Shown piece by piece: positions 1-64,000 of a stretch of 64,000 nt of DNA. The stretch is taken from NCBI RefSeq assembly GCF_001428825.1, contig NZ_LMIT01000009.1:104992-168991 (forward strand), given 5' to 3'. Position 1 is the first letter of the stretch; every line of letters begins with the position of its first letter. The notes beneath the pieces were generated by a model. The model was not told the origin of the DNA. It saw only the letters and a program-made list of their open reading frames with translations, and did no database searches. Both the position numbers and the translations under genes were made by a program. Origin of the DNA: Nocardioides sp. Root240. GTDB lineage: Bacteria > Actinomycetota > Actinomycetes > Propionibacteriales > Nocardioidaceae.

Positions 1-1730
1 CTGGGGACGCGCTGGACGACGAGGGCGAGGCGCTTGGCCTTGATGCCCGTGCGGGTCAGCACGCGGTTCTTCTTCGTCGTGGTGGTCCAGGTGCTCTTGA
101 ACTGGCCGGCGTGGGTCTGGCGCGTCCAGCCCTTGCCGGCGAGCGCCTTGTCGTCGAGCGGGACGGTCGTGCAGCGCTGCGTGGACGTCGACCCGTTGCC
201 GACGGTGTCGAGCACGCGGGCCTGGAAGCAGTAGGTCCGACCAGGTACGGCGACGTACGACGCCGTGGAGCCGGGCGCATCGTTCACGATGACGGCCGGG
301 GCCGAGAAGGCGGACTGGTTCCAGGCGGCGCTGCGCAGGTAGAGGTCGGTGCCCGGCTGGAGGCCGGACAGGGCGTCGGCGGCCGACCACGCGAGCGGGA
401 CGGCGAGGGAGACGTTGTTGGCCGCACCGGGCTTGGTCAGTGCGAGCTGCGGGGAGCCGGCGTCGAGGAAGCGGGCCTGGACCGTGTTGGACTGGATCCC
501 GGCCATGATCGCGTTGCCGTGCTGGTCGAGGTCCAGGGCGGAGTCGAGCGCGTAGCCGGTGCCGGTCGTCGCGGGGCTGAACGGCTGGACCGCCGACGAC
601 CGCTGGTGGGTGGTGACCTTGCCGTTGCCGCTGTGCTGGATCACGCGGAGTGCGCCGTCGATCCGCGCGATCGGGCGCTCCGCGTCCGGCAGCGTTCCCG
701 TGAGCGTCTGCGGGGTGCCCGGGTCGGCTCCCGGGGCGGCCGACGCGTAGCGGACCGAGGTCGTGCCGTCCTTGTCCGCGATCCAGGCGAACAGGGCGGT
801 GCCGTCGGCGTCCATGGCGACGGTGGGCTCGGAGATGAACTCGGGCGTGCTCGACAGGATCGTGCCGTCCAGCGCGGTGCCGTTGGTGAGCACCCGGCTG
901 GTCTCGGCGAGGTAGGCCTCGGCCGCGACGACGCCGTAGATGACCTGGCCCTGGCCGTTCTCCGCGATCGCCACGTCGGGTGCCGCGGCGATGTCGCCGG
1001 AGTTGGACGTGCTGTCGCCGAGGCTCCAGCCCTTCCCGGGCGTCCGACGGCTCACCGTGAGGACGTCGTCGACGAGGCCGGTGTACTGGTAGGCGAGCAG
1101 CGCCTCGCCCTTGGAGTTCACGTCGAGCGCGGGGTTCCACGCGTCGGCCGGGGAGATGGTCTTCGGTGCGCCCGGCGACCCGCCGCCCTTCGCCCACTCG
1201 GTGACGACGAGCGCGTGGTCGGTGTCGCCGCCGTCGACGGTGGCCGCCGAGATGACCAGACCGTCGCCGGAGACCGCGAGCTGGGGGTTGCCCGCGACGT
1301 CCACACCGGCCGGCGTCATCGGGCCGAGCAGGTGGCCGGACCAGGTGGTCGGCGAGCTCTGACGCGAGACCCGCAGCCGGTCGTCGCCGTTGACGTCCTC
1401 GATCCAGCCGATGGCGTTGTCGCCCTTCTGGTTGCTGGCGAGGACCAGGTGCGTGGCGCCGGTGCCGACCTTGCCGCGCACCAGCGCGGAGCTGGTCCAG
1501 ACGCCGTCGACCGCGGTGTAGGCCCGCACGGCGCCGTCGATGATCGCCGCGGCGACGGCGTCGCCGTCGCCGGTCGAGACGACCTCGACCTCGGTGACCG
1601 TGCCGGCGGGGAACGGGACCTCGGTCACCGCCTTCCACGCGACGGCGTGGGTGGGCGCGGCCGGTACGCCGACGGTGAGGGTGCCGGCGACGAGGGCGGC
1701 GGCGGAGAGTCCGAGAAGTCGGGTGCGCAT
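1..1730 (-). CDS. secreted beta-propeller-like protein, C-terminus cut by window edge
   Basis: Reading the minus strand from the ATG at 1730, the frame stays open to base 1, so about 576 residues are visible and the C-terminus lies outside the window. It begins with MRTRLLGLSAAALVAG, a classic Sec signal peptide (residues 1-30, AxA-like end near THA). The body contains several spaced repeats of the pattern P-x-V/L-A/D-x-D/N-x-G-x-A-x-x-x-W/Y (for example EPTVAMDADGTALFAW), as in beta-propeller blades. Near the visible end is an Ig-like stretch with paired Cys (TYCFQARVLDT, STQRCTTV). No catalytic motif is seen, so it is best called an exported protein of unknown role. It is divergent from the BNR protein at 1884; the 153-base gap must hold both promoters. 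Confidence 0.85.
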   Translation of the reverse strand, partial: MRTRLLGLSAAALVAGTLTVGVPAAPTHAVAWKAVTEVPFPAGTVTEVEVVSTGDGDAVAAAIIDGAVRAYTAVDGVWTSSALVRGKVGTGATHLVLASNQKGDNAIGWIEDVNGDDRLRVSRQSSPTTWSGHLLGPMTPAGVDVAGNPQLAVSGDGLVISAATVDGGDTDHALVVTEWAKGGGSPGAPKTISPADAWNPALDVNSKGEALLAYQYTGLVDDVLTVSRRTPGKGWSLGDSTSNSGDIAAAPDVAIAENGQGQVIYGVVAAEAYLAETSRVLTNGTALDGTILSSTPEFISEPTVAMDADGTALFAWIADKDGTTSVRYASAAPGADPGTPQTLTGTLPDAERPIARIDGALRVIQHSGNGKVTTHQRSSAVQPFSPATTGTGYALDSALDLDQHGNAIMAGIQSNTVQARFLDAGSPQLALTKPGAANNVSLAVPLAWSAADALSGLQPGTDLYLRSAAWNQSAFSAPAVIVNDAPGSTASYVAVPGRTYCFQARVLDTVGNGSTSTQRCTTVPLDDKALAGKGWTRQTHAGQFKSTWTTTTKKNRVLTRTGIKAKRLALVVQRVP

Positions 1731-1883
1731 CGTGGAACCTTTCGAGAGGGGGAGGTGCTCTGTGGGGGTAGGAGCGACGCGGCCGGCGAACCTTGCAGTT
1801 TTCCGGGACCGCCCTCCGGGGCCGATGACTTTTGTCGGTGGTCGGGGTCAGAGTGGGGAGAGGCGACGACACAGGAGGCAGGG

Positions 1884-2963
1884 ATGACGACGATCGTCAT
1901 GGTCGGGACACGCAAGGGCCTGTGGGTGGGCCGTTCGGACGACCGGGCCGACTGGGAGTTCACCGGGCCCCACCACGACATGGAGGAGGTCTACTCCTGT
2001 CTCGTCGACACCCGGGGCGCCTCGCCCCGGCTCTTCGCCGGCGCCTCCTCCAGCTGGCTCGGGCCGCAGCTGCGGTGGTCCGACGACCTCGGCGCGACCT
2101 GGCAGGAGACACCCAACGGTGCGATCCGGTTCCCCGAGGGCGCGGGCGCGACCGTCGAGCGGATCTGGCAGGTCGTCCCCGGCTCCGAGCCCGGCGTGCT
2201 GCACGCCGGCACCGAGCCGGGCGCGGTCTTCACCTCGCGCGACGGCGGGTCGAGCTTCGCGCTCGAGGAGGGCCTGTGGAACCACCCGCACCGCACCGAG
2301 TGGGGCGCGGGCTTCGGCGGCCAGGCCTTCCACACCGTGCTCCCGCACCCGACCGACCCGGCGTCGATGACCGTCGCCATCTCGACCGGCGGCGTCTACC
2401 GCACGACCGACGGCGGCGCCTCGTGGGAGCCGCGCAACCAGGGCATCCGCGCCGACTTCCTGCCTGAGGACCAGCGCTACCCCGAGTTCGGGCAGTGCGT
2501 CCACAAGGTCACCCGGCACCCCTCGCGCCCCGAGCGGCTCTACGCGCAGAACCACGGCGGCGTCTACCGCTCCGACGACGAGGGCGGCTCCTGGACCTCG
2601 ATCGGCGACGACCTCCCGAGTGACTTCGGCTTCCCGATCGTGGTCCACCCGCACCGGCCCGACACGATCTGGGTCTTCCCGCTCGGCGGCGGCGATCGCC
2701 GCTACCCGCCCGACGCGAAGCCCCGGGTCTGGCGCTCCGACGACGCGGGGGAGTCGTGGACGCCGTACGGCGACGGGCTGCCGGACGCGTTCTACGTCGG
2801 CGTGATGCGCGACGCCCTCTGCGTCGACTCCCAGGACCCGGCCGGCCTCTACTTCGGCGCCCGCAACGGCTCGGTCTGGGCGTCGGCCGACGACGGCGAG
2901 ACGTGGCGCCAGATCGCCGCCGACCTGCCCGACGTGATGTCGGTCAAAGCCGGCACCTTCTGA
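1884..2963 (+). CDS. BNR/Asp-box repeat protein (sialidase/VPS10-like propeller)
   Basis: 359 residues. The ATG at 1884 follows an AGGAGG-type site (aggaggcaggg), which fixes the start inside a longer open frame. At least five Asp-box motifs (S/T-x-D-x-G-x-x-W) are visible: SDDLGATW, TTDGGASW, SDDEGGSW, SDDAGESW and SADDGETW. These make up most of a BNR beta-propeller. Such proteins are often labelled exo-alpha-sialidase or glycosyl hydrolase, but the sialidase Arg triad cannot be confirmed here, and there is no signal peptide, so a cytoplasmic propeller is more likely. The SRPBCC gene follows 12 bases later and is probably co-transcribed. Confidence 0.88.
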   Translation: MTTIVMVGTRKGLWVGRSDDRADWEFTGPHHDMEEVYSCLVDTRGASPRLFAGASSSWLGPQLRWSDDLGATWQETPNGAIRFPEGAGATVERIWQVVPGSEPGVLHAGTEPGAVFTSRDGGSSFALEEGLWNHPHRTEWGAGFGGQAFHTVLPHPTDPASMTVAISTGGVYRTTDGGASWEPRNQGIRADFLPEDQRYPEFGQCVHKVTRHPSRPERLYAQNHGGVYRSDDEGGSWTSIGDDLPSDFGFPIVVHPHRPDTIWVFPLGGGDRRYPPDAKPRVWRSDDAGESWTPYGDGLPDAFYVGVMRDALCVDSQDPAGLYFGARNGSVWASADDGETWRQIAADLPDVMSVKAGTF

Positions 2964-2975
2964 CAGGGTCCTGTC

Positions 2976-3425
2976 GTGCCCGCCTTCTCCCAGACCCACG
3001 AGACCACGATCGACGCGCCCGCCCCGACGGTCCACGCCCTTGTCGCCGACTTCCACGAGTGGATCAAGTGGTCCCCGTGGGAGGGCCTCGACCCCGACCT
3101 GCAGCGCACCTACGACGGCGCCGGCGTCGGGGCGTCGTACGCCTGGGCCGGCAACAGCAAGGCCGGGGAGGGTCGGATGACCTTCACCTCGATCACCCCC
3201 GAGCAGGTGGTCGTCGACCTCGAGTTCCTCAAGCCCTTCAAGGCTCAGAACGTCGTCACGTTCGACCTCGCCCCGGCCGGTGCCGGCACGAAGGTCGCCT
3301 GGACGATGGCCGGTCAGCGCAACCTCGCGTTCGCGGTGATGGGCAAGCTGTTCTTCGACAAGGCGATCGGCAAGGATTTCACGAAGGGACTGGCCTCGCT
3401 CAAGGCGGCAGCCGAGGCTGCGTGA
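2976..3425 (+). CDS. SRPBCC (START-like) family protein
   Basis: 149 residues with a GTG start at 2976. The layout is that of SRPBCC/polyketide-cyclase-like proteins: an N-terminal strand (THETTIDAPAPTVHALVADFHEW), a W-S-P-W-E turn, then a mixed beta sheet and a long C-terminal helix (FDKAIGKDFTKGLASLKAAAEAA, split here as FDKAIGKDF and KGLASLKAAA). These proteins bind hydrophobic ligands; the ligand is unknown. The stop codon (3423-3425) lies inside a 36-base perfect palindrome, which probably acts as the end of the transcript. Confidence 0.85.
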   Translation: MPAFSQTHETTIDAPAPTVHALVADFHEWIKWSPWEGLDPDLQRTYDGAGVGASYAWAGNSKAGEGRMTFTSITPEQVVVDLEFLKPFKAQNVVTFDLAPAGAGTKVAWTMAGQRNLAFAVMGKLFFDKAIGKDFTKGLASLKAAAEAA

Positions 3426-3455
3426 GTTTCACCGGCCGGCCGGTGAAACTCACGC
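3420..3455. repeat. 36-bp perfect palindrome, copy 1 of GTTTCACCGGCC family
   Basis: Bases 3420-3455 read the same on both strands; the core is agtttcaccggccggccggt followed by gaaact. The palindrome includes the stop codon of the SRPBCC gene. The same 26-base core recurs at 48381-48406 and in degenerate form at 3509-3534. It could fold as a strong hairpin and so end transcription before ilvD, although no T tract follows. Dispersal at separate loci suggests a repeat family and not a gene-specific site. Confidence 0.85.
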
Positions 3456-3508
3456 TGGGACGACGAAGTTTCCTCGTCCAGGCGTGAGTTTCGTCGTCCA
3501 GGTCCGCC

Positions 3509-3534
3509 AGTTCCACCGGTCGGCCGGTGAAACT
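3509..3534. repeat. degenerate copy of the GTTTCACCGGCC palindrome
   Basis: agttccaccggtcggccggt plus gaaact. The right arm matches copy 1 exactly and the left arm has two substitutions, so the palindrome is imperfect. Between the two copies (3456-3508) there is a further inverted pair, ctgggacgacgaagtt and agtttcgtcgtccagg, which makes the whole 3420-3534 stretch a cluster of inverted repeats in front of ilvD. Confidence 0.7.
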
Positions 3535-3565
3535 CCCGTCCGACGCCGAGGCGTAGCCTTGAGCC

Positions 3566-5413
3566 ATGCCCACCCTCCGCTCCGCGACCTCCACGTCGGG
3601 CCGCAACATGGCCGGCGCGCGTGCCCTGTGGCGCGCCACCGGCATGACCGACTCGGACTTCGGCAAGCCGATCATCGCCATCGCGAACTCGTTCACGGAG
3701 TTCGTCCCCGGACACGTCCACCTGCGTGACCTCGGCAAGATCGTGGCGGAGTCGGTCGTGGCGTCCGGCGGTGTGGCCAAGGAGTTCAACACGATCGCCG
3801 TCGACGACGGCATCGCGATGGGCCACGGCGGCATGCTCTATTCGCTGCCGAGCCGCGAGCTGATCGCGGACGCGGTCGAGTACATGGTCCAGGCGCACTG
3901 CGCCGACGCGATCGTGTGCATCTCCAACTGCGACAAGATCACCCCGGGCATGCTGCTGGCCGCGCTGCGGCTCAACATCCCGGTCGTCTTCGTCTCCGGC
4001 GGCCCGATGGAGGCCGGCAAGACGACCGCCATCGAGGGCATCGTGCACAGCAAGCTCGACCTCGTCGATGCGATGGTGGCCTCCGCCAACGAGGCCGTCA
4101 GCGACGAGCAGCTCGACACGATCGAGCGCTCGGCCTGCCCGACCTGCGGCTCGTGCTCGGGCATGTTCACGGCCAACTCGATGAACTGCCTGACCGAGGC
4201 GATCGGCCTGTCCCTGCCGGGCAACGGCTCGACCCTCGCCACGCACGCCAAGCGCCGCGCACTCTTCGAGGAGGCCGGCCGGGTCGTCATGGACCTGTGC
4301 CGGGCCTACTACGACAACGACGACGAGTCGGTCCTGCCGCGCAACATCGCCAACCGCGACGCCTTCGAGAACGCCGTCGCGCTCGACGTCGCGATGGGTG
4401 GCTCGACCAACACGGTGCTGCACCTGCTGGCCGCCGCGCGCGAGGCCGAGCTCGACTTCGACGTGCACGACATCGACGCGATCTCGCGTCGGGTGCCCTG
4501 CCTGGCCAAGGTCGCGCCGAACTCCCCGAAGTTCCACATGGAGGACGTCCACCGCGCCGGTGGCATCCCCGCCCTGCTCGGCGAGCTGCGTCGCGGCGGG
4601 GCCCTCAAGGAGGGCGTGCGCTCGGTCCACTCCCCGAACCTCGACGAGTGGCTCGGCGCGTGGGACATCCGTGGCGAGAGCCCGTCGGCCGAGGCGCTGG
4701 AGCTCTTCCAGGCCGCGCCCGGCGGCGTGCGGACGACGGAGCCGTTCTCGACCGAGAACCGCTGGGGCACCCTCGACACCGACGCGGCCGAGGGTTGCAT
4801 CCGCGACTTCGAGCACGCCTACTCCGCCGACGGCGGCCTGGCGATCCTCACCGGCAACATCGCCGCCGACGGCTGCGTCGTGAAGTCGGCCGGCGTCCCG
4901 GACGACGCGCTGGTCTTCCACGGCACGGCGATCGTCTTCGAGTCGCAGGACGCCGCGGTCGAGGGGATCCTCGGGAAGAAGGTGGAGGAGGGGCACGTGG
5001 TGGTCATCCGCTACGAAGGTCCCAAGGGCGGCCCGGGCATGCAGGAGATGCTGTACCCGACCGCCTTCCTCAAGGGCCGCGGCCTGGGCCAGAAGTGCGC
5101 GCTGATCACCGACGGCCGCTTCTCCGGCGGTACGAGCGGGCTGTCCATCGGCCACATCTCGCCCGAGGCGGCGGGCGGCGGCGTGATCGCGCTCGTCGAG
5201 GACGGTGACCCGATCTCGATCGACATCCCGAACCGTACGATCCACCTCGACGTCGACGAGCACACGCTCTTCGAGCGCAGGCTCCTGCAGGAGAAGCGCG
5301 ACAAGCCCTACACGCCGCTCGACCGCCAGCGTCCGGTCTCGGCCGCGCTGCGCGCGTACGCGTCGATGGCCACCGCGGCCTCCGACGGTGCCTACCGGCG
5401 CGTCCCGGACTGA
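3566..5413 (+). CDS. ilvD: dihydroxy-acid dehydratase, long (E. coli-like) class
   Basis: 615 residues. Dehydrates 2,3-dihydroxyisovalerate and dihydroxy-methylvalerate to the 2-oxo acids, the third common step of valine/isoleucine synthesis. Visible family signatures are [12 protein letters not shown] (near residues 115-126) and [19 protein letters not shown] (near 190), supplying the Fe-S cluster cysteines, and the C-terminal [14 protein letters not shown], which matches the second IlvD/Edd pattern. Length and the [10 protein letters not shown] form match the E. coli-type enzyme. The ATG at 3566 ([20 protein letters not shown]) is the expected family start. A second, different IlvD follows 20 bases downstream. 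Confidence 0.97.
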
Positions 5414-5433
5414 TCGACGCCTAACCTTGGGGC

Positions 5434-7116
5434 ATGAGCGACGCCCCCGACATCAAGCCCCGTTCGCGCGACGTCACCGACGGCCTGGAGAAGGCCGCGG
5501 CCCGTGGCATGCTCCGCGCGGTCGGCATGGGTGACGAGGACTTCGCCAAGCCGCAGATCGGCGTCGCGTCGAGCTGGAACGAGATCACCCCCTGCAACCT
5601 GTCGCTCGACCGGCTCGCCAAGGCGGTCAAGAACGGCGTGCACGCGGGCGGCGGCTACCCGCTCGAGTTCGGCACCATCTCGGTCTCCGACGGCATCTCG
5701 ATGGGCCACGAGGGGATGCACTTCTCGCTGGTCTCGCGGGAGGTCATCGCCGACTCGGTCGAGGTCGTGATGAACGCCGAGCGCCTCGACGGCTCCGTGC
5801 TGCTCGCGGGCTGCGACAAGTCCCTGCCGGGCATGCTGATGGCGGCCGCGCGCCTCGACCTCGCCAGCGTCTTCCTCTACGCCGGCTCGATCATGCCCGG
5901 CCAGGTCGACGGTCGCGACGTCACGATCATCGATGCGTTCGAGGCCGTGGGTGCGTGCCTGGCCGGCAAGATCACCCGCGAGGAGGTCGACCGCATCGAG
6001 CGGGCGATCTGTCCGGGCGAGGGCGCCTGCGGCGGCATGTACACCGCCAACACCATGGCCTCGGTGGGCGAGGCCCTCGGCATGTCGCTGCCGGGGAGCG
6101 CCGCCCCGCCGGCGGTGGACCGCCGTCGCGACGGCTTCGCGCACCGCTCCGGCGAGGCCGTGGTCAACCTGCTGCGCAAGGGCATCACCGCGCGTCAGAT
6201 CATGACGCGCGAGGCCTTCGAGAACGCCATCGCGGTCGTGATGGCCCTCGGCGGCTCGACCAACGCCGTGCTGCACCTGCTGGCGATCGCCAACGAGGCC
6301 GAGGTCGAGCTGAGCCTCGACGACTTCAACCGGATCGGTGACAAGGTGCCGCACCTGGCCGACATGAAGCCGTTCGGCAGGTACGTCATGAACGACATCG
6401 ACAAGATCGGCGGCATCCCGATGGTCATGCGCGCCCTGCTCGACGCCGGCCTCATGCACGGCGACTGCCTCACCGTCACGGGCAGGACGATGGCCGAGAA
6501 CCTCGACGAGCTCGCACCGCCGGCCGTCGACGGCACGGTCATCCGCCCGCTCGACGCCCCGATCCACAAGAGTGGCGGGCTGACCATCCTCAAGGGCTCG
6601 CTCGCGCCCGAGGGCGCGGTCGTCAAGAGCGCCGGCTTCGACGACTCGGTCTACACCGGCACCGCCCGGGTCTTCGACGGCGAGCGGGCGGCCATGGACG
6701 CGCTGGAGGAGGGCCGCATCGTGTCCGGCGACGTCGTGGTGATCCGCTACGAGGGCCCGAAGGGCGGCCCCGGCATGCGGGAGATGCTCGCCATCACCGG
6801 CGCGATCAAGGGCGCCGGCCTCGGCAAGGACGTCGTGCTGGTCACCGACGGCCGCTTCTCCGGCGGCACGACCGGCCTGTGCGTGGGCCACATCGCGCCC
6901 GAGGCCGTCGACGGCGGCCCGATCGCCTTCGTCCGCGACGGTGACCGGATCACCCTCGACGTCGCCAACCGCACGCTCGAGCTGGCCGTCGACGAGGCCG
7001 AGCTCGAGGCGCGCAAGGTCGGCTGGGAGCCGCTGCCGCCCAAGTACACCCGCGGGGTGCTGGGCAAGTACGCCAGGACCGTCCAGTCCGCCGCCCTCGG
7101 CGCGGTCACCTCCTAG
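5434..7116 (+). CDS. ilvD: dihydroxy-acid dehydratase, short class (second IlvD)
   Basis: 560 residues, same fold and general reaction class as its upstream neighbour but a clearly different branch. The cysteine motifs are [11 protein letters not shown] and [19 protein letters not shown] (one Cys fewer than the neighbour's CPTCGSC), and the C-terminal signature is [14 protein letters not shown]. This form is typical of the [2Fe-2S] plant/mycobacterial type. The start at 5434 ([17 protein letters not shown]) is the usual one, with only 20 bases between the two genes, so they form an operon. The activity could be BCAA-specific or extend to sugar acids; the sequence alone does not decide. Confidence 0.95.
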
Positions 7117-7126
7117 GGTCCGGGCA

Positions 7127-8089
7127 ATGAAGATCCACGCCCGCGTCGCGGGCCGCCTGCGCGAGTTCGTCGAGAGCCAGAAGGTCTTCTTCGTCGCGAC
7201 CTCGCCGCTGGCGGCGGACGGGCACGTCAACCTGTCGCCCCGCGGCATCCCCGGCACCTTCCGGATGCTCGACGAGCACACCTTCGCCTGGCTCGACACC
7301 TCCGGCAGCGGGAGCGAGACCATCGCCCACCTGCGCGAGAACGGCCGGGTGACGGTCATGTTCTGTGCGTTCGACGGCGCTCCCAACATCGTCCGCTTCC
7401 ACGGTCGCGGCCGCGTCGTCACCCGGTACGACGACGAGTACCTCCTGCTCGAGCCGCTCTTCGTCGACCTGCCCGGTGCCCGCGCCGTGATCGTCGTCGA
7501 GATCGAGCGGATCTCGGACTCGTGCGGCTTCGGCGTGCCCGTCATGGAGTACGTCGGCGAGCGGGAGCTGCTGCAGCCGTACTTCGACCGCAAGGGTGTC
7601 GAGGGTTCCGCCGACTACCGCCGCCGCAAGAACCGCACCAGCATCGACGGCCTGCCGGCCTTCGACTTCGACCCGCTGGGCGAGTGGTCGACGGTCGAGG
7701 GGCTGCGGGCGATCCGGGACCGGCTGGCCGAGCAGGTCGACGGGTGGCGCTTCCCGGTGTCCTTCGGGCTCGCGCTCGACGGTGAGCCGGGCCTGGTCAA
7801 CCGGCCGGGCGGCGTCCACGCCCTGCCCGCCGTCGTCCTGGCCACCGTGCTCAAGCACGACGGCTCCACGGCGACCCTCGAGATGACACCGCAGCAGCTC
7901 GACGAGGCGATCACCGCGCTCGCGCCCGCTGAGGCGTGCACGGCCGTCGAGCACCCGAACCTCGCGGACTGGCGCGTCCTGCGGGACCGGCTGCTCGCGG
8001 ACGGCGGCTCGCTGACGGCCGTGTTCGTGCGATCCGCCGACGACCCGGTCAGCTCCGAGATCGACGCACGGGTGCGCGCCCGGTGGTGA
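7127..8089 (+). CDS. pyridoxamine 5'-phosphate oxidase-fold protein with C-terminal extension
   Basis: 320 residues from the ATG at 7127, 10 bases after ilvD. The N-terminal half (about residues 1-150) has the split-barrel flavin-binding pattern: KVFFVATSPLAADGHVNLSPRG, then FAWLDTSGSGSETIAHLREN, then VRFHGRGRVV (each a stretch of the PNPOx family). Residues 160-320 are an extension without a motif I recognise, partly charged (DYRRRKNRTSIDGLPAF). Related proteins are general flavin or F420 oxidoreductases; the substrate is unknown. The last codon overlaps the GTG of the next gene (GTGA, 8086-8089), implying translational coupling. Confidence 0.85.
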   Translation: MKIHARVAGRLREFVESQKVFFVATSPLAADGHVNLSPRGIPGTFRMLDEHTFAWLDTSGSGSETIAHLRENGRVTVMFCAFDGAPNIVRFHGRGRVVTRYDDEYLLLEPLFVDLPGARAVIVVEIERISDSCGFGVPVMEYVGERELLQPYFDRKGVEGSADYRRRKNRTSIDGLPAFDFDPLGEWSTVEGLRAIRDRLAEQVDGWRFPVSFGLALDGEPGLVNRPGGVHALPAVVLATVLKHDGSTATLEMTPQQLDEAITALAPAEACTAVEHPNLADWRVLRDRLLADGGSLTAVFVRSADDPVSSEIDARVRARW

Positions 8090-8793
8090 CCAACGCGTTC
8101 GGCCAGGCGGTCGGTGACGAGGTCCCCGGCTGGGAGCCGCGACCCTGGCCGGAGCCGATCGTGCTCACGGGGCGGTACGTCGAGCTGCGCCCCCTCTCGT
8201 CGGCCCACTACGCCGACCTGTTCGCCGCCACGTGCGGTCCGGACGACGACGACCTGTGGACCTACCGGCCGGTCCCGCGGCCGACCTCCCTGGCGGACCT
8301 GTGGATGCACCTGGCCGCCCACGTCGACGCCGACGACATGGTGACCTTCGCGCTGGTGCCGCTCGAGGGGGAGCGGGCCGGAAAGGCGACCGGCATCGCG
8401 TCGTACCTGCGCATCGAGCCGGCGCACGGCCAGATCGAGGTCGCGGGCGTGCTCCTCGGCAGGTCCCTGCAGCGCACCCGTGCCGCGACGGAGGCGATCC
8501 ACCTGCTGATGCGGTACGCCTTCGACGACCTCGGCTACCGCCGCTTCGAGTGGAAGTGCGACAGCCTCAACGAGCCGTCGCGGCGCGCCGCGCAGCGCCT
8601 CGGCTTCGTGGAGGAGGGCCGGTTCCGCAACCACATGGTCACCCAGGGACGCAACCGCGACACCGACTGGTTCTCGGTGACCGACGGCGAGTGGCCGGCG
8701 GTCCGGTCGGCGCACGAGCGGTGGCTGGACCCGGCGAACTTCGACGACGCCGGCGCCCAGCTGACGAGCCTGCGCGACCACCTCGCCCGCTGA
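8086..8793 (+). CDS. GNAT acetyltransferase, RimJ/RimL type
   Basis: 235 residues from the GTG at 8086 overlapping the previous stop. It begins PIVLTGRYVELRPLSSAHY and continues with YLRIEPAHGQIEVAGVLLG, TRAATEAIHLLMRYAFDDLG and YRRFEWKCDSLNEPSRRAAQ, the ordered beta/alpha blocks of RimL-like N-acetyltransferases; the SRRAAQRLGF segment corresponds to the acetyl-CoA-binding part. These enzymes acetylate protein N-termini or small amines; the target is not shown. It ends 10 bases from the convergent TetR gene. Confidence 0.9.
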   Translation: MTNAFGQAVGDEVPGWEPRPWPEPIVLTGRYVELRPLSSAHYADLFAATCGPDDDDLWTYRPVPRPTSLADLWMHLAAHVDADDMVTFALVPLEGERAGKATGIASYLRIEPAHGQIEVAGVLLGRSLQRTRAATEAIHLLMRYAFDDLGYRRFEWKCDSLNEPSRRAAQRLGFVEEGRFRNHMVTQGRNRDTDWFSVTDGEWPAVRSAHERWLDPANFDDAGAQLTSLRDHLAR

Positions 8794-8803
8794 GGCACCT
8801 GCT

Positions 8804-9457
8804 TCAGGTGAGGACGCCGGAGACGGAGCGCCCGGCCCGGGCCCGCGCATCTCCCTGCCCGACGAGGAAGTCCACGAGCAACGGGCCGAGGACGCGTCCG
8901 GGGCCGCGTTCGCGGGCCAGGTAGCCCACGCCCTCCAGCAGGACGTAGCCGTGGACGATGGTCCACCAGCGGAAGACCGGCGCGGATCCGTGCTGTGACT
9001 CGAAGCGTCCGGCTTCGACGGCGCGCTCGATGCTGGCTCCCACTCGGTCGAGGGTCTCGTGTCGGCCGAGGTGCAGCTCCTCCGGTGTCGCGGGCCGATA
9101 GCCGGCGAGCGGCGCGGTCGCGAACATGACGGCGTACAGCTCGGGGTTCTCCCGGGCGTGGGCGACGTACGCCGCCGTCTGCCGAGCCAGGTCGTGCACC
9201 GGGTCCGCGGTCGGCTCGACGGCAGCCAGGTGGGCCTCCAGGCGGGCGAAGCCCTCCTCGACGACCGCCCTCACGAGCGCCTCCATCGACCCGAAGTGGG
9301 TGTAGACCGACATCGTGGAGGTGCCTGCGACTGCGGCGACCCGGCGCGTGCTGAGGGACGCCGCCTCTCCTGCCGCGACGAGTTGGGCGGCAGCCGCTGT
9401 CAGCCGTTGGCGCATCGGGACGCCGGTGAGAGGCCTCACATCGCTCGACATGTCCAC
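8804..9457 (-). CDS. TetR family transcriptional regulator
   Basis: 217 residues from a GTG at 9457 (an ATG two codons in, at 9451, is an equally possible start). The helix-turn-helix lies at about residues 30-60 (SLSTRRVAAVAGTSTMSVYTHFGSMEALV), a textbook TetR head. The C-terminal ligand domain contains FRWWTIVHGYVLLEGVGYL, as in TetR_C_33/WHG-type domains. It is divergent from the membrane protein at 9508, and the inverted repeat at 9477-9492 between them is the natural operator. Likely autoregulated and controlling its neighbour. Confidence 0.92.
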   Translation of the reverse strand: MDMSSDVRPLTGVPMRQRLTAAAAQLVAAGEAASLSTRRVAAVAGTSTMSVYTHFGSMEALVRAVVEEGFARLEAHLAAVEPTADPVHDLARQTAAYVAHARENPELYAVMFATAPLAGYRPATPEELHLGRHETLDRVGASIERAVEAGRFESQHGSAPVFRWWTIVHGYVLLEGVGYLARERGPGRVLGPLLVDFLVGQGDARARAGRSVSGVLT

Positions 9458-9476
9458 CAGTATCCATCACACTGGT

Positions 9477-9492
9477 TATAACAAACGTTATA
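9477..9492. promoter_or_regulatory. candidate TetR operator in divergent intergenic region
   Basis: TATAAC-aaac-GTTATA, a perfect 6-base inverted repeat with a 4-base spacer, strikingly AT-rich for this genome. It sits between the TetR start (9457) and the GTG of the divergent membrane protein (9508), just before that gene's ribosome site (taggagag, 9491-9498). Position and symmetry fit a TetR dimer site. Confidence 0.6.
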
Positions 9493-9507
9493 GGAGAGTG
9501 GGGACGC

Positions 9508-10680
9508 GTGGAGCTCAGCAGGTGGAGGCGGGCCTCGGTGGTCGGCTGGGTGGCCATCACGGCCCTCGCCGTCCTCTACGGCCCGATGGCGGTCGAGTTC
9601 ACGTGGCGCTTCTTCGACCCGGGCGCCCCCGGGTTGTGGGACCACACGTTCGCCGCCGTCGTCGACCACGACGAGGCCTACGGCCCGGGGTCCATCCACA
9701 CCGTGAGCGGGGGCGAGTACGCCGACAACCGGCTGACGATGCTGTTCCACACCACCACCGGCGGGATCGCCATCGTCCTGTTCGCCGTGCAGTTCTCGGC
9801 ACGGCTGCGCCGCAACCTGGCGCGGCACCGCGTGATCGGCCGGGTCGCCGCGGGGCTGGCGCTGGTCGGGATGGCCGGTGCCGCGGTGTACCTCCTCGCC
9901 GTCGGTCCCGACCGCACCTACGACGGCCCGGCGTTCCACGTCCAGCTCTGGGCCCTCGCGTTCGGGACGGCGACGGCCACCGTGCTCGGCGTGGCCGCCG
10001 CGCGACGGCACCAGCTCGCCATGCACCAGGCGTTGATGGCCTACGCGTTCGCGCTCCTGCTGACGGCGCCGCTGCTGCGGGTCGGCTACCTCGTCCTGGG
10101 CAACGCCTGGCCGGACACGACGCAGCTCGAGACGAACCTCGCCGGTGCCGCCTTCCTGAGCACCTGGGCTCCCGTCGGTGCCTTCCTCGCCGCCCGCGCC
10201 CAGGACCGGCGCCGGCGACGTGACCCGGCGATCCCGGCGCTGCCCGGACGCCGCCTCGACCTGTCCGTGCTGGTCCTGGCCGCTGCCGCCGCACCCGTCC
10301 TCGTGGTCCGGTACGACGAAGAGCTCGACGGGCTCGACCGGGTCACGACGACCGGCCTGGTGGGCCTGGTCGCCGCCCTGGCGATCGCGGTCGTCAACCT
10401 GGTCGGGGCGCGTCGTGCCGGTGCCGAGGTGGCGGCGGAGGAGTGGCGCGTGGCCAGTCTGGGCCTCGTGTCGACCGTGCCGACCGCACTGGTGGTGTGG
10501 GGCTTGCTCGACCTGCCGTTCGCAACGGTCGATGCCTGGTTCGCGACCCTGCTCACGGCCCCCGCGATCGCCGTCTCCCTCGGCTTCCTGCTCGTCGTCT
10601 GGCGGCGGCGGAAGGTCCGCGGGTCCCAGGCGCAGGTCGCCCCGGCCCCGGTGCTCCCGGCGGCCGCGTCGTCCGACTGA
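9508..10680 (+). CDS. DUF2306-like multi-pass membrane protein
   Basis: 390 residues from the GTG at 9508 (ribosome site taggagag 9-16 bases upstream). About nine hydrophobic segments are visible, for example VVGWVAITALAVLYGPMAV near the N-terminus, GGIAIVLFAVQFSARL, VIGRVAAGLALVGMAGAAVY and AIAVSLGFLLVVWRR. The H-x-x-x-G/H-R-x-x-G pattern (ARHRVIGRVAAG) and the FHVQLWALAFG helix resemble DUF2306 membrane proteins, whose function is unknown. A TetR gene is divergent; drug- or stress-inducible expression is an inference. Confidence 0.75.
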   Translation: MELSRWRRASVVGWVAITALAVLYGPMAVEFTWRFFDPGAPGLWDHTFAAVVDHDEAYGPGSIHTVSGGEYADNRLTMLFHTTTGGIAIVLFAVQFSARLRRNLARHRVIGRVAAGLALVGMAGAAVYLLAVGPDRTYDGPAFHVQLWALAFGTATATVLGVAAARRHQLAMHQALMAYAFALLLTAPLLRVGYLVLGNAWPDTTQLETNLAGAAFLSTWAPVGAFLAARAQDRRRRRDPAIPALPGRRLDLSVLVLAAAAAPVLVVRYDEELDGLDRVTTTGLVGLVAALAIAVVNLVGARRAGAEVAAEEWRVASLGLVSTVPTALVVWGLLDLPFATVDAWFATLLTAPAIAVSLGFLLVVWRRRKVRGSQAQVAPAPVLPAAASSD

Positions 10681-10686
10681 GCGCGC

Positions 10687-11712
10687 TCAGCCCGCCGGTG
10701 TCCGCAGCTGCTGCAGCACCGACCTCGCCTGCGACCTGGCCCCGGCGGCGTTGGGGTGGGCGGGGACGGCGACCGCCAGGTCGTTGACCGAGAGCACGCC
10801 CAGGCCCTCGACGTACCGGGTGCGGGGCCCGGTGCAGACGTGGTGGCCGGTGCTGAGCGGGTGGGTGTCGACGAGCTCGGCGCCGCCCCGCCTCGCCGCG
10901 CGGGCCAGCATCGCGTTGAGCTCGACGAAGACGCCGTGCAGGTAGGCCATGTCGGGGTTCGTGATCGGGACGATCGGCCAGCACCCCTTGGCCGGGATGG
11001 CGTCGAGGTAGTTGACCAGCAGGATCCGCGCCTTCGGCGAGCGCCGGCGGATCTCCTGCAGCGCCCGCACCACCTTGATCTCGGAGCGTGCGACGGCCTG
11101 CGCGAGCCGGTCGGTCCCGCCCGCCGTGAACCGCTCCTTGCACGCGCCCAGCGGCAACTGTGCGATGTCGACGAGCGGCAGGACGTCCGGCAGCGGCAGC
11201 CTCGGCGCCGGGATCCCGATCGGCAGCGCCGAGATGCACGACAACGCACCGGCGGCCACGCCCGCGTCGTTGCCGCCGATGCCGACCGTGACCAGGTCCG
11301 TCGTACGGGTCAGGCGGTTGAACTGGGGCGGGTTCACGCCCCCGAGCGGCAGCTCCTGCGGCTGGGTGAAGTGGTCCGTCGTCGCCGATCCGCACGTCGC
11401 GTCGCGGAAGGTGCGGACGCCGAGCTGCTTCGCCACCAGCTTCGGGTAGTTGCTGTGCGACTGCGCGCAGTCGACCGGCACGTACCTGGAGTCCGGGAGC
11501 CCGTCCTTGTCGAAGAACACGACGTCCGCCGACCACGAGTCACCGAGCGCGACGTACTCCTCGTAGGTGGGCGTCACCACCGTCGTGGCCCGCGCGGTCG
11601 GGCCGTCGGCCAGCACGGTGAGGGCAGGGGCGGTCAGGGCGAGCAGCGCGGCCGCGGCCGCGCTCCGGAGGGGGGTCACGTCGGCACAACGATCGGATGT
11701 GACGGCAGTCAC
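10687..11712 (-). CDS. secreted SGNH/GDSL-type lipase or esterase
   Basis: Up to 341 residues from a GTG at 11712; a second in-frame GTG 11 codons later (11679, VTPLRSAAAAALLALTAPAL) gives a better signal peptide and may be the true start. SGNH blocks are in order: YVALGDSWSADV (block I, nucleophile Ser), VGIGGNDAGV (block III, Gly/Asn) and VPAHPNAAGARSQA near the end (block V, Asp/His replaced by an x-P-H-P-N-A-x-G form usual for actinobacterial enzymes). Six Cys suggest disulfides. Probably an exported esterase. Convergent with 9508; a ctgagc/gctcag hairpin (10677-10690) lies at the junction. Confidence 0.9.
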   Translation of the reverse strand: MTAVTSDRCADVTPLRSAAAAALLALTAPALTVLADGPTARATTVVTPTYEEYVALGDSWSADVVFFDKDGLPDSRYVPVDCAQSHSNYPKLVAKQLGVRTFRDATCGSATTDHFTQPQELPLGGVNPPQFNRLTRTTDLVTVGIGGNDAGVAAGALSCISALPIGIPAPRLPLPDVLPLVDIAQLPLGACKERFTAGGTDRLAQAVARSEIKVVRALQEIRRRSPKARILLVNYLDAIPAKGCWPIVPITNPDMAYLHGVFVELNAMLARAARRGGAELVDTHPLSTGHHVCTGPRTRYVEGLGVLSVNDLAVAVPAHPNAAGARSQARSVLQQLRTPAG

Positions 11713-11750
11713 TGCCCGCGCCTGTCGGTGGGCGGTGCGAGGGTGGCCTC

Positions 11751-12176
11751 ATGGACCAGAGGATCAGCTTCATCACGCTCGCCGTCGCCGACCTCGACGC
11801 CACTCGCCGCTTCTACGTCGACGGCCTCGGCTGGTCGCCCGAGCTCGACGTACCCGGGGAGGTGCTGATGTTCCGCGCCGGTCCCGCCCTCGTCCTCTCC
11901 CTCTGGGAGCGCACCCACTTCGAGGCCGAGGTCGGCCCCGCCATGACCGGCCCCGGCGTCGCCCCGCTCACCATCGCCCACAACCTGCCCACGCCCGAGG
12001 GCGTCGACGACGTGCTCGCAACCGCCCGGGCGGCGGGTGCGCCGCACGTGCAGGACGGGGTGGAGCGTGACTGGGGCGGCTACTCCGGCTACTTCGCCGA
12101 CCCCGACGGCTACCGCTGGGAGGTCGCGTTCAACCCGGATCCGGGGTTGACGGCGATCGTGCTGCCCGAGGGCTGA
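11751..12176 (+). CDS. VOC (glyoxalase/bleomycin resistance) family protein
   Basis: 141 residues with two beta-alpha-beta-beta-beta halves: ISFITLAVADLDATRRFYV at the start and GGYSGYFADPDGYRWEVAF near the end, the usual VOC metal-site edges (H replaced by T in the first strand, E in WEVAF). These proteins act as dioxygenases, isomerases or antibiotic-binding proteins; no specific member can be named. It is divergent from the GDSL lipase (38-base gap) and ends 5 bases from the convergent LysR gene. Confidence 0.9.
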   Translation: MDQRISFITLAVADLDATRRFYVDGLGWSPELDVPGEVLMFRAGPALVLSLWERTHFEAEVGPAMTGPGVAPLTIAHNLPTPEGVDDVLATARAAGAPHVQDGVERDWGGYSGYFADPDGYRWEVAFNPDPGLTAIVLPEG

Positions 12177-12180
12177 GGCC

Positions 12181-13053
12181 TCACCCCACCAGCGCCCCCA
12201 CCTGCCGCAGGACGTCCAGCAGCGGAACGAGTGCCGGCGACCCGCTCCCCGCCCGGTGGACGGCGGCCAGGTCACGGTGCATCGGAGGGTCGAAGCTCCG
12301 CGCGACCACGCCGGGGAGGGGTGCTGGCGACCGGTCGACGCTGTGCCAGATGCAGGACGCGAGGCCGTGGGTGACCGCGGCGAGCCAGGCGTTGCGCTCG
12401 TCGGTCTCGACGGCGACCTCCGGCACGGCGCCCTGGGCGGCGAAGAAGGCGTCGAGTGCCGCGCGGCGCGGGGTGCCGGCGGTGGGGAGCACCAGGGGGA
12501 GTCCGGTGAGGTCGGCGATCCGGACCGGGTCGGGGAGGTCGACGGCAGCGGGGGAGTAGAGGCGCACCTCGGCCCGCCCGATGTCGACGAGGGTCAGGTC
12601 GGTCGTCACGGCACTGTCGCAGATGCCGAGGTCGGCGCGGCCGGTGGCGACCAGGTCGACGACCTCCGTGGAGGACACGCACCCCACCAACCGGGTCGGT
12701 ACGACGACGCCGTGCTCGCGCAGCCCCGCGAGGATCGGGATCGCCATCGCGGCCTGCAGGGTCGGGGAGGCGGCGATGACCAGCGGCGCGGCCGGGTCGG
12801 TGGCGGTCGCGGCCGACCGGAGGGCGTCGATGCTGACCAGCACCCGCCGAGCGCCGCGTACGAAGGTCTCGCCGTCGGCGGTGAGCGCGACGCCGCGGCC
12901 GGAGCGGGCGAACAGCGTCGTGCCGAGCTCGCGCTCGAGCTGGCGGACCGCGCGGCTCAGCGCGGGCTGGGCCACGGGCACAGCGGCCGCGGCGGCGGTC
13001 ATGCTGCCGTGCTCGGCGGTGGCGACGACGTACCGCAGCTGCTGGATGTTCAA
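12181..13053 (-). CDS. LysR family transcriptional regulator
   Basis: 290 residues if started at the TTG at 13053 (LNIQQLRYVVATAEHGSMTA), which has GGAGG four bases upstream and matches where LysR proteins normally start; the frame is open upstream to 13137 but that part is basic and unlike the family. The winged HTH occupies residues 1-60 (AAAAAVPVAQPALSRAVRQL), followed by an effector domain with PLVIAASPTLQAAMAI. It is divergent from the SurE-like gene (110-base gap), a common LysR arrangement, so that gene is a candidate target. Confidence 0.9.
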   Translation of the reverse strand: MNIQQLRYVVATAEHGSMTAAAAAVPVAQPALSRAVRQLERELGTTLFARSGRGVALTADGETFVRGARRVLVSIDALRSAATATDPAAPLVIAASPTLQAAMAIPILAGLREHGVVVPTRLVGCVSSTEVVDLVATGRADLGICDSAVTTDLTLVDIGRAEVRLYSPAAVDLPDPVRIADLTGLPLVLPTAGTPRRAALDAFFAAQGAVPEVAVETDERNAWLAAVTHGLASCIWHSVDRSPAPLPGVVARSFDPPMHRDLAAVHRAGSGSPALVPLLDVLRQVGALVG

Positions 13054-13163
13054 CCGGCCTCCATGCCGAACGGGTCTTGGACGTCGTGTGACGCGCACCA
13101 CGAATCTAGAACGCGTTCCATTCCGGTGCATCCCCATCCACGGATCTCTGTCGAGGAGTCGTC

Positions 13164-14237
13164 ATGCGTGTTCCGTCCCTGCCCCCGCTCCCAGGCCGTG
13201 TCGCCGCCATCGGCGTCGCGCTCGCCGCCGGCTTCGCCGGCGCGGTCTTCGCCGCCCCCGGCTCGGCCGCCCCGGCCCCGCGTCCCGAGGTGTCCGCGGC
13301 GACGGCAGCCGCCGCTCCGGCACTCGCCGGCCTCGAGGTGCTGCTCACCAACGACGACAGCGCCCGCGGGCTCGATGCCGGCTTCGGCACCGACGGCAAG
13401 GGCCTCTACGAGCTGCGCCGGGCCCTGTGCAACGCCGGCGCGGACGTCCTCGTCGTCGCGCCGTGGTCGCAGCAGAGCGGTGCGGGCGCGCGGATGACCA
13501 GCCCCGGCTTCAGCCCGGTCGCGATGACCGTGCAGGCGGTGACCCCGCCGGCGGCGTACGCCGGTGACTGCGGCGCCACCTCGACGGCGGGCGCCGTCTT
13601 CGGCGTCTGCGTCGCCGCCGCGCCGTGCACGTCCAGTACGCCCTCGGGCTCGCCGGCCGACGCGGTCAACATCGCCCTGAGCCGGTTCGCGAAGAACTTC
13701 TGGGCCGACGGCCCGGACCTCGTGCTGTCCGGCACCAACTTCGGCCAGAACATCGGCGCCACCGTCAACCACTCGGGCACGGTGGGCGCGGTCGTCACCG
13801 CCCACGAGTACGACGTCCCGGCCATCGCGTTCAGCGCCGAGGTGCCGCGCGACCTCGCCCAGATCCCGAACGTCCCGTTCCGCGCCACCGCCGACTTCGC
13901 GGTGAAGCTGATCACGACGCTGCGCCAGCGCAACGCGCTCACTCACGACCTGGCGCTCAACGTGAACCACCCGTTCGTCGGCCCCGGCGAGACGCTCGGC
14001 AAGCCGGTCCGTGCGGACATCGGCCTCAGCAGCGACCTCGGCCTGACCTTCCTCGACGACGTCCCGGCCACCGGCGGCACCTACCGCCTGGTCGCCGGTG
14101 CGCCCGCCGCGGAGACCCGGCGCAACGCCGACACGACCGCGCTCGCCCGCAACGACATCCCGGTGACGGCCCTCGACGGTGACTGGGGCCGCGCGATGCC
14201 GCTCCAGGTCTCGATCGTGCTGGCCGCGCTGCGCTGA
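13164..14237 (+). CDS. surE: exported SurE-like 5'/3'-nucleotidase
   Basis: 357 residues. The core carries the SurE signatures: VLLTNDDSARGLDAGFG (N-D-D metal site), then LVLSGTNFGQNIGATVNHSG (the S-G-x-N-x-G motif) and SGTVGAVVTAHEYDVPAIAFS. Unlike canonical cytoplasmic SurE (about 250 residues) it starts with a signal peptide (residues 1-37, RVAAIGVALAAGFAGAVFAA ending SAA) and has Cys-containing inserts (GDCGATSTAGAVFGVCVAAA). Probably an extracellular acid phosphatase or nucleotidase that scavenges phosphate. Its divergent neighbour is a LysR regulator. Confidence 0.9.
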   Translation: MRVPSLPPLPGRVAAIGVALAAGFAGAVFAAPGSAAPAPRPEVSAATAAAAPALAGLEVLLTNDDSARGLDAGFGTDGKGLYELRRALCNAGADVLVVAPWSQQSGAGARMTSPGFSPVAMTVQAVTPPAAYAGDCGATSTAGAVFGVCVAAAPCTSSTPSGSPADAVNIALSRFAKNFWADGPDLVLSGTNFGQNIGATVNHSGTVGAVVTAHEYDVPAIAFSAEVPRDLAQIPNVPFRATADFAVKLITTLRQRNALTHDLALNVNHPFVGPGETLGKPVRADIGLSSDLGLTFLDDVPATGGTYRLVAGAPAAETRRNADTTALARNDIPVTALDGDWGRAMPLQVSIVLAALR

Positions 14238-14271
14238 CCGACGCCGCCCACGCCGGTGGGAGGATGGGTCC

Positions 14272-15090
14272 GTGACCACCGCCGGCGAGATGCTCTCCGC
14301 GGTGCTCGCGGACCTTGCCGACCAGACCATCTCGCGCCGGTCGGCCGCGCTGGCCGACGAGCCGGACGCCGTCCACCAGCTCCGCACGACGGTACGCCGC
14401 CAGCGGAACCTGCTGGCCGCCTTCCGCCGCTGCTTCGACACCGAGGCCGCCTCCACCGTGGGGGCGGCCCTGGCGTCGTACGGCGGCCTGCTGGGGGAGT
14501 GCCGCGACCTCGAGGTCCGCGCCGACGACACGGCCCGCGCGCTGACGGCGCTGGGGCTCGAGCACCTCGACGGGCGGCTCGTCGTACCTCTCCGGGAGGC
14601 GCACGCCCGCGCCCACGCGACCCTCGTCGTGTGGCACACCGGCCCGGACGCCGTACGCCTCGACGCGCTCCTGGCCGGCTGGGCGGAGGCGCCGGTGCTG
14701 GCCGAGCGGGCGAGGCGTCCTGCCGAGGACGTCGCCGCGAAGGCCGTGCGGCGCCAGGTCCGCCGCGTCCTCGCCCGGGCGGACGCCGCGGCGGACGGGA
14801 GTGAGGAGGCGCGCCACGACCTCCGCAGGGCCGCCCGCCGGCTGCGCCACACCGCCGACGCGGTGGCCGACGTGCTCACCGACGACGCCGTCGTGCGGGC
14901 CGGCAGGCTGGGCCAGCGGATCCAGGGCGCGCTGGGCGACCACCGCGACGCGCTGTTGCTGGCCGACCACGTCCGGCGCGCGGGCGACCCGGACGACCGG
15001 CTCGTCGACCACGCGGTGCAGCTCGCCGGCGAGGCGCTCGACGGCCTCGACGAGCCGCTCGCCGAGCTCCGTCGAGCAGCCGTCCCATGA
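14272..15090 (+). CDS. CHAD domain protein
   Basis: 272 residues from the GTG at 14272. It contains the repeated His/Arg helices of CHAD domains: DAVHQLRTTVRRQRNLLAAF near residue 35, LGECRDLEVRADD, EEARHDLRRAARRLRHTAD near 185 and GALGDHRDALLLADH. CHAD domains bind inorganic polyphosphate through these basic residues. No CYTH/triphosphatase domain is fused here. It follows the exported phosphatase gene by 34 bases, an interesting but unproven phosphate link. Confidence 0.9.
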   Translation: MTTAGEMLSAVLADLADQTISRRSAALADEPDAVHQLRTTVRRQRNLLAAFRRCFDTEAASTVGAALASYGGLLGECRDLEVRADDTARALTALGLEHLDGRLVVPLREAHARAHATLVVWHTGPDAVRLDALLAGWAEAPVLAERARRPAEDVAAKAVRRQVRRVLARADAAADGSEEARHDLRRAARRLRHTADAVADVLTDDAVVRAGRLGQRIQGALGDHRDALLLADHVRRAGDPDDRLVDHAVQLAGEALDGLDEPLAELRRAAVP

Positions 15091-15100
15091 GACGGCCGTC

Positions 15101-15160
15101 TTGCCATGTGGGACGTGGTGCGACACTTATTCGACGGCACGACCGGGCACGGCGTACGGT
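15101..15160 (+). promoter_or_regulatory. candidate promoter region of ilvB leader
   Basis: Two possibilities are visible. TTGCCA (15101-15106) with ACTTAT (15125-15130), spacing 18, would give a 5' UTR of about 30 bases before the leader ATG. Alternatively, TACGGT (15155-15160) lies 6 bases before the ATG at 15167 and would give a leaderless peptide transcript. Neither is a strong consensus match. Confidence 0.35.
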
Positions 15161-15166
15161 GGGCCC

Positions 15167-15208
15167 ATGCTTGACCAGCTTCTCGTACGCACCGGGCGCG
15201 CCGACTGA
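15167..15208 (+). CDS. ilvB leader peptide (13 residues, Leu/Val codons)
   Basis: ATG at 15167 to TGA at 15206-15208 encodes MLDQLLVRTGRAD. Three Leu and one Val lie in codons 2-7, and two of the Leu codons are CTT and the Val is GTA, all rarely used in this GC-rich genome. The peptide ends inside the first arm of the RNA ladder described in the next entry. This is the classic layout for transcription attenuation of branched-chain amino acid genes; leader peptides of this type in front of ilvB have been proposed in other actinobacteria. Confidence 0.75.
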   Translation: MLDQLLVRTGRAD

Positions 15209-15262
15209 CCTCGTCAGTTGACGCGTCCCGCCCCTCGTTGCCTCAGCAACTGAGGGGTTTTT
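15202..15262 (+). terminator. ilvB attenuator: alternative hairpins plus intrinsic terminator
   Basis: Arm 1 CGACTGAC (15202-15209) pairs with arm 2 GTCAGTTG (15213-15220), with one G-U, and covers the leader stop codon. Arm 3 cccctcgttgc (15231-15241) and arm 4 gcaactgagggg (15246-15257) form a GC-rich hairpin with loop ctca and one bulge, followed at once by TTTTTGTTTG: an intrinsic terminator. Arm 2 TCAGTTG (15214-15220) can instead pair with CAACTGA in arm 4 (15248-15254), which would break the terminator. A ribosome stalled on the Leu/Val codons would mask arm 1 and favour this antiterminator. Confidence 0.8.
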
Positions 15263-15329
15263 GTTTGTACGACGAACCAGACCCCCGCATGGCCCACGCC
15301 AGCGAGCAGCACAGACAGGAATGAGTCGG

Positions 15330-17089
15330 ATGACTGAGCAGCAGGGCTCCGGCGAGACGATCACCGGGGCGCAGAGCCTGGTTCGTTCGCTGGAGGCGGC
15401 CGGTGTCACGGACATCTTCGGCATCCCGGGTGGGGCGATCCTCCCGGCGTACGACCCGCTGATGGACAGCAGCATCCGCCACATCCTCGTGCGCCACGAG
15501 CAGGGCGCCGGCCACGCCGCGCAGGGCTACGCCTCGGCCTCCGGCCGCGTCGGCGTCTGCATGGCGACCTCGGGCCCGGGCGCGACCAACCTGGTCACCC
15601 CGCTGGCCGACGCGCACATGGACTCCGTGCCGATGGTCGCGATCACCGGCCAGGTCGGTGCCTCGCTGATCGGGACGGACGCCTTCCAGGAGGCGGACAT
15701 CCGCGGCATCACGATGCCGATCACCAAGCACAACTTCCTGGTGACCGACCCCGCCGAGATCCCCACCAAGATCGCCGAGGCCTTCCACATCGCCTCGACC
15801 GGTCGTCCGGGCCCGGTGCTCGTCGACGTCACCAAGTCGGCCCTGCAGTCGAACACCAGCTTCCACTGGCCGAGCGAGATCAGCCTGCCGGGCTACCGGC
15901 CCGTGACCCGCCCGCACGCCAAGCAGATCCGCGAGGCCGCGCGCCTGATCCTCGAGTCGCGCCGCCCGGTCCTGTACGTCGGCGGCGGCACCATCCGCTC
16001 GGGCGCCTCCAAGGAGCTCGCGGCCCTCGCCGAGCTCACCGGCATCCCGGTGGTCACGACCCTGATGGCGCGCGGCGCGTTCCCCGACAGCCACCCGCAG
16101 CACCTCGGCATGCCCGGCATGCACGGCACCGTCGCGGCCGTCGCGGCGCTGCAGAAGAGCGACCTGCTGATCAGCCTCGGCGCCCGCTTCGACGACCGCG
16201 TCACCGGCAACCTGGACTCGTTCGCGCCCGACGCGAAGGTCATCCACGCCGACATCGACCCGGCCGAGATCGGCAAGAACCGCTACGCCGACGTCCCGAT
16301 CGTGGGTGACGTCCGCGAGGTGCTGGTCGACCTGATCACGACCCTGCGCACCGAGGAGCAGGCCGGCAACACCGGCGACTACGAGGCGTGGGTGGCGTTC
16401 TGCGCCGGCGTGAAGAAGAAGTACCCGCTCGGCTACGACAAGCCGGCCGACGGCGGCCTCGCGCCGCAGTACGTCATCGAGCGCCTCGGCGCGATCTCCG
16501 GTCCGAACACGATCTACACCGCGGGTGTCGGCCAGCACCAGATGTGGGCCGCGCACTTCGTGGGCTACGAGCGCCCCAACACCTGGATCAACTCCGGCGG
16601 CCTCGGCACCATGGGCTTCGCCGTCCCCGGCGCGATGGGCGCCAAGGTCGCGATGCCCGACCAGACGGTGTGGGCGGTCGACGGCGACGGTTGCTTCCAG
16701 ATGACCAACCAGGAGCTCGCCACCTGCGCGATCAACGACATCCCGATCAAGGTCGCGATCATCAACAACGAGTCGCTCGGCATGGTGCGCCAGTGGCAGA
16801 CGCTGTTCTACAACAGCCGCTACTCCAACACCGACCTGCACTCCAAGCGCATCCCCGACTTCGTGAAGCTCGCCGACGCCTACGGCTGTGTGGGTCTGGC
16901 CTGCGAGTCGCCCGACGACGTCGACGCCACGATCCAGAAGGCGATGGAGATCAACGACGTCCCCGTCGTCGTCGACTTCCGGGTCCACCGTGACGCCATG
17001 GTGTGGCCGATGGTCGCCGCCGGCACGAGCAACGACGACATCAAGTACGCGCGCGACCTCGCGCCCCAGTTCGACGAGGACGACCTCTG

Positions 17090-17090
<1 letters not shown>
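15330..17090 (+). CDS. ilvB: acetolactate synthase large (catalytic) subunit
   Basis: 586 residues. Condenses pyruvate with pyruvate or 2-oxobutyrate, first common step of valine/leucine/isoleucine synthesis, using ThDP, Mg and FAD. The ThDP glutamate lies in [14 protein letters not shown] (Glu57), and the ThDP-binding GDG...NN motif is [15 protein letters not shown] to AIINN (from about residue 448). The ATG at 15330 is preferred over 15321 because AGGA at 15317-15320 then has a 9-base spacing. The stop overlaps the ilvN ATG by one base. Confidence 0.97.
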
Positions 17091-18692
<1,602 letters not shown>

Positions 18693-18707
18693 CCCCCGTC
18701 GTACGTT

Positions 18708-18736
18708 CGCCCCCGGATCCACTGGATCCGGGGGCG
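18708..18736 (+). terminator. hairpin after ilvC
   Basis: cgcccccggatcc and its exact complement ggatccgggggcg flank a short loop (actgg region 18721-18724) right after the ilvC stop. A weak ttcggcatt follows. It separates ilvBNC from the convergent DUF6907 gene and probably ends both transcripts. Confidence 0.7.
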
Positions 18737-18751
18737 TTCGGCATTCCGGCC

Positions 18752-19117
18752 TCAGTCGTCGGCCTCCAGCCCCGTCAGCTGCTCCTGCAACCCGCGCAGC
18801 AGCGCCGCTGCCGCCTCCCGGGTCAGCACCATTCGTGGCGCTCGGGCCTCGAGCGGCTCGACGACGAGCCAGGTCAGCTCGTCGTCGGCGTACCGACCTG
18901 CCCGCACGGCGAGGCTGACCGGCCGCAGCGAGGACGGCAGGGGGACGACGTCGCCGGCGCCTGCCACCGCGGCGACGATCGACGGCTCGCTCTGGTGGTA
19001 GCGGTCCTCGGGGTGGTCGTCCTCGGTGTGCTCGCGGGCGCACCAGGGTGGGCAGGGGGCGGCCTGCCAGGACGGCCGCACGGGGGCCGGCCGCGCGGTG
19101 TCGTCGGCTCCTGACAT
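18752..19117 (-). CDS. DUF6907-like small protein
   Basis: 121 residues. The N-terminal half has the signature CPPWCAREHTEDDHPEDRYH with a C-P-x-W-C pair and many His/Asp, as in the actinobacterial DUF6907 family; the second half has WLVVEPLEARAPRMVLTREE-like strand and helix (VLTREAAAALLRGLQEQLTG). DUF6907 members have no known role but are often found next to XRE-type regulators, as here (the XRE gene at 19276 is divergent). The Cys/His set may bind metal. Confidence 0.8.
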   Translation of the reverse strand: MSGADDTARPAPVRPSWQAAPCPPWCAREHTEDDHPEDRYHQSEPSIVAAVAGAGDVVPLPSSLRPVSLAVRAGRYADDELTWLVVEPLEARAPRMVLTREAAAALLRGLQEQLTGLEADD

Positions 19118-19275
19118 GCGGCGCCTCCCAAGGTCTCTCGCTCTGCCCTCCGGACCCTAGGACCCGCATCCGACGCTTCGGCGCCCTCGCGACCCCTTCG
19201 TCCACAGCCCGCCGTTGCGGCGAAAGCCATACCAGTATGGTCGCCGGGAGATGCCCATCTTCGGATGATGAGCCC

Positions 19276-19551
19276 GTGGCGGACAAGCGGGTCGATGACA
19301 GCTGGACCTCGTACGCGCGCGAGCTCGGCGTGAACCTGCAGCGCGCCCGGCACGCCAAGGGCATCAGCCAGGAGCGGGTCGCGCACCTCGCCGGCATCGC
19401 CGGGTTCACCTACCAGAAGTACGAGAAGGGCGAGTCGCGTCCGGGGACGCCGATGAACCCCCAGCTGTTCACGCTGCTCTCGCTGAGCCAGGTGCTCGAC
19501 GTACCGCTCGCCGACCTGCTGCCGGCCTTCGAGCCCGACCTCACCCGCTGA
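19276..19551 (+). CDS. XRE family helix-turn-helix regulator
   Basis: 91 residues from the GTG at 19276. The HTH covers residues 14-72: LGVNLQRARHAKGISQERVA, then HLAGIAGFTYQKYEKGESR, and a C-terminal helix LSLSQVLDVPLADLLPAF. It is a single-domain DNA-binding protein without a sensor domain. Divergent from the DUF6907 gene, which is the likely co-regulated partner. Confidence 0.92.
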   Translation: MADKRVDDSWTSYARELGVNLQRARHAKGISQERVAHLAGIAGFTYQKYEKGESRPGTPMNPQLFTLLSLSQVLDVPLADLLPAFEPDLTR

Positions 19552-19600
19552 CCCCGGTCGCCCGGAGGCTGCCGTCGACCCTGCGGGGCACTGGGCGGGC

Positions 19601-19993
19601 ATGGGAAACCCTCGACTGCGCAGCGTCGTGCTCGACACCACCGACGTGCCCCGGCTCGCGGAGTTCTACCGCGAGCTCCTCGGCTGGTCCTACCCGCCGG
19701 GCGTCGACGTCGACGAGCTCACCGACTGGCGCGCGATCATCGGTCCGTCGGGCGAGCGGATCGCGTTCCAGGAGGTCGCCGAGCTGCCGCCGACGACCTG
19801 GCCGACCGCGGAGGTCCCGCAGCAGGCCCACCTCGACCTCCAGGTCGACGGCCGCGCCGACCTCGACCACAACCACGAGCGCGCGCTGGCGCTCGGTGCC
19901 GTGCTGCGGCTCGACCGGTCCGACGACCCGGAGGAGCCGCTGCGGGTCTACGCCGACCCGGCCGGCCACACCTTCTGCCTGTTCACCCACTGA
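19601..19993 (+). CDS. VOC family protein (glyoxalase-like)
   Basis: 130 residues. RSVVLDTTDVPRLAEFYREL opens the first module and RVYADPAGHTFCLFT closes the second, as in glyoxalase-like-domain proteins of actinobacteria. The metal-site residues of true glyoxalase I are not all present. Its last 11 bases overlap tail-to-tail with the EamA-type gene on the other strand (19983-19993). Confidence 0.88.
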   Translation: MGNPRLRSVVLDTTDVPRLAEFYRELLGWSYPPGVDVDELTDWRAIIGPSGERIAFQEVAELPPTTWPTAEVPQQAHLDLQVDGRADLDHNHERALALGAVLRLDRSDDPEEPLRVYADPAGHTFCLFTH

Positions 19994-20417
19994 CGACGAG
20001 CAGCACCGCGCCGGCGCCGACCAGCGCGACGCCGAGCCACTGCAGGACCGACAGCCGCTCGCCGAGCAGGGTGACGCCGAAGACCGCCACCAGGACGACG
20101 CTGAGCTTGTCGACCGGTGCGACGAGCGAGGCGTCGCCGAGCTTGAGCGCGCGGAAGTAGCAGATCCACGACGCGCCGGTCGCCAGGCCGGAGAGCACGA
20201 GGAAGAGCCAGGTGCGGCCGCCGACCTCGCCGGGGGAGTGGAGCTTGCCGAGGGCCAGCAGGATCAGGCCCAGGGTGAGGAGGATGACGATCGTGCGCAC
20301 GAAGGTCGCGACGTCGGAGTCGATGTCCTTCACGCCCACCTTGGCGAAGACCGCGGTCAACGCGGCGAACACCGCCGACAGCAGGGCCCAGAACCACCAG
20401 GCCGAGGTGAGCTCCAC
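19983..20417 (-). CDS. small EamA/DMT-type transporter
   Basis: 144 residues from a GTG at 20417, chosen because GGAGG lies 6 bases upstream on this strand; an upstream ATG (20438) lies inside the large inverted repeat and lacks a site. Four to five hydrophobic helices are seen: WWFWALLSAVFAALTAVFAKV, FVRTIVILLTLGLILLALGK (part), TWLFLVLSGLATGASWICYF and LQWLGVALVGAGAVLLVVSG. This is the single EamA domain of half-size (SMR-like) members, which usually dimerise. Substrate unknown. Confidence 0.87.
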   Translation of the reverse strand: MELTSAWWFWALLSAVFAALTAVFAKVGVKDIDSDVATFVRTIVILLTLGLILLALGKLHSPGEVGGRTWLFLVLSGLATGASWICYFRALKLGDASLVAPVDKLSVVLVAVFGVTLLGERLSVLQWLGVALVGAGAVLLVVSG

Positions 20418-20430
20418 GGAAGACCTCCGC

Positions 20431-20476
20431 AACGTCATGGTCTCCGTGGGCTGGAGCCCACGGAGACCATGACGTT
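20431..20476. repeat. 46-bp near-perfect inverted repeat (22-bp arms)
   Basis: Arm aacgtcatggtctccgtggg-ct (20431-20452) and its exact complement (20455-20476) are separated by only two bases (gg). It lies after the ABC permease stop (20505, minus strand) and before the EamA start. It most probably folds as the terminator of the ABC pair, although no T tract follows on the minus strand. Alternatively it is a dyad operator for the EamA gene. Confidence 0.75.
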
Positions 20477-20504
20477 AGCGCGTGGAGTGGCCCACGAACC
20501 GGTG

Positions 20505-21326
20505 CTACTTCACCTCGGACCGCAGCACCAGCCGCAGGCCGGCGAGCAGCGGCAGCACGATCCACAGGATCGAGGTGACCCCCAGCTGGGCCCAGTCCGT
20601 GCTGGTCAGGCTGCCGTCGAAGAGCAGGTAGCGGGTGTCGTTGAGCTCGAACCAGCCGGCGTTGTCGGACCACCACGGCTGCGCGGCGGCGAGCGCGCCG
20701 GACAGGCCGGGCAGCACCATGATGATCACGAAGTAGCCGACGATCGCGGCGGGCGAGTTGCGGAACAGCAGGCCCAGCGCGAAGCCGAGCAGCATGCCGA
20801 GCTCGTTGGCGAGGACGATCTGCGCGAAGGTGCCGGCGGAGATGTTCCACACCGCGTCGTTGCCGGTGATCATCGCGGTGACCAGGTTGCCGACCGCGCC
20901 GATGCCGAGGGCGACCAGCATCGAGATCGCCCCGATCACGACGGCGTCGACCAGCTTGGCGGCCAGCACGCGGGGCCGGCTCGGGACCAGGGTGAAGGTG
21001 GTCAGCGCGGTGCGCTGGCTCCACTCGCTGGTCACGGCGAGCACGCCGATCACGGGCAGCACGATCGACATCGGGCTGCCGACCGCGGCGGCGAAGGCGT
21101 CGAAGCTGAGGTCGTCGCGGTTGCCGAGGATGATCGTGAGCACGGTCGCGATCACCGAGGCGATCACGATGCTGGCCATCAGCCAGAAGCCGGTGCGGGT
21201 GTCGAACATCTTGCGCAGCTCGACCTGCAGGACGCGGCGGAACGGGATCGGGGCCGGTGCCGGACGCGTCCGCGTGGTCTCCGGTACGGCGGCCGCCGGG
21301 GTGGGGACGAGGGTGGCGGTGCTCAT
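20505..21326 (-). CDS. ABC-2 type transporter permease
   Basis: 273 residues from the ATG at 21326 (GGAG site upstream; ATGA overlap with the ATPase stop). After a Pro/Ala-rich cytoplasmic start it has six hydrophobic segments, including TGFWLMASIVIASVIATVLT, SIVLPVIGVLAVTSEWSQRT (the typical ABC-2 export motif region), VVIGAISMLVALGIGAVGNL and ILWIVLPLLAGLRLVLRS. Pairs with the upstream ATPase to form an exporter. The substrate is not evident. Confidence 0.92.
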   Translation of the reverse strand: MSTATLVPTPAAAVPETTRTRPAPAPIPFRRVLQVELRKMFDTRTGFWLMASIVIASVIATVLTIILGNRDDLSFDAFAAAVGSPMSIVLPVIGVLAVTSEWSQRTALTTFTLVPSRPRVLAAKLVDAVVIGAISMLVALGIGAVGNLVTAMITGNDAVWNISAGTFAQIVLANELGMLLGFALGLLFRNSPAAIVGYFVIIMVLPGLSGALAAAQPWWSDNAGWFELNDTRYLLFDGSLTSTDWAQLGVTSILWIVLPLLAGLRLVLRSEVK

Positions 21327-22252
21327 GCCGCAGCTCCTTCGGTGCTCGGGGTGGTGTGGCTGACGGACTCGCGCTGGCTCTCGGCGGTGAGCGCGAGGAA
21401 CATCTCCTCCAGGCCGGCGCCGTCGGCGGCGCGCAGCTCGGTGACGGCGATGCCGGCGGCGAAGGCCGCCTGCCCCACGCGGGTCAGGTCGGCCTCGGCG
21501 AGCACGGCGCCGCCGGAGGTGGGCCGCGCGGTGATCCCGGCGGCGGTGAGGGCCGACGCGAGCGACGTACCGTCGCCGGCGCGGACCAGGGTGCCGGCAC
21601 CGGCGAGCAGTTCGTCCTTGGTGCCCTGGGCGACGATCCGGCCGTTGCCGATGACGACGATGTCGTCGGCGATGACCTCGATCTCGTGGAGCAGGTGCGA
21701 CGAGAGCAGCACGGTGCCGCCCTGGTCGGCGAACTCGCGGAGCAGGTCGCGCATCCAGCGGATGCCGGCCGGGTCGAGGCCGTTGGCCGGCTCGTCGAGG
21801 ATGAGGACCTCGGGGTCGCCGAGCAGCGCCGTACCGATGCCGAGGCGCTGGCGCATGCCGAGGGAGTAGTTGCGGACGCGGCGGCTGGCCTCGTCCGGCG
21901 TGAGGCTGACGCGCTCGAGCATCTCGTCGACGCGGGTACGGGGCAGGCCCATCGTGAGTGCGGCGATGGTCAGGATCTCGCGGCCGGTGCGGCCGGCGTG
22001 CTGCGCGGAGGCGTCCAGGAGGACGCCGACCTCGCGGCCCGGGTCGGGCAGGTCGCGGAACCGGCGGCCCAGGACGCGGACCTCGCCGCTGCCCGGGGCG
22101 GTCAGCCCGACCATGACCCGCATGGTGGTCGACTTGCCGGCGCCGTTCGGGCCGAGGAAGCCGGTGACCCGGCCCGGCGCGGCGGTGAACGACACGTTGT
22201 CGACGGCAGTGAAGCTGCCGTAGCTCTTGGTGAGGGACTCGACGTTGATCAT
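21323..22252 (-). CDS. ABC transporter ATP-binding protein
   Basis: 309 residues. Walker A FLGPNGAGKSTT (about residues 32-43), signature NYSLGMRQRLGIG, Walker B EVLILDEPANGLDP and the H-loop LLSSHLLHE are all present. The C-terminal part (GLEEMFLALTAESQ) is usual for the exporter class whose partner is an ABC-2 permease. It overlaps that permease by 4 bases. It is divergent from the DsbA-like gene. Confidence 0.95.
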   Translation of the reverse strand: MINVESLTKSYGSFTAVDNVSFTAAPGRVTGFLGPNGAGKSTTMRVMVGLTAPGSGEVRVLGRRFRDLPDPGREVGVLLDASAQHAGRTGREILTIAALTMGLPRTRVDEMLERVSLTPDEASRRVRNYSLGMRQRLGIGTALLGDPEVLILDEPANGLDPAGIRWMRDLLREFADQGGTVLLSSHLLHEIEVIADDIVVIGNGRIVAQGTKDELLAGAGTLVRAGDGTSLASALTAAGITARPTSGGAVLAEADLTRVGQAAFAAGIAVTELRAADGAGLEEMFLALTAESQRESVSHTTPSTEGAAA

Positions 22253-22318
22253 GGGCAGAAGCCTCGCCGCCGGTGGGGTCCTCGCGCTTCGGGCAGATCC
22301 CTTGACCCGCCCCTGACC

Positions 22319-22342
22319 CGACCCCGAGATCCCTCGGGGTCG
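22319..22342. promoter_or_regulatory. 10-bp perfect dyad in divergent region
   Basis: cgaccccgag-atcc-ctcggggtcg lies between the divergent ABC ATPase (start 22252) and the DsbA-like gene (start 22374). Being between divergent starts it cannot be a gene-end terminator for either, so an operator or a 5' hairpin of the DsbA-like transcript is more likely. Confidence 0.5.
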
Positions 22343-22373
22343 GTGGGGGAAGCATTCAGGGGTACGTCGTGTT

Positions 22374-23024
22374 GTGGCCCTCGTGCGTATCGAGATCTGG
22401 GCCGACGTCGTCTGTCCGTGGTGCTACATCGGCAAGCGACGCCTCGAGAAGGCGATCGCCGGGTTCGAGCACGGCGACGACGTGGAGGTCGTCTACCGCT
22501 CCTACGAGCTCGACCCCTTCGCCCCGGAGGTCGGCACCGAGTCGACCGTGACCGTGCTGGGCCGCAAGTTCGGCGCCGACGAGGCGGGCACCCGCGCCAT
22601 GATGGCCCGCGCCGACGAGGTCGCGGCCGCCGAGGGCCTGACCTTCTCCCACGCCGACGCGCTGCACGCGCGCACCCTCACCGCGCACCGGCTGCTCCAC
22701 CTCGCCAAGGCCGAGGGCCTGCAGCACGAGCTCATGGAGCAGGTGCTGGCGGCGTACTTCACCCGCGGCGAGTCGCTCGGCGACCACGACGTGCTGCGCA
22801 AGGCGGCCGCCGAGGCCGGTCTCGACGCCGGCCGGGTCGAGGAGGTGCTGGCGAGCACGGAGTACCGCGACGACGTGATGGCCGACGTCGCGCAGGCGCA
22901 GGCCTACGGCTCCTCCGGCGTCCCGTTCTTCGTCATCGACGGCCGCTTCGGCATCTCCGGCGCGCAGCCCACCGAGCTGTTCGAGCAGGCGCTCGCGCAG
23001 GCCTGGTCGAGCCGCGAGGGCTGA
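22374..23024 (+). CDS. DsbA-like (FrnE type) thiol oxidoreductase
   Basis: 216 residues. GTG at 22374 (a second GTG at 22383 is possible), with aggggt upstream. IEIWADVVCPWCYIGKRRLE shows the thioredoxin-fold active site C-P-W-C near residue 15-18; the helical insert follows, and the cis-Pro loop is SSGVPFFVIDGRFGISGAQP. No signal peptide is present, so it acts in the cytoplasm like FrnE/2-hydroxychromene isomerase relatives. Possible role: oxidative-stress thiol chemistry. Confidence 0.93.
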   Translation: MALVRIEIWADVVCPWCYIGKRRLEKAIAGFEHGDDVEVVYRSYELDPFAPEVGTESTVTVLGRKFGADEAGTRAMMARADEVAAAEGLTFSHADALHARTLTAHRLLHLAKAEGLQHELMEQVLAAYFTRGESLGDHDVLRKAAAEAGLDAGRVEEVLASTEYRDDVMADVAQAQAYGSSGVPFFVIDGRFGISGAQPTELFEQALAQAWSSREG

Positions 23025-23030
23025 CCTGGG

Positions 23031-23116
23031 TTGCTGCAGGGATCCCCGCTCCGGCGGGGATTCCTGCGCTTGTTGACGGTTGCAACGGCCACTAACCGCC
23101 AGAGAACGTCATCAAC
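23031..23116. repeat. convergent-gene repeat element, copy A
   Basis: About 86 bases filling the gap between the DsbA-like gene (+) and the MaoC-like gene (-). It begins with a 13-bp hairpin, cagggatccccgc/gcggggattcctg with loop tccg (23037-23066), followed by a conserved tail cgcttgttgacggttgcaac ... ccgcc..gaacgtcatcaac. A very similar element occupies the same kind of convergent gap at 32718-32806. Likely a bidirectional terminator that spreads as a repeat. Confidence 0.8.
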
Positions 23117-23119
23117 CTC

Positions 23120-23578
23120 TCAGGCGCCGGGCAGCAGCAGGACGACGGTCTCAGCGACACAGGCGGGCTTGGACTCGCCCTCGATCTCGACCGTGTGCTG
23201 CACGGTGAGCTGCTTGCCGCTGGGGATGTCGACCACGTCGCCCATCTTCACGTGCAGGCGGATCCGCTTGCCGACGAGAAGGGGCGTGGGGAAGCGGACC
23301 TTGTTGACGCCGTAGTTCAGCTTCGCGCCGGGGGTGCGCAGCGTGAAGATCTGGCTGCCGAGCCACGGGACGAGCGACAGCGTGAGGTAGCCGTGGGCGA
23401 TCGTGCCGCCGAACGGGCCTTCCTTGGCGCGCTCGATGTCGACGTGGATCCACTGGTGGTCGCCCGTCGCGTCGGCGAACTGGTTGACGCGACGCTGGTC
23501 GATCGTGACCCAGTCGCTGGTGCCCAGCTCGGTGCCGGCCGCCTCGGCGACCTCCTCGAACGTGGTGAAAACCCGCAT
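23120..23578 (-). CDS. MaoC family (R)-specific hydratase/dehydratase
   Basis: 152 residues with one hot-dog fold. The hydratase catalytic Asp/His are in FADATGDHQWIHVDIERA, followed by GPFGGTIAHGYLTLSLVPW. Single-domain MaoC proteins hydrate enoyl-CoA or enoyl-ACP in fatty acid metabolism; the Mycobacterium nodN/HtdZ-like proteins look very similar. The ATG at 23578 fits the family start. Confidence 0.92.
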   Translation of the reverse strand: MRVFTTFEEVAEAAGTELGTSDWVTIDQRRVNQFADATGDHQWIHVDIERAKEGPFGGTIAHGYLTLSLVPWLGSQIFTLRTPGAKLNYGVNKVRFPTPLLVGKRIRLHVKMGDVVDIPSGKQLTVQHTVEIEGESKPACVAETVVLLLPGA

Positions 23579-23663
23579 GCCATTGACTCCTTCGGCCAGG
23601 GAAGCTCCGGTGGTCCGACCCTAGTGGTTCAGCTCGGCGCCACGGGGCCGAATCGCGCCGGTC

Positions 23664-24212
23664 TCACTGCCTGGTCGGCCTGGTCGCGGCCCACGCCAGG
23701 CCGGCCACCGCGAGCAGGGCCACCCCCACCGCCCCCGGTACGACGACGCGACCGTCCGCCGCGAGCGCGAGCGCCCCGATCCCGGTCGTGCCCGTGCCGA
23801 CGAGTGCCGCGCGGCCTGCCGCCGCGCGGACGACGCGCGCCTCGGCGACTCGCCCCGGCGGTCCGATCGCGGCCACGGCCGTCGTCGCGTGCAGCACGAG
23901 CAGGGCGAGCGCGACGAGCAGCACCCGCCCCGGCGACGGGGCGGGCCACGGCACCGCCGCCAGCCACCACCCGGCGGCGACGGCGAGCGTGAGCAGGGGC
24001 GCCTGCGAGTCGGGCACCTCGGCGGCGACCAGGGCCAGGGTGAGGACCACGATGCCCGGCCACCACGGCGTCCCCGGAGCGCTGGACAGCACGGCGAGGT
24101 CCACCACCAGGGCGGCGCCGACGATCCCGGCCCGGCGGGCGAGGCCGCCCAGCGAGAGGGTCGCGACCCGCTGGCCGCCGCGGTCCCGGACGGTGAGGAC
24201 GGGCCCGGTCAT
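23664..24212 (-). CDS. small multi-pass membrane protein of the MoxR/DUF58 operon
   Basis: 182 residues from the ATG at 24212, overlapping the DUF58 stop by 4 bases. It begins MTGPVLTVRDRGGQRVATLS, then has five or six hydrophobic helices (GIVGAALVVDLAVLSSAPG, WPGIVVLTLALVAAEVPD, RVLLVALALLVLHATTAVAA and others). No family is recognised. It is the last gene of the operon and may anchor or accompany the DUF58 protein. Confidence 0.8.
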   Translation of the reverse strand: MTGPVLTVRDRGGQRVATLSLGGLARRAGIVGAALVVDLAVLSSAPGTPWWPGIVVLTLALVAAEVPDSQAPLLTLAVAAGWWLAAVPWPAPSPGRVLLVALALLVLHATTAVAAIGPPGRVAEARVVRAAAGRAALVGTGTTGIGALALAADGRVVVPGAVGVALLAVAGLAWAATRPTRQ

Positions 24213-25498
24213 CGTCGTACCAGCCGTGGGGTTGCGGAGCGCCGGGCGAGGTCGCGGAGCACCTTGTCGATGCTGTGCGGTCCGGTCCAGGTGACGACCG
24301 GGATGCCGAGCGAGGCCATCCGGTCGCGCTCGAGGCGGCGCTGGAGCATGCGCAGCCGCCAGGCGAGCTGCTCCTCGGGCGATCGGCCGCGGTCGCCGGT
24401 GACCAGCTCCGCCGGCAGCGTGTCGACGACGATCACCTCGATGCCGGCGCTGGTCAGCATCGCGACCTGCTGGGTCGACGCCGGCTCGACGAGCGGCGAG
24501 AGCAGGATCGCGAGGGTGCCGGCGCCGAGGCCCTGCCGCGCGGCGAGCGCGTCCTCGCCACGGGCCGTCCCCGGCTCGACGACCGACAGCACGTTGAGCA
24601 GCCGCCGCAGCTGGTGGCGCCCCGACGAGGACGGCAGGAAGCTGACCCGCCAGTCGCCGAACACCCGCAGCCCGACCCGGTCGCCGCGGCGCAGGAAGTG
24701 CTCGGCCAGGACCGCGGCCGCCCGGACGGCGAGGTCCATGCTGCTGCGCTCGCCCACCAGTCCGCCGCTCGAGCCGACGTCGTTGACCGCGTCGAGGAGC
24801 AGCACAACGTGCGCGTCCTCGTCGGCGTGGGTGGCGGTCACGTGCAGGGTCCCGGTGCGCGCCGAGGTCGGCCAGTGGATCCGCCGGAGCCGGTCGCCGG
24901 GCTCGAACGGGCGCACCTTCGCCAGCTCGGTGCCCTCGCCCAGCCGGACCGCCCGCTCCTGGCCGACCAGGCCGTAGGGGTGCGGCGCGGGAGCCGTGGT
25001 GTCGGGCTGCTCCGTCGACGGCAGGACCGTCAGCCGGAGCGGCTGCGGCCGGTCGGCCACCCAGCGCCAGGCCGCCCAGGCGTCGTACCCGGTGACGGCG
25101 GGGGCGCCCAGCGTCCGCCACCCCCAGCGAGTGGGCCGCAGGCCGATCGAGGTGGTGGCGAGGCCGTCATCGGCCGCCACGACCTGGCCGGTCTCGGGCT
25201 CGACCTCCAGCCAGCGCTGGCCGGGGTGCAGCGCGGCCACCGACCCGCCGGCAGGCAGGCCGGAGATCGTCGCGCTCCACACCACGTCCTCGCCCTCGTG
25301 GACGGCGAGCGCCCCCTGCGGCCCCTCCAGCACGGGTACGACGGAGGGCCGCGACTGCGCGCCCGCCAGCGCCACGAGCAGCAACGGCGTCGCCAGCACG
25401 ATCGCGTCGACACGACCGAGCACCAGCCCGGCCACCAGCAGCCCGAACCCCGCGACCACCGCCCGGAGGTGGGCGTGGGTCGGGTGCCAGCCGCTCAC
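24209..25498 (-). CDS. DUF58 family membrane-associated protein
   Basis: 429 residues from a GTG at 25498 overlapping the MoxR stop (GTGA). The N-terminus has two hydrophobic helices (RAVVAGFGLLVAGLVLGRVD and AIVLATPLLLVALAGAQ). The DUF58 hallmark FEPGDRLRRIHWPTSARTGT is present, followed by a von Willebrand-like region (VVLLLDAVNDVG). DUF58 proteins are regularly encoded with MoxR ATPases and are thought to act with them in envelope or metallo-protein maturation. Confidence 0.9.
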   Translation of the reverse strand: MSGWHPTHAHLRAVVAGFGLLVAGLVLGRVDAIVLATPLLLVALAGAQSRPSVVPVLEGPQGALAVHEGEDVVWSATISGLPAGGSVAALHPGQRWLEVEPETGQVVAADDGLATTSIGLRPTRWGWRTLGAPAVTGYDAWAAWRWVADRPQPLRLTVLPSTEQPDTTAPAPHPYGLVGQERAVRLGEGTELAKVRPFEPGDRLRRIHWPTSARTGTLHVTATHADEDAHVVLLLDAVNDVGSSGGLVGERSSMDLAVRAAAVLAEHFLRRGDRVGLRVFGDWRVSFLPSSSGRHQLRRLLNVLSVVEPGTARGEDALAARQGLGAGTLAILLSPLVEPASTQQVAMLTSAGIEVIVVDTLPAELVTGDRGRSPEEQLAWRLRMLQRRLERDRMASLGIPVVTWTGPHSIDKVLRDLARRSATPRLVRR

Positions 25499-26457
25499 CG
25501 CCGCTCCCGCGCGGTCGGCGCCGGCACGTGCCCGAGCACCGACTCGACCACGGAGCGCCCGGTCACGTCGCTCATCCACAGCTCGGGGCGGATCGTGATC
25601 CGGTGCGCCAGGGCGGGGACCGCGACCGCCTTCACGTCCTCGGGGGTGACGAAGTCGCGGCCGGCGACGACGGCGTACGCCCGGGCGACCAGCAGCAGCG
25701 CCAGCCCGCCGCGCGGCGAGGAGCCGACCAAGGTGTGGTGGTGGCTGCGGGTCGCGGCGGCGAGCGCGACGCAGTACCGGCCGACGTCGGGGTCGACGCT
25801 CACGGACTCGACGGCCTGCTGGATCGCGAGCAGCCCGTCCGCGTCGACGACCTGCCGCACGGTGACCTCTTCGCGCCCCCGGGCCATTCGGCGGCGCAGC
25901 ACCTCCCACTCCTCGTCCGCGTCGGGGTAGCCGAGCTCGACGCGCAGCAGGAAGCGGTCGAGCTGCGCCTCGGGCAGGGGATAGGTGCCCTCGTACTCGA
26001 CCGGGTTGGCGGTCGCGAGCACGTGGAAGGGCGCGGCGAGCGGGAAGGTCTCGCCCTCGACGGTCACCTGCCGCTCCTGCATCGCCTCGAGCAGCGCGGC
26101 CTGCGTCTTCGGTGGCGTGCGGTTGATCTCGTCGGCCAGCAGCAGCCCGGTGAACAGCGGCCCCGGGCGGAAGGTGAACGCCGCCTCGCGCTGGTCGTAG
26201 AGGAAGGACCCCGTGAGGTCCGAGGGCAGCAGGTCGGGCGTGAACTGCGCCCGCTTGAAGTCGAGCCCGAGCGCCTGCGCGAAGGAGCGGGCCGCGAGCG
26301 TCTTGCCGAGGCCGGGGAAGTCCTCGAGCAGCACGTGGCCGCCGGCCACGATCGCGCTGAGCACCAGGGTCAGCGACGGGCGCTTGCCGACGACGGCGGT
26401 CTCGACCTCGTCGAGGACCCGCTGGGCCAGCTCGGCGGCGTCGGCCGGGGAGGTCAC
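25495..26457 (-). CDS. MoxR family AAA+ ATPase
   Basis: 320 residues from a GTG at 26457 overlapping the upstream stop. Walker A EDFPGLGKTLAARSFA (about residues 45-60), sensor/Walker B LLLADEINRTPPKTQAALLE and the ATANPVEYEGTYPLPEAQLD block are standard for MoxR. MoxR proteins act as chaperone-like ATPases with a vWA/DUF58 partner, here the next gene. Part of a five-gene operon with 4-base overlaps at every junction. Confidence 0.95.
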   Translation of the reverse strand: MTSPADAAELAQRVLDEVETAVVGKRPSLTLVLSAIVAGGHVLLEDFPGLGKTLAARSFAQALGLDFKRAQFTPDLLPSDLTGSFLYDQREAAFTFRPGPLFTGLLLADEINRTPPKTQAALLEAMQERQVTVEGETFPLAAPFHVLATANPVEYEGTYPLPEAQLDRFLLRVELGYPDADEEWEVLRRRMARGREEVTVRQVVDADGLLAIQQAVESVSVDPDVGRYCVALAAATRSHHHTLVGSSPRGGLALLLVARAYAVVAGRDFVTPEDVKAVAVPALAHRITIRPELWMSDVTGRSVVESVLGHVPAPTARERR

Positions 26458-26837
26458 AGCCGCTCCAGCCGGTCGAGCACGTCGGCGAGCCGGCGGCGGT
26501 AGCGGTCGGGGGAGTCCAGGGGCGGGTGGTCCACGAAGCGTCGTACCTCCTCGGGAAGGGCGGCCCGCGGGTCGAGCCCCGCGGGTCCGGCCAGCACTGC
26601 GGTGGTGCCCAGCAGCTCGTCCACGATCCGCACCACCTCGCGGTGCAGCGCCGTGGGGTCCTGCGCGCCGACCAGCCGGGTCAGGTGCGTCAACTCGAGG
26701 TCGTGCGCCCGGTCGTCGCGCACGTGCAGCGGCTCCTCGTCCGGCCACACCAACGTCGGTACGGCGCCCGCGAGGACCAGCACGAGGGCGAGCACTGCAC
26801 CCGTGCACCCGATGGCGGCCAGCAGGGCGAGGGTCAT
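26454..26837 (-). CDS. short hypothetical protein with N-terminal TM helix
   Basis: 127 residues from the ATG at 26837, overlapping the stop of the DUF4129 gene. One N-terminal membrane helix (LALLAAIGCTGAVLALVLVL) is followed by a soluble, Arg/Asp-rich helical part (LTRLVGAQDPTALHREVVRI, DRYRRRLADVLDRLERL). No family recognised. Such small anchored proteins are common fillers of MoxR-DUF58-DUF4129 operons. Confidence 0.8.
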   Translation of the reverse strand: MTLALLAAIGCTGAVLALVLVLAGAVPTLVWPDEEPLHVRDDRAHDLELTHLTRLVGAQDPTALHREVVRIVDELLGTTAVLAGPAGLDPRAALPEEVRRFVDHPPLDSPDRYRRRLADVLDRLERL

Positions 26838-27568
26838 GGCCGGCTCCTCGCGGGCAGCCCGGCCAGCAGCGTGCCCAGGCAGGCGGCCGCCTCGTCGCGC
26901 TGCGGCTCGCCGAGCGGGTGCTCGGAGAAGCGTGCCTCCCGGTAGAGCGCGGCCAGCCGGTCGATGGCGTCCCCGTCCACCGGGTACGACGCCAGCACCC
27001 GCGTCACGAACTCGGTCGGGGTGTCGGCGGGATCCCGGTGGAAGCGCTCCGACTCGGCGGCCGCCTCCAGCCGCAGCCAGGCCGCCACGATGCTGTTGCG
27101 TGCCGAGCCGGTGCCGAGCCCGGCGAGCCCGTCGGCGAGGGCGCCCGCGAGCGCGGTCTCGTCCTCGACCGCGGCGAGGGCCGGCGCCGCGGGATCGAAG
27201 CCGGAGAGGACGCGGCCCTCGCGCGGCCGGTTGGTCCGCAACGAGAGTCGTAGGCGGAGCAGCACGGCCAGCACGAGGAGCAGCGCGGCCACCACGAACG
27301 CGGCCGCGAACGCCCGCCCCGGGAGCAGCAGGCCCGTCGGCCCGCCGGACCGGTCGCTGCTCGACGCCGGCTCGTCGCGCACGTCGTCGACCTGCTCGAC
27401 CTCGTCGTCGGGCCGGTCGGCGTCGCCGGTTGACGTGGGGGAGTCCCGCTCGAACCCGGTCCACGTCACGCCCTCGCCGGAGGCGGTCGCCAGCACGCAC
27501 AGCAGGAGGACCAGGAGCCCTGCGACGAGGAGTCCCGGTCGTGCGAGGTCACGCGACCCCTTCCCCAT
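26834..27568 (-). CDS. DUF4129 domain membrane protein
   Basis: 244 residues. Two membrane helices are visible: LLVAGLLVLLLCVLATASGE near the start and FAAAFVVAALLLVLAVLLRL in the middle. The C-terminal domain matches DUF4129: IVAAWLRLEAAAESERFHRD, then DTPTEFVTRVLASY and YREARFSEHPLGE. It is first gene of the operon that continues with MoxR and DUF58. It is divergent from efeU, so the 84-base gap, with its iron box, serves both. Confidence 0.88.
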   Translation of the reverse strand: MGKGSRDLARPGLLVAGLLVLLLCVLATASGEGVTWTGFERDSPTSTGDADRPDDEVEQVDDVRDEPASSSDRSGGPTGLLLPGRAFAAAFVVAALLLVLAVLLRLRLSLRTNRPREGRVLSGFDPAAPALAAVEDETALAGALADGLAGLGTGSARNSIVAAWLRLEAAAESERFHRDPADTPTEFVTRVLASYPVDGDAIDRLAALYREARFSEHPLGEPQRDEAAACLGTLLAGLPARSRP

Positions 27569-27613
27569 GGACGGACCTTACGCCGCTCTGGCCTTCCGGA
27601 AAATGGACCCGAT

Positions 27614-27632
27614 TTAGGAAAGCCTAAGCGAA
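27614..27632. promoter_or_regulatory. IdeR/DtxR-type iron box upstream of efeU
   Basis: TTAGGAAAGCCTAAGCGAA agrees with the IdeR/DtxR 19-base consensus TTAGGTTAGGCTAACCTAA at about 15 positions and ends 20 bases before the efeU GTG. IdeR with Fe(II) represses iron uptake genes in actinobacteria. The site also lies 46 bases from the start of the divergent DUF4129 gene. Confidence 0.72.
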
Positions 27633-27652
27633 CCCGCGTACATTGGCCGATC

Positions 27653-28507
27653 GTGCTCGCCAACTTCCTGATCGGACTGCGCGAAGGCCTCGAGGCCGCG
27701 CTCGTCGTCAGCATCCTGGTGGCCTACCTCGTGAAGTCCGACCGCCGCGAGCTGCTGCCGCGGATCTGGGCCGGCGTCGCGCTGGCCGTCGGGATCGCCT
27801 TGGCCTTCGGCGCCGCGCCCACCTTCGGGCCACGTGGCCTGACCTTCGAGGCGCAGGAGGCGATCGGGGGCACGCTGTCGCTGGTCGCGGTCGCCTTCGT
27901 CACCTGGATGATCTTCTGGATGTCAACGGCTGCTCGCGGGCTCGGCGCCGACCTGCGCGGCCAGATCGACCGGGCCGCCGACGCGGGCCGCTGGTCGCTC
28001 GCCCTCGTCGCGATGCTCGCGGTCGGTCGCGAGGGCCTGGAGACCGCGCTCTTCCTGTGGGCCGCCACCCAGGCAGGCACCCGCGAGAGCGTCGGCTCGG
28101 TGACCCCGACCTGGGAGCCGCTCGTGGGCGCCCTGCTGGGCATCCTCGTCGCCGTCGTCCTCGGGTACCTCATCTACCGGGGCGCGGTCCGGCTCAACCT
28201 GAGCGTCTTCTTCACCTGGACCGGCGCCTTCCTGATCGTCGTCGCCGGCGGGGTGCTCGCGTACGGCTTCCACGACCTGCAGGAGGCCGGCATCCTCCCG
28301 GGCCTGCACGACCTGGCCTTCGACGTCTCCGACGCCATCCCGCCGTCCTCCTGGTACGGCACCCTCCTCAAGGGCGTCTTCAACTTCTCGCCGGCCACGA
28401 CCTGGCTGGAGGCCCTCGCCTGGGTCCTCTACGTCGTGCCGGTCGGCGCGCTCTTCCTGTTCCGCACCCGTCTCTCCCGACCCCGTACGACGCCCGCGTC
28501 GGCCTGA
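27653..28507 (+). CDS. efeU: ferrous/ferric iron permease EfeU (FTR1 family)
   Basis: 284 residues. Seven membrane helices and both FTR1 iron-binding motifs R-E-G-L-E are present: FLIGLREGLEAALVVSILVA (residues 10-14) and VGREGLETALFLWAATQ (about 125-129). A third acidic site, FHDLQEAGILPG, lies in the C-terminal half. EfeU passes iron, received from EfeO/EfeB, across the membrane. GTG start at 27653; the iron box just upstream predicts repression by iron. Confidence 0.95.
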   Translation: MLANFLIGLREGLEAALVVSILVAYLVKSDRRELLPRIWAGVALAVGIALAFGAAPTFGPRGLTFEAQEAIGGTLSLVAVAFVTWMIFWMSTAARGLGADLRGQIDRAADAGRWSLALVAMLAVGREGLETALFLWAATQAGTRESVGSVTPTWEPLVGALLGILVAVVLGYLIYRGAVRLNLSVFFTWTGAFLIVVAGGVLAYGFHDLQEAGILPGLHDLAFDVSDAIPPSSWYGTLLKGVFNFSPATTWLEALAWVLYVVPVGALFLFRTRLSRPRTTPASA

Positions 28508-28534
28508 CCCCCTCCCCAGGAGAACCGAACCACC

Positions 28535-29728
28535 ATGCGCACGATGATCCTCGCCTCCGTGGCGGCCCTCGCCGCCGTCCCTGCCCTCGCGGCCTGCACC
28601 GAGAACGCGACCGACGACCCCGGCAAGGGCGGCGACTCGCGCGCGCTCACGGTCACCTCGAGCGACGACGCCTGTGAGCTGTCCGCCGTCGAGGCGCCGT
28701 CCGGCACGCTGACCTTCAACGTCACCAACGCCGGTTCCGACGTGACGGAGTTCTACCTGCTCGGCAGCGACGGGCTCCGGATCGTCGGCGAGGTCGAGAA
28801 CATCGGCCCGAACCTGACCAAGAAGCTCACCGTCAACGTCCCCGAGGGCGACTACTTCACGGCCTGCAAGCCGGGCATGGTCGGCGAGGGGATCCGCGCG
28901 AAGTTCGCCGTCGCGCACTCCGACGACGAGCAGGAGGTGAGCGCCTCCGACCAGGAGCTCATCGACCAGGCGCAGGCCAACTACCGCGCCTACGTCCAGG
29001 ACCAGTCGGCGCAGCTGCTGGAGAAGACCAAGCAGTTCGTCCAGCTCTACGAGGACGGCAAGGACGACGAGGCCCGCGCGCTCTACCCGCAGGCCCGTGA
29101 GCACTGGGAGCGGATCGAGACCGTCGCCGAGTCGTTCGGCGACCTCGATCCGAAGACCGACGCCCGCGAGGCCGACGTCGACTTCGCCGCCGGTGAGAAG
29201 TGGACCGGCTGGCACCGGATCGAGAAGGACCTCTGGCCGCAGGACGCCGAGGCCGGCTACCGGGCGCTGACCGCCAAGGAGCGCGCGACCTACGGCGACG
29301 ACCTGCTCGCCAACACGACCGAGCTCGATGGCCGGATCCGGGCGACCGGCACCGACGCCCTGACCTACCCGATCGACGCGATCGCCAACGGGTCCATCGG
29401 CCTGCTCGAGGAGGTCGCGAACGGCAAGATCACCGGCGAGGAGGAGGCCTGGTCGCACACCGACCTCTGGGACTTCCAGGCCAACGTCGACGGTGCCCGC
29501 GTCGCCTTCGAGGGTGTGCAGCCCCTGCTCGAGGCCAAGGACGCCGTCCTCTCCGAGGAGCTGGCCACCAAGTTCAAGGCGCTCGACGAGCTGCTCGACG
29601 GCTACCGCGACGGCGACGGCTTCGTCCTGTACGGCGAGCTGACCGCCGAGGACAAGAAGAAGATGACCGACGCCGTCAACGCGCTCTCCGAGCCGCTGTC
29701 GCAGCTCACCGCGGCGGTGACCTCCTGA
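28535..29728 (+). CDS. efeO: iron uptake lipoprotein EfeO (cupredoxin + imelysin/M75)
   Basis: 397 residues. Signal peptide with lipobox ALAAC (Cys21). An N-terminal cupredoxin-like domain (residues 40-130, FNVTNAGSDVTEFYLLG, CKPGMVGEG) is followed by an M75 imelysin domain with the metal motif H-R-I-E at residues 227-230 (WTGWHRIEKDLW) and HWERIE at 190. EfeO binds iron outside the membrane and feeds EfeU. It sits 27 bases after efeU and its stop overlaps the probable efeB start. Confidence 0.95.
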   Translation: MRTMILASVAALAAVPALAACTENATDDPGKGGDSRALTVTSSDDACELSAVEAPSGTLTFNVTNAGSDVTEFYLLGSDGLRIVGEVENIGPNLTKKLTVNVPEGDYFTACKPGMVGEGIRAKFAVAHSDDEQEVSASDQELIDQAQANYRAYVQDQSAQLLEKTKQFVQLYEDGKDDEARALYPQAREHWERIETVAESFGDLDPKTDAREADVDFAAGEKWTGWHRIEKDLWPQDAEAGYRALTAKERATYGDDLLANTTELDGRIRATGTDALTYPIDAIANGSIGLLEEVANGKITGEEEAWSHTDLWDFQANVDGARVAFEGVQPLLEAKDAVLSEELATKFKALDELLDGYRDGDGFVLYGELTAEDKKKMTDAVNALSEPLSQLTAAVTS

Positions 29729-30996
29729 GCGCGGGCGGTCCGGCGCGGGTCAGCCGGCGCGGTCTCCTCGGCGGTGGCGCTGCCGCCGCGGGGGTCGCCG
29801 GCGCGTTCGTGGCCGGTCGGGTCACCGCGCCGGAGACGGCCCCAGTGGCGGGCCCGCTGGCGTCGTACCCCTTCCACGGGGTGCGGCAGGCGGGCATCGT
29901 CACGCCCGCCCAGGACCGCCTGCACTTCGTCGCGCTCGACGTCGTCACCGACGACCGCGACGAGCTCGTCGCGCTGTTGAAGGCGTGGACCGAGGCCGCG
30001 GCCCGGATGACCCAGGGCGGCTCCGCCGGTCCGGTCGGCGCGGTCGACGGACCGGTCAACGCGCCGCCGGACGACACCGGTGAGGCGCTCGACCTCGCGC
30101 CGAGCGGGCTCACCATCACCTTCGGCTTCGGACCGGGACTGTTCGTCGACGCCGACGGCAAGGACCGCTTCGGCCTCGCCGACCGTCGCCCGGAGGCACT
30201 CGAGGCGCTGCCGACGTTCTCCGCGGACGTCCTCGACCCCGCGCGCAGCGAGGGCGACCTCTGCATCCAGGCCTGTGCCGACGACCCGCAGGTCGCCGTC
30301 CACGCGATCCGGAACCTGGTCCGCATCGGCTTCGGTACGACGACCGTGCGCTGGTCGCAGCTCGGCTTCGGCCGCACGTCGACCACTTCCACCAGCCAGT
30401 CGACGCCACGCAACCTGTTCGGCTTCAAGGACGGCACCGCCAACATCAAGGCGGAGGAGGCCGACGCGCTCGACCAGCACGTCTGGGTCGGCGCCGACGA
30501 CGACTCGAAGGCGGCCTGGCTGGCCGGCGGCTCGTACCTCGTCACCCGCCGGATCAACATGACCATCGAGGTCTGGGACCGCCAGCCGCTCGAGGGCCAG
30601 GAGCAGTTCATCGGTCGCACCAAGGGCACCGGCGCACCGCTGTCCGGCGGTGAGGAGTTCACGGACCCCGACTTCGACATGTCGGGGAGTGCGGGGCCGA
30701 TCATCCCCGTCGACGCGCACGTGCGGGTGGTGCACCCCGACACCAACGACGGCGTCCGGATCCTGCGCCGCGGCTACAACTTCGTCGACGGCAGCAACGA
30801 CGTCGGGGGCCTCGACGCGGGCCTGTTCTTCATCGCCTACCTTCGTGACCCACGCACCCACTTCATCCCGCTCCAGCGGGCGATGTCGAAGCAGGACGCA
30901 CTCATGGAGTACCTCCGCTTCACCGGCCAGGCGCTCTTCGCCGTACCGCCCGGCGTGGCTGAGGGCGAGTACGTCGGCCAGGCGCTCTTCGCCTGA
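29725..30996 (+). CDS. efeB: Dyp-type heme peroxidase EfeB (Tat-exported), probable CTG start
   Basis: About 423 residues. The Tat signal (VSRRGLLGGGAAAAGVAGAF) is essential to the family, yet no ATG, GTG or TTG occurs in frame between it and the efeO end; the first in-frame GTG comes after the twin Arg and would remove it. CTG at 29725, overlapping the efeO stop as CTGA, is the best candidate start. The Dyp motif G-F-K-D-G is at about residues 233-237, and later FFIAYLRDPRTHFIPLQRAM completes the heme pocket. EfeB oxidises ferrous iron or extracts it from heme. Confidence 0.88.
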   Translation: MSAGGPARVSRRGLLGGGAAAAGVAGAFVAGRVTAPETAPVAGPLASYPFHGVRQAGIVTPAQDRLHFVALDVVTDDRDELVALLKAWTEAAARMTQGGSAGPVGAVDGPVNAPPDDTGEALDLAPSGLTITFGFGPGLFVDADGKDRFGLADRRPEALEALPTFSADVLDPARSEGDLCIQACADDPQVAVHAIRNLVRIGFGTTTVRWSQLGFGRTSTTSTSQSTPRNLFGFKDGTANIKAEEADALDQHVWVGADDDSKAAWLAGGSYLVTRRINMTIEVWDRQPLEGQEQFIGRTKGTGAPLSGGEEFTDPDFDMSGSAGPIIPVDAHVRVVHPDTNDGVRILRRGYNFVDGSNDVGGLDAGLFFIAYLRDPRTHFIPLQRAMSKQDALMEYLRFTGQALFAVPPGVAEGEYVGQALFA

Positions 30997-31002
30997 CGGC
31001 GG

Positions 31003-31017
31003 GGCCCTCGGAGGGCC
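31003..31017 (+). terminator. short GC hairpin after efeB
   Basis: ggccctc-g-gagggcc, seven perfect base pairs, begins 7 bases after the efeB stop. No T tract follows, so termination strength is uncertain. A second small dyad, cgtgtt-aga-aacacg (31035-31049), lies between this hairpin and serA and could be an operator. Confidence 0.5.
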
Positions 31018-31127
31018 TGCCCACTCCGCGTTCACGTGTTAGAAACACGGTTCCCCTGGGGGTACTGTGGCGAGCGCGCACAGCGTCGTGCACGTCCCTG
31101 CCGCACGTTCCCGTGAAGGACTCCGCT

Positions 31128-32717
31128 GTGACCGATCGCCCCGTCGTCCTCATCGCCGAAGAGCTCAGCCCCGCCACCGTCGAGGCGCTCGGGCCGGACT
31201 TCGAGATCCGCCACTGCAACGGCGCCGACCGCGGCGAGCTGCTGCCGGCGATCGCCGACGTCGACGCGATCCTGGTCCGCTCCGCGACCAAGGTGGACGC
31301 CGAGGCGCTGGCCGCCGCCAAGCGGCTCAAGGTCGTCGCGCGCGCCGGTGTCGGCCTCGACAACGTGGACGTGAAGGCCGCCACCCAGTCCGGCGTGATG
31401 GTCGTCAACGCGCCGACGTCGAACATCGTGTCCGCCGCCGAGCTCGCCGTCGCGCTGATGCTCGCCGCCGCCCGCCACGTCTCCCCGGCGCACGCCGCGC
31501 TGCGCAACGGTGAGTGGAAGCGGTCGAAGTACACCGGCATCGAGCTGTTCGAGAAGACCGTCGGCATCGTCGGCCTCGGCCGGATCGGCGTCCTGGTCGC
31601 CCAGCGCCTCGCCGCCTTCGGCATGTCCGTGATCGCCTACGACCCCTACGTCCAGCCCGGCCGCGCGGCGCAGATGGGCGTGCGCCTGGTCGACCTCGAC
31701 ACCCTCATGGCCGAGTCCGACTTCATGTCGGTCCACCTGCCCAAGACCGCCGAGACCGTGGGCCTGATCGGCGCCGAGCAGCTCGCCCGGGCCAAGCCGC
31801 AGCTGGTGCTGGTCAACGCCGCCCGCGGCGGCATCGTCGACGAGGACGCGCTCTACGACGCCCTCAAGACCGGCCGCATCGGCGGCGCCGGCCTCGACGT
31901 CTTCGCCAAGGAGCCGTGCACCGACAGCCCGCTCTTCGAGCTGGAGAACGTCGTGGCCACCCCGCACCTCGGTGCCTCGACCGACGAGGCGCAGGAGAAG
32001 GCCGGCATCGCCGTCGCGAAGTCCGTGCGCCTCGCGCTGTCCGGAGAGCTGGTCCCCGACGCCGTCAACGTCCAGGGCGGCGTGATCGCCGAGGACGTGC
32101 GCCCCGGCATCGCACTGACCGAGAAGCTCGGCCAGATCTTCACCGGCGTCGCCGGCGAGGTCGCCCAGAGCCTCGACGTCGAGGTCCGCGGCGAGATCGC
32201 CGAGCACGACGTCACGGTGCTCGAGCTCGCCGCCCTCAAGGGCGTCTTCAGCGGCGTCGTCGAGGACCAGGTGTCCTACGTCAACGCCCCGCTCCTCGCG
32301 GCCGAGCGCGGCGTCGCCGTCCGCCTGGTCACCGAGAGCGAGAGCCCCGACCACCGCAACCTGATCACCCTGCGCGGCACGCTCGCCGACGGTTCGCAGG
32401 TCTCGGTGTCCGGCACCCTCGTCGGCATCCACCAGCGCGAGCGGCTGGTCGAGGTCAACGGCTACGACATCGACATCGAGCCCACCGACCACCTCGCCCT
32501 GTTCACCTACGTCGACCGCCCCGGCATGGTCGGCACCGTCGGCCAGGTCCTCGGCCAGGCGCAGGTCAACATCGCCAGCATGCAGGTCTCCCGCGAGACC
32601 AAGGGCGGCGAGGCGCTGGTCGCGCTGTCCGTCGACTCCGCCATCCCCGCCGAGACCCTCGCCGAGATCGAGGCCGCCATCGAGGCCACCTCGATCCGCG
32701 CGGTCGACCTGGACTGA
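31128..32717 (+). CDS. serA: D-3-phosphoglycerate dehydrogenase (long form)
   Basis: 529 residues, the mycobacterial-type length with an extra intervening domain. First step of serine synthesis, NAD-linked. NAD-binding TVGIVGLGRIGVLVAQRL starts near residue 144; the catalytic region shows VNAARGGIVDEDAL and the His in VATPHLGASTDE (about 280). The C-terminal ACT domain (DHLALFTYVDRPGMVGTVG) binds serine. GTG at 31128 has AAGGA 7 bases upstream; an earlier GTG (31113) lies before this site. The stop is followed immediately by a repeat element. Confidence 0.97.
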   Translation: MTDRPVVLIAEELSPATVEALGPDFEIRHCNGADRGELLPAIADVDAILVRSATKVDAEALAAAKRLKVVARAGVGLDNVDVKAATQSGVMVVNAPTSNIVSAAELAVALMLAAARHVSPAHAALRNGEWKRSKYTGIELFEKTVGIVGLGRIGVLVAQRLAAFGMSVIAYDPYVQPGRAAQMGVRLVDLDTLMAESDFMSVHLPKTAETVGLIGAEQLARAKPQLVLVNAARGGIVDEDALYDALKTGRIGGAGLDVFAKEPCTDSPLFELENVVATPHLGASTDEAQEKAGIAVAKSVRLALSGELVPDAVNVQGGVIAEDVRPGIALTEKLGQIFTGVAGEVAQSLDVEVRGEIAEHDVTVLELAALKGVFSGVVEDQVSYVNAPLLAAERGVAVRLVTESESPDHRNLITLRGTLADGSQVSVSGTLVGIHQRERLVEVNGYDIDIEPTDHLALFTYVDRPGMVGTVGQVLGQAQVNIASMQVSRETKGGEALVALSVDSAIPAETLAEIEAAIEATSIRAVDLD

Positions 32718-32806
32718 TTGCTGCTGCGGGATTCCCCGCCTAGGCGGGGATTCCTGCGCTTGATGACGGTTGCAAGGGTCACCAACCGCAGGAAGACGTC
32801 AACAAC
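32718..32806. repeat. convergent-gene repeat element, copy B
   Basis: Fills the gap between serA (+) and the MocR gene (-). It aligns with 23031-23116 along its full length: ttgctg start, inverted arms cgggattccccgcc/ggcggggattcctg, the identical block ggcggggattcctgcgcttg, then gacggttgcaa ... accgc and a closing gacgtcaacaac. Length about 89 bases. Conserved sequence beyond the hairpin shows common descent, not merely independent terminators. Confidence 0.8.
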
Positions 32807-32815
32807 CCCCGGCCC

Positions 32816-34267
32816 TCAGGCCACCAGCACCGGCTCGCTCCCGGACGTCGGCGCGGGCGAACCACCCCGCCCCGAGGTGACCACGGCCCACGCGTCGGCG
32901 ATCCGGTCGACCGCCTCGACCAGCTCGGCCGCCGCGATCGCGTACGGCAGCCGGACGTAGCGGTCCAGCCCACCCTCGGGAGCGAACGACGGCCCCGGCG
33001 CGAGCAGCACGCCGTGCCGCTCGGCCTCGGTGGACAACGCGGTCGCGCCGGCCGCCGGCAGGTGGCACCACAGCGCCATCCCGCCGGAGGGGACGCGGAA
33101 GGTCCAGTCGGGCAGCCGCTCGTGCAGTGCCCCGACGAGCGCGTCGCGCTGCTCGCGGAGACGTCGTCGCTGCACCTCGACCAGGTCGTCGTACCCGGTC
33201 GTGAGGAGACGGGTCAGCACCAGCTGCTCGAGCACCGGCGCGCCGAGGTCGAGGCCGACGCGCGCGCGGGTGAGCCGGTCGACGAGGGCGTGCGGCGCGC
33301 GGATCCAGCCCAGCCGCAAACCTCCCCACACGCTCTTGCTGGCGCTGCCGACGCAGATCGCGTCCTTGCTGTACGACGCGAACGGCCGCACCGGCGCCAC
33401 GTCGTCCAGGTGCAGGAGGTGGTGCGCCTCGTCGACGACGGCGGTCGCGTCGTGCCGGGCGAGCAGCCGGGCGTAGCTCGCGCGCTCCTTGTCCGTCATC
33501 ACCAGCCCGGTCGGGTTGTGGAAGTCCGGCATCACGTGGACCAGCCGCGGCCGGTGCCGCGCGAGCGCGCTGCCGACCGCGTCGAGGTCCCAACCGCTCG
33601 GGTCGAGGGTGATGGTCGCGAGCCGGCCGCCGCCGCTGCGCAGGGCCTGCACCGCGTTCGGGTACGTCGGCGACTCCATCAGCACCCGGTCGCGGGGCCC
33701 GGCCAGGGCGGTCCCGATCACGGCGGTCGCCGCGAGCGCGCCGGGGGTCACGACGACCTGGTCGGGGTCGGTCGGGAGCCCGCGGGCGTCGTACGTCGCG
33801 GCGATGGCGGCCTGCAGTGCGGGCATGCCGGCGGGGAAGTAGCCGTGGCTGCCGAGGTGGGCGGGCAGCTCGGCCGCGGCCTCGGCGTACAGCGCGGCGA
33901 TGCCCGGCGGCGCCGTCGCGGCCGCGCAGACCAGGTCGATCACGCCGTTGCCGACGTCGCTGGGCCACAGGGCGCGGTCGAGCGCACGGATCCGGCCGCC
34001 GGGCAGCCGGGTGAACGTCCCCGAGCCCTGCCGTGCCTCGGCGTACGCCGTCTCGCGCAGCAGTGCGTAGGCCCGGGTGACCGTCGTGCGCGAGACGCCG
34101 AGCGCCTCGGTCAGGTCCCGCTCGCTCGGCAGCCGGGTGCCGTACCCGATCCGTCCGTCGCCGATCAGCTCGCGCAACGCGTCGGCCAGGCCGACGTACG
34201 CGGGGGAGCGGTCGAACCCGTCGACGAGGGTGGCGAGTCGTCCCGCCGCCAGAGTGGCCTGCACCAT
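32816..34267 (-). CDS. MocR-type regulator (GntR HTH fused to aminotransferase fold)
   Basis: 483 residues from the ATG at 34267. The N-terminal GntR winged helix spans residues 15-80 (LADALRELIGDGRIGYGTRL, PSERDLTEALGVSRTTVTRA). The rest is a type I PLP fold: YTNPHNPTG-like block as HVMPDFHNPTGLVMTDKE, Asp in VVDEAHHLLHL, and the PLP lysine in VGSASKSVWGGLRLGW. MocR proteins sense PLP or amino compounds and control vitamin B6, GABA or transport genes. The divergent YczE-like gene is the expected target. Confidence 0.95.
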   Translation of the reverse strand: MVQATLAAGRLATLVDGFDRSPAYVGLADALRELIGDGRIGYGTRLPSERDLTEALGVSRTTVTRAYALLRETAYAEARQGSGTFTRLPGGRIRALDRALWPSDVGNGVIDLVCAAATAPPGIAALYAEAAAELPAHLGSHGYFPAGMPALQAAIAATYDARGLPTDPDQVVVTPGALAATAVIGTALAGPRDRVLMESPTYPNAVQALRSGGGRLATITLDPSGWDLDAVGSALARHRPRLVHVMPDFHNPTGLVMTDKERASYARLLARHDATAVVDEAHHLLHLDDVAPVRPFASYSKDAICVGSASKSVWGGLRLGWIRAPHALVDRLTRARVGLDLGAPVLEQLVLTRLLTTGYDDLVEVQRRRLREQRDALVGALHERLPDWTFRVPSGGMALWCHLPAAGATALSTEAERHGVLLAPGPSFAPEGGLDRYVRLPYAIAAAELVEAVDRIADAWAVVTSGRGGSPAPTSGSEPVLVA

Positions 34268-34279
34268 GCAGGCCACTCT
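34251..34279. promoter_or_regulatory. candidate MocR operator, 13-bp dyad over the mocR start
   Basis: agagtggcctgca-cca-tgcaggccactct is a perfect 13-base inverted repeat with a 3-base spacer that overlaps the mocR start codon (34265-34267). Further upstream, attgg and ccaat (34286-34313 region) form a looser dyad before the divergent gene. Position suggests autoregulation. Confidence 0.6.
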
Positions 34280-34328
34280 CCCATGATTGGCTATTTGGCG
34301 ACAGTCCAATCTCCGCCACGCTGGATGC

Positions 34329-35012
34329 ATGAGCACCACGACCGTCCAGCTCGCCGACCTCGGGCCGATCACCCAGCTCCGCGCCGGCAAGCTGCCCCGC
34401 CGCCTCGTCCAGCTGTACGTCGGCCTCGTGGCCTACGGCGTCAGCCTGGCCCTGATGGTGCTCGGTGCCATCGGGCTGGCCCCGTGGGACGTGCTCCACT
34501 CCGGTGTGACGAAGCACGTGCCGATCACCCTCGGCCAGGCGGTCGTGATCTTCAGCTTCCTGGTGCTGCTGCTCTGGATCCCGCTGCGCGAGAAGCCCGG
34601 CCTCGGCACTGTCTCCAACGCGCTGGTCGTCGGCTTCTCGGCGGACGCCACGCTCGCCCTGTTCGACGCCCCCGACAGCCTGTTCGCGCGGATCCCGCTC
34701 ATGGTCGGCGGCATCGTGCTCTGCGGTGTGGCCACGGCGCTCTACATCGGAGCCCAGCTCGGCCGCGGCCCCCGGGACGGCCTGATGACCGGGCTGGCCC
34801 GTCGTACCGGACTCTCGATCCGGTTGGTCCGCACCGGCCTCGAGGTCACCGTCGTCGTGATCGGGCTGCTGCTCGGCGGGACCCTCGGCATCGGCACCGT
34901 CGCCTACGCGTTGACCATCGGCCCGATCGCCCAGTGGATGATGCCGTGGTTCCTGGTCGACCTCGGGCAGGTCGGTGGCATCCCTGAGACCGACCCTGAA
35001 CTTCTGCGCTGA
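34329..35012 (+). CDS. YczE/YitT-like integral membrane protein
   Basis: 227 residues from the ATG at 34329. About five membrane helices, e.g. LYVGLVAYGVSLALMVLGAI, ITLGQAVVIFSFLVLLLWIP, IPLMVGGIVLCGVATALYIG and LEVTVVVIGLLLGGTLGIG. The family motifs APWDVLHSG and GRGPRDGLMTGL (G-x-G-P-R-D-G) identify YczE-type proteins, which often lie beside MocR regulators, as here. Likely a transporter for a small metabolite sensed by MocR; the substrate is unknown. Confidence 0.88.
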   Translation: MSTTTVQLADLGPITQLRAGKLPRRLVQLYVGLVAYGVSLALMVLGAIGLAPWDVLHSGVTKHVPITLGQAVVIFSFLVLLLWIPLREKPGLGTVSNALVVGFSADATLALFDAPDSLFARIPLMVGGIVLCGVATALYIGAQLGRGPRDGLMTGLARRTGLSIRLVRTGLEVTVVVIGLLLGGTLGIGTVAYALTIGPIAQWMMPWFLVDLGQVGGIPETDPELLR

Positions 35013-35052
35013 GCCTGCATGAAGGGTGGGTTCGCTGGATAGGCTCGGGCCC

Positions 35053-36294
35053 ATGACCACCGACGGTTCCCAGGCCACCCCCGCTGCTTCGGCCCCCGAG
35101 CCCAGCCCGCTCGCACCCCCCGAGCCCGTCATCCAGCTCACCGCGCCCGAGGCGCCGGCCGTGGTGGTCGAGACCCAGGCGCCCAAGATGGCGCCCCAGG
35201 TCGACGCGGCGATGGTGCCCGAGCTCGACGCGAAGGTCGACAACTTCCTCACCTCGCTCACCGCGGCCAAGGCCGGCAGCCCGGAGTTCTCCGCGCAGGC
35301 CGAGAACGTCCGCACCATGGGCGACGCCGACATCCGCAAGGCCGCGGAGACGTCCAACCGGATGCTCGACAAGCCCGTCAACGCGCTCAAGCAGGGCGGC
35401 ATCGCCGAAGGCTCCGACGTCGGCAAGACGCTGCTCGCGCTGCGTCGTACGGTCGAGGACCTCGACCCGGGCCAGGCCACCGGCGTCAAGAAGTGGTGGG
35501 ACAAGCTGCCCTTCAACGACAAGGTCGAGGACTACTTCCGCAAGTACCAGTCCTCCCAGAGCCAGCTCAACGGCATCCTGCACTCCCTGCGCAGCGGCCA
35601 GGACGAGCTGACCCGCGACAACGTGGCGCTCAACCTCGAGAAGACCAACCTCTGGTCCGTCATGGGCCGCCTCAACCAGTACATCTACGTCGCCGAGAAG
35701 CTCGACGCGAAGCTGTCGGCCAAGATCGCCGAGCTCGAGCTGAGCGACCCCGAGACCGCCAAGACCCTGTCGCAGGACGTGCTGTTCTACGTGCGCCAGA
35801 AGCACCAGGACCTGCTCACCCAGCTCGCGGTGTCGATCCAGGCGTACCTCGCGATCGACATCATCATCAAGAACAACATCGAGCTCATCAAGGGCGTCGA
35901 CCGCGCGACCACGACGACCATCTCCGCGCTGCGGACCGCGGTCATCGTCGCCCAGGCGCTGAACAACCAGAAGCTGGTCCTCGACCAGATCACGGCGCTG
36001 AACTCGACGACCTCGACGATGATCCAGCGCACCTCGGAGATGCTCAAGGAGAACTCCGCGGCGATCCAGGAGCAGGCCGCGTCCTCGACGATCGGCATCG
36101 AGCAGCTCCAGGCCGCGTTCGCCAACATCTACGCCACGATGGACTCGATCGACGAGTTCAAGCTCAAGGCCCTCGACAACATGTCGACCACGATCGGCGT
36201 GCTCGAGAACGAGGTGCAGAAGTCGAAGGCCTACCTCGACCGGGTCCAGCAGCACGACGCGCGCAACGCCGCCGGCACGCTCGACATCGGCTGA
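35053..36294 (+). CDS. telA: TelA family toxic anion resistance protein
   Basis: 413 residues. After a Pro/Ala-rich N-terminus (residues 1-50), the TelA domain shows VRTMGDADIRKAAETSNRML, then WWDKLPFNDKVEDYFRKYQS, and a long helical body (QDLLTQLAVSIQAYLAIDI, NNIELIKGVDRATTTTISAL). TelA proteins are linked to tellurite and cell-envelope stress and often sit with Ter or XpaC genes. First gene of the ten-gene PknG cluster; start ATG at 35053 (an earlier ATG at 35026 lacks a good site). Confidence 0.93.
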   Translation: MTTDGSQATPAASAPEPSPLAPPEPVIQLTAPEAPAVVVETQAPKMAPQVDAAMVPELDAKVDNFLTSLTAAKAGSPEFSAQAENVRTMGDADIRKAAETSNRMLDKPVNALKQGGIAEGSDVGKTLLALRRTVEDLDPGQATGVKKWWDKLPFNDKVEDYFRKYQSSQSQLNGILHSLRSGQDELTRDNVALNLEKTNLWSVMGRLNQYIYVAEKLDAKLSAKIAELELSDPETAKTLSQDVLFYVRQKHQDLLTQLAVSIQAYLAIDIIIKNNIELIKGVDRATTTTISALRTAVIVAQALNNQKLVLDQITALNSTTSTMIQRTSEMLKENSAAIQEQAASSTIGIEQLQAAFANIYATMDSIDEFKLKALDNMSTTIGVLENEVQKSKAYLDRVQQHDARNAAGTLDIG

Positions 36295-36326
36295 CGGGGA
36301 GACGCAGGGGACAGGACGCGTTTCGG

Positions 36327-36845
36327 GTGGGGCTGAAGACGTGGTGGCGCGGCCGGAGGGACGGTGGCGCGCAGGAGCAGGCGTACGTCGTACCGGCGGC
36401 GCCGACCGAGCAGGACATCCGTGCTGCCCTCAACCAGGTCCACGCCATGCTCACCAGCAACAACGCACCGCCGGTGGTGATCGCGCGCGTCGAACGGATC
36501 GCCCGCACGATCAACCAGACCCTGCCGCGGCTGAGCCAGCTCGGGCTCGGCAGCGAGGAGAGCTACTCGGTCGTCGCCACGGCCACCGACTACCTGCCCG
36601 AGGCACTGCAGTCGTACCTCCGCCTGCCGCGTGACTGGGCGGACACGCGGCCGATCGACGGCCGCAAGACCGCCCTGCTGATCCTCATCGAGGCGCTCGA
36701 GCTGCTGGGCCTGACGATGGACAAGATCCTCGATGCCGCCAACCGTGCCGACGCGCAGGCCCTGATCGCGCACAGCCGGTTCCTCGACGCCAAGTTCGGC
36801 CACTCCTCGACCGGTGGCCCCGACCTGACCCTGGGAGCGCCATGA
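36327..36845 (+). CDS. XpaC-like small protein next to TelA
   Basis: 172 residues from a GTG at 36327 (acagga upstream). Helical; VVIARVERIARTINQTLPRL is followed by SVVATATDYLPEALQSYLRL, and it ends with ALIAHSRFLDAKFG. The spacing of a Y-L-P-x-x-L-x-x-Y helix and a terminal L-x-x-K/R-F helix resembles XpaC, the usual TelA partner in Firmicutes; similarity is seen only by eye. It overlaps the AAA+ gene by 4 bases (ATGA). Confidence 0.8.
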   Translation: MGLKTWWRGRRDGGAQEQAYVVPAAPTEQDIRAALNQVHAMLTSNNAPPVVIARVERIARTINQTLPRLSQLGLGSEESYSVVATATDYLPEALQSYLRLPRDWADTRPIDGRKTALLILIEALELLGLTMDKILDAANRADAQALIAHSRFLDAKFGHSSTGGPDLTLGAP

Positions 36846-38413
36846 GCACCCTTGCCGAGGCGCTCGACGCCCTGGTGGCCCTCGCCCGCGACGCGGGCCT
36901 CGACGAGGCTGCCGCACGGGCCGAGGGCGAGGCCGTCGCGGCCACCGTCTCCGAGCGTTCCCGCGGTGCGTTCGTCACCTGGTCCGAGCAGACCGGGCGT
37001 GCGGTCTCCGCCGAGGAGCACCAGCTCGCGGCCAAGCGCGGCAACCGGTTCCGTGCCGGCCCGACGCCGCTGATGGCCCAGCTCCTCCTGGCGAAGTCCG
37101 CTGCTTCGGCCGGGTACGCCGGCGCGCTCGCCGACGTCGCCCTCGCCGGCGCCCGCCTCGGCGAGCCCGGCCCCGAGGCCCTCGGGGCCGCCACCACCGT
37201 GACCACCGCCCAGCTCGGCGGCGGAGCGGCCGGCCTGACCCCGCCCGGCGGGGGACCGGGCGCCTTCGACCTGCCGGTGCGCCAGCCGGTACCGGGCCTC
37301 GGCGACGAGATGCTCGACCAGGTGCGCCGCGTCGGGGAGCAGGTGCGCCGCCAGCTCAGCGCCATCGGCGGAGCCGACCCCTCGGTGGTTGAGGTGCGAG
37401 GCGCCCCGGCGCCGAGCCTCGAAACCTCCGAAGCGCCGCGCACCCAGGCCGCCGAACCGGAGACGCCCGCGGCCGAGCCCGCGAAGGACCCCGAGCCGAC
37501 GAAGACGGTCGAGGAGCTGCTGGCCGAGCTCGACGCCCTGGTCGGTCTCGCCAACGTCAAGGGTGAGATCCACCGCCAGGCCGCCGTACTGCGGGTGGAG
37601 GGGCTGCGGAAGAAGGCCGGCCTCGAGAGCCCGACCATCACCCGACACCTCGTCTTCAACGGCAACCCGGGCACCGGCAAGACCACCGTCGCCCGCTTGG
37701 TCGCCGGGATCTACCGCGCGCTCGGCCTCCTCACCAAGGGCCAGCTGATCGAGGTCGACCGGTCCGAGCTGGTGGCGGGCTACCTCGGCCAGACCGCGGC
37801 CAAGACCGCCGAGGTCGTGGCGTCCGCCGAGGGCGGCGTGCTGTTCATCGACGAGGCGTACTCGCTCTCCGGCGACCAGTACGGCAAGGAGGCCATCGAC
37901 ACCCTGGTGAAGGAGATGGAGGACAAGCGCGAGGACCTCGTCGTCATCGTCGCCGGGTACCCCCTCCCGATGGCCATCTTCATCTCGGAGAACCCGGGCC
38001 TGGAGAGCCGCTTCCGCACCACCATCGACTTCTCCGACTACACCGACGACGAGCTCGCCGACATCTTCGCCTCGATGGTCGGCGGCGCCGACTACGACGC
38101 CGGCGAGCCGGTCCTCGCCCGCCTGCGCGAGATCCTCGCCGGCACCGAGCGCGGGCCGTCCTTCGGCAACGCCCGGTTCGTCCGGAACCTGATGGAGGCC
38201 GCCATCGGCCGCCACGCCTGGCGGCTGCGCGACGTCGCCGAGCCCACCCTCGAGCAGCTGCGCACCCTCGAGCCCGCGGACCTGGTCGTCGACCCCAACG
38301 ACCAGCCCGCCGCGCCCGCTGCCGCGGAGGGTGAGGTCGTCCCGCCCGCGGATGCCCCACCGGCCGAGCCGGTCGACCCCTTTGTCGCCGCCCCCGAGGA
38401 GGAGTCGGAATGA
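36842..38413 (+). CDS. CbxX/CfxQ-type AAA+ ATPase
   Basis: 523 residues. The N-terminal 210 are an unassigned helical region and a Pro/Ala linker; part of the linker (VVEVRGAPAPSLETSE, near residue 182) is encoded by a dispersed repeat. The AAA+ core follows: LVGLANVKGEIHRQAAVLRV, Walker A FNGNPGTGKTTVARLVAG, Walker B GGVLFIDEAYSLSGDQYGKE, and sensor region VIVAGYPLPMAIFISENPGL, all as in CbxX/SpoVK-like remodelling ATPases. A Pro/Glu-rich tail ends the protein. Overlaps GlnX-like by 4 bases. Confidence 0.93.
   Translation: MSTLAEALDALVALARDAGLDEAAARAEGEAVAATVSERSRGAFVTWSEQTGRAVSAEEHQLAAKRGNRFRAGPTPLMAQLLLAKSAASAGYAGALADVALAGARLGEPGPEALGAATTVTTAQLGGGAAGLTPPGGGPGAFDLPVRQPVPGLGDEMLDQVRRVGEQVRRQLSAIGGADPSVVEVRGAPAPSLETSEAPRTQAAEPETPAAEPAKDPEPTKTVEELLAELDALVGLANVKGEIHRQAAVLRVEGLRKKAGLESPTITRHLVFNGNPGTGKTTVARLVAGIYRALGLLTKGQLIEVDRSELVAGYLGQTAAKTAEVVASAEGGVLFIDEAYSLSGDQYGKEAIDTLVKEMEDKREDLVVIVAGYPLPMAIFISENPGLESRFRTTIDFSDYTDDELADIFASMVGGADYDAGEPVLARLREILAGTERGPSFGNARFVRNLMEAAIGRHAWRLRDVAEPTLEQLRTLEPADLVVDPNDQPAAPAAAEGEVVPPADAPPAEPVDPFVAAPEEESE
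37386..37428 (+). repeat. 43-bp dispersed repeat inside the AAA+ coding sequence
   Basis: tggttgaggtgcgaggcgcc followed by ccggcgccgagcctcgaaacctc. The reverse complement of the intergenic copy at 51974-52015 differs only by a two-base gap. Here it is translated in frame as part of the flexible linker between the N-terminal and AAA+ domains, so the insertion was tolerated. The central ggcgccccggcgcc is itself a near dyad. Confidence 0.85.
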
Positions 38414-39681
38414 GCCAGACCGCCAGCCCCCAGGCGGCCCCACCGCCCCCGGCCGCCGCGCCCGCGCCGGCCGCTCCTGCGACAGCGACCCGCGCCGGAA
38501 CCGGCCACGTCGACACTCCTGGCCTGCTGAACCGCTGGCAGCTGATCGGGATGAGCGTCGCGATCGTGTTCGGGCTGCTGAGCGCGTTCGTGCAGTTCCT
38601 CGGCTGGCAGTCCGACGGCCGCGCGGCCGAGGACACCAAGCAGCTCCAACGGGTGCAGGAGATCCAGTCGTCGCTCCTGCGGGCCGACGCCCTCGCCACG
38701 AACGCCTTCCTGGTGGGCGGCTTGGAGAAGCAGCGCGCGACGTACGACGAGGAGATCAACACTGTCCTGCGGGAGATCACGAACGCTGCTGACGCCCAGC
38801 CGGCGGACCGCGAGGTGCTCGGGGAGCTCAACGTCGCGGTGGGCGACTACACGAGAGCGGTGGCCGACGCGCGGAGCAACAACCGTCAGGGATTCCCCGT
38901 CGGTGCGGAGTACCTCAGCGGCGCAAGCACGCAGCTGCGTGCGGACGCGACCCCTATCCTCAGCGCACTCGTCAAGGCCAATACCGAGCGCGCCGAGGGC
39001 TCGATGGACGGTCAGCACCCCTTCTGGCTGCTGCTGATCGGGCTGCTCGCGCTCGCTGGTCTCTTGTGGCTCAACCAGCAGCTCGCCCAGCACTTCCGTC
39101 GACGGCTCAACAAGGGAATCGCCGTCGCGGCTGCAATCGTGTTGGTCGTCACGGTCATCGGAGTCGTCGGCGCCTGGATCCGCGACAGCTCGAACGACAC
39201 CCTCCGCGACGGCGACCTGGCCCTTGCCATCTCGCAGGCGAAGGCCCGCACGGCTGCCAATGACGCCAAGGCGAACGAGAGCCTCGCGCTGATCAAGCGC
39301 GGCTCCGGTGCGGTGTACCTGGAGGAGTGGGAGGGGTCGGCGACGAACGTCGAGCGTTCGCTGCGTCGCGACACCGGTGAGTCCTGGAACGACTACGTCG
39401 CGGTCTACCGAGAGATCCGCAAGCTCGACGACGGCGGGAACTGGGAGAAGGCACGCGATCTCGCCACGACATCCGCCGCCAGCGGGTCGTCGAAGCCGCT
39501 GGACGACTTCGACAAGGCCTCGGACCAGATCGTGAAGGCAGCGAGCGGCCACGTTGGGCACGACCTGCGCAGCGGTCGTGACGTGGCGCTCGCCATCAGC
39601 ATCTTCAGCCTGCTGCTCGGCATAGGGGCCGCACTGTTCGTCTCCCGAGGTATCGGCGAGCGACGGAGGGAGTTCTCGTGA
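38410..39681 (+). CDS. glnX: GlnX-like four-TM sensor protein
   Basis: 423 residues. A Pro/Ala cytoplasmic N-terminus (1-40) is followed by four membrane helices: LIGMSVAIVFGLLSAFVQFL, PFWLLLIGLLALAGLLWLNQ, IAVAAAIVLVVTVIGVVGAW and ALAISIFSLLLGIGAALFVS. Between helices 1-2 and 3-4 are helical extracellular domains like four-helix chemosensors (QLQRVQEIQSSLLRADALAT). The order glnX-glnH-pknG is that of mycobacteria, where GlnX is thought to receive ligand-bound GlnH and signal to PknG. ATGA overlap upstream, GTGA overlap downstream. Confidence 0.87.
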   Translation: MSQTASPQAAPPPPAAAPAPAAPATATRAGTGHVDTPGLLNRWQLIGMSVAIVFGLLSAFVQFLGWQSDGRAAEDTKQLQRVQEIQSSLLRADALATNAFLVGGLEKQRATYDEEINTVLREITNAADAQPADREVLGELNVAVGDYTRAVADARSNNRQGFPVGAEYLSGASTQLRADATPILSALVKANTERAEGSMDGQHPFWLLLIGLLALAGLLWLNQQLAQHFRRRLNKGIAVAAAIVLVVTVIGVVGAWIRDSSNDTLRDGDLALAISQAKARTAANDAKANESLALIKRGSGAVYLEEWEGSATNVERSLRRDTGESWNDYVAVYREIRKLDDGGNWEKARDLATTSAASGSSKPLDDFDKASDQIVKAASGHVGHDLRSGRDVALAISIFSLLLGIGAALFVSRGIGERRREFS

Positions 39682-40646
39682 AGTCTGTCCGCCTGTCCCG
39701 TGCCATGGTCGGGGTCATGGTCGCGGGAGGCCTGTTCATGAGTGCCTGCGGCTATGACGCGACTGTGGTGCCCGAAGCGAAGGCACCCGCGACGACGTCC
39801 GGGTCCGCGATCAAGCCCGTGGAGTGCGACAACGCGACCCAGTCGTATCAACCGAGCAACGACGCGGCAGCGGCGCGCCGCGAGCTCCTCAACCCCGACC
39901 GGCTGGTCGTCGGTGTCTCCGCGGACACCTATCAGCTCGGCTGGGCCAACCCCTTCGACGACAGCCGGATCCAGGGCTTCGACATCGACGTCGCCAAGGC
40001 CGTCGCCGACGCCCTCGGTGTGAAGCTCCAGCTGCGCGTCATCAGTGCAGCAGACCGTCCCACGCTGCTCGGTGCGAAGACCGACGGCGAAGCGCACGAG
40101 CAGGAGATCGACCTCGTCGCCCGCAACTACACGATGAACTGCACGCGCTGGACCCAGATCGGCTTCTCGGCCGTGTACTACAACGCCACGCAGAAGGTGC
40201 TGGTCCGTAAGGACGACGTCGGCGACTTCGAGAAGAGGGGGGTGGCTTCTCTGGCGGGCAAGGACGTGTGTGCGCCGGCAGGCTCGACGAGCATCGACAA
40301 CATCAAGGAGATCCAACCCGATGTCGAGGCGGTCCCGGCGGCGAACCACACCGGCTGCCTCGTGAAGTTCCAGCAGGGTGAGGTCGACGCCATCACCGGC
40401 GACGACACGGTCCTCGCCGGCTTGGCGGCGCAGGACCCGTACGCGGTCGTGCCGGACCAGCAGAAGCTGACCGACGAGCCCTACGGCATCGGCGCCAACA
40501 AGGGCGACAAGGACCTCATCGCCTTCGTCAACTCCGTCCTCGAGCAGCGCCGCAGCAACGGCGAGTGGCAGAAGTCCTACGACAAGTGGCTCAAGCCCTA
40601 CCTCGGCAACGCCACTGCCCCCGCCCCGACGTACGGCCGCCGGTGA
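39678..40646 (+). CDS. glnH: GlnH-like amino-acid binding lipoprotein
   Basis: 322 residues from a GTG. Signal peptide with lipobox FMSAC (Cys24). The solute-binding fold (SBP family 3) is clear: LVVGVSADTYQLGWANPFDD, IQGFDIDVAKAVADALGVKL, GKDVCAPAGSTSIDNIKEI and VDAITGDDTVLAGLAAQDPY, ending EWQKSYDKWLKPYLG. No ABC permease or ATPase lies nearby, which fits a sensing role with GlnX and not transport. The mycobacterial homologue binds Asp/Glu/Asn; ligand here unproven. Confidence 0.92.
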   Translation: MKSVRLSRAMVGVMVAGGLFMSACGYDATVVPEAKAPATTSGSAIKPVECDNATQSYQPSNDAAAARRELLNPDRLVVGVSADTYQLGWANPFDDSRIQGFDIDVAKAVADALGVKLQLRVISAADRPTLLGAKTDGEAHEQEIDLVARNYTMNCTRWTQIGFSAVYYNATQKVLVRKDDVGDFEKRGVASLAGKDVCAPAGSTSIDNIKEIQPDVEAVPAANHTGCLVKFQQGEVDAITGDDTVLAGLAAQDPYAVVPDQQKLTDEPYGIGANKGDKDLIAFVNSVLEQRRSNGEWQKSYDKWLKPYLGNATAPAPTYGRR

Positions 40647-41773
40647 CCGTGCAACAAGCCACCGCCACGTCCCCCACCGCCCCCGGCAAGCTCGGGGACG
40701 CGCTGGACCCTGCGGCGATCCAGACCTACCTCGGAGAGCTCGACACCTGGCTCCGGGTACGACGCTCCGAGCTCGACGAGCTCGACCGGGCCGCGCTCGG
40801 GGCGGGCCGCGGGGGAGAGCTGGCCGGCGACATGTCGCTCGCGCTGGCGCTGTGGAAGGCGATCTCCGACCGCTACCAGCTCGTCTTCGCGACATGGGAC
40901 GGCGGCCGGGTGCTCCAGCAGGAGCGGGAGCGGATCTCGGCGCTGGTCTGGGGCCGGCTCGACGGCGCGACGGAGCTGCCGGGCGGGCTGGCGGTTTCGC
41001 TGCCGGAGGCGGGCCGGTTGTGCGATGCGCTCACCGGGCAGCTGCGCACCCGGCTCTCGCTGGCCCCGGACGCCGATCGGTCGGCGGCGCGGATCCGCGA
41101 CCTGCGGGCGCAGCTGGAGCGGATCCGCGACCAGGTCGGCCTGGAGCCGGCCAACAGCCGCGACGCCGCGATCGCCACGCTGGCCGGGCTGATGAGCAGG
41201 CTCGAGGCGCTGACGGCGAAGGCCGAGCGCGGCGGTGACGTCGGCGGGATGCTCGGTCCCCTCGAGACCGAGGCGACGACCTTCGAGCGCGACCTGATCG
41301 TCGGCAACGCGCGGCGCCGTGACGCCCGCAGCAAGGTCCTCTCGGCACGCGAGCTGCGGGCCGACCTGGAGGCCCGCGAGGCCGCGCTGGCCAAGCTGGC
41401 GCAGACCTGCGTGGACACCGTCGACCCTGCGCCCCGGTACGCCGTGCCCGACGTCGACCTGCTCGGCCCGGTGCCGGTGACGCCCGACGAGATCGAGCCC
41501 TACCTCCAGCGCCTCGACCGTGTGTCCCAGGCGATGGAGGTCGCGCAGCACGCCTACTCCGCGGCGCTCGAGGAGCACACGCAGCTGGTCGGCCTGCTCG
41601 ACGGTTACGTCACCAAGGCCCGCGCCTCCGGTGTCGCCGGCCACCCCGACCTCGCCGAGAGCGAGCGCGCCGCCCGTGCGCTGCTCGAGCGCCGGCCCTG
41701 CCCGATGGTGGTGGCGCGGCAGCTCGTCACGACCTACCAGACCTGGTTGTCCTCGACCAAGGAGACGAAGTGA
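40643..41773 (+). CDS. unrecognised helical/coiled-coil protein before PknG
   Basis: 376 residues from a GTG overlapping the glnH stop. Almost wholly helical and rich in Ala, Leu, Arg, Glu: AIQTYLGELDTWLRVRRSEL, ARIRDLRAQLERIRDQVGLE, MSRLEALTAKAERGGDVGGM, ARELRADLEAREAALAKLAQ, and a C-terminal VARQLVTTYQTWLSSTKE. No membrane segment, signal or catalytic motif. Tight coupling on both sides suggests a structural partner or adaptor of the GlnH-PknG pathway. I do not know a family for it. Confidence 0.82.
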   Translation: MTVQQATATSPTAPGKLGDALDPAAIQTYLGELDTWLRVRRSELDELDRAALGAGRGGELAGDMSLALALWKAISDRYQLVFATWDGGRVLQQERERISALVWGRLDGATELPGGLAVSLPEAGRLCDALTGQLRTRLSLAPDADRSAARIRDLRAQLERIRDQVGLEPANSRDAAIATLAGLMSRLEALTAKAERGGDVGGMLGPLETEATTFERDLIVGNARRRDARSKVLSARELRADLEAREAALAKLAQTCVDTVDPAPRYAVPDVDLLGPVPVTPDEIEPYLQRLDRVSQAMEVAQHAYSAALEEHTQLVGLLDGYVTKARASGVAGHPDLAESERAARALLERRPCPMVVARQLVTTYQTWLSSTKETK

Positions 41774-44190
41774 GCGGACCCGCCTGCACCCAGCCCGGCT
41801 GCACCGGCAGCATCCTCGACGGGTACTGCGACGTCTGCGGCATGCCCGGCGACGCCCCGGCCCAGCCAGCGGCTCCCGCGGCGCCCGCCACCCCCGCGGC
41901 CAGCATGCCCGCCGGCGTCTCCGCCGCCAGCACGTCCAAGCGCGCCCCGGCGGTCAACGGCGACGCCTGCCCGCAGCCCGGCTGCAGCGGCAAGATCCTC
42001 GACGGGTACTGCGACGTCTGCGGATCGCCCGCACTGCCCGGTGCCCGTGTCGCCGAGGCCGCCGCCATCGCCGAGTCCCAGCCCCTCTCGGGCCGTGAGG
42101 GCACGTCCGCGACCGCGGCGAGCCGGGTGCAGTCGGCGGCGATCGGCTCCAAGCGGGCCGGTACGACGGGCAGCTACGCCACGCGTCGTACCCGCACCGG
42201 GTCGCAGCGGATGCGCTCGGCCCGCCTCGGCGCCGGCCTCACCGTCGTCCCGCCCGCGCCGCCGGTCGACGCGGCGAAGGCGATCATGGCCGACCCGCAG
42301 GTCCCCGAGGACAAGCGCAGCTGCTCGAAGTGCGGCAACGCCGTCGGTCGCAGCATCAACGGCCAGCCCGGGCGCAGCGAGGGCTTCTGCCCCAACTGCG
42401 GCCAGCAGTTCTCCTTCACCCCGAAGCTGGTGCAGGGCGACCTCGTCGCGGGCCAGTACGAGGTGGCCGGCGCCCTCGCGCACGGTGGTCTCGGCTGGAT
42501 CTATCTCGCCCGCGACCGCAACGTCTCCAACCGCTGGGTCGTGCTCAAGGGCCTGCTCAACTCCGGCGACCCCGACGCGCTGGCCGCGGCGATCGCGGAG
42601 CAGCAGTTCCTCGCCCAGGTCGAGCACCCGCTGATCGTCGAGATCTACAACTTCGTGACCCACGAGGGCGCGGGCTACATCGTCATGGAGTACGTCGGCG
42701 GCAAGTCCCTCAAGCAGATCCTCAAGCAGCGGATGTCGGCCAACAACGGCGAGTACGACCCGCTCCCGGTGGACCAGGCACTGGCCTACATCCTCGAGCT
42801 GCTGCCGGCCTTCCAGTACCTCCACGACCTCGGCCTGGTCTACTGCGACTTCAAGCCCGACAACATGATCCAGGTCGGCGACGCGATGAAGCTGATCGAC
42901 CTCGGCGGCGTGCGCCGCATCGACGACGACGAGTCGGCGATCTACGGCACGGTCGGCTACCAGGCACCCGAGGTCGCCGAGATCGGCCCGTCGCTCGCCT
43001 CCGACATCTACACGATCGGCCGCACGCTCGTCGTCCTCACGATGGAGTTCCGCGGCTACCAGGGCACCTACCTGCACAGCCTGCCGCCGGTCGACGCGAC
43101 CCCGCTGTTCCAGCAGAACGACTCGCTCTACCAGCTGATCGCCAAGTGCTGCGCGCCCGACCCGGCCGACCGGTTCGCCTCCGTCGACGAGATGCGCTCG
43201 CAGGTCCTCGGCGTGCTGCGCGAGGTGGTCGCCCGCAAGCGCCAGGGTACGGCGACCACGTCGGCGGCCTCGGTCCTGTTCGAGTCGCCGGCGACGGCCC
43301 GCCCGATCACCGAGTGGAGTCAGCTGCCCAAGCTGCGGCAGGACACGACGGACCCTCAGTACGCCTGGCTGTCCTCCATCGGCTCCGACGACCCGAAGAA
43401 GCGGCTCGCGGACCTCCAGCAGGCCCCCGAGGACAGTGCCGAGGTGTGGCTCGCCCGCGCCGCGGCGGCGCTCGACCTCGGCGACCCGGTGACGGCCAAG
43501 GCGCACGCGCAGTCGCTGCTCGGCGACGACCCGTGGGAGTGGCGGGCGCTGTGGATCGAGGGCCTCGCGGCCGTCCAGGCCCAGGACTGGGAGACGGCGA
43601 AGGCGTCGTTCAACGCGGTCTACCAGCAGGTGCCCGGCGAGCTCGCGCCCAAGCTGGCGCTGGCCTTCGCCTGCGAGCGCGGCCAGCTGCCCGAGGTTGC
43701 GGAGGGGCTCTACCAGGTGTGCGCGTCGACGGATGCGGCCTACGTCCCGCCGGCGGCCTTCGGCATGGCCCGGGTGCGCGCGGAGCGCAAGGACGTGGTC
43801 GGTGCGGTCGCCGCGCTCGACCTGGTCCCGAACACCAGCCGCGGCTACACCGAGAGCCGTCAACAGCGGGCCGAGGTGCTGCTCTCCGGTGGCGTCCGCG
43901 ACCTGACGGTGCTCGACCAGGCGATGCGCACCATCGAGTCCTCCAGCGTCGACGGCCAGACTCGCCAGCGCTACACGGTGCGGATCCTCAGCGAGGCGCT
44001 GCCGGTCGTCACCAGCGGCCCCAAGCTGCCCGACGGCGCCCGGATCGGTTCGGTCGCGGCCACCGAGATCGGTGTGCGCGACGGGCTCGAGAACGCGCTG
44101 CGGATGCTGGCGCGCGACGCGATCGACCTCAAGGAGCGGGTGACCCTGGTCAACCAGGCCAACGCCGTCCGGAACTGGAGCCTCACGTGA
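41770..44190 (+). CDS. pknG: PknG-type Ser/Thr kinase with duplicated N-terminal Cys4 modules
   Basis: 806 residues. Order: two near-identical C-x4-C-x8-C-x2-C modules (Cys6-Cys23 and Cys67-Cys84, both ending ILDGYCDVCG), a linker, the rubredoxin-like pair CSKCG...CPNCG (about 180-212), the kinase (GALAHGGLGWIYLARDRNVS, Lys in WVVLKGLLN, catalytic YCDFKPDNMI, metal LIDLGGVRRI) and a TPR domain from about 520 to the end. This is PknG architecture; PknG phosphorylates FHA protein GarA to tune glutamate metabolism. The duplicated ILDGYCDVCG modules are an addition to mycobacterial PknG. Confidence 0.95.
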   Translation: MSGPACTQPGCTGSILDGYCDVCGMPGDAPAQPAAPAAPATPAASMPAGVSAASTSKRAPAVNGDACPQPGCSGKILDGYCDVCGSPALPGARVAEAAAIAESQPLSGREGTSATAASRVQSAAIGSKRAGTTGSYATRRTRTGSQRMRSARLGAGLTVVPPAPPVDAAKAIMADPQVPEDKRSCSKCGNAVGRSINGQPGRSEGFCPNCGQQFSFTPKLVQGDLVAGQYEVAGALAHGGLGWIYLARDRNVSNRWVVLKGLLNSGDPDALAAAIAEQQFLAQVEHPLIVEIYNFVTHEGAGYIVMEYVGGKSLKQILKQRMSANNGEYDPLPVDQALAYILELLPAFQYLHDLGLVYCDFKPDNMIQVGDAMKLIDLGGVRRIDDDESAIYGTVGYQAPEVAEIGPSLASDIYTIGRTLVVLTMEFRGYQGTYLHSLPPVDATPLFQQNDSLYQLIAKCCAPDPADRFASVDEMRSQVLGVLREVVARKRQGTATTSAASVLFESPATARPITEWSQLPKLRQDTTDPQYAWLSSIGSDDPKKRLADLQQAPEDSAEVWLARAAAALDLGDPVTAKAHAQSLLGDDPWEWRALWIEGLAAVQAQDWETAKASFNAVYQQVPGELAPKLALAFACERGQLPEVAEGLYQVCASTDAAYVPPAAFGMARVRAERKDVVGAVAALDLVPNTSRGYTESRQQRAEVLLSGGVRDLTVLDQAMRTIESSSVDGQTRQRYTVRILSEALPVVTSGPKLPDGARIGSVAATEIGVRDGLENALRMLARDAIDLKERVTLVNQANAVRNWSLT

Positions 44191-45356
44191 CCTGTCCGTC
44201 CTGCGGATCGGCGGTCGCCGAGGGAGCCCGGTTCTGCGAGGGCTGCGGGGCGCAGCTCGGCGCCGCCGAGACCACGCCCGCCCCGGGCCCCGCCCCGGTC
44301 CCGGCCGCCGCGGCCGCCGCCACCGACCACCCGCTCGGTGACGCGCCGATCAGCGCGCCGACCCGCAAGCCCGCCGGCACCCTGCCGGACCCGGTGCCCA
44401 CCCCCGGACGTCGTCCCTGCGCCGAGTGCGGGGGAGAGGTCGGGCCCGACCTCTACTGCCTGGCCTGCGGCACGAAGGCGCCCAGCGAGCGCGACCACTT
44501 CGAGGAGCAACCGGCGCCGTGGGTCGCCGGCGTCTGCGACAAGGCACTGAAGAAGAACCGCAACGAGGACGCGATGGCGCTGCTCGCCAGCCCGGAGGCC
44601 GGTACCCGCGCCGTGCTCGTGGTGCTGGACGGCGTCTCGAACTCCATCGACTCCGACGTCGCCTCGCTCGCCGGCGCCCGCGCCGCCCGCGAGGTGCTGC
44701 GGGTGCCCCTGCCGGCCGGCATGGGTACGCCGGAGAGCCGCACCGCCGCCGTCTCCAGGGTCTTCGCGAACGCCGCCGCCGCGGCCAACACCGCGATCAT
44801 CGCGGTGACCGACCCGGACTCCCCGAACCCGGCGTCGGCCACCTTCACCACGGCCGTGCTCGAGGGCAACCGGATCACCTGGGCCAACATCGGCGACTCG
44901 CGCTCGTACTGGATCCCGGATGCCGGCGAGCCCGTCCAGCTCACGACCGACGACTCTGTCGCGCAGTCGCAGATCGCCACCGGGGTCGCGCGCGAGGTGG
45001 CCGAGAACGGGCCGCAGGCGCACGCGATCACCAAGTGGCTGGGCCGCGACTCCGAGGACTTCGTGCCGACGGTCGGCAGCCTCGAGGTCTCCGAGCCGGG
45101 CTGGCTGCTGGCCTGCTCGGACGGCCTGTGGAACTACGCCTCGACGCCCGAGGCGATCGCCGCGCAGGTGCGTGGCGCGGGCACGTCCGAGCCGCTCGCG
45201 CTCGCGCTGGCCCTGGTCGCCTTCGCCAATGCGTCGGGCGGCCACGACAACATCACCGCAGCGGTGGCCCGGGTGGACCTCGGGCAGAATGACAGTGCCA
45301 ACGACGGGACCCCGACGGGTGCGGGCGTCCCAGGAGGAGAGCCGAGCAATGGCTGA
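44187..45356 (+). CDS. PP2C-type phosphatase with N-terminal zinc ribbons
   Basis: 389 residues from a GTG overlapping the pknG stop. Two zinc-ribbon pairs open it: CPSCGSAVAEGARFCEGCG (residues 3-21) and CAECGGEVGPDLYCLACG (about 80). The PP2C core then shows KNRNEDAMAL, LVVLDGVSNSIDSDVASLAG (first metal Asp), WANIGDSRSYWI, LLACSDGLWNYAS and GGHDNITAAVARVD. The first motif is DGVSN, lacking the usual DG-H/M-GG, as in TerY-linked PP2C proteins. Probably opposes PknG. Confidence 0.92.
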   Translation: MTCPSCGSAVAEGARFCEGCGAQLGAAETTPAPGPAPVPAAAAAATDHPLGDAPISAPTRKPAGTLPDPVPTPGRRPCAECGGEVGPDLYCLACGTKAPSERDHFEEQPAPWVAGVCDKALKKNRNEDAMALLASPEAGTRAVLVVLDGVSNSIDSDVASLAGARAAREVLRVPLPAGMGTPESRTAAVSRVFANAAAAANTAIIAVTDPDSPNPASATFTTAVLEGNRITWANIGDSRSYWIPDAGEPVQLTTDDSVAQSQIATGVAREVAENGPQAHAITKWLGRDSEDFVPTVGSLEVSEPGWLLACSDGLWNYASTPEAIAAQVRGAGTSEPLALALALVAFANASGGHDNITAAVARVDLGQNDSANDGTPTGAGVPGGEPSNG

Positions 45357-46635
45357 GTTCAGCGCGAGCGTCTACCAGAACGAGTTCCTGCCCGACGGCG
45401 GGACCGACGTCAACGCGATCGTGACCGTCACCTGCACGGGCGCCGGCACGGCCGGCCAGTCCGGATCGGGCGACGCGGGCGAGATCATCATCGTCGACAC
45501 CTCGGGCTCGATGGCCGCCCCGACGATGGCCGCTGCCAAGGACGCCGCCCAGGCCGCGCTCGCCGAGATCGTCGACGGCACCTGGTTCGCCGTGATCGCC
45601 GGCGCCGACCGCGCGATGCTGGCCTTCCCGCAGGTCTCCAGCGGCCCGGGCATGGTCCGGATGGACACCGCCAGCCGTCAGGCCGCGTCCGACGCGATCA
45701 GCCGCTTCGTCGGCAGCGGCGGTACGGCGATCAGCACGTGGCTCGACCTGGCCGGCCAGCTCTTCGCGTCGGTCCCGGAGATCACCCAGCGCCACGTGCT
45801 GCTGCTGACCGACGGCGAGAACCGCGAGCGCCCCGGCCGACTCGACGAGTCGATCAACCGCGCCACCGGCTACTTCCAGGCCGACTGCCGCGGCGCCGGC
45901 ACCGACTGGCAGGTCGCCGAGATCCGCCGGATCGCGCAGGCCCTGCTCGGCACCGTCGACATCATCCCGAGCCCCGCCGAGATGAAGGCGCAGTTCCAGG
46001 AGATCATGCGCAAGGCCATGTCCCGCGGTGTCGCCGACGCCTCGCTGCGGGTGTGGACGCCGCAGGGCGCCGAGGTGCTGTTCGTGCGCCAGGTGTCGCC
46101 GACCGTGGAGGACCTGACCAGCCGTCGTACGCCGGTCAACCCGCTCACCGGCGACTACCCGACCGGTGCGTGGGCCGACGAGTCCCGCGACTACCACATC
46201 GCGATCCGCGTCCCGGCCAAGGCGATCGGCCAGGAGCAGCTCGCCGCGCGGGTCCAGCTCGCGCTCGGCGCCGACGTCGTCACGCAGGGCCTGGTCAAGG
46301 CGACCTGGTCGAGCAACTCCGAGCTGACCACCCGGATCGACCAGCAGGTCGCCCACTACACGGGGCAGGCCGAGCTCGCGCAGATGATCCAGGAGGGCCT
46401 GGCCGCGAAGGCCTCCGGCGACGAGGCGACCGCGACCACCAAGCTCGGTCGCGCCGTCCAGCTCGCCGCCGAGACCGGCAACGACGAGGCGACCAGCAAG
46501 CTCAAGAAGGTCGTCGACGTCGAGAACGAGGAGACCGGCACCGTCCGGCTCAAGCGGGCGGTCGAGAAGGCCGACGAGATGGCCCTCGACACCGCCTCCA
46601 CCAAGACCACCCGGATCCGCAAGGAGCCCACATGA
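45349..46635 (+). CDS. von Willebrand factor A domain protein
   Basis: 428 residues; ATG at 45349 inside the end of the PP2C gene, preceded by caggaggaga. The vWA MIDAS motif is IIIVDTSGSMAAPTM (D-x-S-x-S), with Thr in SGGTAISTWLDLAG and Asp in LLLTDGENRER. C-terminal to it are a beta domain (DYHIAIRVPAKAIGQEQLA) and a helical tail of charged repeats (TTKLGRAVQLAAETGNDEAT). Kinase, PP2C and vWA together match the TerY-P type triad known from comparative genomics. Confidence 0.9.
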   Translation: MAEFSASVYQNEFLPDGGTDVNAIVTVTCTGAGTAGQSGSGDAGEIIIVDTSGSMAAPTMAAAKDAAQAALAEIVDGTWFAVIAGADRAMLAFPQVSSGPGMVRMDTASRQAASDAISRFVGSGGTAISTWLDLAGQLFASVPEITQRHVLLLTDGENRERPGRLDESINRATGYFQADCRGAGTDWQVAEIRRIAQALLGTVDIIPSPAEMKAQFQEIMRKAMSRGVADASLRVWTPQGAEVLFVRQVSPTVEDLTSRRTPVNPLTGDYPTGAWADESRDYHIAIRVPAKAIGQEQLAARVQLALGADVVTQGLVKATWSSNSELTTRIDQQVAHYTGQAELAQMIQEGLAAKASGDEATATTKLGRAVQLAAETGNDEATSKLKKVVDVENEETGTVRLKRAVEKADEMALDTASTKTTRIRKEPT

Positions 46636-47417
46636 GCAGCGTGTGCCCGTCCGGGCACGACTCGGCGTCCGACGACTACTGCGACGTCTGCGGCCTGCCC
46701 ATCCCGGCCGGCTCCTCGACGCCTGCGCCCGCCGCCGACGCGCCCGCACCGGCCGACCCGCCGGCCGCCGAGCCCGCCCCGGCGACGACGGCGTGCCCGA
46801 ACTGCCAGGCGAGCAACCCGCCCAACGCGCTGTTCTGCGAGGCCTGCGGCTACGACTTCACCACCGGCTCGATGCCGCGCCCGGTCACCCCGCCGACCAT
46901 CGAGTCCGTGCTCGACCTCGGCGCGCCGTCCAGCGGTGCTGCCGCGGACGCCGGTGCCTCACCAGCGGCCACCGGCCCGGTCGCACCGGCCACGCCGGTC
47001 GCGCCGCCACTCACCGACGGGTGGGTGGCCGAGGTCTGGATCGACCCGGACTGGTACGCCGACCAGGAGTCCATCGACCCGCTGCCCTCCGCGGGCGTGC
47101 CGGTCGTCGTACCCCTGCGGACGACGTCGATCCTCGTCGGCCGCACCTCGCGCAGTCGCGGCATCCACCCGGACATCGACCTCGGCGCCGACAACGGCAT
47201 CAGCCGGCGCCACTGCCAGCTGACGACCGACGGCACCCGCTGGTGGGTCGAGGACCTGGGCTCGTCCAACGGCTCCTACCTCGGCTCGGCCCTCGGCCCG
47301 CTGCCGAAGACGCCGGTGCCGCCGGGGGAGAAGCGCGAGATCGGCCCCGACGACCGGGTCTACCTCGGTGCGTGGACGCGGATCGTGATCCGGAAGGCGC
47401 AGCCCGGCGAGGTGTGA
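46632..47417 (+). CDS. FHA domain protein with N-terminal Cys4 module and zinc ribbon
   Basis: 261 residues; ATGA overlap with the vWA gene. CPSGHDSASDDYCDVCG (residues 5-21) echoes the C-terminal half of the PknG module, then CPNCQASNPPNALFCEACG, a Pro/Ala linker, and a C-terminal FHA domain: SILVGRTSRSRGIHPDIDLG, then NGISRRHCQLT and WVEDLGSSNGSYLG (Gly-Arg, Ser-Arg-His and Ser-Ser-Asn-Gly all conserved). It reads phospho-Thr. GarA's N-terminal ETTS phosphosite is not seen. Last gene of the cluster. Confidence 0.92.
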   Translation: MSSVCPSGHDSASDDYCDVCGLPIPAGSSTPAPAADAPAPADPPAAEPAPATTACPNCQASNPPNALFCEACGYDFTTGSMPRPVTPPTIESVLDLGAPSSGAAADAGASPAATGPVAPATPVAPPLTDGWVAEVWIDPDWYADQESIDPLPSAGVPVVVPLRTTSILVGRTSRSRGIHPDIDLGADNGISRRHCQLTTDGTRWWVEDLGSSNGSYLGSALGPLPKTPVPPGEKREIGPDDRVYLGAWTRIVIRKAQPGEV

Positions 47418-47473
47418 CGCACCACCTGTTACCAGGCGTCGTCCACATCGTCCGGATCTGGCACGATCGCCCC

Positions 47474-48367
47474 ATGGCGATCAAGGACCAGGTCATCCTC
47501 ATCACCGGCGGCGCCCGCGGCATCGGGCTCGAGACGGCGAAGGCGCTGGCCGGCAAGGGCGCGAAGCTGGTCCTGACCGACCTCGACAGCCCCGCTCTCG
47601 AGGAGGCGGTCGCGGCGATCGGTGCCGACGCGTGCGAGGGCGTCGTCGCCGACGTGACGAACCTGCCCGCGATGGAGGCCGCCGTGGCGACGGCGGTCGA
47701 GCGCTTCGGCCGGCTCGACGTCGTCCTCGCGAACGCCGGCATCGCCAGCTACGGCTCGGTCATGGCGATCGACCCGGCCGCCTTCCAGCGCACCCTCGAC
47801 ATCAACATCACCGGCGTCTTCAACACCGCCCGCGCCGCGATCCCCGAGCTGGAGAAGACCAAGGGGTACCTGCTGGTGGTGTCCTCGCTCGCGGCCTTCG
47901 CCGCCGCGCCGGGCCTGGCGGCCTACAACGCCAGCAAGGCGGGCGTCGAGCACCTCGCCAACGCCCTGCGGCTCGAGGTCGCCCACCGTGGCATCGCCGT
48001 CGGTTGCGCGCACATGTCGTGGATCGACACCCCGCTGGTCCAGGACGCGAAGAGCGACCTGCCGACCTTCCAGGAGCTGCTCAGCAAGCTGCCGCCGCCG
48101 CTCAACAAGACCACCGACGTGGACTCCTGCGTCAAGGCGTTCGTGAAGGGTGTCGACAAGCGCCAGCGCCACGTCTACTGCCCGGGCTGGGTCCGCGGCG
48201 CCGGCCTCAACCGCAACGTCATCAACTCCGCCGTCGGCAACATCCCGATCCTGCGCCTGGTGCCGGACCTGCTGCCGCGCATGGACGCCGAGGTCCGCGC
48301 GCTCGGTCGTTCGACGAGCGCCCGCAACGTCGCCAACGACGAGCGGAAGGCGGCCGGCGAGGGCTGA
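47474..48367 (+). CDS. short-chain dehydrogenase/reductase
   Basis: 297 residues from the ATG at 47474. Rossmann motif ILITGGARGIGLETAKALAG, NAG motif VLANAGIASYGSVM, catalytic Ser in YLLVVSSLAAFAA and Y-x-x-x-K in LAAYNASKAGVEHLA. The C-terminal extension (PGWVRGAGLNRNVINSA) is typical of actinobacterial SDRs acting on lipids or steroids, although the substrate cannot be told. Separate from the PknG cluster (56-base gap). Confidence 0.93.
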   Translation: MAIKDQVILITGGARGIGLETAKALAGKGAKLVLTDLDSPALEEAVAAIGADACEGVVADVTNLPAMEAAVATAVERFGRLDVVLANAGIASYGSVMAIDPAAFQRTLDINITGVFNTARAAIPELEKTKGYLLVVSSLAAFAAAPGLAAYNASKAGVEHLANALRLEVAHRGIAVGCAHMSWIDTPLVQDAKSDLPTFQELLSKLPPPLNKTTDVDSCVKAFVKGVDKRQRHVYCPGWVRGAGLNRNVINSAVGNIPILRLVPDLLPRMDAEVRALGRSTSARNVANDERKAAGEG

Positions 48368-48380
48368 GCGCCCGCGCGCC

Positions 48381-48406
48381 AGTTTCACCGGCCGGCCGGT
48401 GAAACT
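48381..48406. repeat. 26-bp perfect palindrome, copy of GTTTCACCGGCC family
   Basis: agtttcaccggccggccggt plus gaaact, identical to the core of the 3420-3455 palindrome 45 kb away. It lies between the SDR gene and the convergent methyltransferase gene, where it could serve as a shared terminator. Confidence 0.85.
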
Positions 48407-48415
48407 CCTCCAGCG

Positions 48416-48985
48416 TCAGCGGCGGGTGGCGACGATCGCGGACGCGTCGGACGCCACCATCACCTCGACGGTGGTGAACCGCTCGTCGGTGAGCCACTCC
48501 TCGCGGAGGGTGTCGACCCGGCCGCCGGTGATCGGCGGCCACATCTCGCACGGCACGAAGTCGTCGAGGACCACGATGCCGCCGGGCTCGACGAGGTCGG
48601 CGAGCTTGTCCACCCGTACGGCGGACGGGTCACCCGAGTCGAGGAAGAGCAGCGAGAACGGGCCCTTGTCCATCAGCGTCGACCAGTCCGCCTCCAGGAC
48701 GTCGACCAGCGGGTCGTCGACGAAGATCTCGGTCGCGGCCGCGGCGAGCCGGGGCTGCAGCTCGGCCGTGAGGATCCGGGCCTTGTCGTTGCGCACGCCG
48801 GAGCGCAGCCACGCCGTACCGACACCGCACCCGGTGCCGAACTCCGCCATCGTGCCCTCGCGCGTCGCCGCGAGCATCGCCAGCAGGCGTCCGGTCTCGT
48901 TGCGGCAGAAGGAGACGTAGCCGGCGCGTCGGGACACGTCGAACGCACGGGTGACCACGTCGGGCAGGTCGGGGGGCGCGCTCAT
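48416..48985 (-). CDS. class I SAM-dependent (O-)methyltransferase
   Basis: 189 residues. SAM-binding motif I is TMAEFGTGCGVGTAWLRSGV; motif II lies around ILTAELQPRLAAAATEIF; the acidic LLFLDSGDPSAVRVDK and GGIVVLDDFVPCEMW match the O-methyltransferase family 3 / class I layout. The product and substrate are unknown. The ATG at 48985 is the natural start. It ends 9 bases from the palindromic repeat. Confidence 0.88.
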   Translation of the reverse strand: MSAPPDLPDVVTRAFDVSRRAGYVSFCRNETGRLLAMLAATREGTMAEFGTGCGVGTAWLRSGVRNDKARILTAELQPRLAAAATEIFVDDPLVDVLEADWSTLMDKGPFSLLFLDSGDPSAVRVDKLADLVEPGGIVVLDDFVPCEMWPPITGGRVDTLREEWLTDERFTTVEVMVASDASAIVATRR

Positions 48986-49091
48986 GCAACGAGTTTCACC
49001 CCGCGTTCAAGGAGCGGGACGGGAATCTCGCATCGTGGCCACCCTGGAGGGCGAGTTCGTGCTCCGACACGCCCGCATCGTGGAACTTCCC

Positions 49092-49120
49092 GGGACAACG
49101 CGTCCCTGATCGCCTAGAGT
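49092..49120 (+). promoter_or_regulatory. candidate promoter of the leuB leader
   Basis: GGGACA (49092-49097; GACA as in the -35 consensus) and TAGAGT (49115-49120; TAnnnT) are spaced 17 bases apart. The leader ATG follows 9 bases after the -10 box, so the transcript would be leaderless or nearly so, a common actinobacterial form. Confidence 0.45.
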
Positions 49121-49129
49121 GCTTCCATC

Positions 49130-49174
49130 ATGCGGAGCGCTCTTCTCGTAATCGTGCGCCGCGGCGGGGCCTGA
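49130..49174 (+). CDS. leuB-region leader peptide with Leu-Leu-Val-Ile-Val run
   Basis: ATG at 49130 to TGA at 49172-49174 encodes MRSALLVIVRRGGA (14 residues). Five branched-chain residues in a row (codons 5-9, 49142-49156) would stall a ribosome when Leu, Val or Ile charged tRNA is short. CTT and GTA are unusual codons here. It precedes a ladder of pairing RNA arms and then leuB. Role inferred by analogy with ilv/leu attenuation leaders. Confidence 0.72.
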   Translation: MRSALLVIVRRGGA

Positions 49175-49364
49175 GAGAGGCCACCTCGCCGCGGTGATTG
49201 CGGCGTTTCCCGATACCGCGTCGGGCTTCTCGATCCAACTGAAGTCCTGGCGCATCTCCGATCGCACCGCGGCGGGCCCACCGGCCCCACATCGCGCGAT
49301 CCGCATGACAGTCGTAGTCGAGCTCTTGTGAGAACCACGAGCTGACGCCCCACCCGCCGCGGTG
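49159..49364 (+). promoter_or_regulatory. structured leader with four mutually pairing arms before leuB
   Basis: Arm 1 ccgcggcg (49159-49166) pairs with arm 2 cgccgcgg (49187-49194), with an inner ggcc/ggcc helix (49168-49171/49179-49182). Arm 2 extended, cgccgcggtg (49187-49196), pairs over 10 bases with arm 3 caccgcggcg (49265-49274). Arm 3 extended, caccgcggcggg (49265-49276), pairs over 12 bases with arm 4 cccgccgcggtg (49353-49364). Arm 1 overlaps the end of the leader peptide. This 1:2, 2:3, 3:4 ladder is the attenuator logic, though no T tract follows arm 4. The rest of 48986-49447 shows no gene besides the leader peptide. Confidence 0.65.
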
Positions 49365-49447
49365 GGAGAGGCCAGGACCGACCGCAGTCCTTCCACGTCA
49401 TCTCAGTGTCACTCAGCCACTCACCAGCTCAGACGGAGAACCCAGCG

Positions 49448-49609
49448 ATGTTCACCACCACGACGCGCCCCAGCCAGTACCGCGACGCCCAGGAGTGGGG
49501 TCCGGCCAAGCACGACCCCGAGCACCCGTACCACCTCGACGCCCTCGAGACGCCGGCCTACGGGACTGCCCTGCGAGACGGGGACGACGCCTTCCCGGAC
49601 GACAACTAA
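49448..49609 (+). CDS. 53-residue hypothetical protein before leuB
   Basis: ATG at 49448 after cggagaaccc; encodes a hydrophilic, Asp/His/Pro/Tyr-rich peptide ([20 protein letters not shown] ... [14 protein letters not shown] ... DDAFPDDN). No signal or membrane helix. Only 10 bases separate its stop from the leuB ATG, so it is co-transcribed. No family recognised; codon use looks ordinary for the genome (strong third-position GC), which supports it being real. Confidence 0.6.
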
Positions 49610-49619
49610 CGTTTTCGCC

Positions 49620-50711
49620 ATGACCGCCACCCCCTTCACGCCCGCGACCGGACAGGTCGACCTCGCCGTCATCCCCGGAGACGGGATCGGTCCCGAGGTC
49701 ACCGCCGAGGCGCTCAAGGTCCTCGAGGTCGCTGCGCCCGCCGAGCTGAAGTTCGCGCGGACGCAGTACGACCTGGGTGCCGAGCGCTACCTCGCCACCG
49801 GCGAGGTGCTCCCGGAGAGCGTGCTGGAGGAGATCCGCGGCCAGGACGCGATCCTGCTCGGTGCCGTCGGCGGCAAGCCGAACGACCCGAACCTGCCGCC
49901 GGGCATCCTCGAGCGAGGCCTGCTGCTCAAGCTGCGATTCGAGCTCGACCACTACGTCAACCTGCGTCCCTCGCGCCTGTACCCGGGCTCGGTCGCGCCG
50001 CTGTCCGACGCGGTGCTCGGCAAGGGCGAGATCGACTTCGTGGTCGTCCGTGAGGGCACCGAGGGCCCCTACACCGGCAACGGCGGCGCGCTGCGCGTCG
50101 GTACGCCGGCCGAGGTCGCCACCGAGGTGTCGGTCAACACCGCGTTCGGCGTGGAGCGGGTCATCCGCGACGCCTTCGCCCGCGCCCAGAAGCGCCCGCG
50201 CAAGAAGCTCACCCTGGTCCACAAGACCAACGTGCTGGTCAACGCCGGCTCCGTCTGGTGGCGGCTGTTCCAGGAGGTGGCGAAGGAGTTCCCCGACGTC
50301 ACGACCGACTACAGCCACATCGACGCCGTCATGATCTACCTGACGACCGACCCGCAGCGCTTCGACGTCATCGTCACCGACAACCTGTTCGGCGACATCG
50401 TCACCGACCTGGCCGCCGCGATCACCGGCGGCATCGGCCTGGCCGCGTCCGGCAACGTGAACCCCGACCGCACCGCGCCGTCGATGTTCGAGCCGGTCCA
50501 CGGCTCGGCGCCCGACATCGCCGGCCAGCTCATCGCCGACCCGACCGCCGCGATCCTCTCCGGCGCGCTCCTGCTCGACCACCTCGGCCACCCCGAGGCG
50601 GCGGCCCGCATCGAGACCGCGGTCCTCGCGGACCTCGAGGCGCGCGAGCCGGGGACGCAGCGTCGTACCCCCGAGGTGGGCGACGCGATCGCCGCACGAG
50701 TAGCCGGCTGA
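49620..50711 (+). CDS. leuB: 3-isopropylmalate dehydrogenase
   Basis: 363 residues. Oxidatively decarboxylates 3-isopropylmalate in leucine synthesis. [20 protein letters not shown] opens the beta-decarboxylating dehydrogenase fold; substrate residues lie in [20 protein letters not shown] (R-x4-L-x-L-R type) and [12 protein letters not shown]; metal Asp in [19 protein letters not shown]; adenine loop [14 protein letters not shown]. The ATG at 49620 is chosen because upstream in-frame codons are unlike the family. Confidence 0.96.
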
Positions 50712-50783
50712 GCCTGCATCGGAGATTCCTCCGCACGCGGGCAGACGGCCCATTCCCGACCCGCGTTAACGAGGACTAACCTG

Positions 50784-51869
50784 ATGACCATGCAGATCAC
50801 CACCACGCTCTCTGCGCACCCGACCGACGACGCTCGGCTGGCAGAGATCCTGTCCAACCCCGGCTTCGGCTCCCACTTCTCCGACCACATGTTCACCGTC
50901 GAGTGGACGCCGGAGAAGGGCTGGTACGACGCCCGCATCACGCCGTACGGCCCGATCACCCTCGACCCCGCCGCGGCGGTCCTGCACTACGCGCAGGAGA
51001 CCTTCGAGGGCATGAAGGCCTACCGCCACGCCGACGACTCGCTCTGGCTGTTCCGGCCGGAGGCCAACGCGGAGCGGATGAAGCGCTCCAGCCACCGCCT
51101 CGCCCTGCCCGTGCTCGAGGTCCCCGACTTCGTTCAGGCCGTCGAGGAGCTGGTCAAGGTCGACGCCCGCTGGGTTCCGGGCAACCCGGACGGCGGCGAG
51201 AAGAGCCTCTACATCCGGCCCTTCATGTTCGCCTCCGAGCAGTTCCTCGGGGTGCGGCCCGCCCAGCACGTCACGTTCATGGTGATCACCAGCCCCGCCG
51301 GTGCCTACTTCAAGGGTGGCATCAAGCCGGTCACGCTGTGGCTGAGCGAGGACTACACCCGCGCCGGCCGCGGCGGCATGGGTGCTGCCAAGACCGGCGG
51401 CAACTACGCCTCGTCCCTCGTCGCGCAGCAGGAGGCCTACGCCCAGGGCTGCGACCAGGTCGTCTTCCTCGACGCGCAGGAGGGGAAGTACGTCGAGGAG
51501 CTCGGCGGCATGAACATGTACTTCGTCTTCGACGACGGCTCCATCGTCACCCCCGAGACCGGCACCATCCTCGAGGGCATCACCCGCGCCTCGATCATCG
51601 AGCTCGCCGGCAAGATGGGCCACCAGGTCACCGAGCGGAAGTTCGGCATCGACGAGTGGCGCGACGGCGTCACCAGCGGCCGGATCACCGAGATCTTCGC
51701 CTGCGGCACCGCCGCGGTCGTCACCCCCGTCGGCTCGCTGAAGTACGACGGCGGGGAGGCCCCCGCGCCCGCCAGCCAGGACCTCACCATGCGGATCCGC
51801 GACGCCCTCGTCGGTGTCCAGCTCGGCCGCAACGAGGACACCTTCGGCTGGATGAAGCAGATCGTCTGA
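50784..51869 (+). CDS. ilvE: branched-chain amino acid aminotransferase
   Basis: 361 residues, class IV PLP aminotransferase; final step of Leu/Ile/Val synthesis. The PLP lysine is in GGMGAAKTGGNYASSLVAQQ; other blocks are YAQETFEGMKAYRHADDSLW, LYIRPFMFASEQFLGVRP and VEELGGMNMYFVFDDGSIVT. Two ATGs (50784, 50790) are possible; gagga lies 9-15 bases upstream. It lies 72 bases after leuB and may share its regulation. Confidence 0.96.
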   Translation: MTMQITTTLSAHPTDDARLAEILSNPGFGSHFSDHMFTVEWTPEKGWYDARITPYGPITLDPAAAVLHYAQETFEGMKAYRHADDSLWLFRPEANAERMKRSSHRLALPVLEVPDFVQAVEELVKVDARWVPGNPDGGEKSLYIRPFMFASEQFLGVRPAQHVTFMVITSPAGAYFKGGIKPVTLWLSEDYTRAGRGGMGAAKTGGNYASSLVAQQEAYAQGCDQVVFLDAQEGKYVEELGGMNMYFVFDDGSIVTPETGTILEGITRASIIELAGKMGHQVTERKFGIDEWRDGVTSGRITEIFACGTAAVVTPVGSLKYDGGEAPAPASQDLTMRIRDALVGVQLGRNEDTFGWMKQIV

Positions 51870-51882
51870 GCTCTCCACCCGC

Positions 51883-51925
51883 TGGTTGAGGTGCGACGAG
51901 CGCCAGCGAGGAGCCTCGAAACCTC
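51883..51925 (+). repeat. dispersed 43-bp repeat, forward copy
   Basis: tggttgaggtgcgacgagcg followed by ccagcgaggagcctcgaaacctc, directly after ilvE. Ends agree with the copy at 37386-37428 (ggttgaggtgcga and gagcctcgaaacctc) while the centre differs. Faces an inverted copy 48 bases downstream, so the pair could form a long hairpin between ilvE and the ABC genes. Confidence 0.8.
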
Positions 51926-51973
51926 GGGCCGTGGTGCTGGGACTGTGCCGGCGCCGTCGGGTGCGTCGGGCCC

Positions 51974-52015
51974 GGAGGTTTCGAGGCTCGGCGCCGGGGC
52001 GCCGCACCTCAACCA
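51974..52015 (-). repeat. dispersed 43-bp repeat, inverted copy
   Basis: cggaggtttcgaggctcggc followed by gccggggcgccgcacctcaacca. Its reverse complement is nearly identical to the copy within the AAA+ gene (37386-37428). Together with 51883-51925 it makes an inverted pair in the 245-base gap between ilvE and the ABC exporter; the gap holds nothing else except the ribosome site (gagaaggag) of the next gene. Confidence 0.82.
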
Positions 52016-52114
52016 CCGGGCGAGCGCCAGAAGGCACCTTGAAACCGCGGTGAAACCGCTGCGCCGGATGCTCCTCCCACCAGCCGGGTCGATCCCCGGC
52101 GAGAAGGAGCAACG

Positions 52115-53080
52115 ATGACTGCCACGAACGCAGTGCAGGCCCACGGCCTGGTGAAGACCTTCGGTGCCTTCCGCGCCGTCGACGGCATCGACCTCGAGGT
52201 CCGCCGCGGCGAGATCTTCGGCGTCCTCGGTCCCAACGGCGCCGGCAAGACCACGACCCTCAAGATGCTCGCCACGCTGCTGCCGATCGACGGCGGCGAG
52301 GCGGAGGTCTTCGGGGTCGACGTACGACGCGAGCCGCACCGGATCCGCCAGCTGGTCGGGGTCACCGGCCAGTACGCGTCGGTCGACGAGAACCTGACCG
52401 GCGCCGAGAACCTCATCCTCTTCGCCCGCCTGCTCGGGCAGCGCACCCCCCAGGCCCGTCGTACGGCGGCCGACCTGCTCGGGCGCTTCGGGCTCGAGGA
52501 GGCGGCGGACCGCCAGATCAAGAACTTCTCCGGCGGCATGCGACGCCGGCTCGACCTCGCTGCGTCGCTCATCGCGCGACCGCCGCTCATCTTCCTCGAC
52601 GAGCCGACGACGGGCCTGGACCCGCGGACGCGCGGGCAGATGTGGGACACCATCCGGGAGCTGGTGGCGCAGGGGTCGACGATCCTGCTGACCACCCAGT
52701 ACCTCGACGAGGCGGACCAGCTGGCCGACCGGATCGCGGTCATCGACCGTGGGCGCAAGGTCGCGGAGGGCACGCCCGACCAGCTCAAGGCGAGCGTCGG
52801 CAGCTCGACACTGCACCTGCGCGTCGCGGACCGCGACCAGACCGCCCGCGCGGCGGCGATCGTCGAGCAGGTGCTCGGCGAGCAGCCGGTCCTGACCCCG
52901 GAGGCCGGTGGGCTCACCATCGCGCTCACCGACGCCAACCGGGCGGCCGACGTACTGATCGCGCTGCGCCAGGGCGAGGTCGACATCACCACCGCGGCCG
53001 TGCGCCAGCCGACCCTCGACGAGGTCTTCCTGACCCTCACCGGCCACCACGCCGACGACGAGAACAAGGAGGTGGCCTGA
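52115..53080 (+). CDS. DrrA-like ABC exporter ATPase
   Basis: 321 residues; ribosome site gagaaggag upstream. Walker A VLGPNGAGKTTTLKML, signature NFSGGMRRRLDLAASL, Walker B PLIFLDEPTTGLDPRTR and H-loop region ILLTTQYLDEADQLAD are those of the daunorubicin-resistance (DrrA) subfamily; the C-terminal QPTLDEVFLTLTGHH is the DrrA-specific tail. Works with the next gene to export a drug or lipid. Confidence 0.95.
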   Translation: MTATNAVQAHGLVKTFGAFRAVDGIDLEVRRGEIFGVLGPNGAGKTTTLKMLATLLPIDGGEAEVFGVDVRREPHRIRQLVGVTGQYASVDENLTGAENLILFARLLGQRTPQARRTAADLLGRFGLEEAADRQIKNFSGGMRRRLDLAASLIARPPLIFLDEPTTGLDPRTRGQMWDTIRELVAQGSTILLTTQYLDEADQLADRIAVIDRGRKVAEGTPDQLKASVGSSTLHLRVADRDQTARAAAIVEQVLGEQPVLTPEAGGLTIALTDANRAADVLIALRQGEVDITTAAVRQPTLDEVFLTLTGHHADDENKEVA

Positions 53081-53081
53081 G

Positions 53082-53921
53082 ATGACCACCCTGCTCCCTG
53101 ACACCGCGCCCGGCACCACGAGCGTGACCGACGCCGACCGGGTCCTCCCGGCGCGCCCGTCGCTGCGCGACACCGTCCACCAGAGCCTGGCGATGGCCTG
53201 GCGGGCCACCAAGAAGATGCGCCGCAACCCGGAGCAGTTCTTCGACGTGACCCTGCAGCCGATCCTGTTCACGGCGATGTTCGCCTACATCTTCGGCGGC
53301 GCGATCTCCGGCTCGGTGGCCGACTACCTGCCGCTGATCATCCCCGGCATCCTCGCCCAGACCGCGCTCACCGCCTCGATGGCGACCGGCACGCAGATGC
53401 GCGAGGACATGGACAAGGGCGTCTTCGACCGCTTCAAGTCGTTGCCGATCGCGCGGATCGCGCCGCTGGCCGGGCCGATGCTCGCCGACCTGATCCGGTA
53501 CGGCACGGCCGCGACCATCACGATCCTGGTCGGCCTCGCGATGGGCTACCGACCCGGCGGCGGTGTCCTCGGCGTCCTGGCCGGCTGGGCGCTGACGATC
53601 TTCGCCGGCTGGGCGCTGTCGTGGATCTTCTGCTGGCTCGGCACCGTCGCCCGCTCGGCCCAGGCGGTCCAGGGCATCGGCATGATGATCATGTTCCCGC
53701 TGACCTTCCTGTCCAACGCCTTCGTCCCGATGGAGACGCTGCCGGGTTGGCTGGAGGCGTTCGTGAAGATCAACCCGGTCTCGCACGTCGTCACCGCGGT
53801 CCGCGACCTCATGAACGACGGCAACCTCACCGGCGAGGTCGGCTGGGCGCTGCTCGGCTGCACCGTCGTCGTCGCGATCTTCGCGCCGCTGGCCGTGCGG
53901 AGCTACTCCCGCAAGATGTGA
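53082..53921 (+). CDS. DrrB-like ABC-2 permease
   Basis: 279 residues. About six membrane helices (ILFTAMFAYIFGGAISGSVA, LPLIIPGILAQTALTASMAT, GVLGVLAGWALTIFAGWALS, GIGMMIMFPLTFLSNAFVPM and the C-terminal ALLGCTVVVAIFAPLAV), with the ABC-2 motif FLSNAFVPMETLPGWLEAFV of DrrB-type exporters. One base separates the ATPase stop from its ATG region. It is convergent with the large regulator gene, with 7 bases between. Confidence 0.94.
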   Translation: MTTLLPDTAPGTTSVTDADRVLPARPSLRDTVHQSLAMAWRATKKMRRNPEQFFDVTLQPILFTAMFAYIFGGAISGSVADYLPLIIPGILAQTALTASMATGTQMREDMDKGVFDRFKSLPIARIAPLAGPMLADLIRYGTAATITILVGLAMGYRPGGGVLGVLAGWALTIFAGWALSWIFCWLGTVARSAQAVQGIGMMIMFPLTFLSNAFVPMETLPGWLEAFVKINPVSHVVTAVRDLMNDGNLTGEVGWALLGCTVVVAIFAPLAVRSYSRKM

Positions 53922-53928
53922 GACCGGC

Positions 53929-56900
53929 TCACAGCACGCGCGTCACGGCGGCGCGGGCCTCGACCACCAGGTCGGGTCCGCGCCGTTCGCCGTACTCCGC
54001 CTGGACGGCCTCGAGCACGCCGGGCGCCCGCTCGTCGCACAGCGCACGGGCGGTCTCCCACTGCATCGTGGGGGCGAAGCGGTAGTAGGAGAAGCGCTCC
54101 GCCAGCACCAGCACCCGGACGGCGTCGGCGGCGGGACCGTCGGAGCGCACCAGTGCCCACAGGCCCAGCCCGAACAGCACGAGGCCGCCGACGGGGTAGT
54201 CCATGAAGGGCCGCTCCGGGTCGAGGGCGTCGAGTGCCCGGGCCGACAACGCGTCGCGCAGGTCGCGGCCCTCGTCGCCGTGCCCGTGCAGGGCGTACGC
54301 CGACACCGCTGCGGCCTCGCCGGAGATCGCCCACGGCGTCGTCACGTCCTCCGAGCCCGGCATCCGCATGGCGCGGGTCGCCTCGGCCGCCACCCGGTGC
54401 AGCCGCAGGCCCTCGGCGACCTCTCCCGTGATCAGGGCCAGCTCCGCGCGGGTGCGCAGGATCGCGACGTCGCCGCCGGGCATGCCCGTCGGCGCCAGGG
54501 CGGCGAGCTCGGCCACCTGCGCGGCCGCTGTCGTGAGGTCCCCGCCGATCATCGTCGCGGTCGCCACGATCGCCCGGTTCTGGACGGCGTCGTCGACGGC
54601 GCCGAGGCGCTCGAGGACCGGCAGCGCCAGCAGGGCGTGCTCGGCCGCTCGCGCGGCGTCGCCGAGCTGGGCGTGCAGCTCGGCGAGCTGGGCGTCGATC
54701 ATCGCCCGCCGCCACGGGCCCTCGTCGGAGCGGACGAGCGGCAGCGCCCGGTGGAGGGCGTCGACCGCGCCGTAGGGGTCCCCGTTGTTCTCCCACTGGT
54801 GGGCTGCCCACTGCAGGGCCAGGCAGCGCACCCACGGGTCGGGGTCGTCGAGCAGGTGGGTCAGGTCGGTGGCGATGCCGTCGGTCTGGGCGAGGGTGAC
54901 GCGCACGAGCGCCGCGAGGGCCGGATGGTCGGTGCCCGCACCGAGCGCCTCGAGCTGGCCAGTGAGCTGCTCGGCGCCCGCGGACCCGGTGAACCGGACG
55001 CTGAACAGGGTGATGCAGAGCGCGGAGCGCGCGGTGTCGACGAGTGCCGGGGGGACGTCCCACCCCTCCAGTGCCGTCGCGACCGCAGGCGCGACGGTCA
55101 TGCTGCGGAAGTGGTCGCCGCTGATCGACCAGTAGCCGCCGAGCGTCCCGAACAGGGTGGCCACGGCGTCCTGCTCGCCGGCCGTGAGCGCCTCCCGCAG
55201 GACGTCGGCGAGGTTGGTCTCCTCCTCGCGGAGGTGGTCCATCGCCTCGATCTGGTCGGTCGAGAACAGCCGTCGACCCTCGCGCAGGGCGAGGTCGACC
55301 GCCCACTCCTGCAGCGCGCGGGCGACCTTGTCGGACTCGCCGGCCGTCTCGCGCTGGAGGCGACCGAACTCGCGGACCGTCTCCAGCATCCGGAAGCGGG
55401 TGCCGTGGTCGGTGTCGGTGACGGCCAGGAGCGACTGCTCGACGAGGTCCTCGACCGTCTCCAGCGCGTCGTCACCCAGCAGTGCGCCGGCAGCCTCCAG
55501 GGTGAACCCGTCGTGGAACGCCGCGAGGTAGCGCAGGGCCCGACGCTCCCGCTCGGCGAGCAGGTTCCACGACCAGTCGATCACCGCGAGCAGCGTGCGG
55601 TGCCGGTCGGGTGCGCTGCGGTCGCCGCCGCGGAGCAGCGCGAACCGGTCGTCGAGCCGCCGCGCGATCTCCGCCGGCGCCATCACGCGCACCTTCGCCG
55701 CCGCGAGCTCGATCGCGAGCGGCAGGCCGTCGAGGCGTCGTACGACGTCGCGCACGGCGTCCTCGTCGAGCCGTACGCCGGGCCGCGCGGCCTCGGCGCG
55801 GGTGCGGAACAGGTCGACGGCGTCCTCGGTGCCCAGGTGGGGGAGCAGGTGGACCCGCTCGGCCGCGATCGCCAGCGGCGCACGGGTCGTCGTCAGCACG
55901 CGCAGCTCGCGGGTGGTCGCGACGAGGAAGGCGACCAGGTCGGCCACCGCCTCCACGACGTGCTCGCAGTTGTCGAGCACGAGCAGTGTCGGCGCCTGGT
56001 CGAGCTGCTGCGCGATCCGCGCCCGGACGTCGGCCCGCTGCTCCGGCGTGAGGGTACGACGCCCGCTCACCGAGTCACGGACGCCGAGCGCCGAGCCGAC
56101 CTCGCCGACGAGGTCCTCGGGCGCGGTGACGCCCACGAGCTCGACGAAGTGCACGACCGGCTGGGTGGCGGCGCCGGCGACCGTGTGCGCGAGCGTCGTC
56201 TTGCCGAGGCCGCCGGGACCGACGACCGACACCACCCGGGCCGCGGTGAGCAGGCCCTCGACGGTGCGCAGGTCGGCGTCGCGGCCCAGCAGCGGACCGG
56301 CCGCGTAGCGCAGGCCCTCGCGCACCGGGCTGTCCATCGCGAGCAGCTCGCGGTGCACCCGCTGCAGGTCGGGGCCCGGGTCGCTGCCGAGCCGGTCGCG
56401 CAGCTCGGTCCGGTGTGCCTCGAAGCGCTCGAGCGCCACCGCCGCGCCCCGCACCGCGGCCTCGGCGCGCAGCAGGTCCACGAGGAGGGGCTCGTCGTCG
56501 GGCGCCTCCAGGGCCGCCTGCTCCAGCCCGGGCAGTGCCTCGCCGTGGCGTCCCGACCGGGCCAGGGCGCGGGCCCGCACGACGGCGGCGTCGCGGAGGT
56601 CGTGGTCGGCGCGGCGTCGTACCTCGGCGAGGGGGCCGGCCGCCGGGTCGGGCACCCCGGCCGGGGCGAGCGCCAGCGCGGTCTCGGCGTGGCGCAGCGC
56701 CACCGCCGGGTCGTCGGCGAGCGTCTCCCGCGCCGCCCGCGCGCTGCGACGCAGCTGGAGGGCGTCGACCCGCTCGGCGGGGACCGCGAGCCGGTAGCCG
56801 TCGCCGTCGGTCACCAGCGCGCTCGCGCCGACGGTCGAACGGACCCGCGACACCAGCACCTGCAGCGCCTTGCCGGGGTTCGCCGGCTCGTCCTCGCCCC

Positions 56901-57039
56901 AGACCAGGTCGACCAGTCGGTCGGTGCCGAGGGTGCGCCCCGCGTCGGCCAGTGCGGCGAGCAGCGCCTGCGGCCGGTCACCCGTGACCGGGGTGCCGTC
57001 CCAGCGCACGCCGTCGAGCAGCGTCAGGAGGATCGGCAC
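53929..57039 (-). CDS. SARP/AfsR-like regulator with NB-ARC ATPase and TPR-type tail
   Basis: 1036 residues. N-terminal OmpR-like winged helix (LLTLLDGVRWDGTPVTGDRP, TDRLVDLVWGEDEPANPGKA) and bacterial transcriptional activation domain (LQRVHRELLA at its end, about 225) are followed by a P-loop VSVVGPGGLGKTTLAHTVAG near residue 272, LLVLDNCEHVVEAVADLVAF, RLDGLPLAIELAAAKVR, and about 500 residues of helical repeats. These regulators sense a signal through the STAND ATPase. Targets unknown; DrrAB (convergent) or the divergent lipoprotein are possible. Confidence 0.93.
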   Translation of the reverse strand: MPILLTLLDGVRWDGTPVTGDRPQALLAALADAGRTLGTDRLVDLVWGEDEPANPGKALQVLVSRVRSTVGASALVTDGDGYRLAVPAERVDALQLRRSARAARETLADDPAVALRHAETALALAPAGVPDPAAGPLAEVRRRADHDLRDAAVVRARALARSGRHGEALPGLEQAALEAPDDEPLLVDLLRAEAAVRGAAVALERFEAHRTELRDRLGSDPGPDLQRVHRELLAMDSPVREGLRYAAGPLLGRDADLRTVEGLLTAARVVSVVGPGGLGKTTLAHTVAGAATQPVVHFVELVGVTAPEDLVGEVGSALGVRDSVSGRRTLTPEQRADVRARIAQQLDQAPTLLVLDNCEHVVEAVADLVAFLVATTRELRVLTTTRAPLAIAAERVHLLPHLGTEDAVDLFRTRAEAARPGVRLDEDAVRDVVRRLDGLPLAIELAAAKVRVMAPAEIARRLDDRFALLRGGDRSAPDRHRTLLAVIDWSWNLLAERERRALRYLAAFHDGFTLEAAGALLGDDALETVEDLVEQSLLAVTDTDHGTRFRMLETVREFGRLQRETAGESDKVARALQEWAVDLALREGRRLFSTDQIEAMDHLREEETNLADVLREALTAGEQDAVATLFGTLGGYWSISGDHFRSMTVAPAVATALEGWDVPPALVDTARSALCITLFSVRFTGSAGAEQLTGQLEALGAGTDHPALAALVRVTLAQTDGIATDLTHLLDDPDPWVRCLALQWAAHQWENNGDPYGAVDALHRALPLVRSDEGPWRRAMIDAQLAELHAQLGDAARAAEHALLALPVLERLGAVDDAVQNRAIVATATMIGGDLTTAAAQVAELAALAPTGMPGGDVAILRTRAELALITGEVAEGLRLHRVAAEATRAMRMPGSEDVTTPWAISGEAAAVSAYALHGHGDEGRDLRDALSARALDALDPERPFMDYPVGGLVLFGLGLWALVRSDGPAADAVRVLVLAERFSYYRFAPTMQWETARALCDERAPGVLEAVQAEYGERRGPDLVVEARAAVTRVL

Positions 57040-57139
57040 ACGCGTGAGTCTAGGGATCGACGGGAAACCTGGGCATCGTCGTTTGCGGCCGGCGGCGGAG
57101 GGTCAGGCTCCGGGCACGGACTGGAGAGAGGAGCCTCGG

Positions 57140-57715
57140 GTGAGATCTCGCAGGTACTGCGTGGCGGTGGTGCTCGCCGCTGCTCTGGCGTCGACCGCAT
57201 GCTCGTCGGACGACCGGGCGGAGCCGGACACCGGGGACCCGACGCCGGCCGCGTCGTCGGAGGCCGGCAGCCCCTCGGACGAGGGGATCGGTGGCGTCGC
57301 ACCGGCGACGGGCAAGCAGATGTCCGACGACCACATCTCCTTCCGGCTCCCCGCAGGCGACCCCTGGGAGGTGGACTACGGCGGCACGGTGGGCTTCCTC
57401 GCACCTCCCGACGACCGGGTCTCCCAGATCAACATCGGTGGCGCCGGCGCGACCATCGACGACCTTGCCGAAGCGGCGAGACTGGGGCTCGCGTCGCTGA
57501 AGGACGTCCGGCCGACCGCGCGGCGGGAAGCCAACCGGACGGTCGCCGGCCAGGAGGTCGTGGTCCTGGCCGCGGACGACGACCACGGCTACTACTACGT
57601 CGTCGCAGCGATCAACGCCGGCACGCACGTCGCGATCCACTTCGACCTGCCGCGCAACGACGCCGCTGCCCATGACCTCATCGACGCGGTCCTCGCCAGC
57701 GTTGAGTGGAAGTGA
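57140..57715 (+). CDS. small lipoprotein
   Basis: 191 residues from a GTG at 57140 with gagaggag 7-15 bases upstream. Signal VRSRRYCVAVVLAAALASTA ends at Cys21, a plausible lipobox. The mature protein has an acidic, Pro/Ser-rich linker (to about residue 55) and a globular part: HISFRLPAGDPWEVDYGGTV, QINIGGAGATIDDLAEAARL, ending LIDAVLASVEWK. This resembles small exported lipoproteins of the PsbP/LpqN type (DUF1795-like), but identity is not certain. Divergent from the SARP gene. Confidence 0.8.
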   Translation: MRSRRYCVAVVLAAALASTACSSDDRAEPDTGDPTPAASSEAGSPSDEGIGGVAPATGKQMSDDHISFRLPAGDPWEVDYGGTVGFLAPPDDRVSQINIGGAGATIDDLAEAARLGLASLKDVRPTARREANRTVAGQEVVVLAADDDHGYYYVVAAINAGTHVAIHFDLPRNDAAAHDLIDAVLASVEWK

Positions 57716-57752
57716 TCCGAGAACGTCCGCGAGAAGTGCTTCACTGGCTGCC

Positions 57753-58229
57753 ATGGCGCACCCGATCATGTTCACCGACGACGACCCGGGGCTGGCCGAG
57801 CTGCGCCGGATCTGCCTGGCGCTGCCGGGCGCGGAGGAGCGGATCAGCCACGGGCGGCCCACCTTCCGGGCGGGCAAGATCTTCGCGGCCTTCGGCGGGA
57901 GCCTGGCGTCAGCCGGCGGGGAGCGCAGCGACCGACGCCAGAGGATCAGGCCGGGGGAGCACCGGATGGTGCCGAGCGCCTTCATCTTCACGCCCGATGC
58001 CGTCGACCTGCCGGCGATCGACGCCGACGAGCGCTTCTTCGTGCCCGCCTACTACGGCCCCTACGGCGGCCGCGCGATCGACCTCGACGACCCGGCGCTC
58101 GACTGGTCGGAGATCGCGGAGCTGGCTGATGCGTCGTACCGCCGGGTCGCGCCGAGGAGGCTGCTCGCCGAGCTCGACGCCCGGACTGTGCACCGGACTG
58201 AGTACCCGTACCCTCCTGCCTCCTCCTGA
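57753..58229 (+). CDS. MmcQ/YjbR family protein
   Basis: 158 residues from the ATG at 57753. The MmcQ/YjbR pattern is clear: LRRICLALPGAEERISHGRP, TFRAGKIFAAFGG, then FFVPAYYGPYGGRAIDLDDP and the final WSEIAELADASYRRVAPRRL. The family has a double-wing DNA-binding-like fold with no firm function. 37 bases after the lipoprotein; may be co-transcribed. Confidence 0.9.
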   Translation: MAHPIMFTDDDPGLAELRRICLALPGAEERISHGRPTFRAGKIFAAFGGSLASAGGERSDRRQRIRPGEHRMVPSAFIFTPDAVDLPAIDADERFFVPAYYGPYGGRAIDLDDPALDWSEIAELADASYRRVAPRRLLAELDARTVHRTEYPYPPASS

Positions 58230-58248
58230 CCGGCACGATCCTTCGGCC

Positions 58249-58608
58249 ATGACCACCCAGAACCTGATCCTGTCCGCCCGTCTCCTCGCCGTCCTCGTCG
58301 TCGGCTCCTTCGCCGCCGTGATCGCACTGCCGCGCAGCGGTGACCGTGTCACCGCCGCCGTCACCGCGGCCGTCGCGGTCGTCCTCGCCGTCGCGGTCGC
58401 CGGAGCCGTCCGCCGCGGCGGTGCCCGGCCGGCTGCCGCCGTCGTGACCGCTGCCGGGGGAGTCGCCGTCGCCGGTGCCGAGCTCTACCTGCTGAGCCTG
58501 TCGTCCGACGGCGCCGACATCCCGCTCGCCGGCGTCGGCATCCTCTTCCTCGGCCTGATCGCGGTCTTCGTGGGAGCCCTCACCCTGGCTCGGCCGCGCG
58601 TCCGCTGA
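58249..58608 (+). CDS. small four-TM membrane protein
   Basis: 119 residues from the ATG at 58249. Four hydrophobic helices: LLAVLVVGSFAAVIALPRSG, VTAAVTAAVAVVLAVAVAGA, AAVVTAAGGVAVAGAELYLL and LAGVGILFLGLIAVFVGALT. No motif or family recognised. Lies 19 bases after the MmcQ-like gene and 33 before the kinase gene. Confidence 0.78.
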   Translation: MTTQNLILSARLLAVLVVGSFAAVIALPRSGDRVTAAVTAAVAVVLAVAVAGAVRRGGARPAAAVVTAAGGVAVAGAELYLLSLSSDGADIPLAGVGILFLGLIAVFVGALTLARPRVR

Positions 58609-58641
58609 ACCCACCCCGCCCGCGCGGGTAGCCTCCTAGCC

Positions 58642-60375
58642 GTGACGACGAGGCCCGAGAGCAGCGAACCCGCGCGGGTGGGGGACTACACGCTGCTCAC
58701 CCGCCTGGGCGAGGGCGGCATGGGCATCGTCCACCTGGCCCGCGGGTCCGACGGCCGCCGGGTGGCGCTCAAGGTGCTCCGCCCGCAGATCGTCGGTGAC
58801 GCCGAGGCCCGCGGCCGTCTCGCTCGCGAGGTCAGCTCGCTCACCCGGATCCGCAGCCCGTGGGTCGCCGAGATGCTGGCCGCCGACCCGTGGGCCGACG
58901 TGCCGTACGTCGTCACCCGCTACGTCCCGGGCCTCTCGCTCCACGAGCACGTCAGCACCGAGGGCCCGGTCGAGGGGCCGGACCTGCACTGGCTGGCCGG
59001 CTGCCTCGCCGAGGGCCTCGCCGCGGTGCACGCGGTCGGCGTCCTGCACCGCGACGTGAAGCCCGGCAACGTGCTGATGGAGGGTCGGACGCCGATCCTG
59101 ATCGACTTCGGGCTCGCCCGGGTCGCCGACGACGTCCGGCTCACCCAGACCGGCTGGCTGCTCGGTACGCCGGGCTACCTCGCCCCCGAGATCCTGTACG
59201 GCGACGAGGCCACCCCGGCCGCCGACGTGCACGCGTGGGCGGCCACCGTCGCCTATGCCGCCACCGGCCGTGCGCCCTACGGCCGCGGCCCCGCGATGGC
59301 GATCATGGACCGCACCCGCCGTGGCCAGCACGACCTGTCCGGCATCGAGCGGCCGATGGCCGAGGTGATCGCGGCTTGCCTCGACCCCGACCCGCTGGAG
59401 CGGCCGCTCCTCGAGGAGCTGCTGACCTGGCTGCGACCGCTGAGCACGCGGCCCGAGCTGCCGCAGGTGCCGCCGCCGGGCGGGCTGTTCGCGCCGCAGG
59501 TCCCCGAGGACGACGACTTCACCCTGCCGCTCGCCCTGGCCGGCCAGGCCGGCCAGCCCGGCCCGCCGGTGGTGCCGTCGATGAGTCCGCCGACCGTGGT
59601 CGAGCCGGCCGTGGTCGAGCCGGCCGGTGCGACACCGCCGCCTCCACCGCCCCCGCCGCCGTCGATCCCCGTCGTCTCCCCGCTGCCGGGCCCCACGCTG
59701 CGTGAGCACCCCGAGCCGACGGTGCCGCAGCCCGACGCGATGCAGCGCATCGAGCAGGAGTGGGACCAGGCGCACGGCTTCGACCCCGACGACCCCTTCG
59801 CCGCACAGCCGCAGGCGCCGCTCCCGGAGCGACTGCGCCGGTGGGCCGCGATCGGTGCCGGCGCGATCGCCCTGGGCGCCGGGTTCGCCGTCGCGCCCTG
59901 GGTCGCCACGCTCGTCGTGGTGCTCGCGGTGTGGCTGCTGCGCGCCGGCTCGCTGGCGACCTCGGCGGTGGCGCAGCGTCGTACCGTCCGCGGGGCCAAG
60001 TGGTACGACGGCCTGCGCTGGGCCGTGACCAGCCCGTGGCACCTGCTCCGCGCGACGACCGGCACGCTCGTCCTGGTGACGTGGAGCGCCGGGCTCGGGA
60101 TCGCGGCCGGGCTGATCTGCTACGCCCTCGCGCTCGACGTCCCCAGCACGCTGATGGCGTGCGGCGCCACGCTCGGCGTCGCGCTGTGGTCGGGTCCCGG
60201 CGGCAGCCGGTTCCGGTCGCCGGTGGCGCGGGTGCTGTACCCGGCGTGCCGCCAGACCCTGCCGTGGCTGTTCACCTGTGCCGGCCTGCTCGCGGTCGCC
60301 GCGGTGCTCGGCGTACTCGTGGCGGGCCGCGGCGTGGCCTGGGTGCCGTGGACGAGCGGCCCTTTCGGACTCTGA
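58642..60375 (+). CDS. membrane Ser/Thr protein kinase
   Basis: 577 residues from a GTG. Complete Hanks kinase domain at residues 14-270: LLTRLGEGGMGIVHLARGSD (Gly loop), VALKVLRPQI (Lys), VLHRDVKPGNVLMEG (catalytic, about 135-145), ILIDFGLARVADD (DFG) and GTPGYLAPE. A Pro-rich linker with a run of nine Pro follows (about 330-350). The C-terminal 170 residues hold about four membrane helices (GAGAIALGAGFAVAPWVATL, LVTWSAGLGIAAGLICYALA, WLFTCAGLLAVAAVLGVLVA) with no extracellular sensor domain. Confidence 0.94.
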   Translation: MTTRPESSEPARVGDYTLLTRLGEGGMGIVHLARGSDGRRVALKVLRPQIVGDAEARGRLAREVSSLTRIRSPWVAEMLAADPWADVPYVVTRYVPGLSLHEHVSTEGPVEGPDLHWLAGCLAEGLAAVHAVGVLHRDVKPGNVLMEGRTPILIDFGLARVADDVRLTQTGWLLGTPGYLAPEILYGDEATPAADVHAWAATVAYAATGRAPYGRGPAMAIMDRTRRGQHDLSGIERPMAEVIAACLDPDPLERPLLEELLTWLRPLSTRPELPQVPPPGGLFAPQVPEDDDFTLPLALAGQAGQPGPPVVPSMSPPTVVEPAVVEPAGATPPPPPPPPPSIPVVSPLPGPTLREHPEPTVPQPDAMQRIEQEWDQAHGFDPDDPFAAQPQAPLPERLRRWAAIGAGAIALGAGFAVAPWVATLVVVLAVWLLRAGSLATSAVAQRRTVRGAKWYDGLRWAVTSPWHLLRATTGTLVLVTWSAGLGIAAGLICYALALDVPSTLMACGATLGVALWSGPGGSRFRSPVARVLYPACRQTLPWLFTCAGLLAVAAVLGVLVAGRGVAWVPWTSGPFGL

Positions 60376-60413
60376 CCCTCCGGTCCCTCCGGCCGTGAAA
60401 GACTGGCTGCCCC

Positions 60414-62021
60414 ATGAACGAGCAGCTCGACCTCCACGGTGCCTTCCACGTCTACGACACCACCCTGCGTGACGGTATGCAGCAGGAGGGCCTCAACCCG
60501 ACCGTCGCCGACAAGCTCGCGATCGCGCGGCACCTCGACGGCCTCGGCGTCGGCTACATCGAGGGCGGCTGGCCGGGAGCGAACCCGAAGGACACCGAGT
60601 TCTTCCGGCGCGCTGCCCGCGAGCTCGACCTCAAGCACGCGCGCCTGACCGCCTTCGGTGCGACCCGCAAGGCCGGCGTCCGCGCCGCCGACGACCCGCA
60701 GGTCGCGGGGCTGCGGGAGAGCGGCGCCGGCGTCGTCACCCTGGTGGCCAAGTCGCACGTCGGGCACGTCGAGAAGGCGTTGCGGACCACGCTCGAGGAG
60801 AACCTCGCGATGGTCCGCGACACCGTCAGCCACCTGCGCGCCGAGGGCCAGCAGGTCTTCCTCGACGCCGAGCACTTCTTCGACGGCTACCGGCTCGACC
60901 GGTCCTACGCGCTCGAGGTCCTCCGCACGGCGTACGACGCCGGGGCCGAGGTGATCGCGCTCTGCGACACCAACGGCGGCATGCTGCCGGGCTGGGTCTC
61001 CGACGTGGTGCACGACGTGATCGAGAACGCCCAGGTCCGCGTCGGCATCCACTGCCACAACGACACCGGCCTCGCTGTCGCGAACACGCTCGCGGCCGTC
61101 GACGCGGGCGCCACCCACATCCAGGGCTGCATCAACGGCTACGGCGAGCGCACCGGCAACGCCGACCTGGTCAACGTGGTCGCCAACCTCGAGCTCAAGC
61201 TGGACCGCCAGGTGCTGCCGCCCGGTCTGCTGACCGAGGCGACCCGGATCGCGCACGCCGTCGCCGAGGTGACCAACGTGCCGCCCGCCGCGCGCCAGCC
61301 CTATGTCGGCACGTCCGCCTTCGCCCACAAGGCCGGCCTGCACGCGAGCGCGATCAAGGTCGACCCCGACCTCTACCAGCACATGGACCCCGCGGGCGTC
61401 GGCAACGACATGCGCCTGCTGGTCTCCGAGATGGCCGGCCGCGCTTCGATCGAGCTGAAGGGCAAGGAGCTCGGCTTCGACCTCTCCGAGTCGCCCGACG
61501 TGGTCAACCGGGTCACCGCCCGGGTCAAGGAGATGGAGGCCCGCGGCTACACCTTCGAGGCCGCGGACGCCTCCTTCGAGCTGATGCTCGTCGAGGAGGC
61601 CGAGGGCCTGCGGCCGTCGTACTTCGAGGTCGAGAGCTGGCGGGTGATCACCGAGACGCTCACCCACGCCCAGCCGGGGGAGGAGGCTGTCTCCGAGGCC
61701 ACGGTGAAGCTCAAGGCCGCCGACGTCCGCTACGTCGTCACCGGCGAGGGCAACGGCCCGGTCAACGCGCTCGACCAGGCGCTGCGCTCGGCGATCGTGC
61801 AGGCCTACCCCGAGATCGCGAAGTTCGAGCTGATCGACTTCAAGGTCCGCATCCTCGACCAGGGGCACGGCACCGACGCGATCACCCGTGTGCTGATCGA
61901 GACCAGCGACGGTGAGTCCAGCTGGGTCACCGTCGGCGTCGGCGCCAACGTGATCGAGGCGTCGTGGGAGGCCCTGGTCGACGGGCTGACCTACGGCCTG
62001 CGCCGCCACCACGTGGTCTGA
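60414..62021 (+). CDS. cimA: (R)-citramalate synthase
   Basis: 535 residues. Condenses pyruvate and acetyl-CoA, making 2-oxobutyrate for isoleucine without threonine. VYDTTLRDGMQQEGLNPTVA shows the catalytic R-D; IEGGWPGANPKDTEFFRR is the CimA-type (not LeuA-type) substrate pocket; metal ligands lie in VGIHCHNDTGLAVANTLAAV; Q-G-x-x-N-G-Y-G-E-R-x-G-N (IQGCINGYGERTGNADL) follows. A C-terminal regulatory domain spans about 420-535. True substrate class (pyruvate versus 2-oxoisovalerate) is inferred from these motifs. Confidence 0.93.
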   Translation: MNEQLDLHGAFHVYDTTLRDGMQQEGLNPTVADKLAIARHLDGLGVGYIEGGWPGANPKDTEFFRRAARELDLKHARLTAFGATRKAGVRAADDPQVAGLRESGAGVVTLVAKSHVGHVEKALRTTLEENLAMVRDTVSHLRAEGQQVFLDAEHFFDGYRLDRSYALEVLRTAYDAGAEVIALCDTNGGMLPGWVSDVVHDVIENAQVRVGIHCHNDTGLAVANTLAAVDAGATHIQGCINGYGERTGNADLVNVVANLELKLDRQVLPPGLLTEATRIAHAVAEVTNVPPAARQPYVGTSAFAHKAGLHASAIKVDPDLYQHMDPAGVGNDMRLLVSEMAGRASIELKGKELGFDLSESPDVVNRVTARVKEMEARGYTFEAADASFELMLVEEAEGLRPSYFEVESWRVITETLTHAQPGEEAVSEATVKLKAADVRYVVTGEGNGPVNALDQALRSAIVQAYPEIAKFELIDFKVRILDQGHGTDAITRVLIETSDGESSWVTVGVGANVIEASWEALVDGLTYGLRRHHVV

Positions 62022-62034
62022 GCCTCTCGGACGG

Positions 62035-63501
62035 TCAGGCGCAGCCGCGGGCCAGTCGCTCGAGGCGGGCCTGGAGGCCGGGCGGGGCCTTGTCGGCGGC
62101 CAGCTCGGCGAGGGACAGCTCGTGGACGGCCGCGTCGGCGTAGCAGCGCACGAACGACTTCTGCAGGCCCGCCGTCGGCAGGACCTGGACCGCGACCTGG
62201 GCGCGGGTGAGGGCCAGCTGCAGCGCGTCCTCCGAGCCGCCGGTGCCGCGGCGGGCCCGCTTGCCGGGGTCGCAGGACTCCAGCCGGAGTCCCGTGCCCT
62301 GCTGGGTGACCTTCGACGTACCGCGAGGGCTGCCGGCCACCCAGGCGCGCAGCGCGCCCCTCAGCTCGGTGACGTCACGACGGCTGTCGCCGACGTAGTC
62401 GATCCGCACGCAGGTGCGCCCGGCCTGCTCGTAGGCGACGTAGGCGTCACCGCCCCAGCCGTCGGCGGCGGTGAGCGCGACCTTCGGGGGGATCCGCTCG
62501 GCGAGGACGTAGAGCCAGGACGGGGAGCCGAAGGTGCCGGAGTCGAATTCCTTCGCCCCCTCGGGGACGTCGGGCTCGTCGACGGGCCACGCGGCCTGCC
62601 GGTCGGCGACCGCGATCCACGGGTCGACCAGGCCCTCCTCGCTGGTCGGCGGGCTGGTGAACAGCGAGTCGACCGCACCCTTGCCGTCGAGCTGGATCGC
62701 CAGCGCGAGCAGTGCGTCGCCCATGACGTACGGCGAGCTCGTCAGCGTGGTCAGGAACGCGGGCACCTTGGCGAGGTCCTTGCGCGCCTGCCGCGACTCC
62801 TTCGCCTGCTCCCGGGCGAGAGCCTTGCGCTCGGCGGCCGGGAGCGTCCTGGCCCAGTCGTCCTCGACCCGGCTGGCGTCGCCCTCGACGATCGCCTGCC
62901 ACATGGCGGCGGCGCTGCTGTCGTCGTCGGCCTCGTGCTCCTCCGACTTCTCCTCGAGGTCGAAGTGCTGGTCCTGGAGCACGTGGGTGAGCTCGTGGAC
63001 GAGCGTCGAGCGGACGGCCGGCGTGAGCTCGGTGCCCCGCATCCGGATCCGCTTGTCCTCATAGTCGTAGAGCCCGATGACCCCGCCGGCGGCGAGGTCG
63101 TTGCTGGCCTTCAGCAGGTCGACGTCGGCGTCGAGCAGGCCGAGCGCGCGCATCATGGCCTCGGTCTGCCGGATCTCCTCGCGGTCCTCGTCGGTCAGCT
63201 CGGAGTCGTCGGAGGTGACCTCCTGGTCGAACTCCTCGTCGGTGAGGAAGTCGACGTGGACGGGGTGCTCGAACTCGAGCCCGCGCTGCTTCTCGACCAC
63301 CTCGACGTACGGCACGACCCGCGAGTCCCACGCGTCGGGGTAGTCGGGGCCGCGCTGCATCCACCACACGCCGAAGGCGACGGCGGAGCCGACCAGCAGC
63401 AGGCCCGCGACGAGCAGGGCGATCGTCTTGTGGCGGCCGCGGCGCGGCGGCTCGACCCACTGCACCTGCCCGTCGGGGAGCGGTGGGTACAGGTCGGTCA
63501 A
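62035..63501 (-). CDS. membrane-anchored HExxH metallopeptidase-like protein, TTG start
   Basis: 488 residues from a TTG at 63501 that overlaps the TetR stop as TTGA. A short cytoplasmic start is followed by one membrane helix (TIALLVAGLLLVGSAVAFGV, about residues 27-46). The exported part contains RSTLVHELTHVLQDQHFDLE near residue 165-180, an HExxH zinc site, with later acidic helices (SEEHEADDDSSAAAMWQAIV). The C-terminal part is unassigned. A neutral zinc peptidase is likely; not seen in a named family by eye. Convergent with cimA. Confidence 0.85.
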   Translation of the reverse strand: MTDLYPPLPDGQVQWVEPPRRGRHKTIALLVAGLLLVGSAVAFGVWWMQRGPDYPDAWDSRVVPYVEVVEKQRGLEFEHPVHVDFLTDEEFDQEVTSDDSELTDEDREEIRQTEAMMRALGLLDADVDLLKASNDLAAGGVIGLYDYEDKRIRMRGTELTPAVRSTLVHELTHVLQDQHFDLEEKSEEHEADDDSSAAAMWQAIVEGDASRVEDDWARTLPAAERKALAREQAKESRQARKDLAKVPAFLTTLTSSPYVMGDALLALAIQLDGKGAVDSLFTSPPTSEEGLVDPWIAVADRQAAWPVDEPDVPEGAKEFDSGTFGSPSWLYVLAERIPPKVALTAADGWGGDAYVAYEQAGRTCVRIDYVGDSRRDVTELRGALRAWVAGSPRGTSKVTQQGTGLRLESCDPGKRARRGTGGSEDALQLALTRAQVAVQVLPTAGLQKSFVRCYADAAVHELSLAELAADKAPPGLQARLERLARGCA

Positions 63502-64000
63502 GGGGTTCCCTCCACGATGCGGTGCACGAGCTCGGTCCAGCCGGCGAGCACCTGGTCCTCGGACATGCCCCCGTGGTCGATCTGCTGGCGCAGCACCGGC
63601 ACGGAGAGCGGGGCGATCAGGGCGGTGGCGAGGTAGTTGAGGTTGCCGGGCACACCGAGCTGGCCCAGGAGCAGGCGCACGTGCATGCTCGCGAACCCGA
63701 GCACGGCGTGGTTCTCGCCCCACGTGCGGCCGGCGGCCTCGATCAGCGCGGCCTGGTCGAGGTGCAGCCGGAGCCGGGACGCGCCGAACGCGATCAACCG
63801 GTCCATCGGCGGCGCGCCGGGCCCCAGCGGCGGGGGACCGCTGATCACGCCGGCCTGCCACTCCTCCTCGCGGTGGTTGAGCAGCGAGGCCATCAGGCCC
63901 TCGCGGCTGCCGAAGCGACGAAACACCGTGCCCTTGCCGACGCCCGCCCTCGTCGCCACCGCGTCCATGGTCAACGCAGCGACGCCGCACCCGCCCATCA
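63498..64000 (-). CDS. TetR family regulator, N-terminus cut by window edge
   Basis: 166 residues visible. The HTH second half is seen at once, ALTMDAVATRAGVGKGTVFR then RFGSREGLMASLL, so the first helix lies beyond base 64000 and the in-frame ATG at 63998 is internal. The ligand domain contains GASRLRLHLDQAALIEAAGR and LLGQLGVPGNLNYLATALIA. Its stop overlaps the TTG of the metallopeptidase-like gene, so both are one operon and the regulator may control it. Confidence 0.85.
   Translation of the reverse strand, partial: MGGCGVAALTMDAVATRAGVGKGTVFRRFGSREGLMASLLNHREEEWQAGVISGPPPLGPGAPPMDRLIAFGASRLRLHLDQAALIEAAGRTWGENHAVLGFASMHVRLLLGQLGVPGNLNYLATALIAPLSVPVLRQQIDHGGMSEDQVLAGWTELVHRIVEGTP

Follow-up and report, generated by a model that had tools for sequence, protein, structure and literature searches.

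Why does a pknG gene of Nocardioides sp. Root240 lie in a run of ten closely packed genes, when published excerpts (PMC6069109, PMC9769921, PMC8546545) describe glnX-glnH-pknG as a three-gene operon acting on GarA/OdhI, and could the kinase have a further target among its neighbours? We addressed this in a window of 64,000 nucleotides, the whole stretch of DNA analysed, and in related loci of other genomes.

Gene content of the locus

An ORF check of the window places ten genes on one strand between positions 35053 and 47417, in the order listed by the earlier note:

35040..35045, +: -10-like hexamer TAGGCT, 7 bases 5' of the telA ATG (from sequence)
35053..36294, +: telA, toxic-anion-resistance family protein, 413 aa (PF05816, 307 bits)
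36327..36845, +: xpaC-like small helical protein, 172 aa (named from gene order only)
36842..38413, +: CbxX/SpoVK-type AAA+ ATPase, 523 aa (PF00004, PF17866; Walker A and B present)
38410..39681, +: glnX, four-TM signal transducer, 423 aa (NF058618, 223 bits against a cut-off of 250; hydropathy)
39678..40646, +: glnH, predicted amino-acid-binding lipoprotein, 322 aa (PF00497; PDB 6h1u)
40643..41773, +: all-helical protein of no known family, 376 aa (predicted model)
41770..44190, +: pknG, kinase with rubredoxin and TPR domains, 806 aa (PF16919, PF00069, PF16918)
44187..45356, +: PP2C-type phosphatase with two N-terminal zinc ribbons, 389 aa (PF13672, DZR)
45349..46635, +: vWA protein with metal-site motif and VWA_3_C domain, 428 aa (PF13768, PF18571; alignment)
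46632..47417, +: FHA protein with two N-terminal zinc ribbons, 261 aa (PF00498, PF13240)

Successive genes are spaced by +32, -4, -4, -4, -4, -4, -4, -8 and -4 bases, so that eight of the nine junctions overlap by 4-8 bases, as had been claimed. The ten genes are predicted to form one conserved, co-transcribed unit, of which the TAGGCT hexamer is a possible leaderless promoter. A site of the same kind occurs at two other loci (L098, L100) and the related CAGACT at two more (L034, L101); no -10-like hexamer was seen at the listed starts of the remaining loci.

Profile matches bear out the earlier labels for telA, the CbxX AAA+ protein, pknG, PP2C, vWA and FHA. TelA scores ten-fold over its cut-off of 30 bits, and PknG exceeds the cut-off of all three of its models (PF16919, 88.8 bits; PF00069, 101.8 bits; PF16918, 178.4 bits), retains the catalytic motifs and has 2pzi as its best PDB match. 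The phosphatase matches PP2C_2 (PF13672) and DZR and has the metal-site motifs; the vWA protein has its metal-site motif and matches VWA and VWA_3_C; the FHA motifs are present in the last protein. The ATPase, which carries an AAA lid, scores 272 bits against spore_V_K, 224.6 against CbbX and 215.3 against EccA, in each case below the curated cut-off (459 for CbbX and 467 for EccA). The name xpaC-like fared less well: a gene does follow telA, and this position is the sole basis of the name, since its product has no match over cut-off in Pfam or NCBIfam and no XpaC match in either at E <= 0.01. Its predicted model (pLDDT 84) has no PDB match at E <= 0.001. The protein has 803 relatives at E <= 0.001, and the named ones among the best 120 of the 803 are mostly from Nocardioides. 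Similarly, the protein previously called coiled-coil is confidently predicted to be all-helical (pLDDT 93.7), and it belongs to no Pfam or NCBIfam family and has no PDB match at E <= 0.001.

Family profile tests place glnX and glnH next to pknG. The four-TM sensor of the earlier note agrees with four hydrophobic regions in GlnX, whose NF058618 score of 223.2 bits lies below the curated cut-off of 250, and the binding lipoprotein with the SBP_bac_3 match and lipobox-like Cys24 of GlnH. The best PDB match of GlnH is 6h1u, annotated as GlnH (E 1.5e-44). The Arg and Asp that hold the ligand carboxyl and amine are kept in the window protein, the Arg in 68/68 and the Asp in 67/68 sequences from families f1 and f11 and the named loci. 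The side-chain-contacting Trp232 of M. tuberculosis GlnH is His in the window protein, and specificity for Asp/Glu is therefore not assured; a recognisable GlnH was not found in six loci (L139, L141, L159, L167, L174, L189).

Zinc ribbons are common to the kinase, the phosphatase and the FHA protein:

41785..41838, +: PknG N-terminal zinc ribbon 1, ending in DGYCDVCG
41968..42021, +: PknG N-terminal zinc ribbon 2, ending in DGYCDVCG
44193..44246, +: PP2C zinc ribbon 1, CPSC...CEGC
44418..44468, +: PP2C zinc ribbon 2, CAEC...LYCLAC
46644..46691, +: FHA protein zinc ribbon 1, CPSGH...DYCDVC
46794..46847, +: FHA protein zinc ribbon 2, CPNC...CEAC

In PknG the ribbons (residues 6-84) precede the rubredoxin cysteines (185-210), and the TPRs are C-terminal. 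Among the named loci, 58 of 60 PknG proteins have at least two ribbon-like matches (the rubredoxin counted), and at least one is present in 71/73 PP2C and 68/73 FHA proteins.

Conservation and layering of the gene order

The order is not unique to one strain, and the co-occurrence that the earlier note suggested looking for across actinobacterial genomes is there. Each of the 12 family genomes whose contig is long enough has all ten genes in order, and so do 43 of the 58 named loci with adequate flanks, from Cellulomonas, Kribbella, Promicromonospora, Kineosporia and others; the 43 include one (L115) whose cbxX match is of 43 bits only, and in named loci telA is often truncated where the examined stretch ends. 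All 43 retain glnX and glnH. The downstream neighbours SDR, methyltransferase, leuB and ilvE are present in only 3, 4, 4 and 4 of the 58 loci. The ten-gene order is thus more than chance, the downstream neighbours being rarely kept. The 4-base cbxX/glnX overlap persists in 47 of the 53 loci where both genes were found, TelA and PknG occur in the identical 15 of 149 family genomes, and the vWA family (E <= 1e-40) is found in 35 of 197 class genomes, all with PknG (E <= 0.001); the vWA match is a fragment in two of the 35 (G088, G153).

The claim that sensor, kinase, eraser, reader and ATPase are one unit holds in that the set is conserved and tightly packed, and needs amending in that it is layered. 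A seven-gene core (glnX, glnH, the helical protein, pknG, PP2C, vWA and FHA) extends to other families and one other class and stands without telA-xpaC-cbxX in families f17, f18 and f19 and that other class; the trio is an addition in one PknG clade. TelA without adjoining PknG occurs in other families. Six loci (L118, L144, L148, L169, L179, L183) have the vWA-FHA pair separated from some or all of the other genes. Two f18 loci (L239, L240) carry a diverged kinase, PP2C, vWA and FHA and a weakly matching helical protein, and glnX and glnH were not found in their examined stretch. In mycobacteria-like genomes glnX-glnH-pknG is all that remains, a state that probably arose by loss of the other genes. 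Because the ten-gene set is kept in order across many actinobacteria, the mycobacterial operon is probably what is left of a larger switch.

A candidate PknG target on the vWA tail

The C-terminal tail of the vWA protein resembles the PknG target site of GarA, for which the peptide SDEVTVETTSVFRADFL was taken from an excerpt of PMC8546545:

46573..46614, +: vWA C-terminal tail motif DEMALDTASTKTTR, candidate phospho-site resembling the GarA site

Within the set of ten proteins, the GarA-like pattern [DE]E[VILM]x[VILM][DE]TxS is confined to the vWA tail, and none of 2986 other ORFs contains it. Shuffling the vWA protein gave it 28 times in 200000, a figure that is optimistic because the pattern was written after the match had been seen. 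An S-[TV]-x-T motif lies near the vWA C-terminal end in 123 of 127 relatives; three of the four lacking it (L040, L049, L050, L080) are diverged f18 loci. In 7 of 120 sequences, all consistent with f18-type tails, Ala stands in place of the Thr that aligns with the GarA site, which leaves the later S-[TV]-x-T as the only near-universal motif.

We tentatively favour, at a little short of an even chance, a single unit in which a PknG-family kinase and its likely GlnX-GlnH sensor are joined by proteins predicted to read and erase a Thr mark on the vWA tail. An external amino acid would likely be bound by GlnH, and GlnX would likely relay this to the TPR domain of PknG, which likely phosphorylates the vWA tail in addition to GarA, encoded elsewhere. 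The FHA protein would then likely bind the phospho-tail and the PP2C likely take the mark off, with zinc ribbons and the helical protein tethering these proteins to one another. Where all ten genes are present, the vWA-FHA pair, once marked, may serve the CbxX-type ATPase as an adaptor, and the ATPase would remodel an assembly of TelA and XpaC at the envelope; nutrient supply would therefore set envelope-stress tolerance and 2-oxoglutarate flux. We infer this link to the PknG core from gene order and overlap, which are its whole basis, and likewise infer the envelope or metabolic output. Mycobacteria would have lost everything except the sensor-kinase part.

The principal alternative is that PknG acts via GarA only, as in mycobacteria and corynebacteria, with the cluster PP2C reversing the GarA mark and vWA, FHA, helical, CbxX, TelA and XpaC proteins being co-expressed neighbours with jobs of their own. 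A GarA relative (172.6 bits, cut-off 200) is indeed encoded elsewhere in the genome of the window, and one was found in each of the 30 genomes searched, among them genomes with all ten genes, so that a second target may be superfluous for PknG; Saccharopolyspora GarA carries phosphate at its ETTS site (excerpt of PMC12321487), and the published operon has three genes. However, the relative in the window's genome has TDATATIQF in place of the exact ETTS site, no vWA family member was found without PknG in the 197 class genomes, gene order is kept while the downstream flank varies, and three partners share zinc ribbons. We consider action via GarA only unlikely, if still a serious contender. The earlier note had set the FHA gene beside the known FHA substrate GarA; the gene is in the cluster, but since the GarA relative lies elsewhere its product is an additional FHA protein.

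Should the larger unit be the original form, a phosphatase, a reader and a second PknG substrate become nameable and open to experiment in harmless soil actinobacteria, the roles of two conserved orphan proteins (all-helical and xpaC-like) come within reach, and the TelA-XpaC pair would gain an upstream signal. More doubtful is the extended proposal that the mycobacterial operon descends from an older seven-gene writer/eraser/reader complex on the vWA tail, and that one clade wired its amino-acid-gated mark to a TelA-XpaC-remodelling AAA+ ATPase, so that nutrient sensing would directly govern envelope-stress tolerance; we regard this as possible and lean against it.

Relation to known systems

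The TerY-P triad comprises a vWA protein, a PP2C and a kinase with a C-terminal zinc ribbon (excerpt of PMC11090510), and the window likewise combines a zinc-ribbon kinase with PP2C and vWA genes in a single operon. In contrast to that triad, the kinase here is of PknG type, its ribbons are N-terminal and it has TPRs, and the operon also encodes GlnX, GlnH and an FHA protein. We reject an assignment to the TerY-P or Ter systems as defined, although the earlier note placed kinase/PP2C/vWA sets and TelA among Ter-type stress systems: TerD-family proteins gave 0 matches in the genome, and the kinase ribbons are N-terminal, not C-terminal. The looser version, a TerY-P-like stress or conflict module that took PknG and its sensor as kinase, with metal or envelope damage as signal and TelA-XpaC protection as output, would fit the three-part composition, the zinc ribbons, the envelope-stress role of TelA and the f18 loci in which glnX and glnH were not found. 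It is at odds with the same two observations, with the retention of glnX and glnH in the 43 ten-gene loci and with PADLOC, which gave nothing but kinase-type matches for PknG and none for the vWA, PP2C and FHA proteins, and we think it improbable. Actinobacterial sets beside GAP1-N2 GTPase systems (excerpt of PMC7159879), whose composition also speaks for such a module, likewise have adjoining kinase, PP2C and standalone vWA genes and zinc ribbons, but the ten genes include no GTPase and have the PknG sensor arm and FHA protein instead.

Chance juxtaposition of two operons, the seven-gene core and a telA-xpaC-cbxX trio serving a function of its own, is very unlikely: the core does occur without the trio and TelA apart from PknG, but the cbxX/glnX start overlap, the shared occurrence of TelA and PknG and a trio/core junction kept across many genera argue against it.

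For the trio, excerpts of PMC3498285 and PMC12791056 place the XpaC-TelA pair in the B. subtilis sigma-W regulon and TelA in Listeria nisin tolerance, and the latter excerpt calls the TelA-XpaC mechanism unknown. The xpaC-yaaN (TelA) envelope-stress operon and its Listeria counterpart described there also have TelA next to a small partner; unlike them, the window has the reverse order, a partner without sequence match, and an AAA+ ATPase and kinase unit joined on. CbbX and EccA share the AAA+ subfamily with the window ATPase, which scores far below both cut-offs.

A further close comparison is with glnX-glnH-pknG of mycobacteria and C. glutamicum, as given in the excerpts cited at the outset. 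The three families, their order and a GarA relative in the genome are the same. The window unit differs in its seven further genes, in the N-terminal zinc ribbons of PknG, which are absent from mycobacteria-like PknG, and in the altered side-chain pocket of GlnH, and its vWA tail may be an added target.

The ten-gene cluster and its conservation

The cluster and its flanks occupy the following parts of the window:

35053..47417, plus strand: ten-gene cluster, from the start of telA (first gene) to the end of the FHA gene (last gene)
30963-32714: serA-like flank
49362-51866: leuB-like/aminotransferase flank

The gene order is telA, an xpaC-like gene, cbxX, glnX, glnH, a gene for an all-helical protein, pknG, and genes for PP2C, vWA and FHA proteins; the last seven are referred to as the core and telA-xpaC-cbxX as the trio. 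Measured distances at successive junctions (+32, -4 six times, -8 and -4 bases) bear out the overlap at eight of the nine junctions given in the earlier note. Profiles from Pfam and NCBIfam matched TelA, a CbxX-type AAA+ protein, a GlnX-like protein with four TM segments, a GlnH lipoprotein, PknG, PP2C, vWA and FHA, and gave no family match for the second and sixth genes. Identification of the second gene as XpaC was rejected (no profile match, no PDB fold match); its name comes from position alone. The helical protein has a confidently predicted fold with no match in the PDB, so that its function cannot be read from the fold.

The genome measures 5.13 Mb, and its PknG is nearest to Nocardioides and Pimelobacter proteins among the named entries of the best 120 matches listed. 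The serA-like flank encodes a D-3-phosphoglycerate dehydrogenase; on the other side, leuB-like and class IV aminotransferase genes lie nearby only in four Nocardioides among 58 flanked named loci. At 28535-29725, ∼ 5 kb before the cluster, lies a gene for an imelysin (peptidase M75) that also has a cupredoxin-like domain and belongs to a metal-related family. TAGGCT lies 7 bases 5' of the telA ATG and might serve as a leaderless promoter, though it is suggestive only. A site of this kind precedes telA in loci L098 and L100 and the related CAGACT in L034 and L101; no comparable -10-like site was found at the listed telA starts of the remaining loci compared.

The ten genes recur together and in order across actinobacterial genomes. 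Within the family, PknG scored above the cut-off in 15 of 149 genomes (16 at E ≤ 0.001), which are related and do not represent independent events, and TelA was found in exactly the same 15. Twelve hold the ten genes complete and in order. At the other three loci (L102, L104 and L105) the contig ends within the cluster; L102 and L105 have the cluster genes that should lie on their contigs, and the short L104 carries glnH, the helical gene and pknG. Named genomes were scanned with the vWA alignment; of 590 confirmed relatives the top 80 were kept, a selection that leans to query-like vWA proteins. In this set 58 loci had at least 9 kb upstream and at least 0.7 kb downstream of the vWA gene; all were collinear for the genes present, and 43 had the ten genes in order (L115 with a weak cbxX match only, and telA often truncated at the edge of the compared stretch). 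The 43 include loci of Cellulomonas, Kribbella, Antribacter, Oerskovia, Cellulosimicrobium, Agreia, Promicromonospora, Kineosporia, Janibacter, Luteipulveratus and Nocardioides. Genes that lie downstream of the cluster in the window are present in just 3 or 4 of the 58, so the ten-gene order is not a matter of general synteny; this control concerns downstream flanks, the upstream serA side lying beyond the compared stretches. Overlaps are usual at most junctions (the cbxX/glnX starts overlap in 47 of 53 loci), the exceptions being telA/xpaC (5 of 50) and the 4-base form at PP2C/vWA (6 of 75).

Across the class, the PknG TPR domain profile matched 55 of 197 genomes at E ≤ 0.001 and 54 above the model cut-off. 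Sixty of the 73 PknG places listed outside the window, plus the window itself, gave 61 loci, which were scored with profiles from the window's proteins. All seven core genes are present in 30, and six of these (five from family f1, one from f11) add the trio to make ten genes in order. At f17 loci with the core set, glnX and glnH are placed behind the FHA gene. Eleven loci belong to f4, which we take to be mycobacteria-like, as we take f19 to be Streptomyces-like, from GarA and PknG sequences and genome size. Nine of them have glnX-glnH-pknG and two pknG alone, PP2C and vWA being found in none of the 11; two further f4 loci are likewise glnX-glnH-pknG. The remainder of the 61 are cut by contig ends, are second PknG copies or hold partial sets. 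The ten-gene unit proposed in the earlier note is therefore real and widespread, but it is layered rather than uniform, since f4 keeps glnX-glnH-pknG and the core also occurs without the trio.

Several loci depart from the ten-gene form. At L139, L141, L159, L167, L174 and L189 glnX is weak or strongly diverged and glnH is not recognisable, possibly reflecting a change of sensor; these are of Propionibacteriaceae and Mobilicoccus type and retain the rest of the unit. The vWA-FHA pair is separated from part or all of the other genes in L118, L144, L148, L169, L179 and L183. A single common extra gene between PP2C and vWA was rejected, because the inserted ORFs differ among genera (five loci, by eye); they are partly common to two Rathayibacter loci. 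In two genomes of f18 there is an additional set (L239:7778-15449 and L240:7792-15850) with a diverged PknG-like kinase (∼ 295 bits), PP2C, vWA, FHA and a weakly matching helical protein, and glnX and glnH were not found in these stretches. L238 and L241 have PP2C-vWA-FHA. The output part seems to work with other kinases.

Direction of change

The vWA family (E ≤ 1e-40) is present in 35 of the 197 class genomes, as a fragment in G088 and G153, and all 35 are also PknG-positive. PknG occurs without vWA in 20 genomes (14 of f4, plus G027, G037, G071, G110, G121 and G188), some of which have weak vWA matches or short contigs. Of 246 genomes sampled across the phylum, 17 had a PknG TPR match that reached the cut-off, and one genome only outside the class gave a strong match. 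The locus of this one genome, L237, encodes the helical protein (weak match), PknG, PP2C, vWA and FHA, adjoined by glnX and glnH in the opposite direction.

In a PknG tree rooted on a single sequence, that of L237, the mycobacteria-like three-gene group falls inside a clade with seven-gene families including f19 (support 0.989); the node pairing it with f17 has a support of only 0.317. The ten-gene-type sequences group with L177 and L115 in one clade (0.99). The simplest reading of the tree is that the mycobacteria-like line lost four core genes, unless the root falls on its own branch, and that the trio was gained once. TelA is present in 32 of the 197 class genomes and, in the 18 places examined outside the family, is not next to PknG. 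Some of these telA genes are accompanied by an xpaC-like gene and by one with weak similarity to vWA. In f17 (L229-L231), away from PknG, the genes after telA encode a vWA-like protein that matches weakly, with a signal-peptide-like start in L230, and an xpaC-like protein.

Sensor, vWA tail and zinc ribbons

Excerpts of PMC6069109 describe M. tuberculosis GlnH as binding the amine and carboxyl of its ligand through Arg169 and Asp250, with Trp232 contacting the side-chain. Among 68 GlnH sequences (16 of f1 and f11, 52 named), Arg169 is kept in all and Asp250 in 67. At the Trp232 position the window's protein has His, as do 49 of the 68; in f4 it is Trp in eight of nine rows, the ninth being a gap. 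The ligand is likely some amino acid. The sensing of external amino acids put forward earlier is consistent with the kept amine- and carboxyl-binding residues, but specificity for Asp/Glu is not assured, the side-chain contact being His in the window.

The vWA protein ends in a conserved tail. Of 127 vWA relatives from the compared loci, 120 were used first (> 540 bits and a sequence anchor), and the key S and T of the tail are present in all 120, mostly inside [DE]EMxL[DE]TxSTKT[TV]R, five or six residues from the C-terminal end. The other seven comprise six at ≤ 550 bits that lack the anchor or fall below the score limit, and one weak match; L039, L052 and L069 read DSTKT or DSTRT, whereas the diverged or weak relatives L040, L049, L050 and L080 lack the motif, giving 123 of 127 overall. 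The GarA-derived PknG substrate peptide is SDEVTVETTSVFRADFL (PMC8546545, in excerpt). A pattern devised after comparing the tail with this peptide, [DE]E[VILM]x[VILM][DE]TxS, occurs in the vWA tail alone among the ten cluster proteins, and in 28 of 200 000 shuffles of the window's vWA protein; 2986 other ORFs, many of them non-coding frames, gave no match. In 7 of the 120, Ala replaces the Thr that lines up with the GarA site, so the later S/T pair is the better candidate phospho-site.

The genome of the window encodes a GarA/OdhI relative outside the cluster (172.6 bits against a cut-off of 200), and all 30 genomes searched have one. Ten of the 30 (five of f4, four of f19 and one of f11) show ETT with S, T, G or A as the next residue; the relative in the window's genome reads TDATATIQF. 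We considered that the vWA tail replaces a target site lost from GarA and rejected it, because in ten-gene genomes the GarA relatives have different Thr-rich sites (STATI, DTTMSF, ETTISF). Probably the classical PknG-GarA branch persists, and the cluster would be a second branch beside it. Beyond mycobacteria-like genomes, GarA relatives often begin with a zinc ribbon like those of the FHA and PP2C proteins (L092, L195-L218).

The window's PknG begins with two ribbons, each ending DGYCDVCG, and its PP2C and FHA proteins have two zinc ribbons each. In the named loci, at least two ribbon-like matches, rubredoxin counted, were found in 58 of 60 PknG proteins, and at least one in 71 of 73 PP2C and 68 of 73 FHA proteins. 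Mycobacteria-like PknG has the rubredoxin pair and lacks the N-terminal ribbon. Since kinase, phosphatase and FHA protein all carry ribbons, writer, eraser and reader may share a docking partner. At the second PknG locus of f19 genomes (L039, L052 and L069) the vWA protein continues beyond the tail motif into a C-terminal zinc ribbon fused to it, which looks like a transfer of the docking tag to vWA.

Output and relation to known systems

From these features we infer a phospho-switch mechanism for the cluster. AAA+/vWA protein pairs are known, and together with the gene order they suggest that CbxX would act with the vWA protein. For the trio, an envelope role is plausible by analogy, because in Bacillus the sigma-W regulon includes xpaC-yaaN (PMC3498285, in part) and mutation of telA in Listeria raises sensitivity to nisin and tellurite (PMC12791056, in part).

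Other system labels did not fit. The affiliation with Ter-type systems suggested earlier falls, TerD being absent from the window's genome. The window's CbxX scores too low against the EccA model for type VII secretion. Anti-phage defence was rejected: in PADLOC, PknG matched only kinases in general and CbxX matched AAA+ models weakly, and there was no match for the other eight cluster proteins.

Published PknG work, in the portions consulted, presents glnX-glnH-pknG as a three-gene operon, an arrangement that PMC6069109 calls conserved and depicts in a figure, where some neighbour genes may be visible. Neither the seven- nor the ten-gene set is described in titles or abstract openings among the matches listed, subscription literature being mostly outside this scope. 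The nearest published concepts are the TerY-P triad (vWA, PP2C and a zinc-ribbon kinase) and sets of kinase-zinc ribbon, PP2C and vWA proteins.
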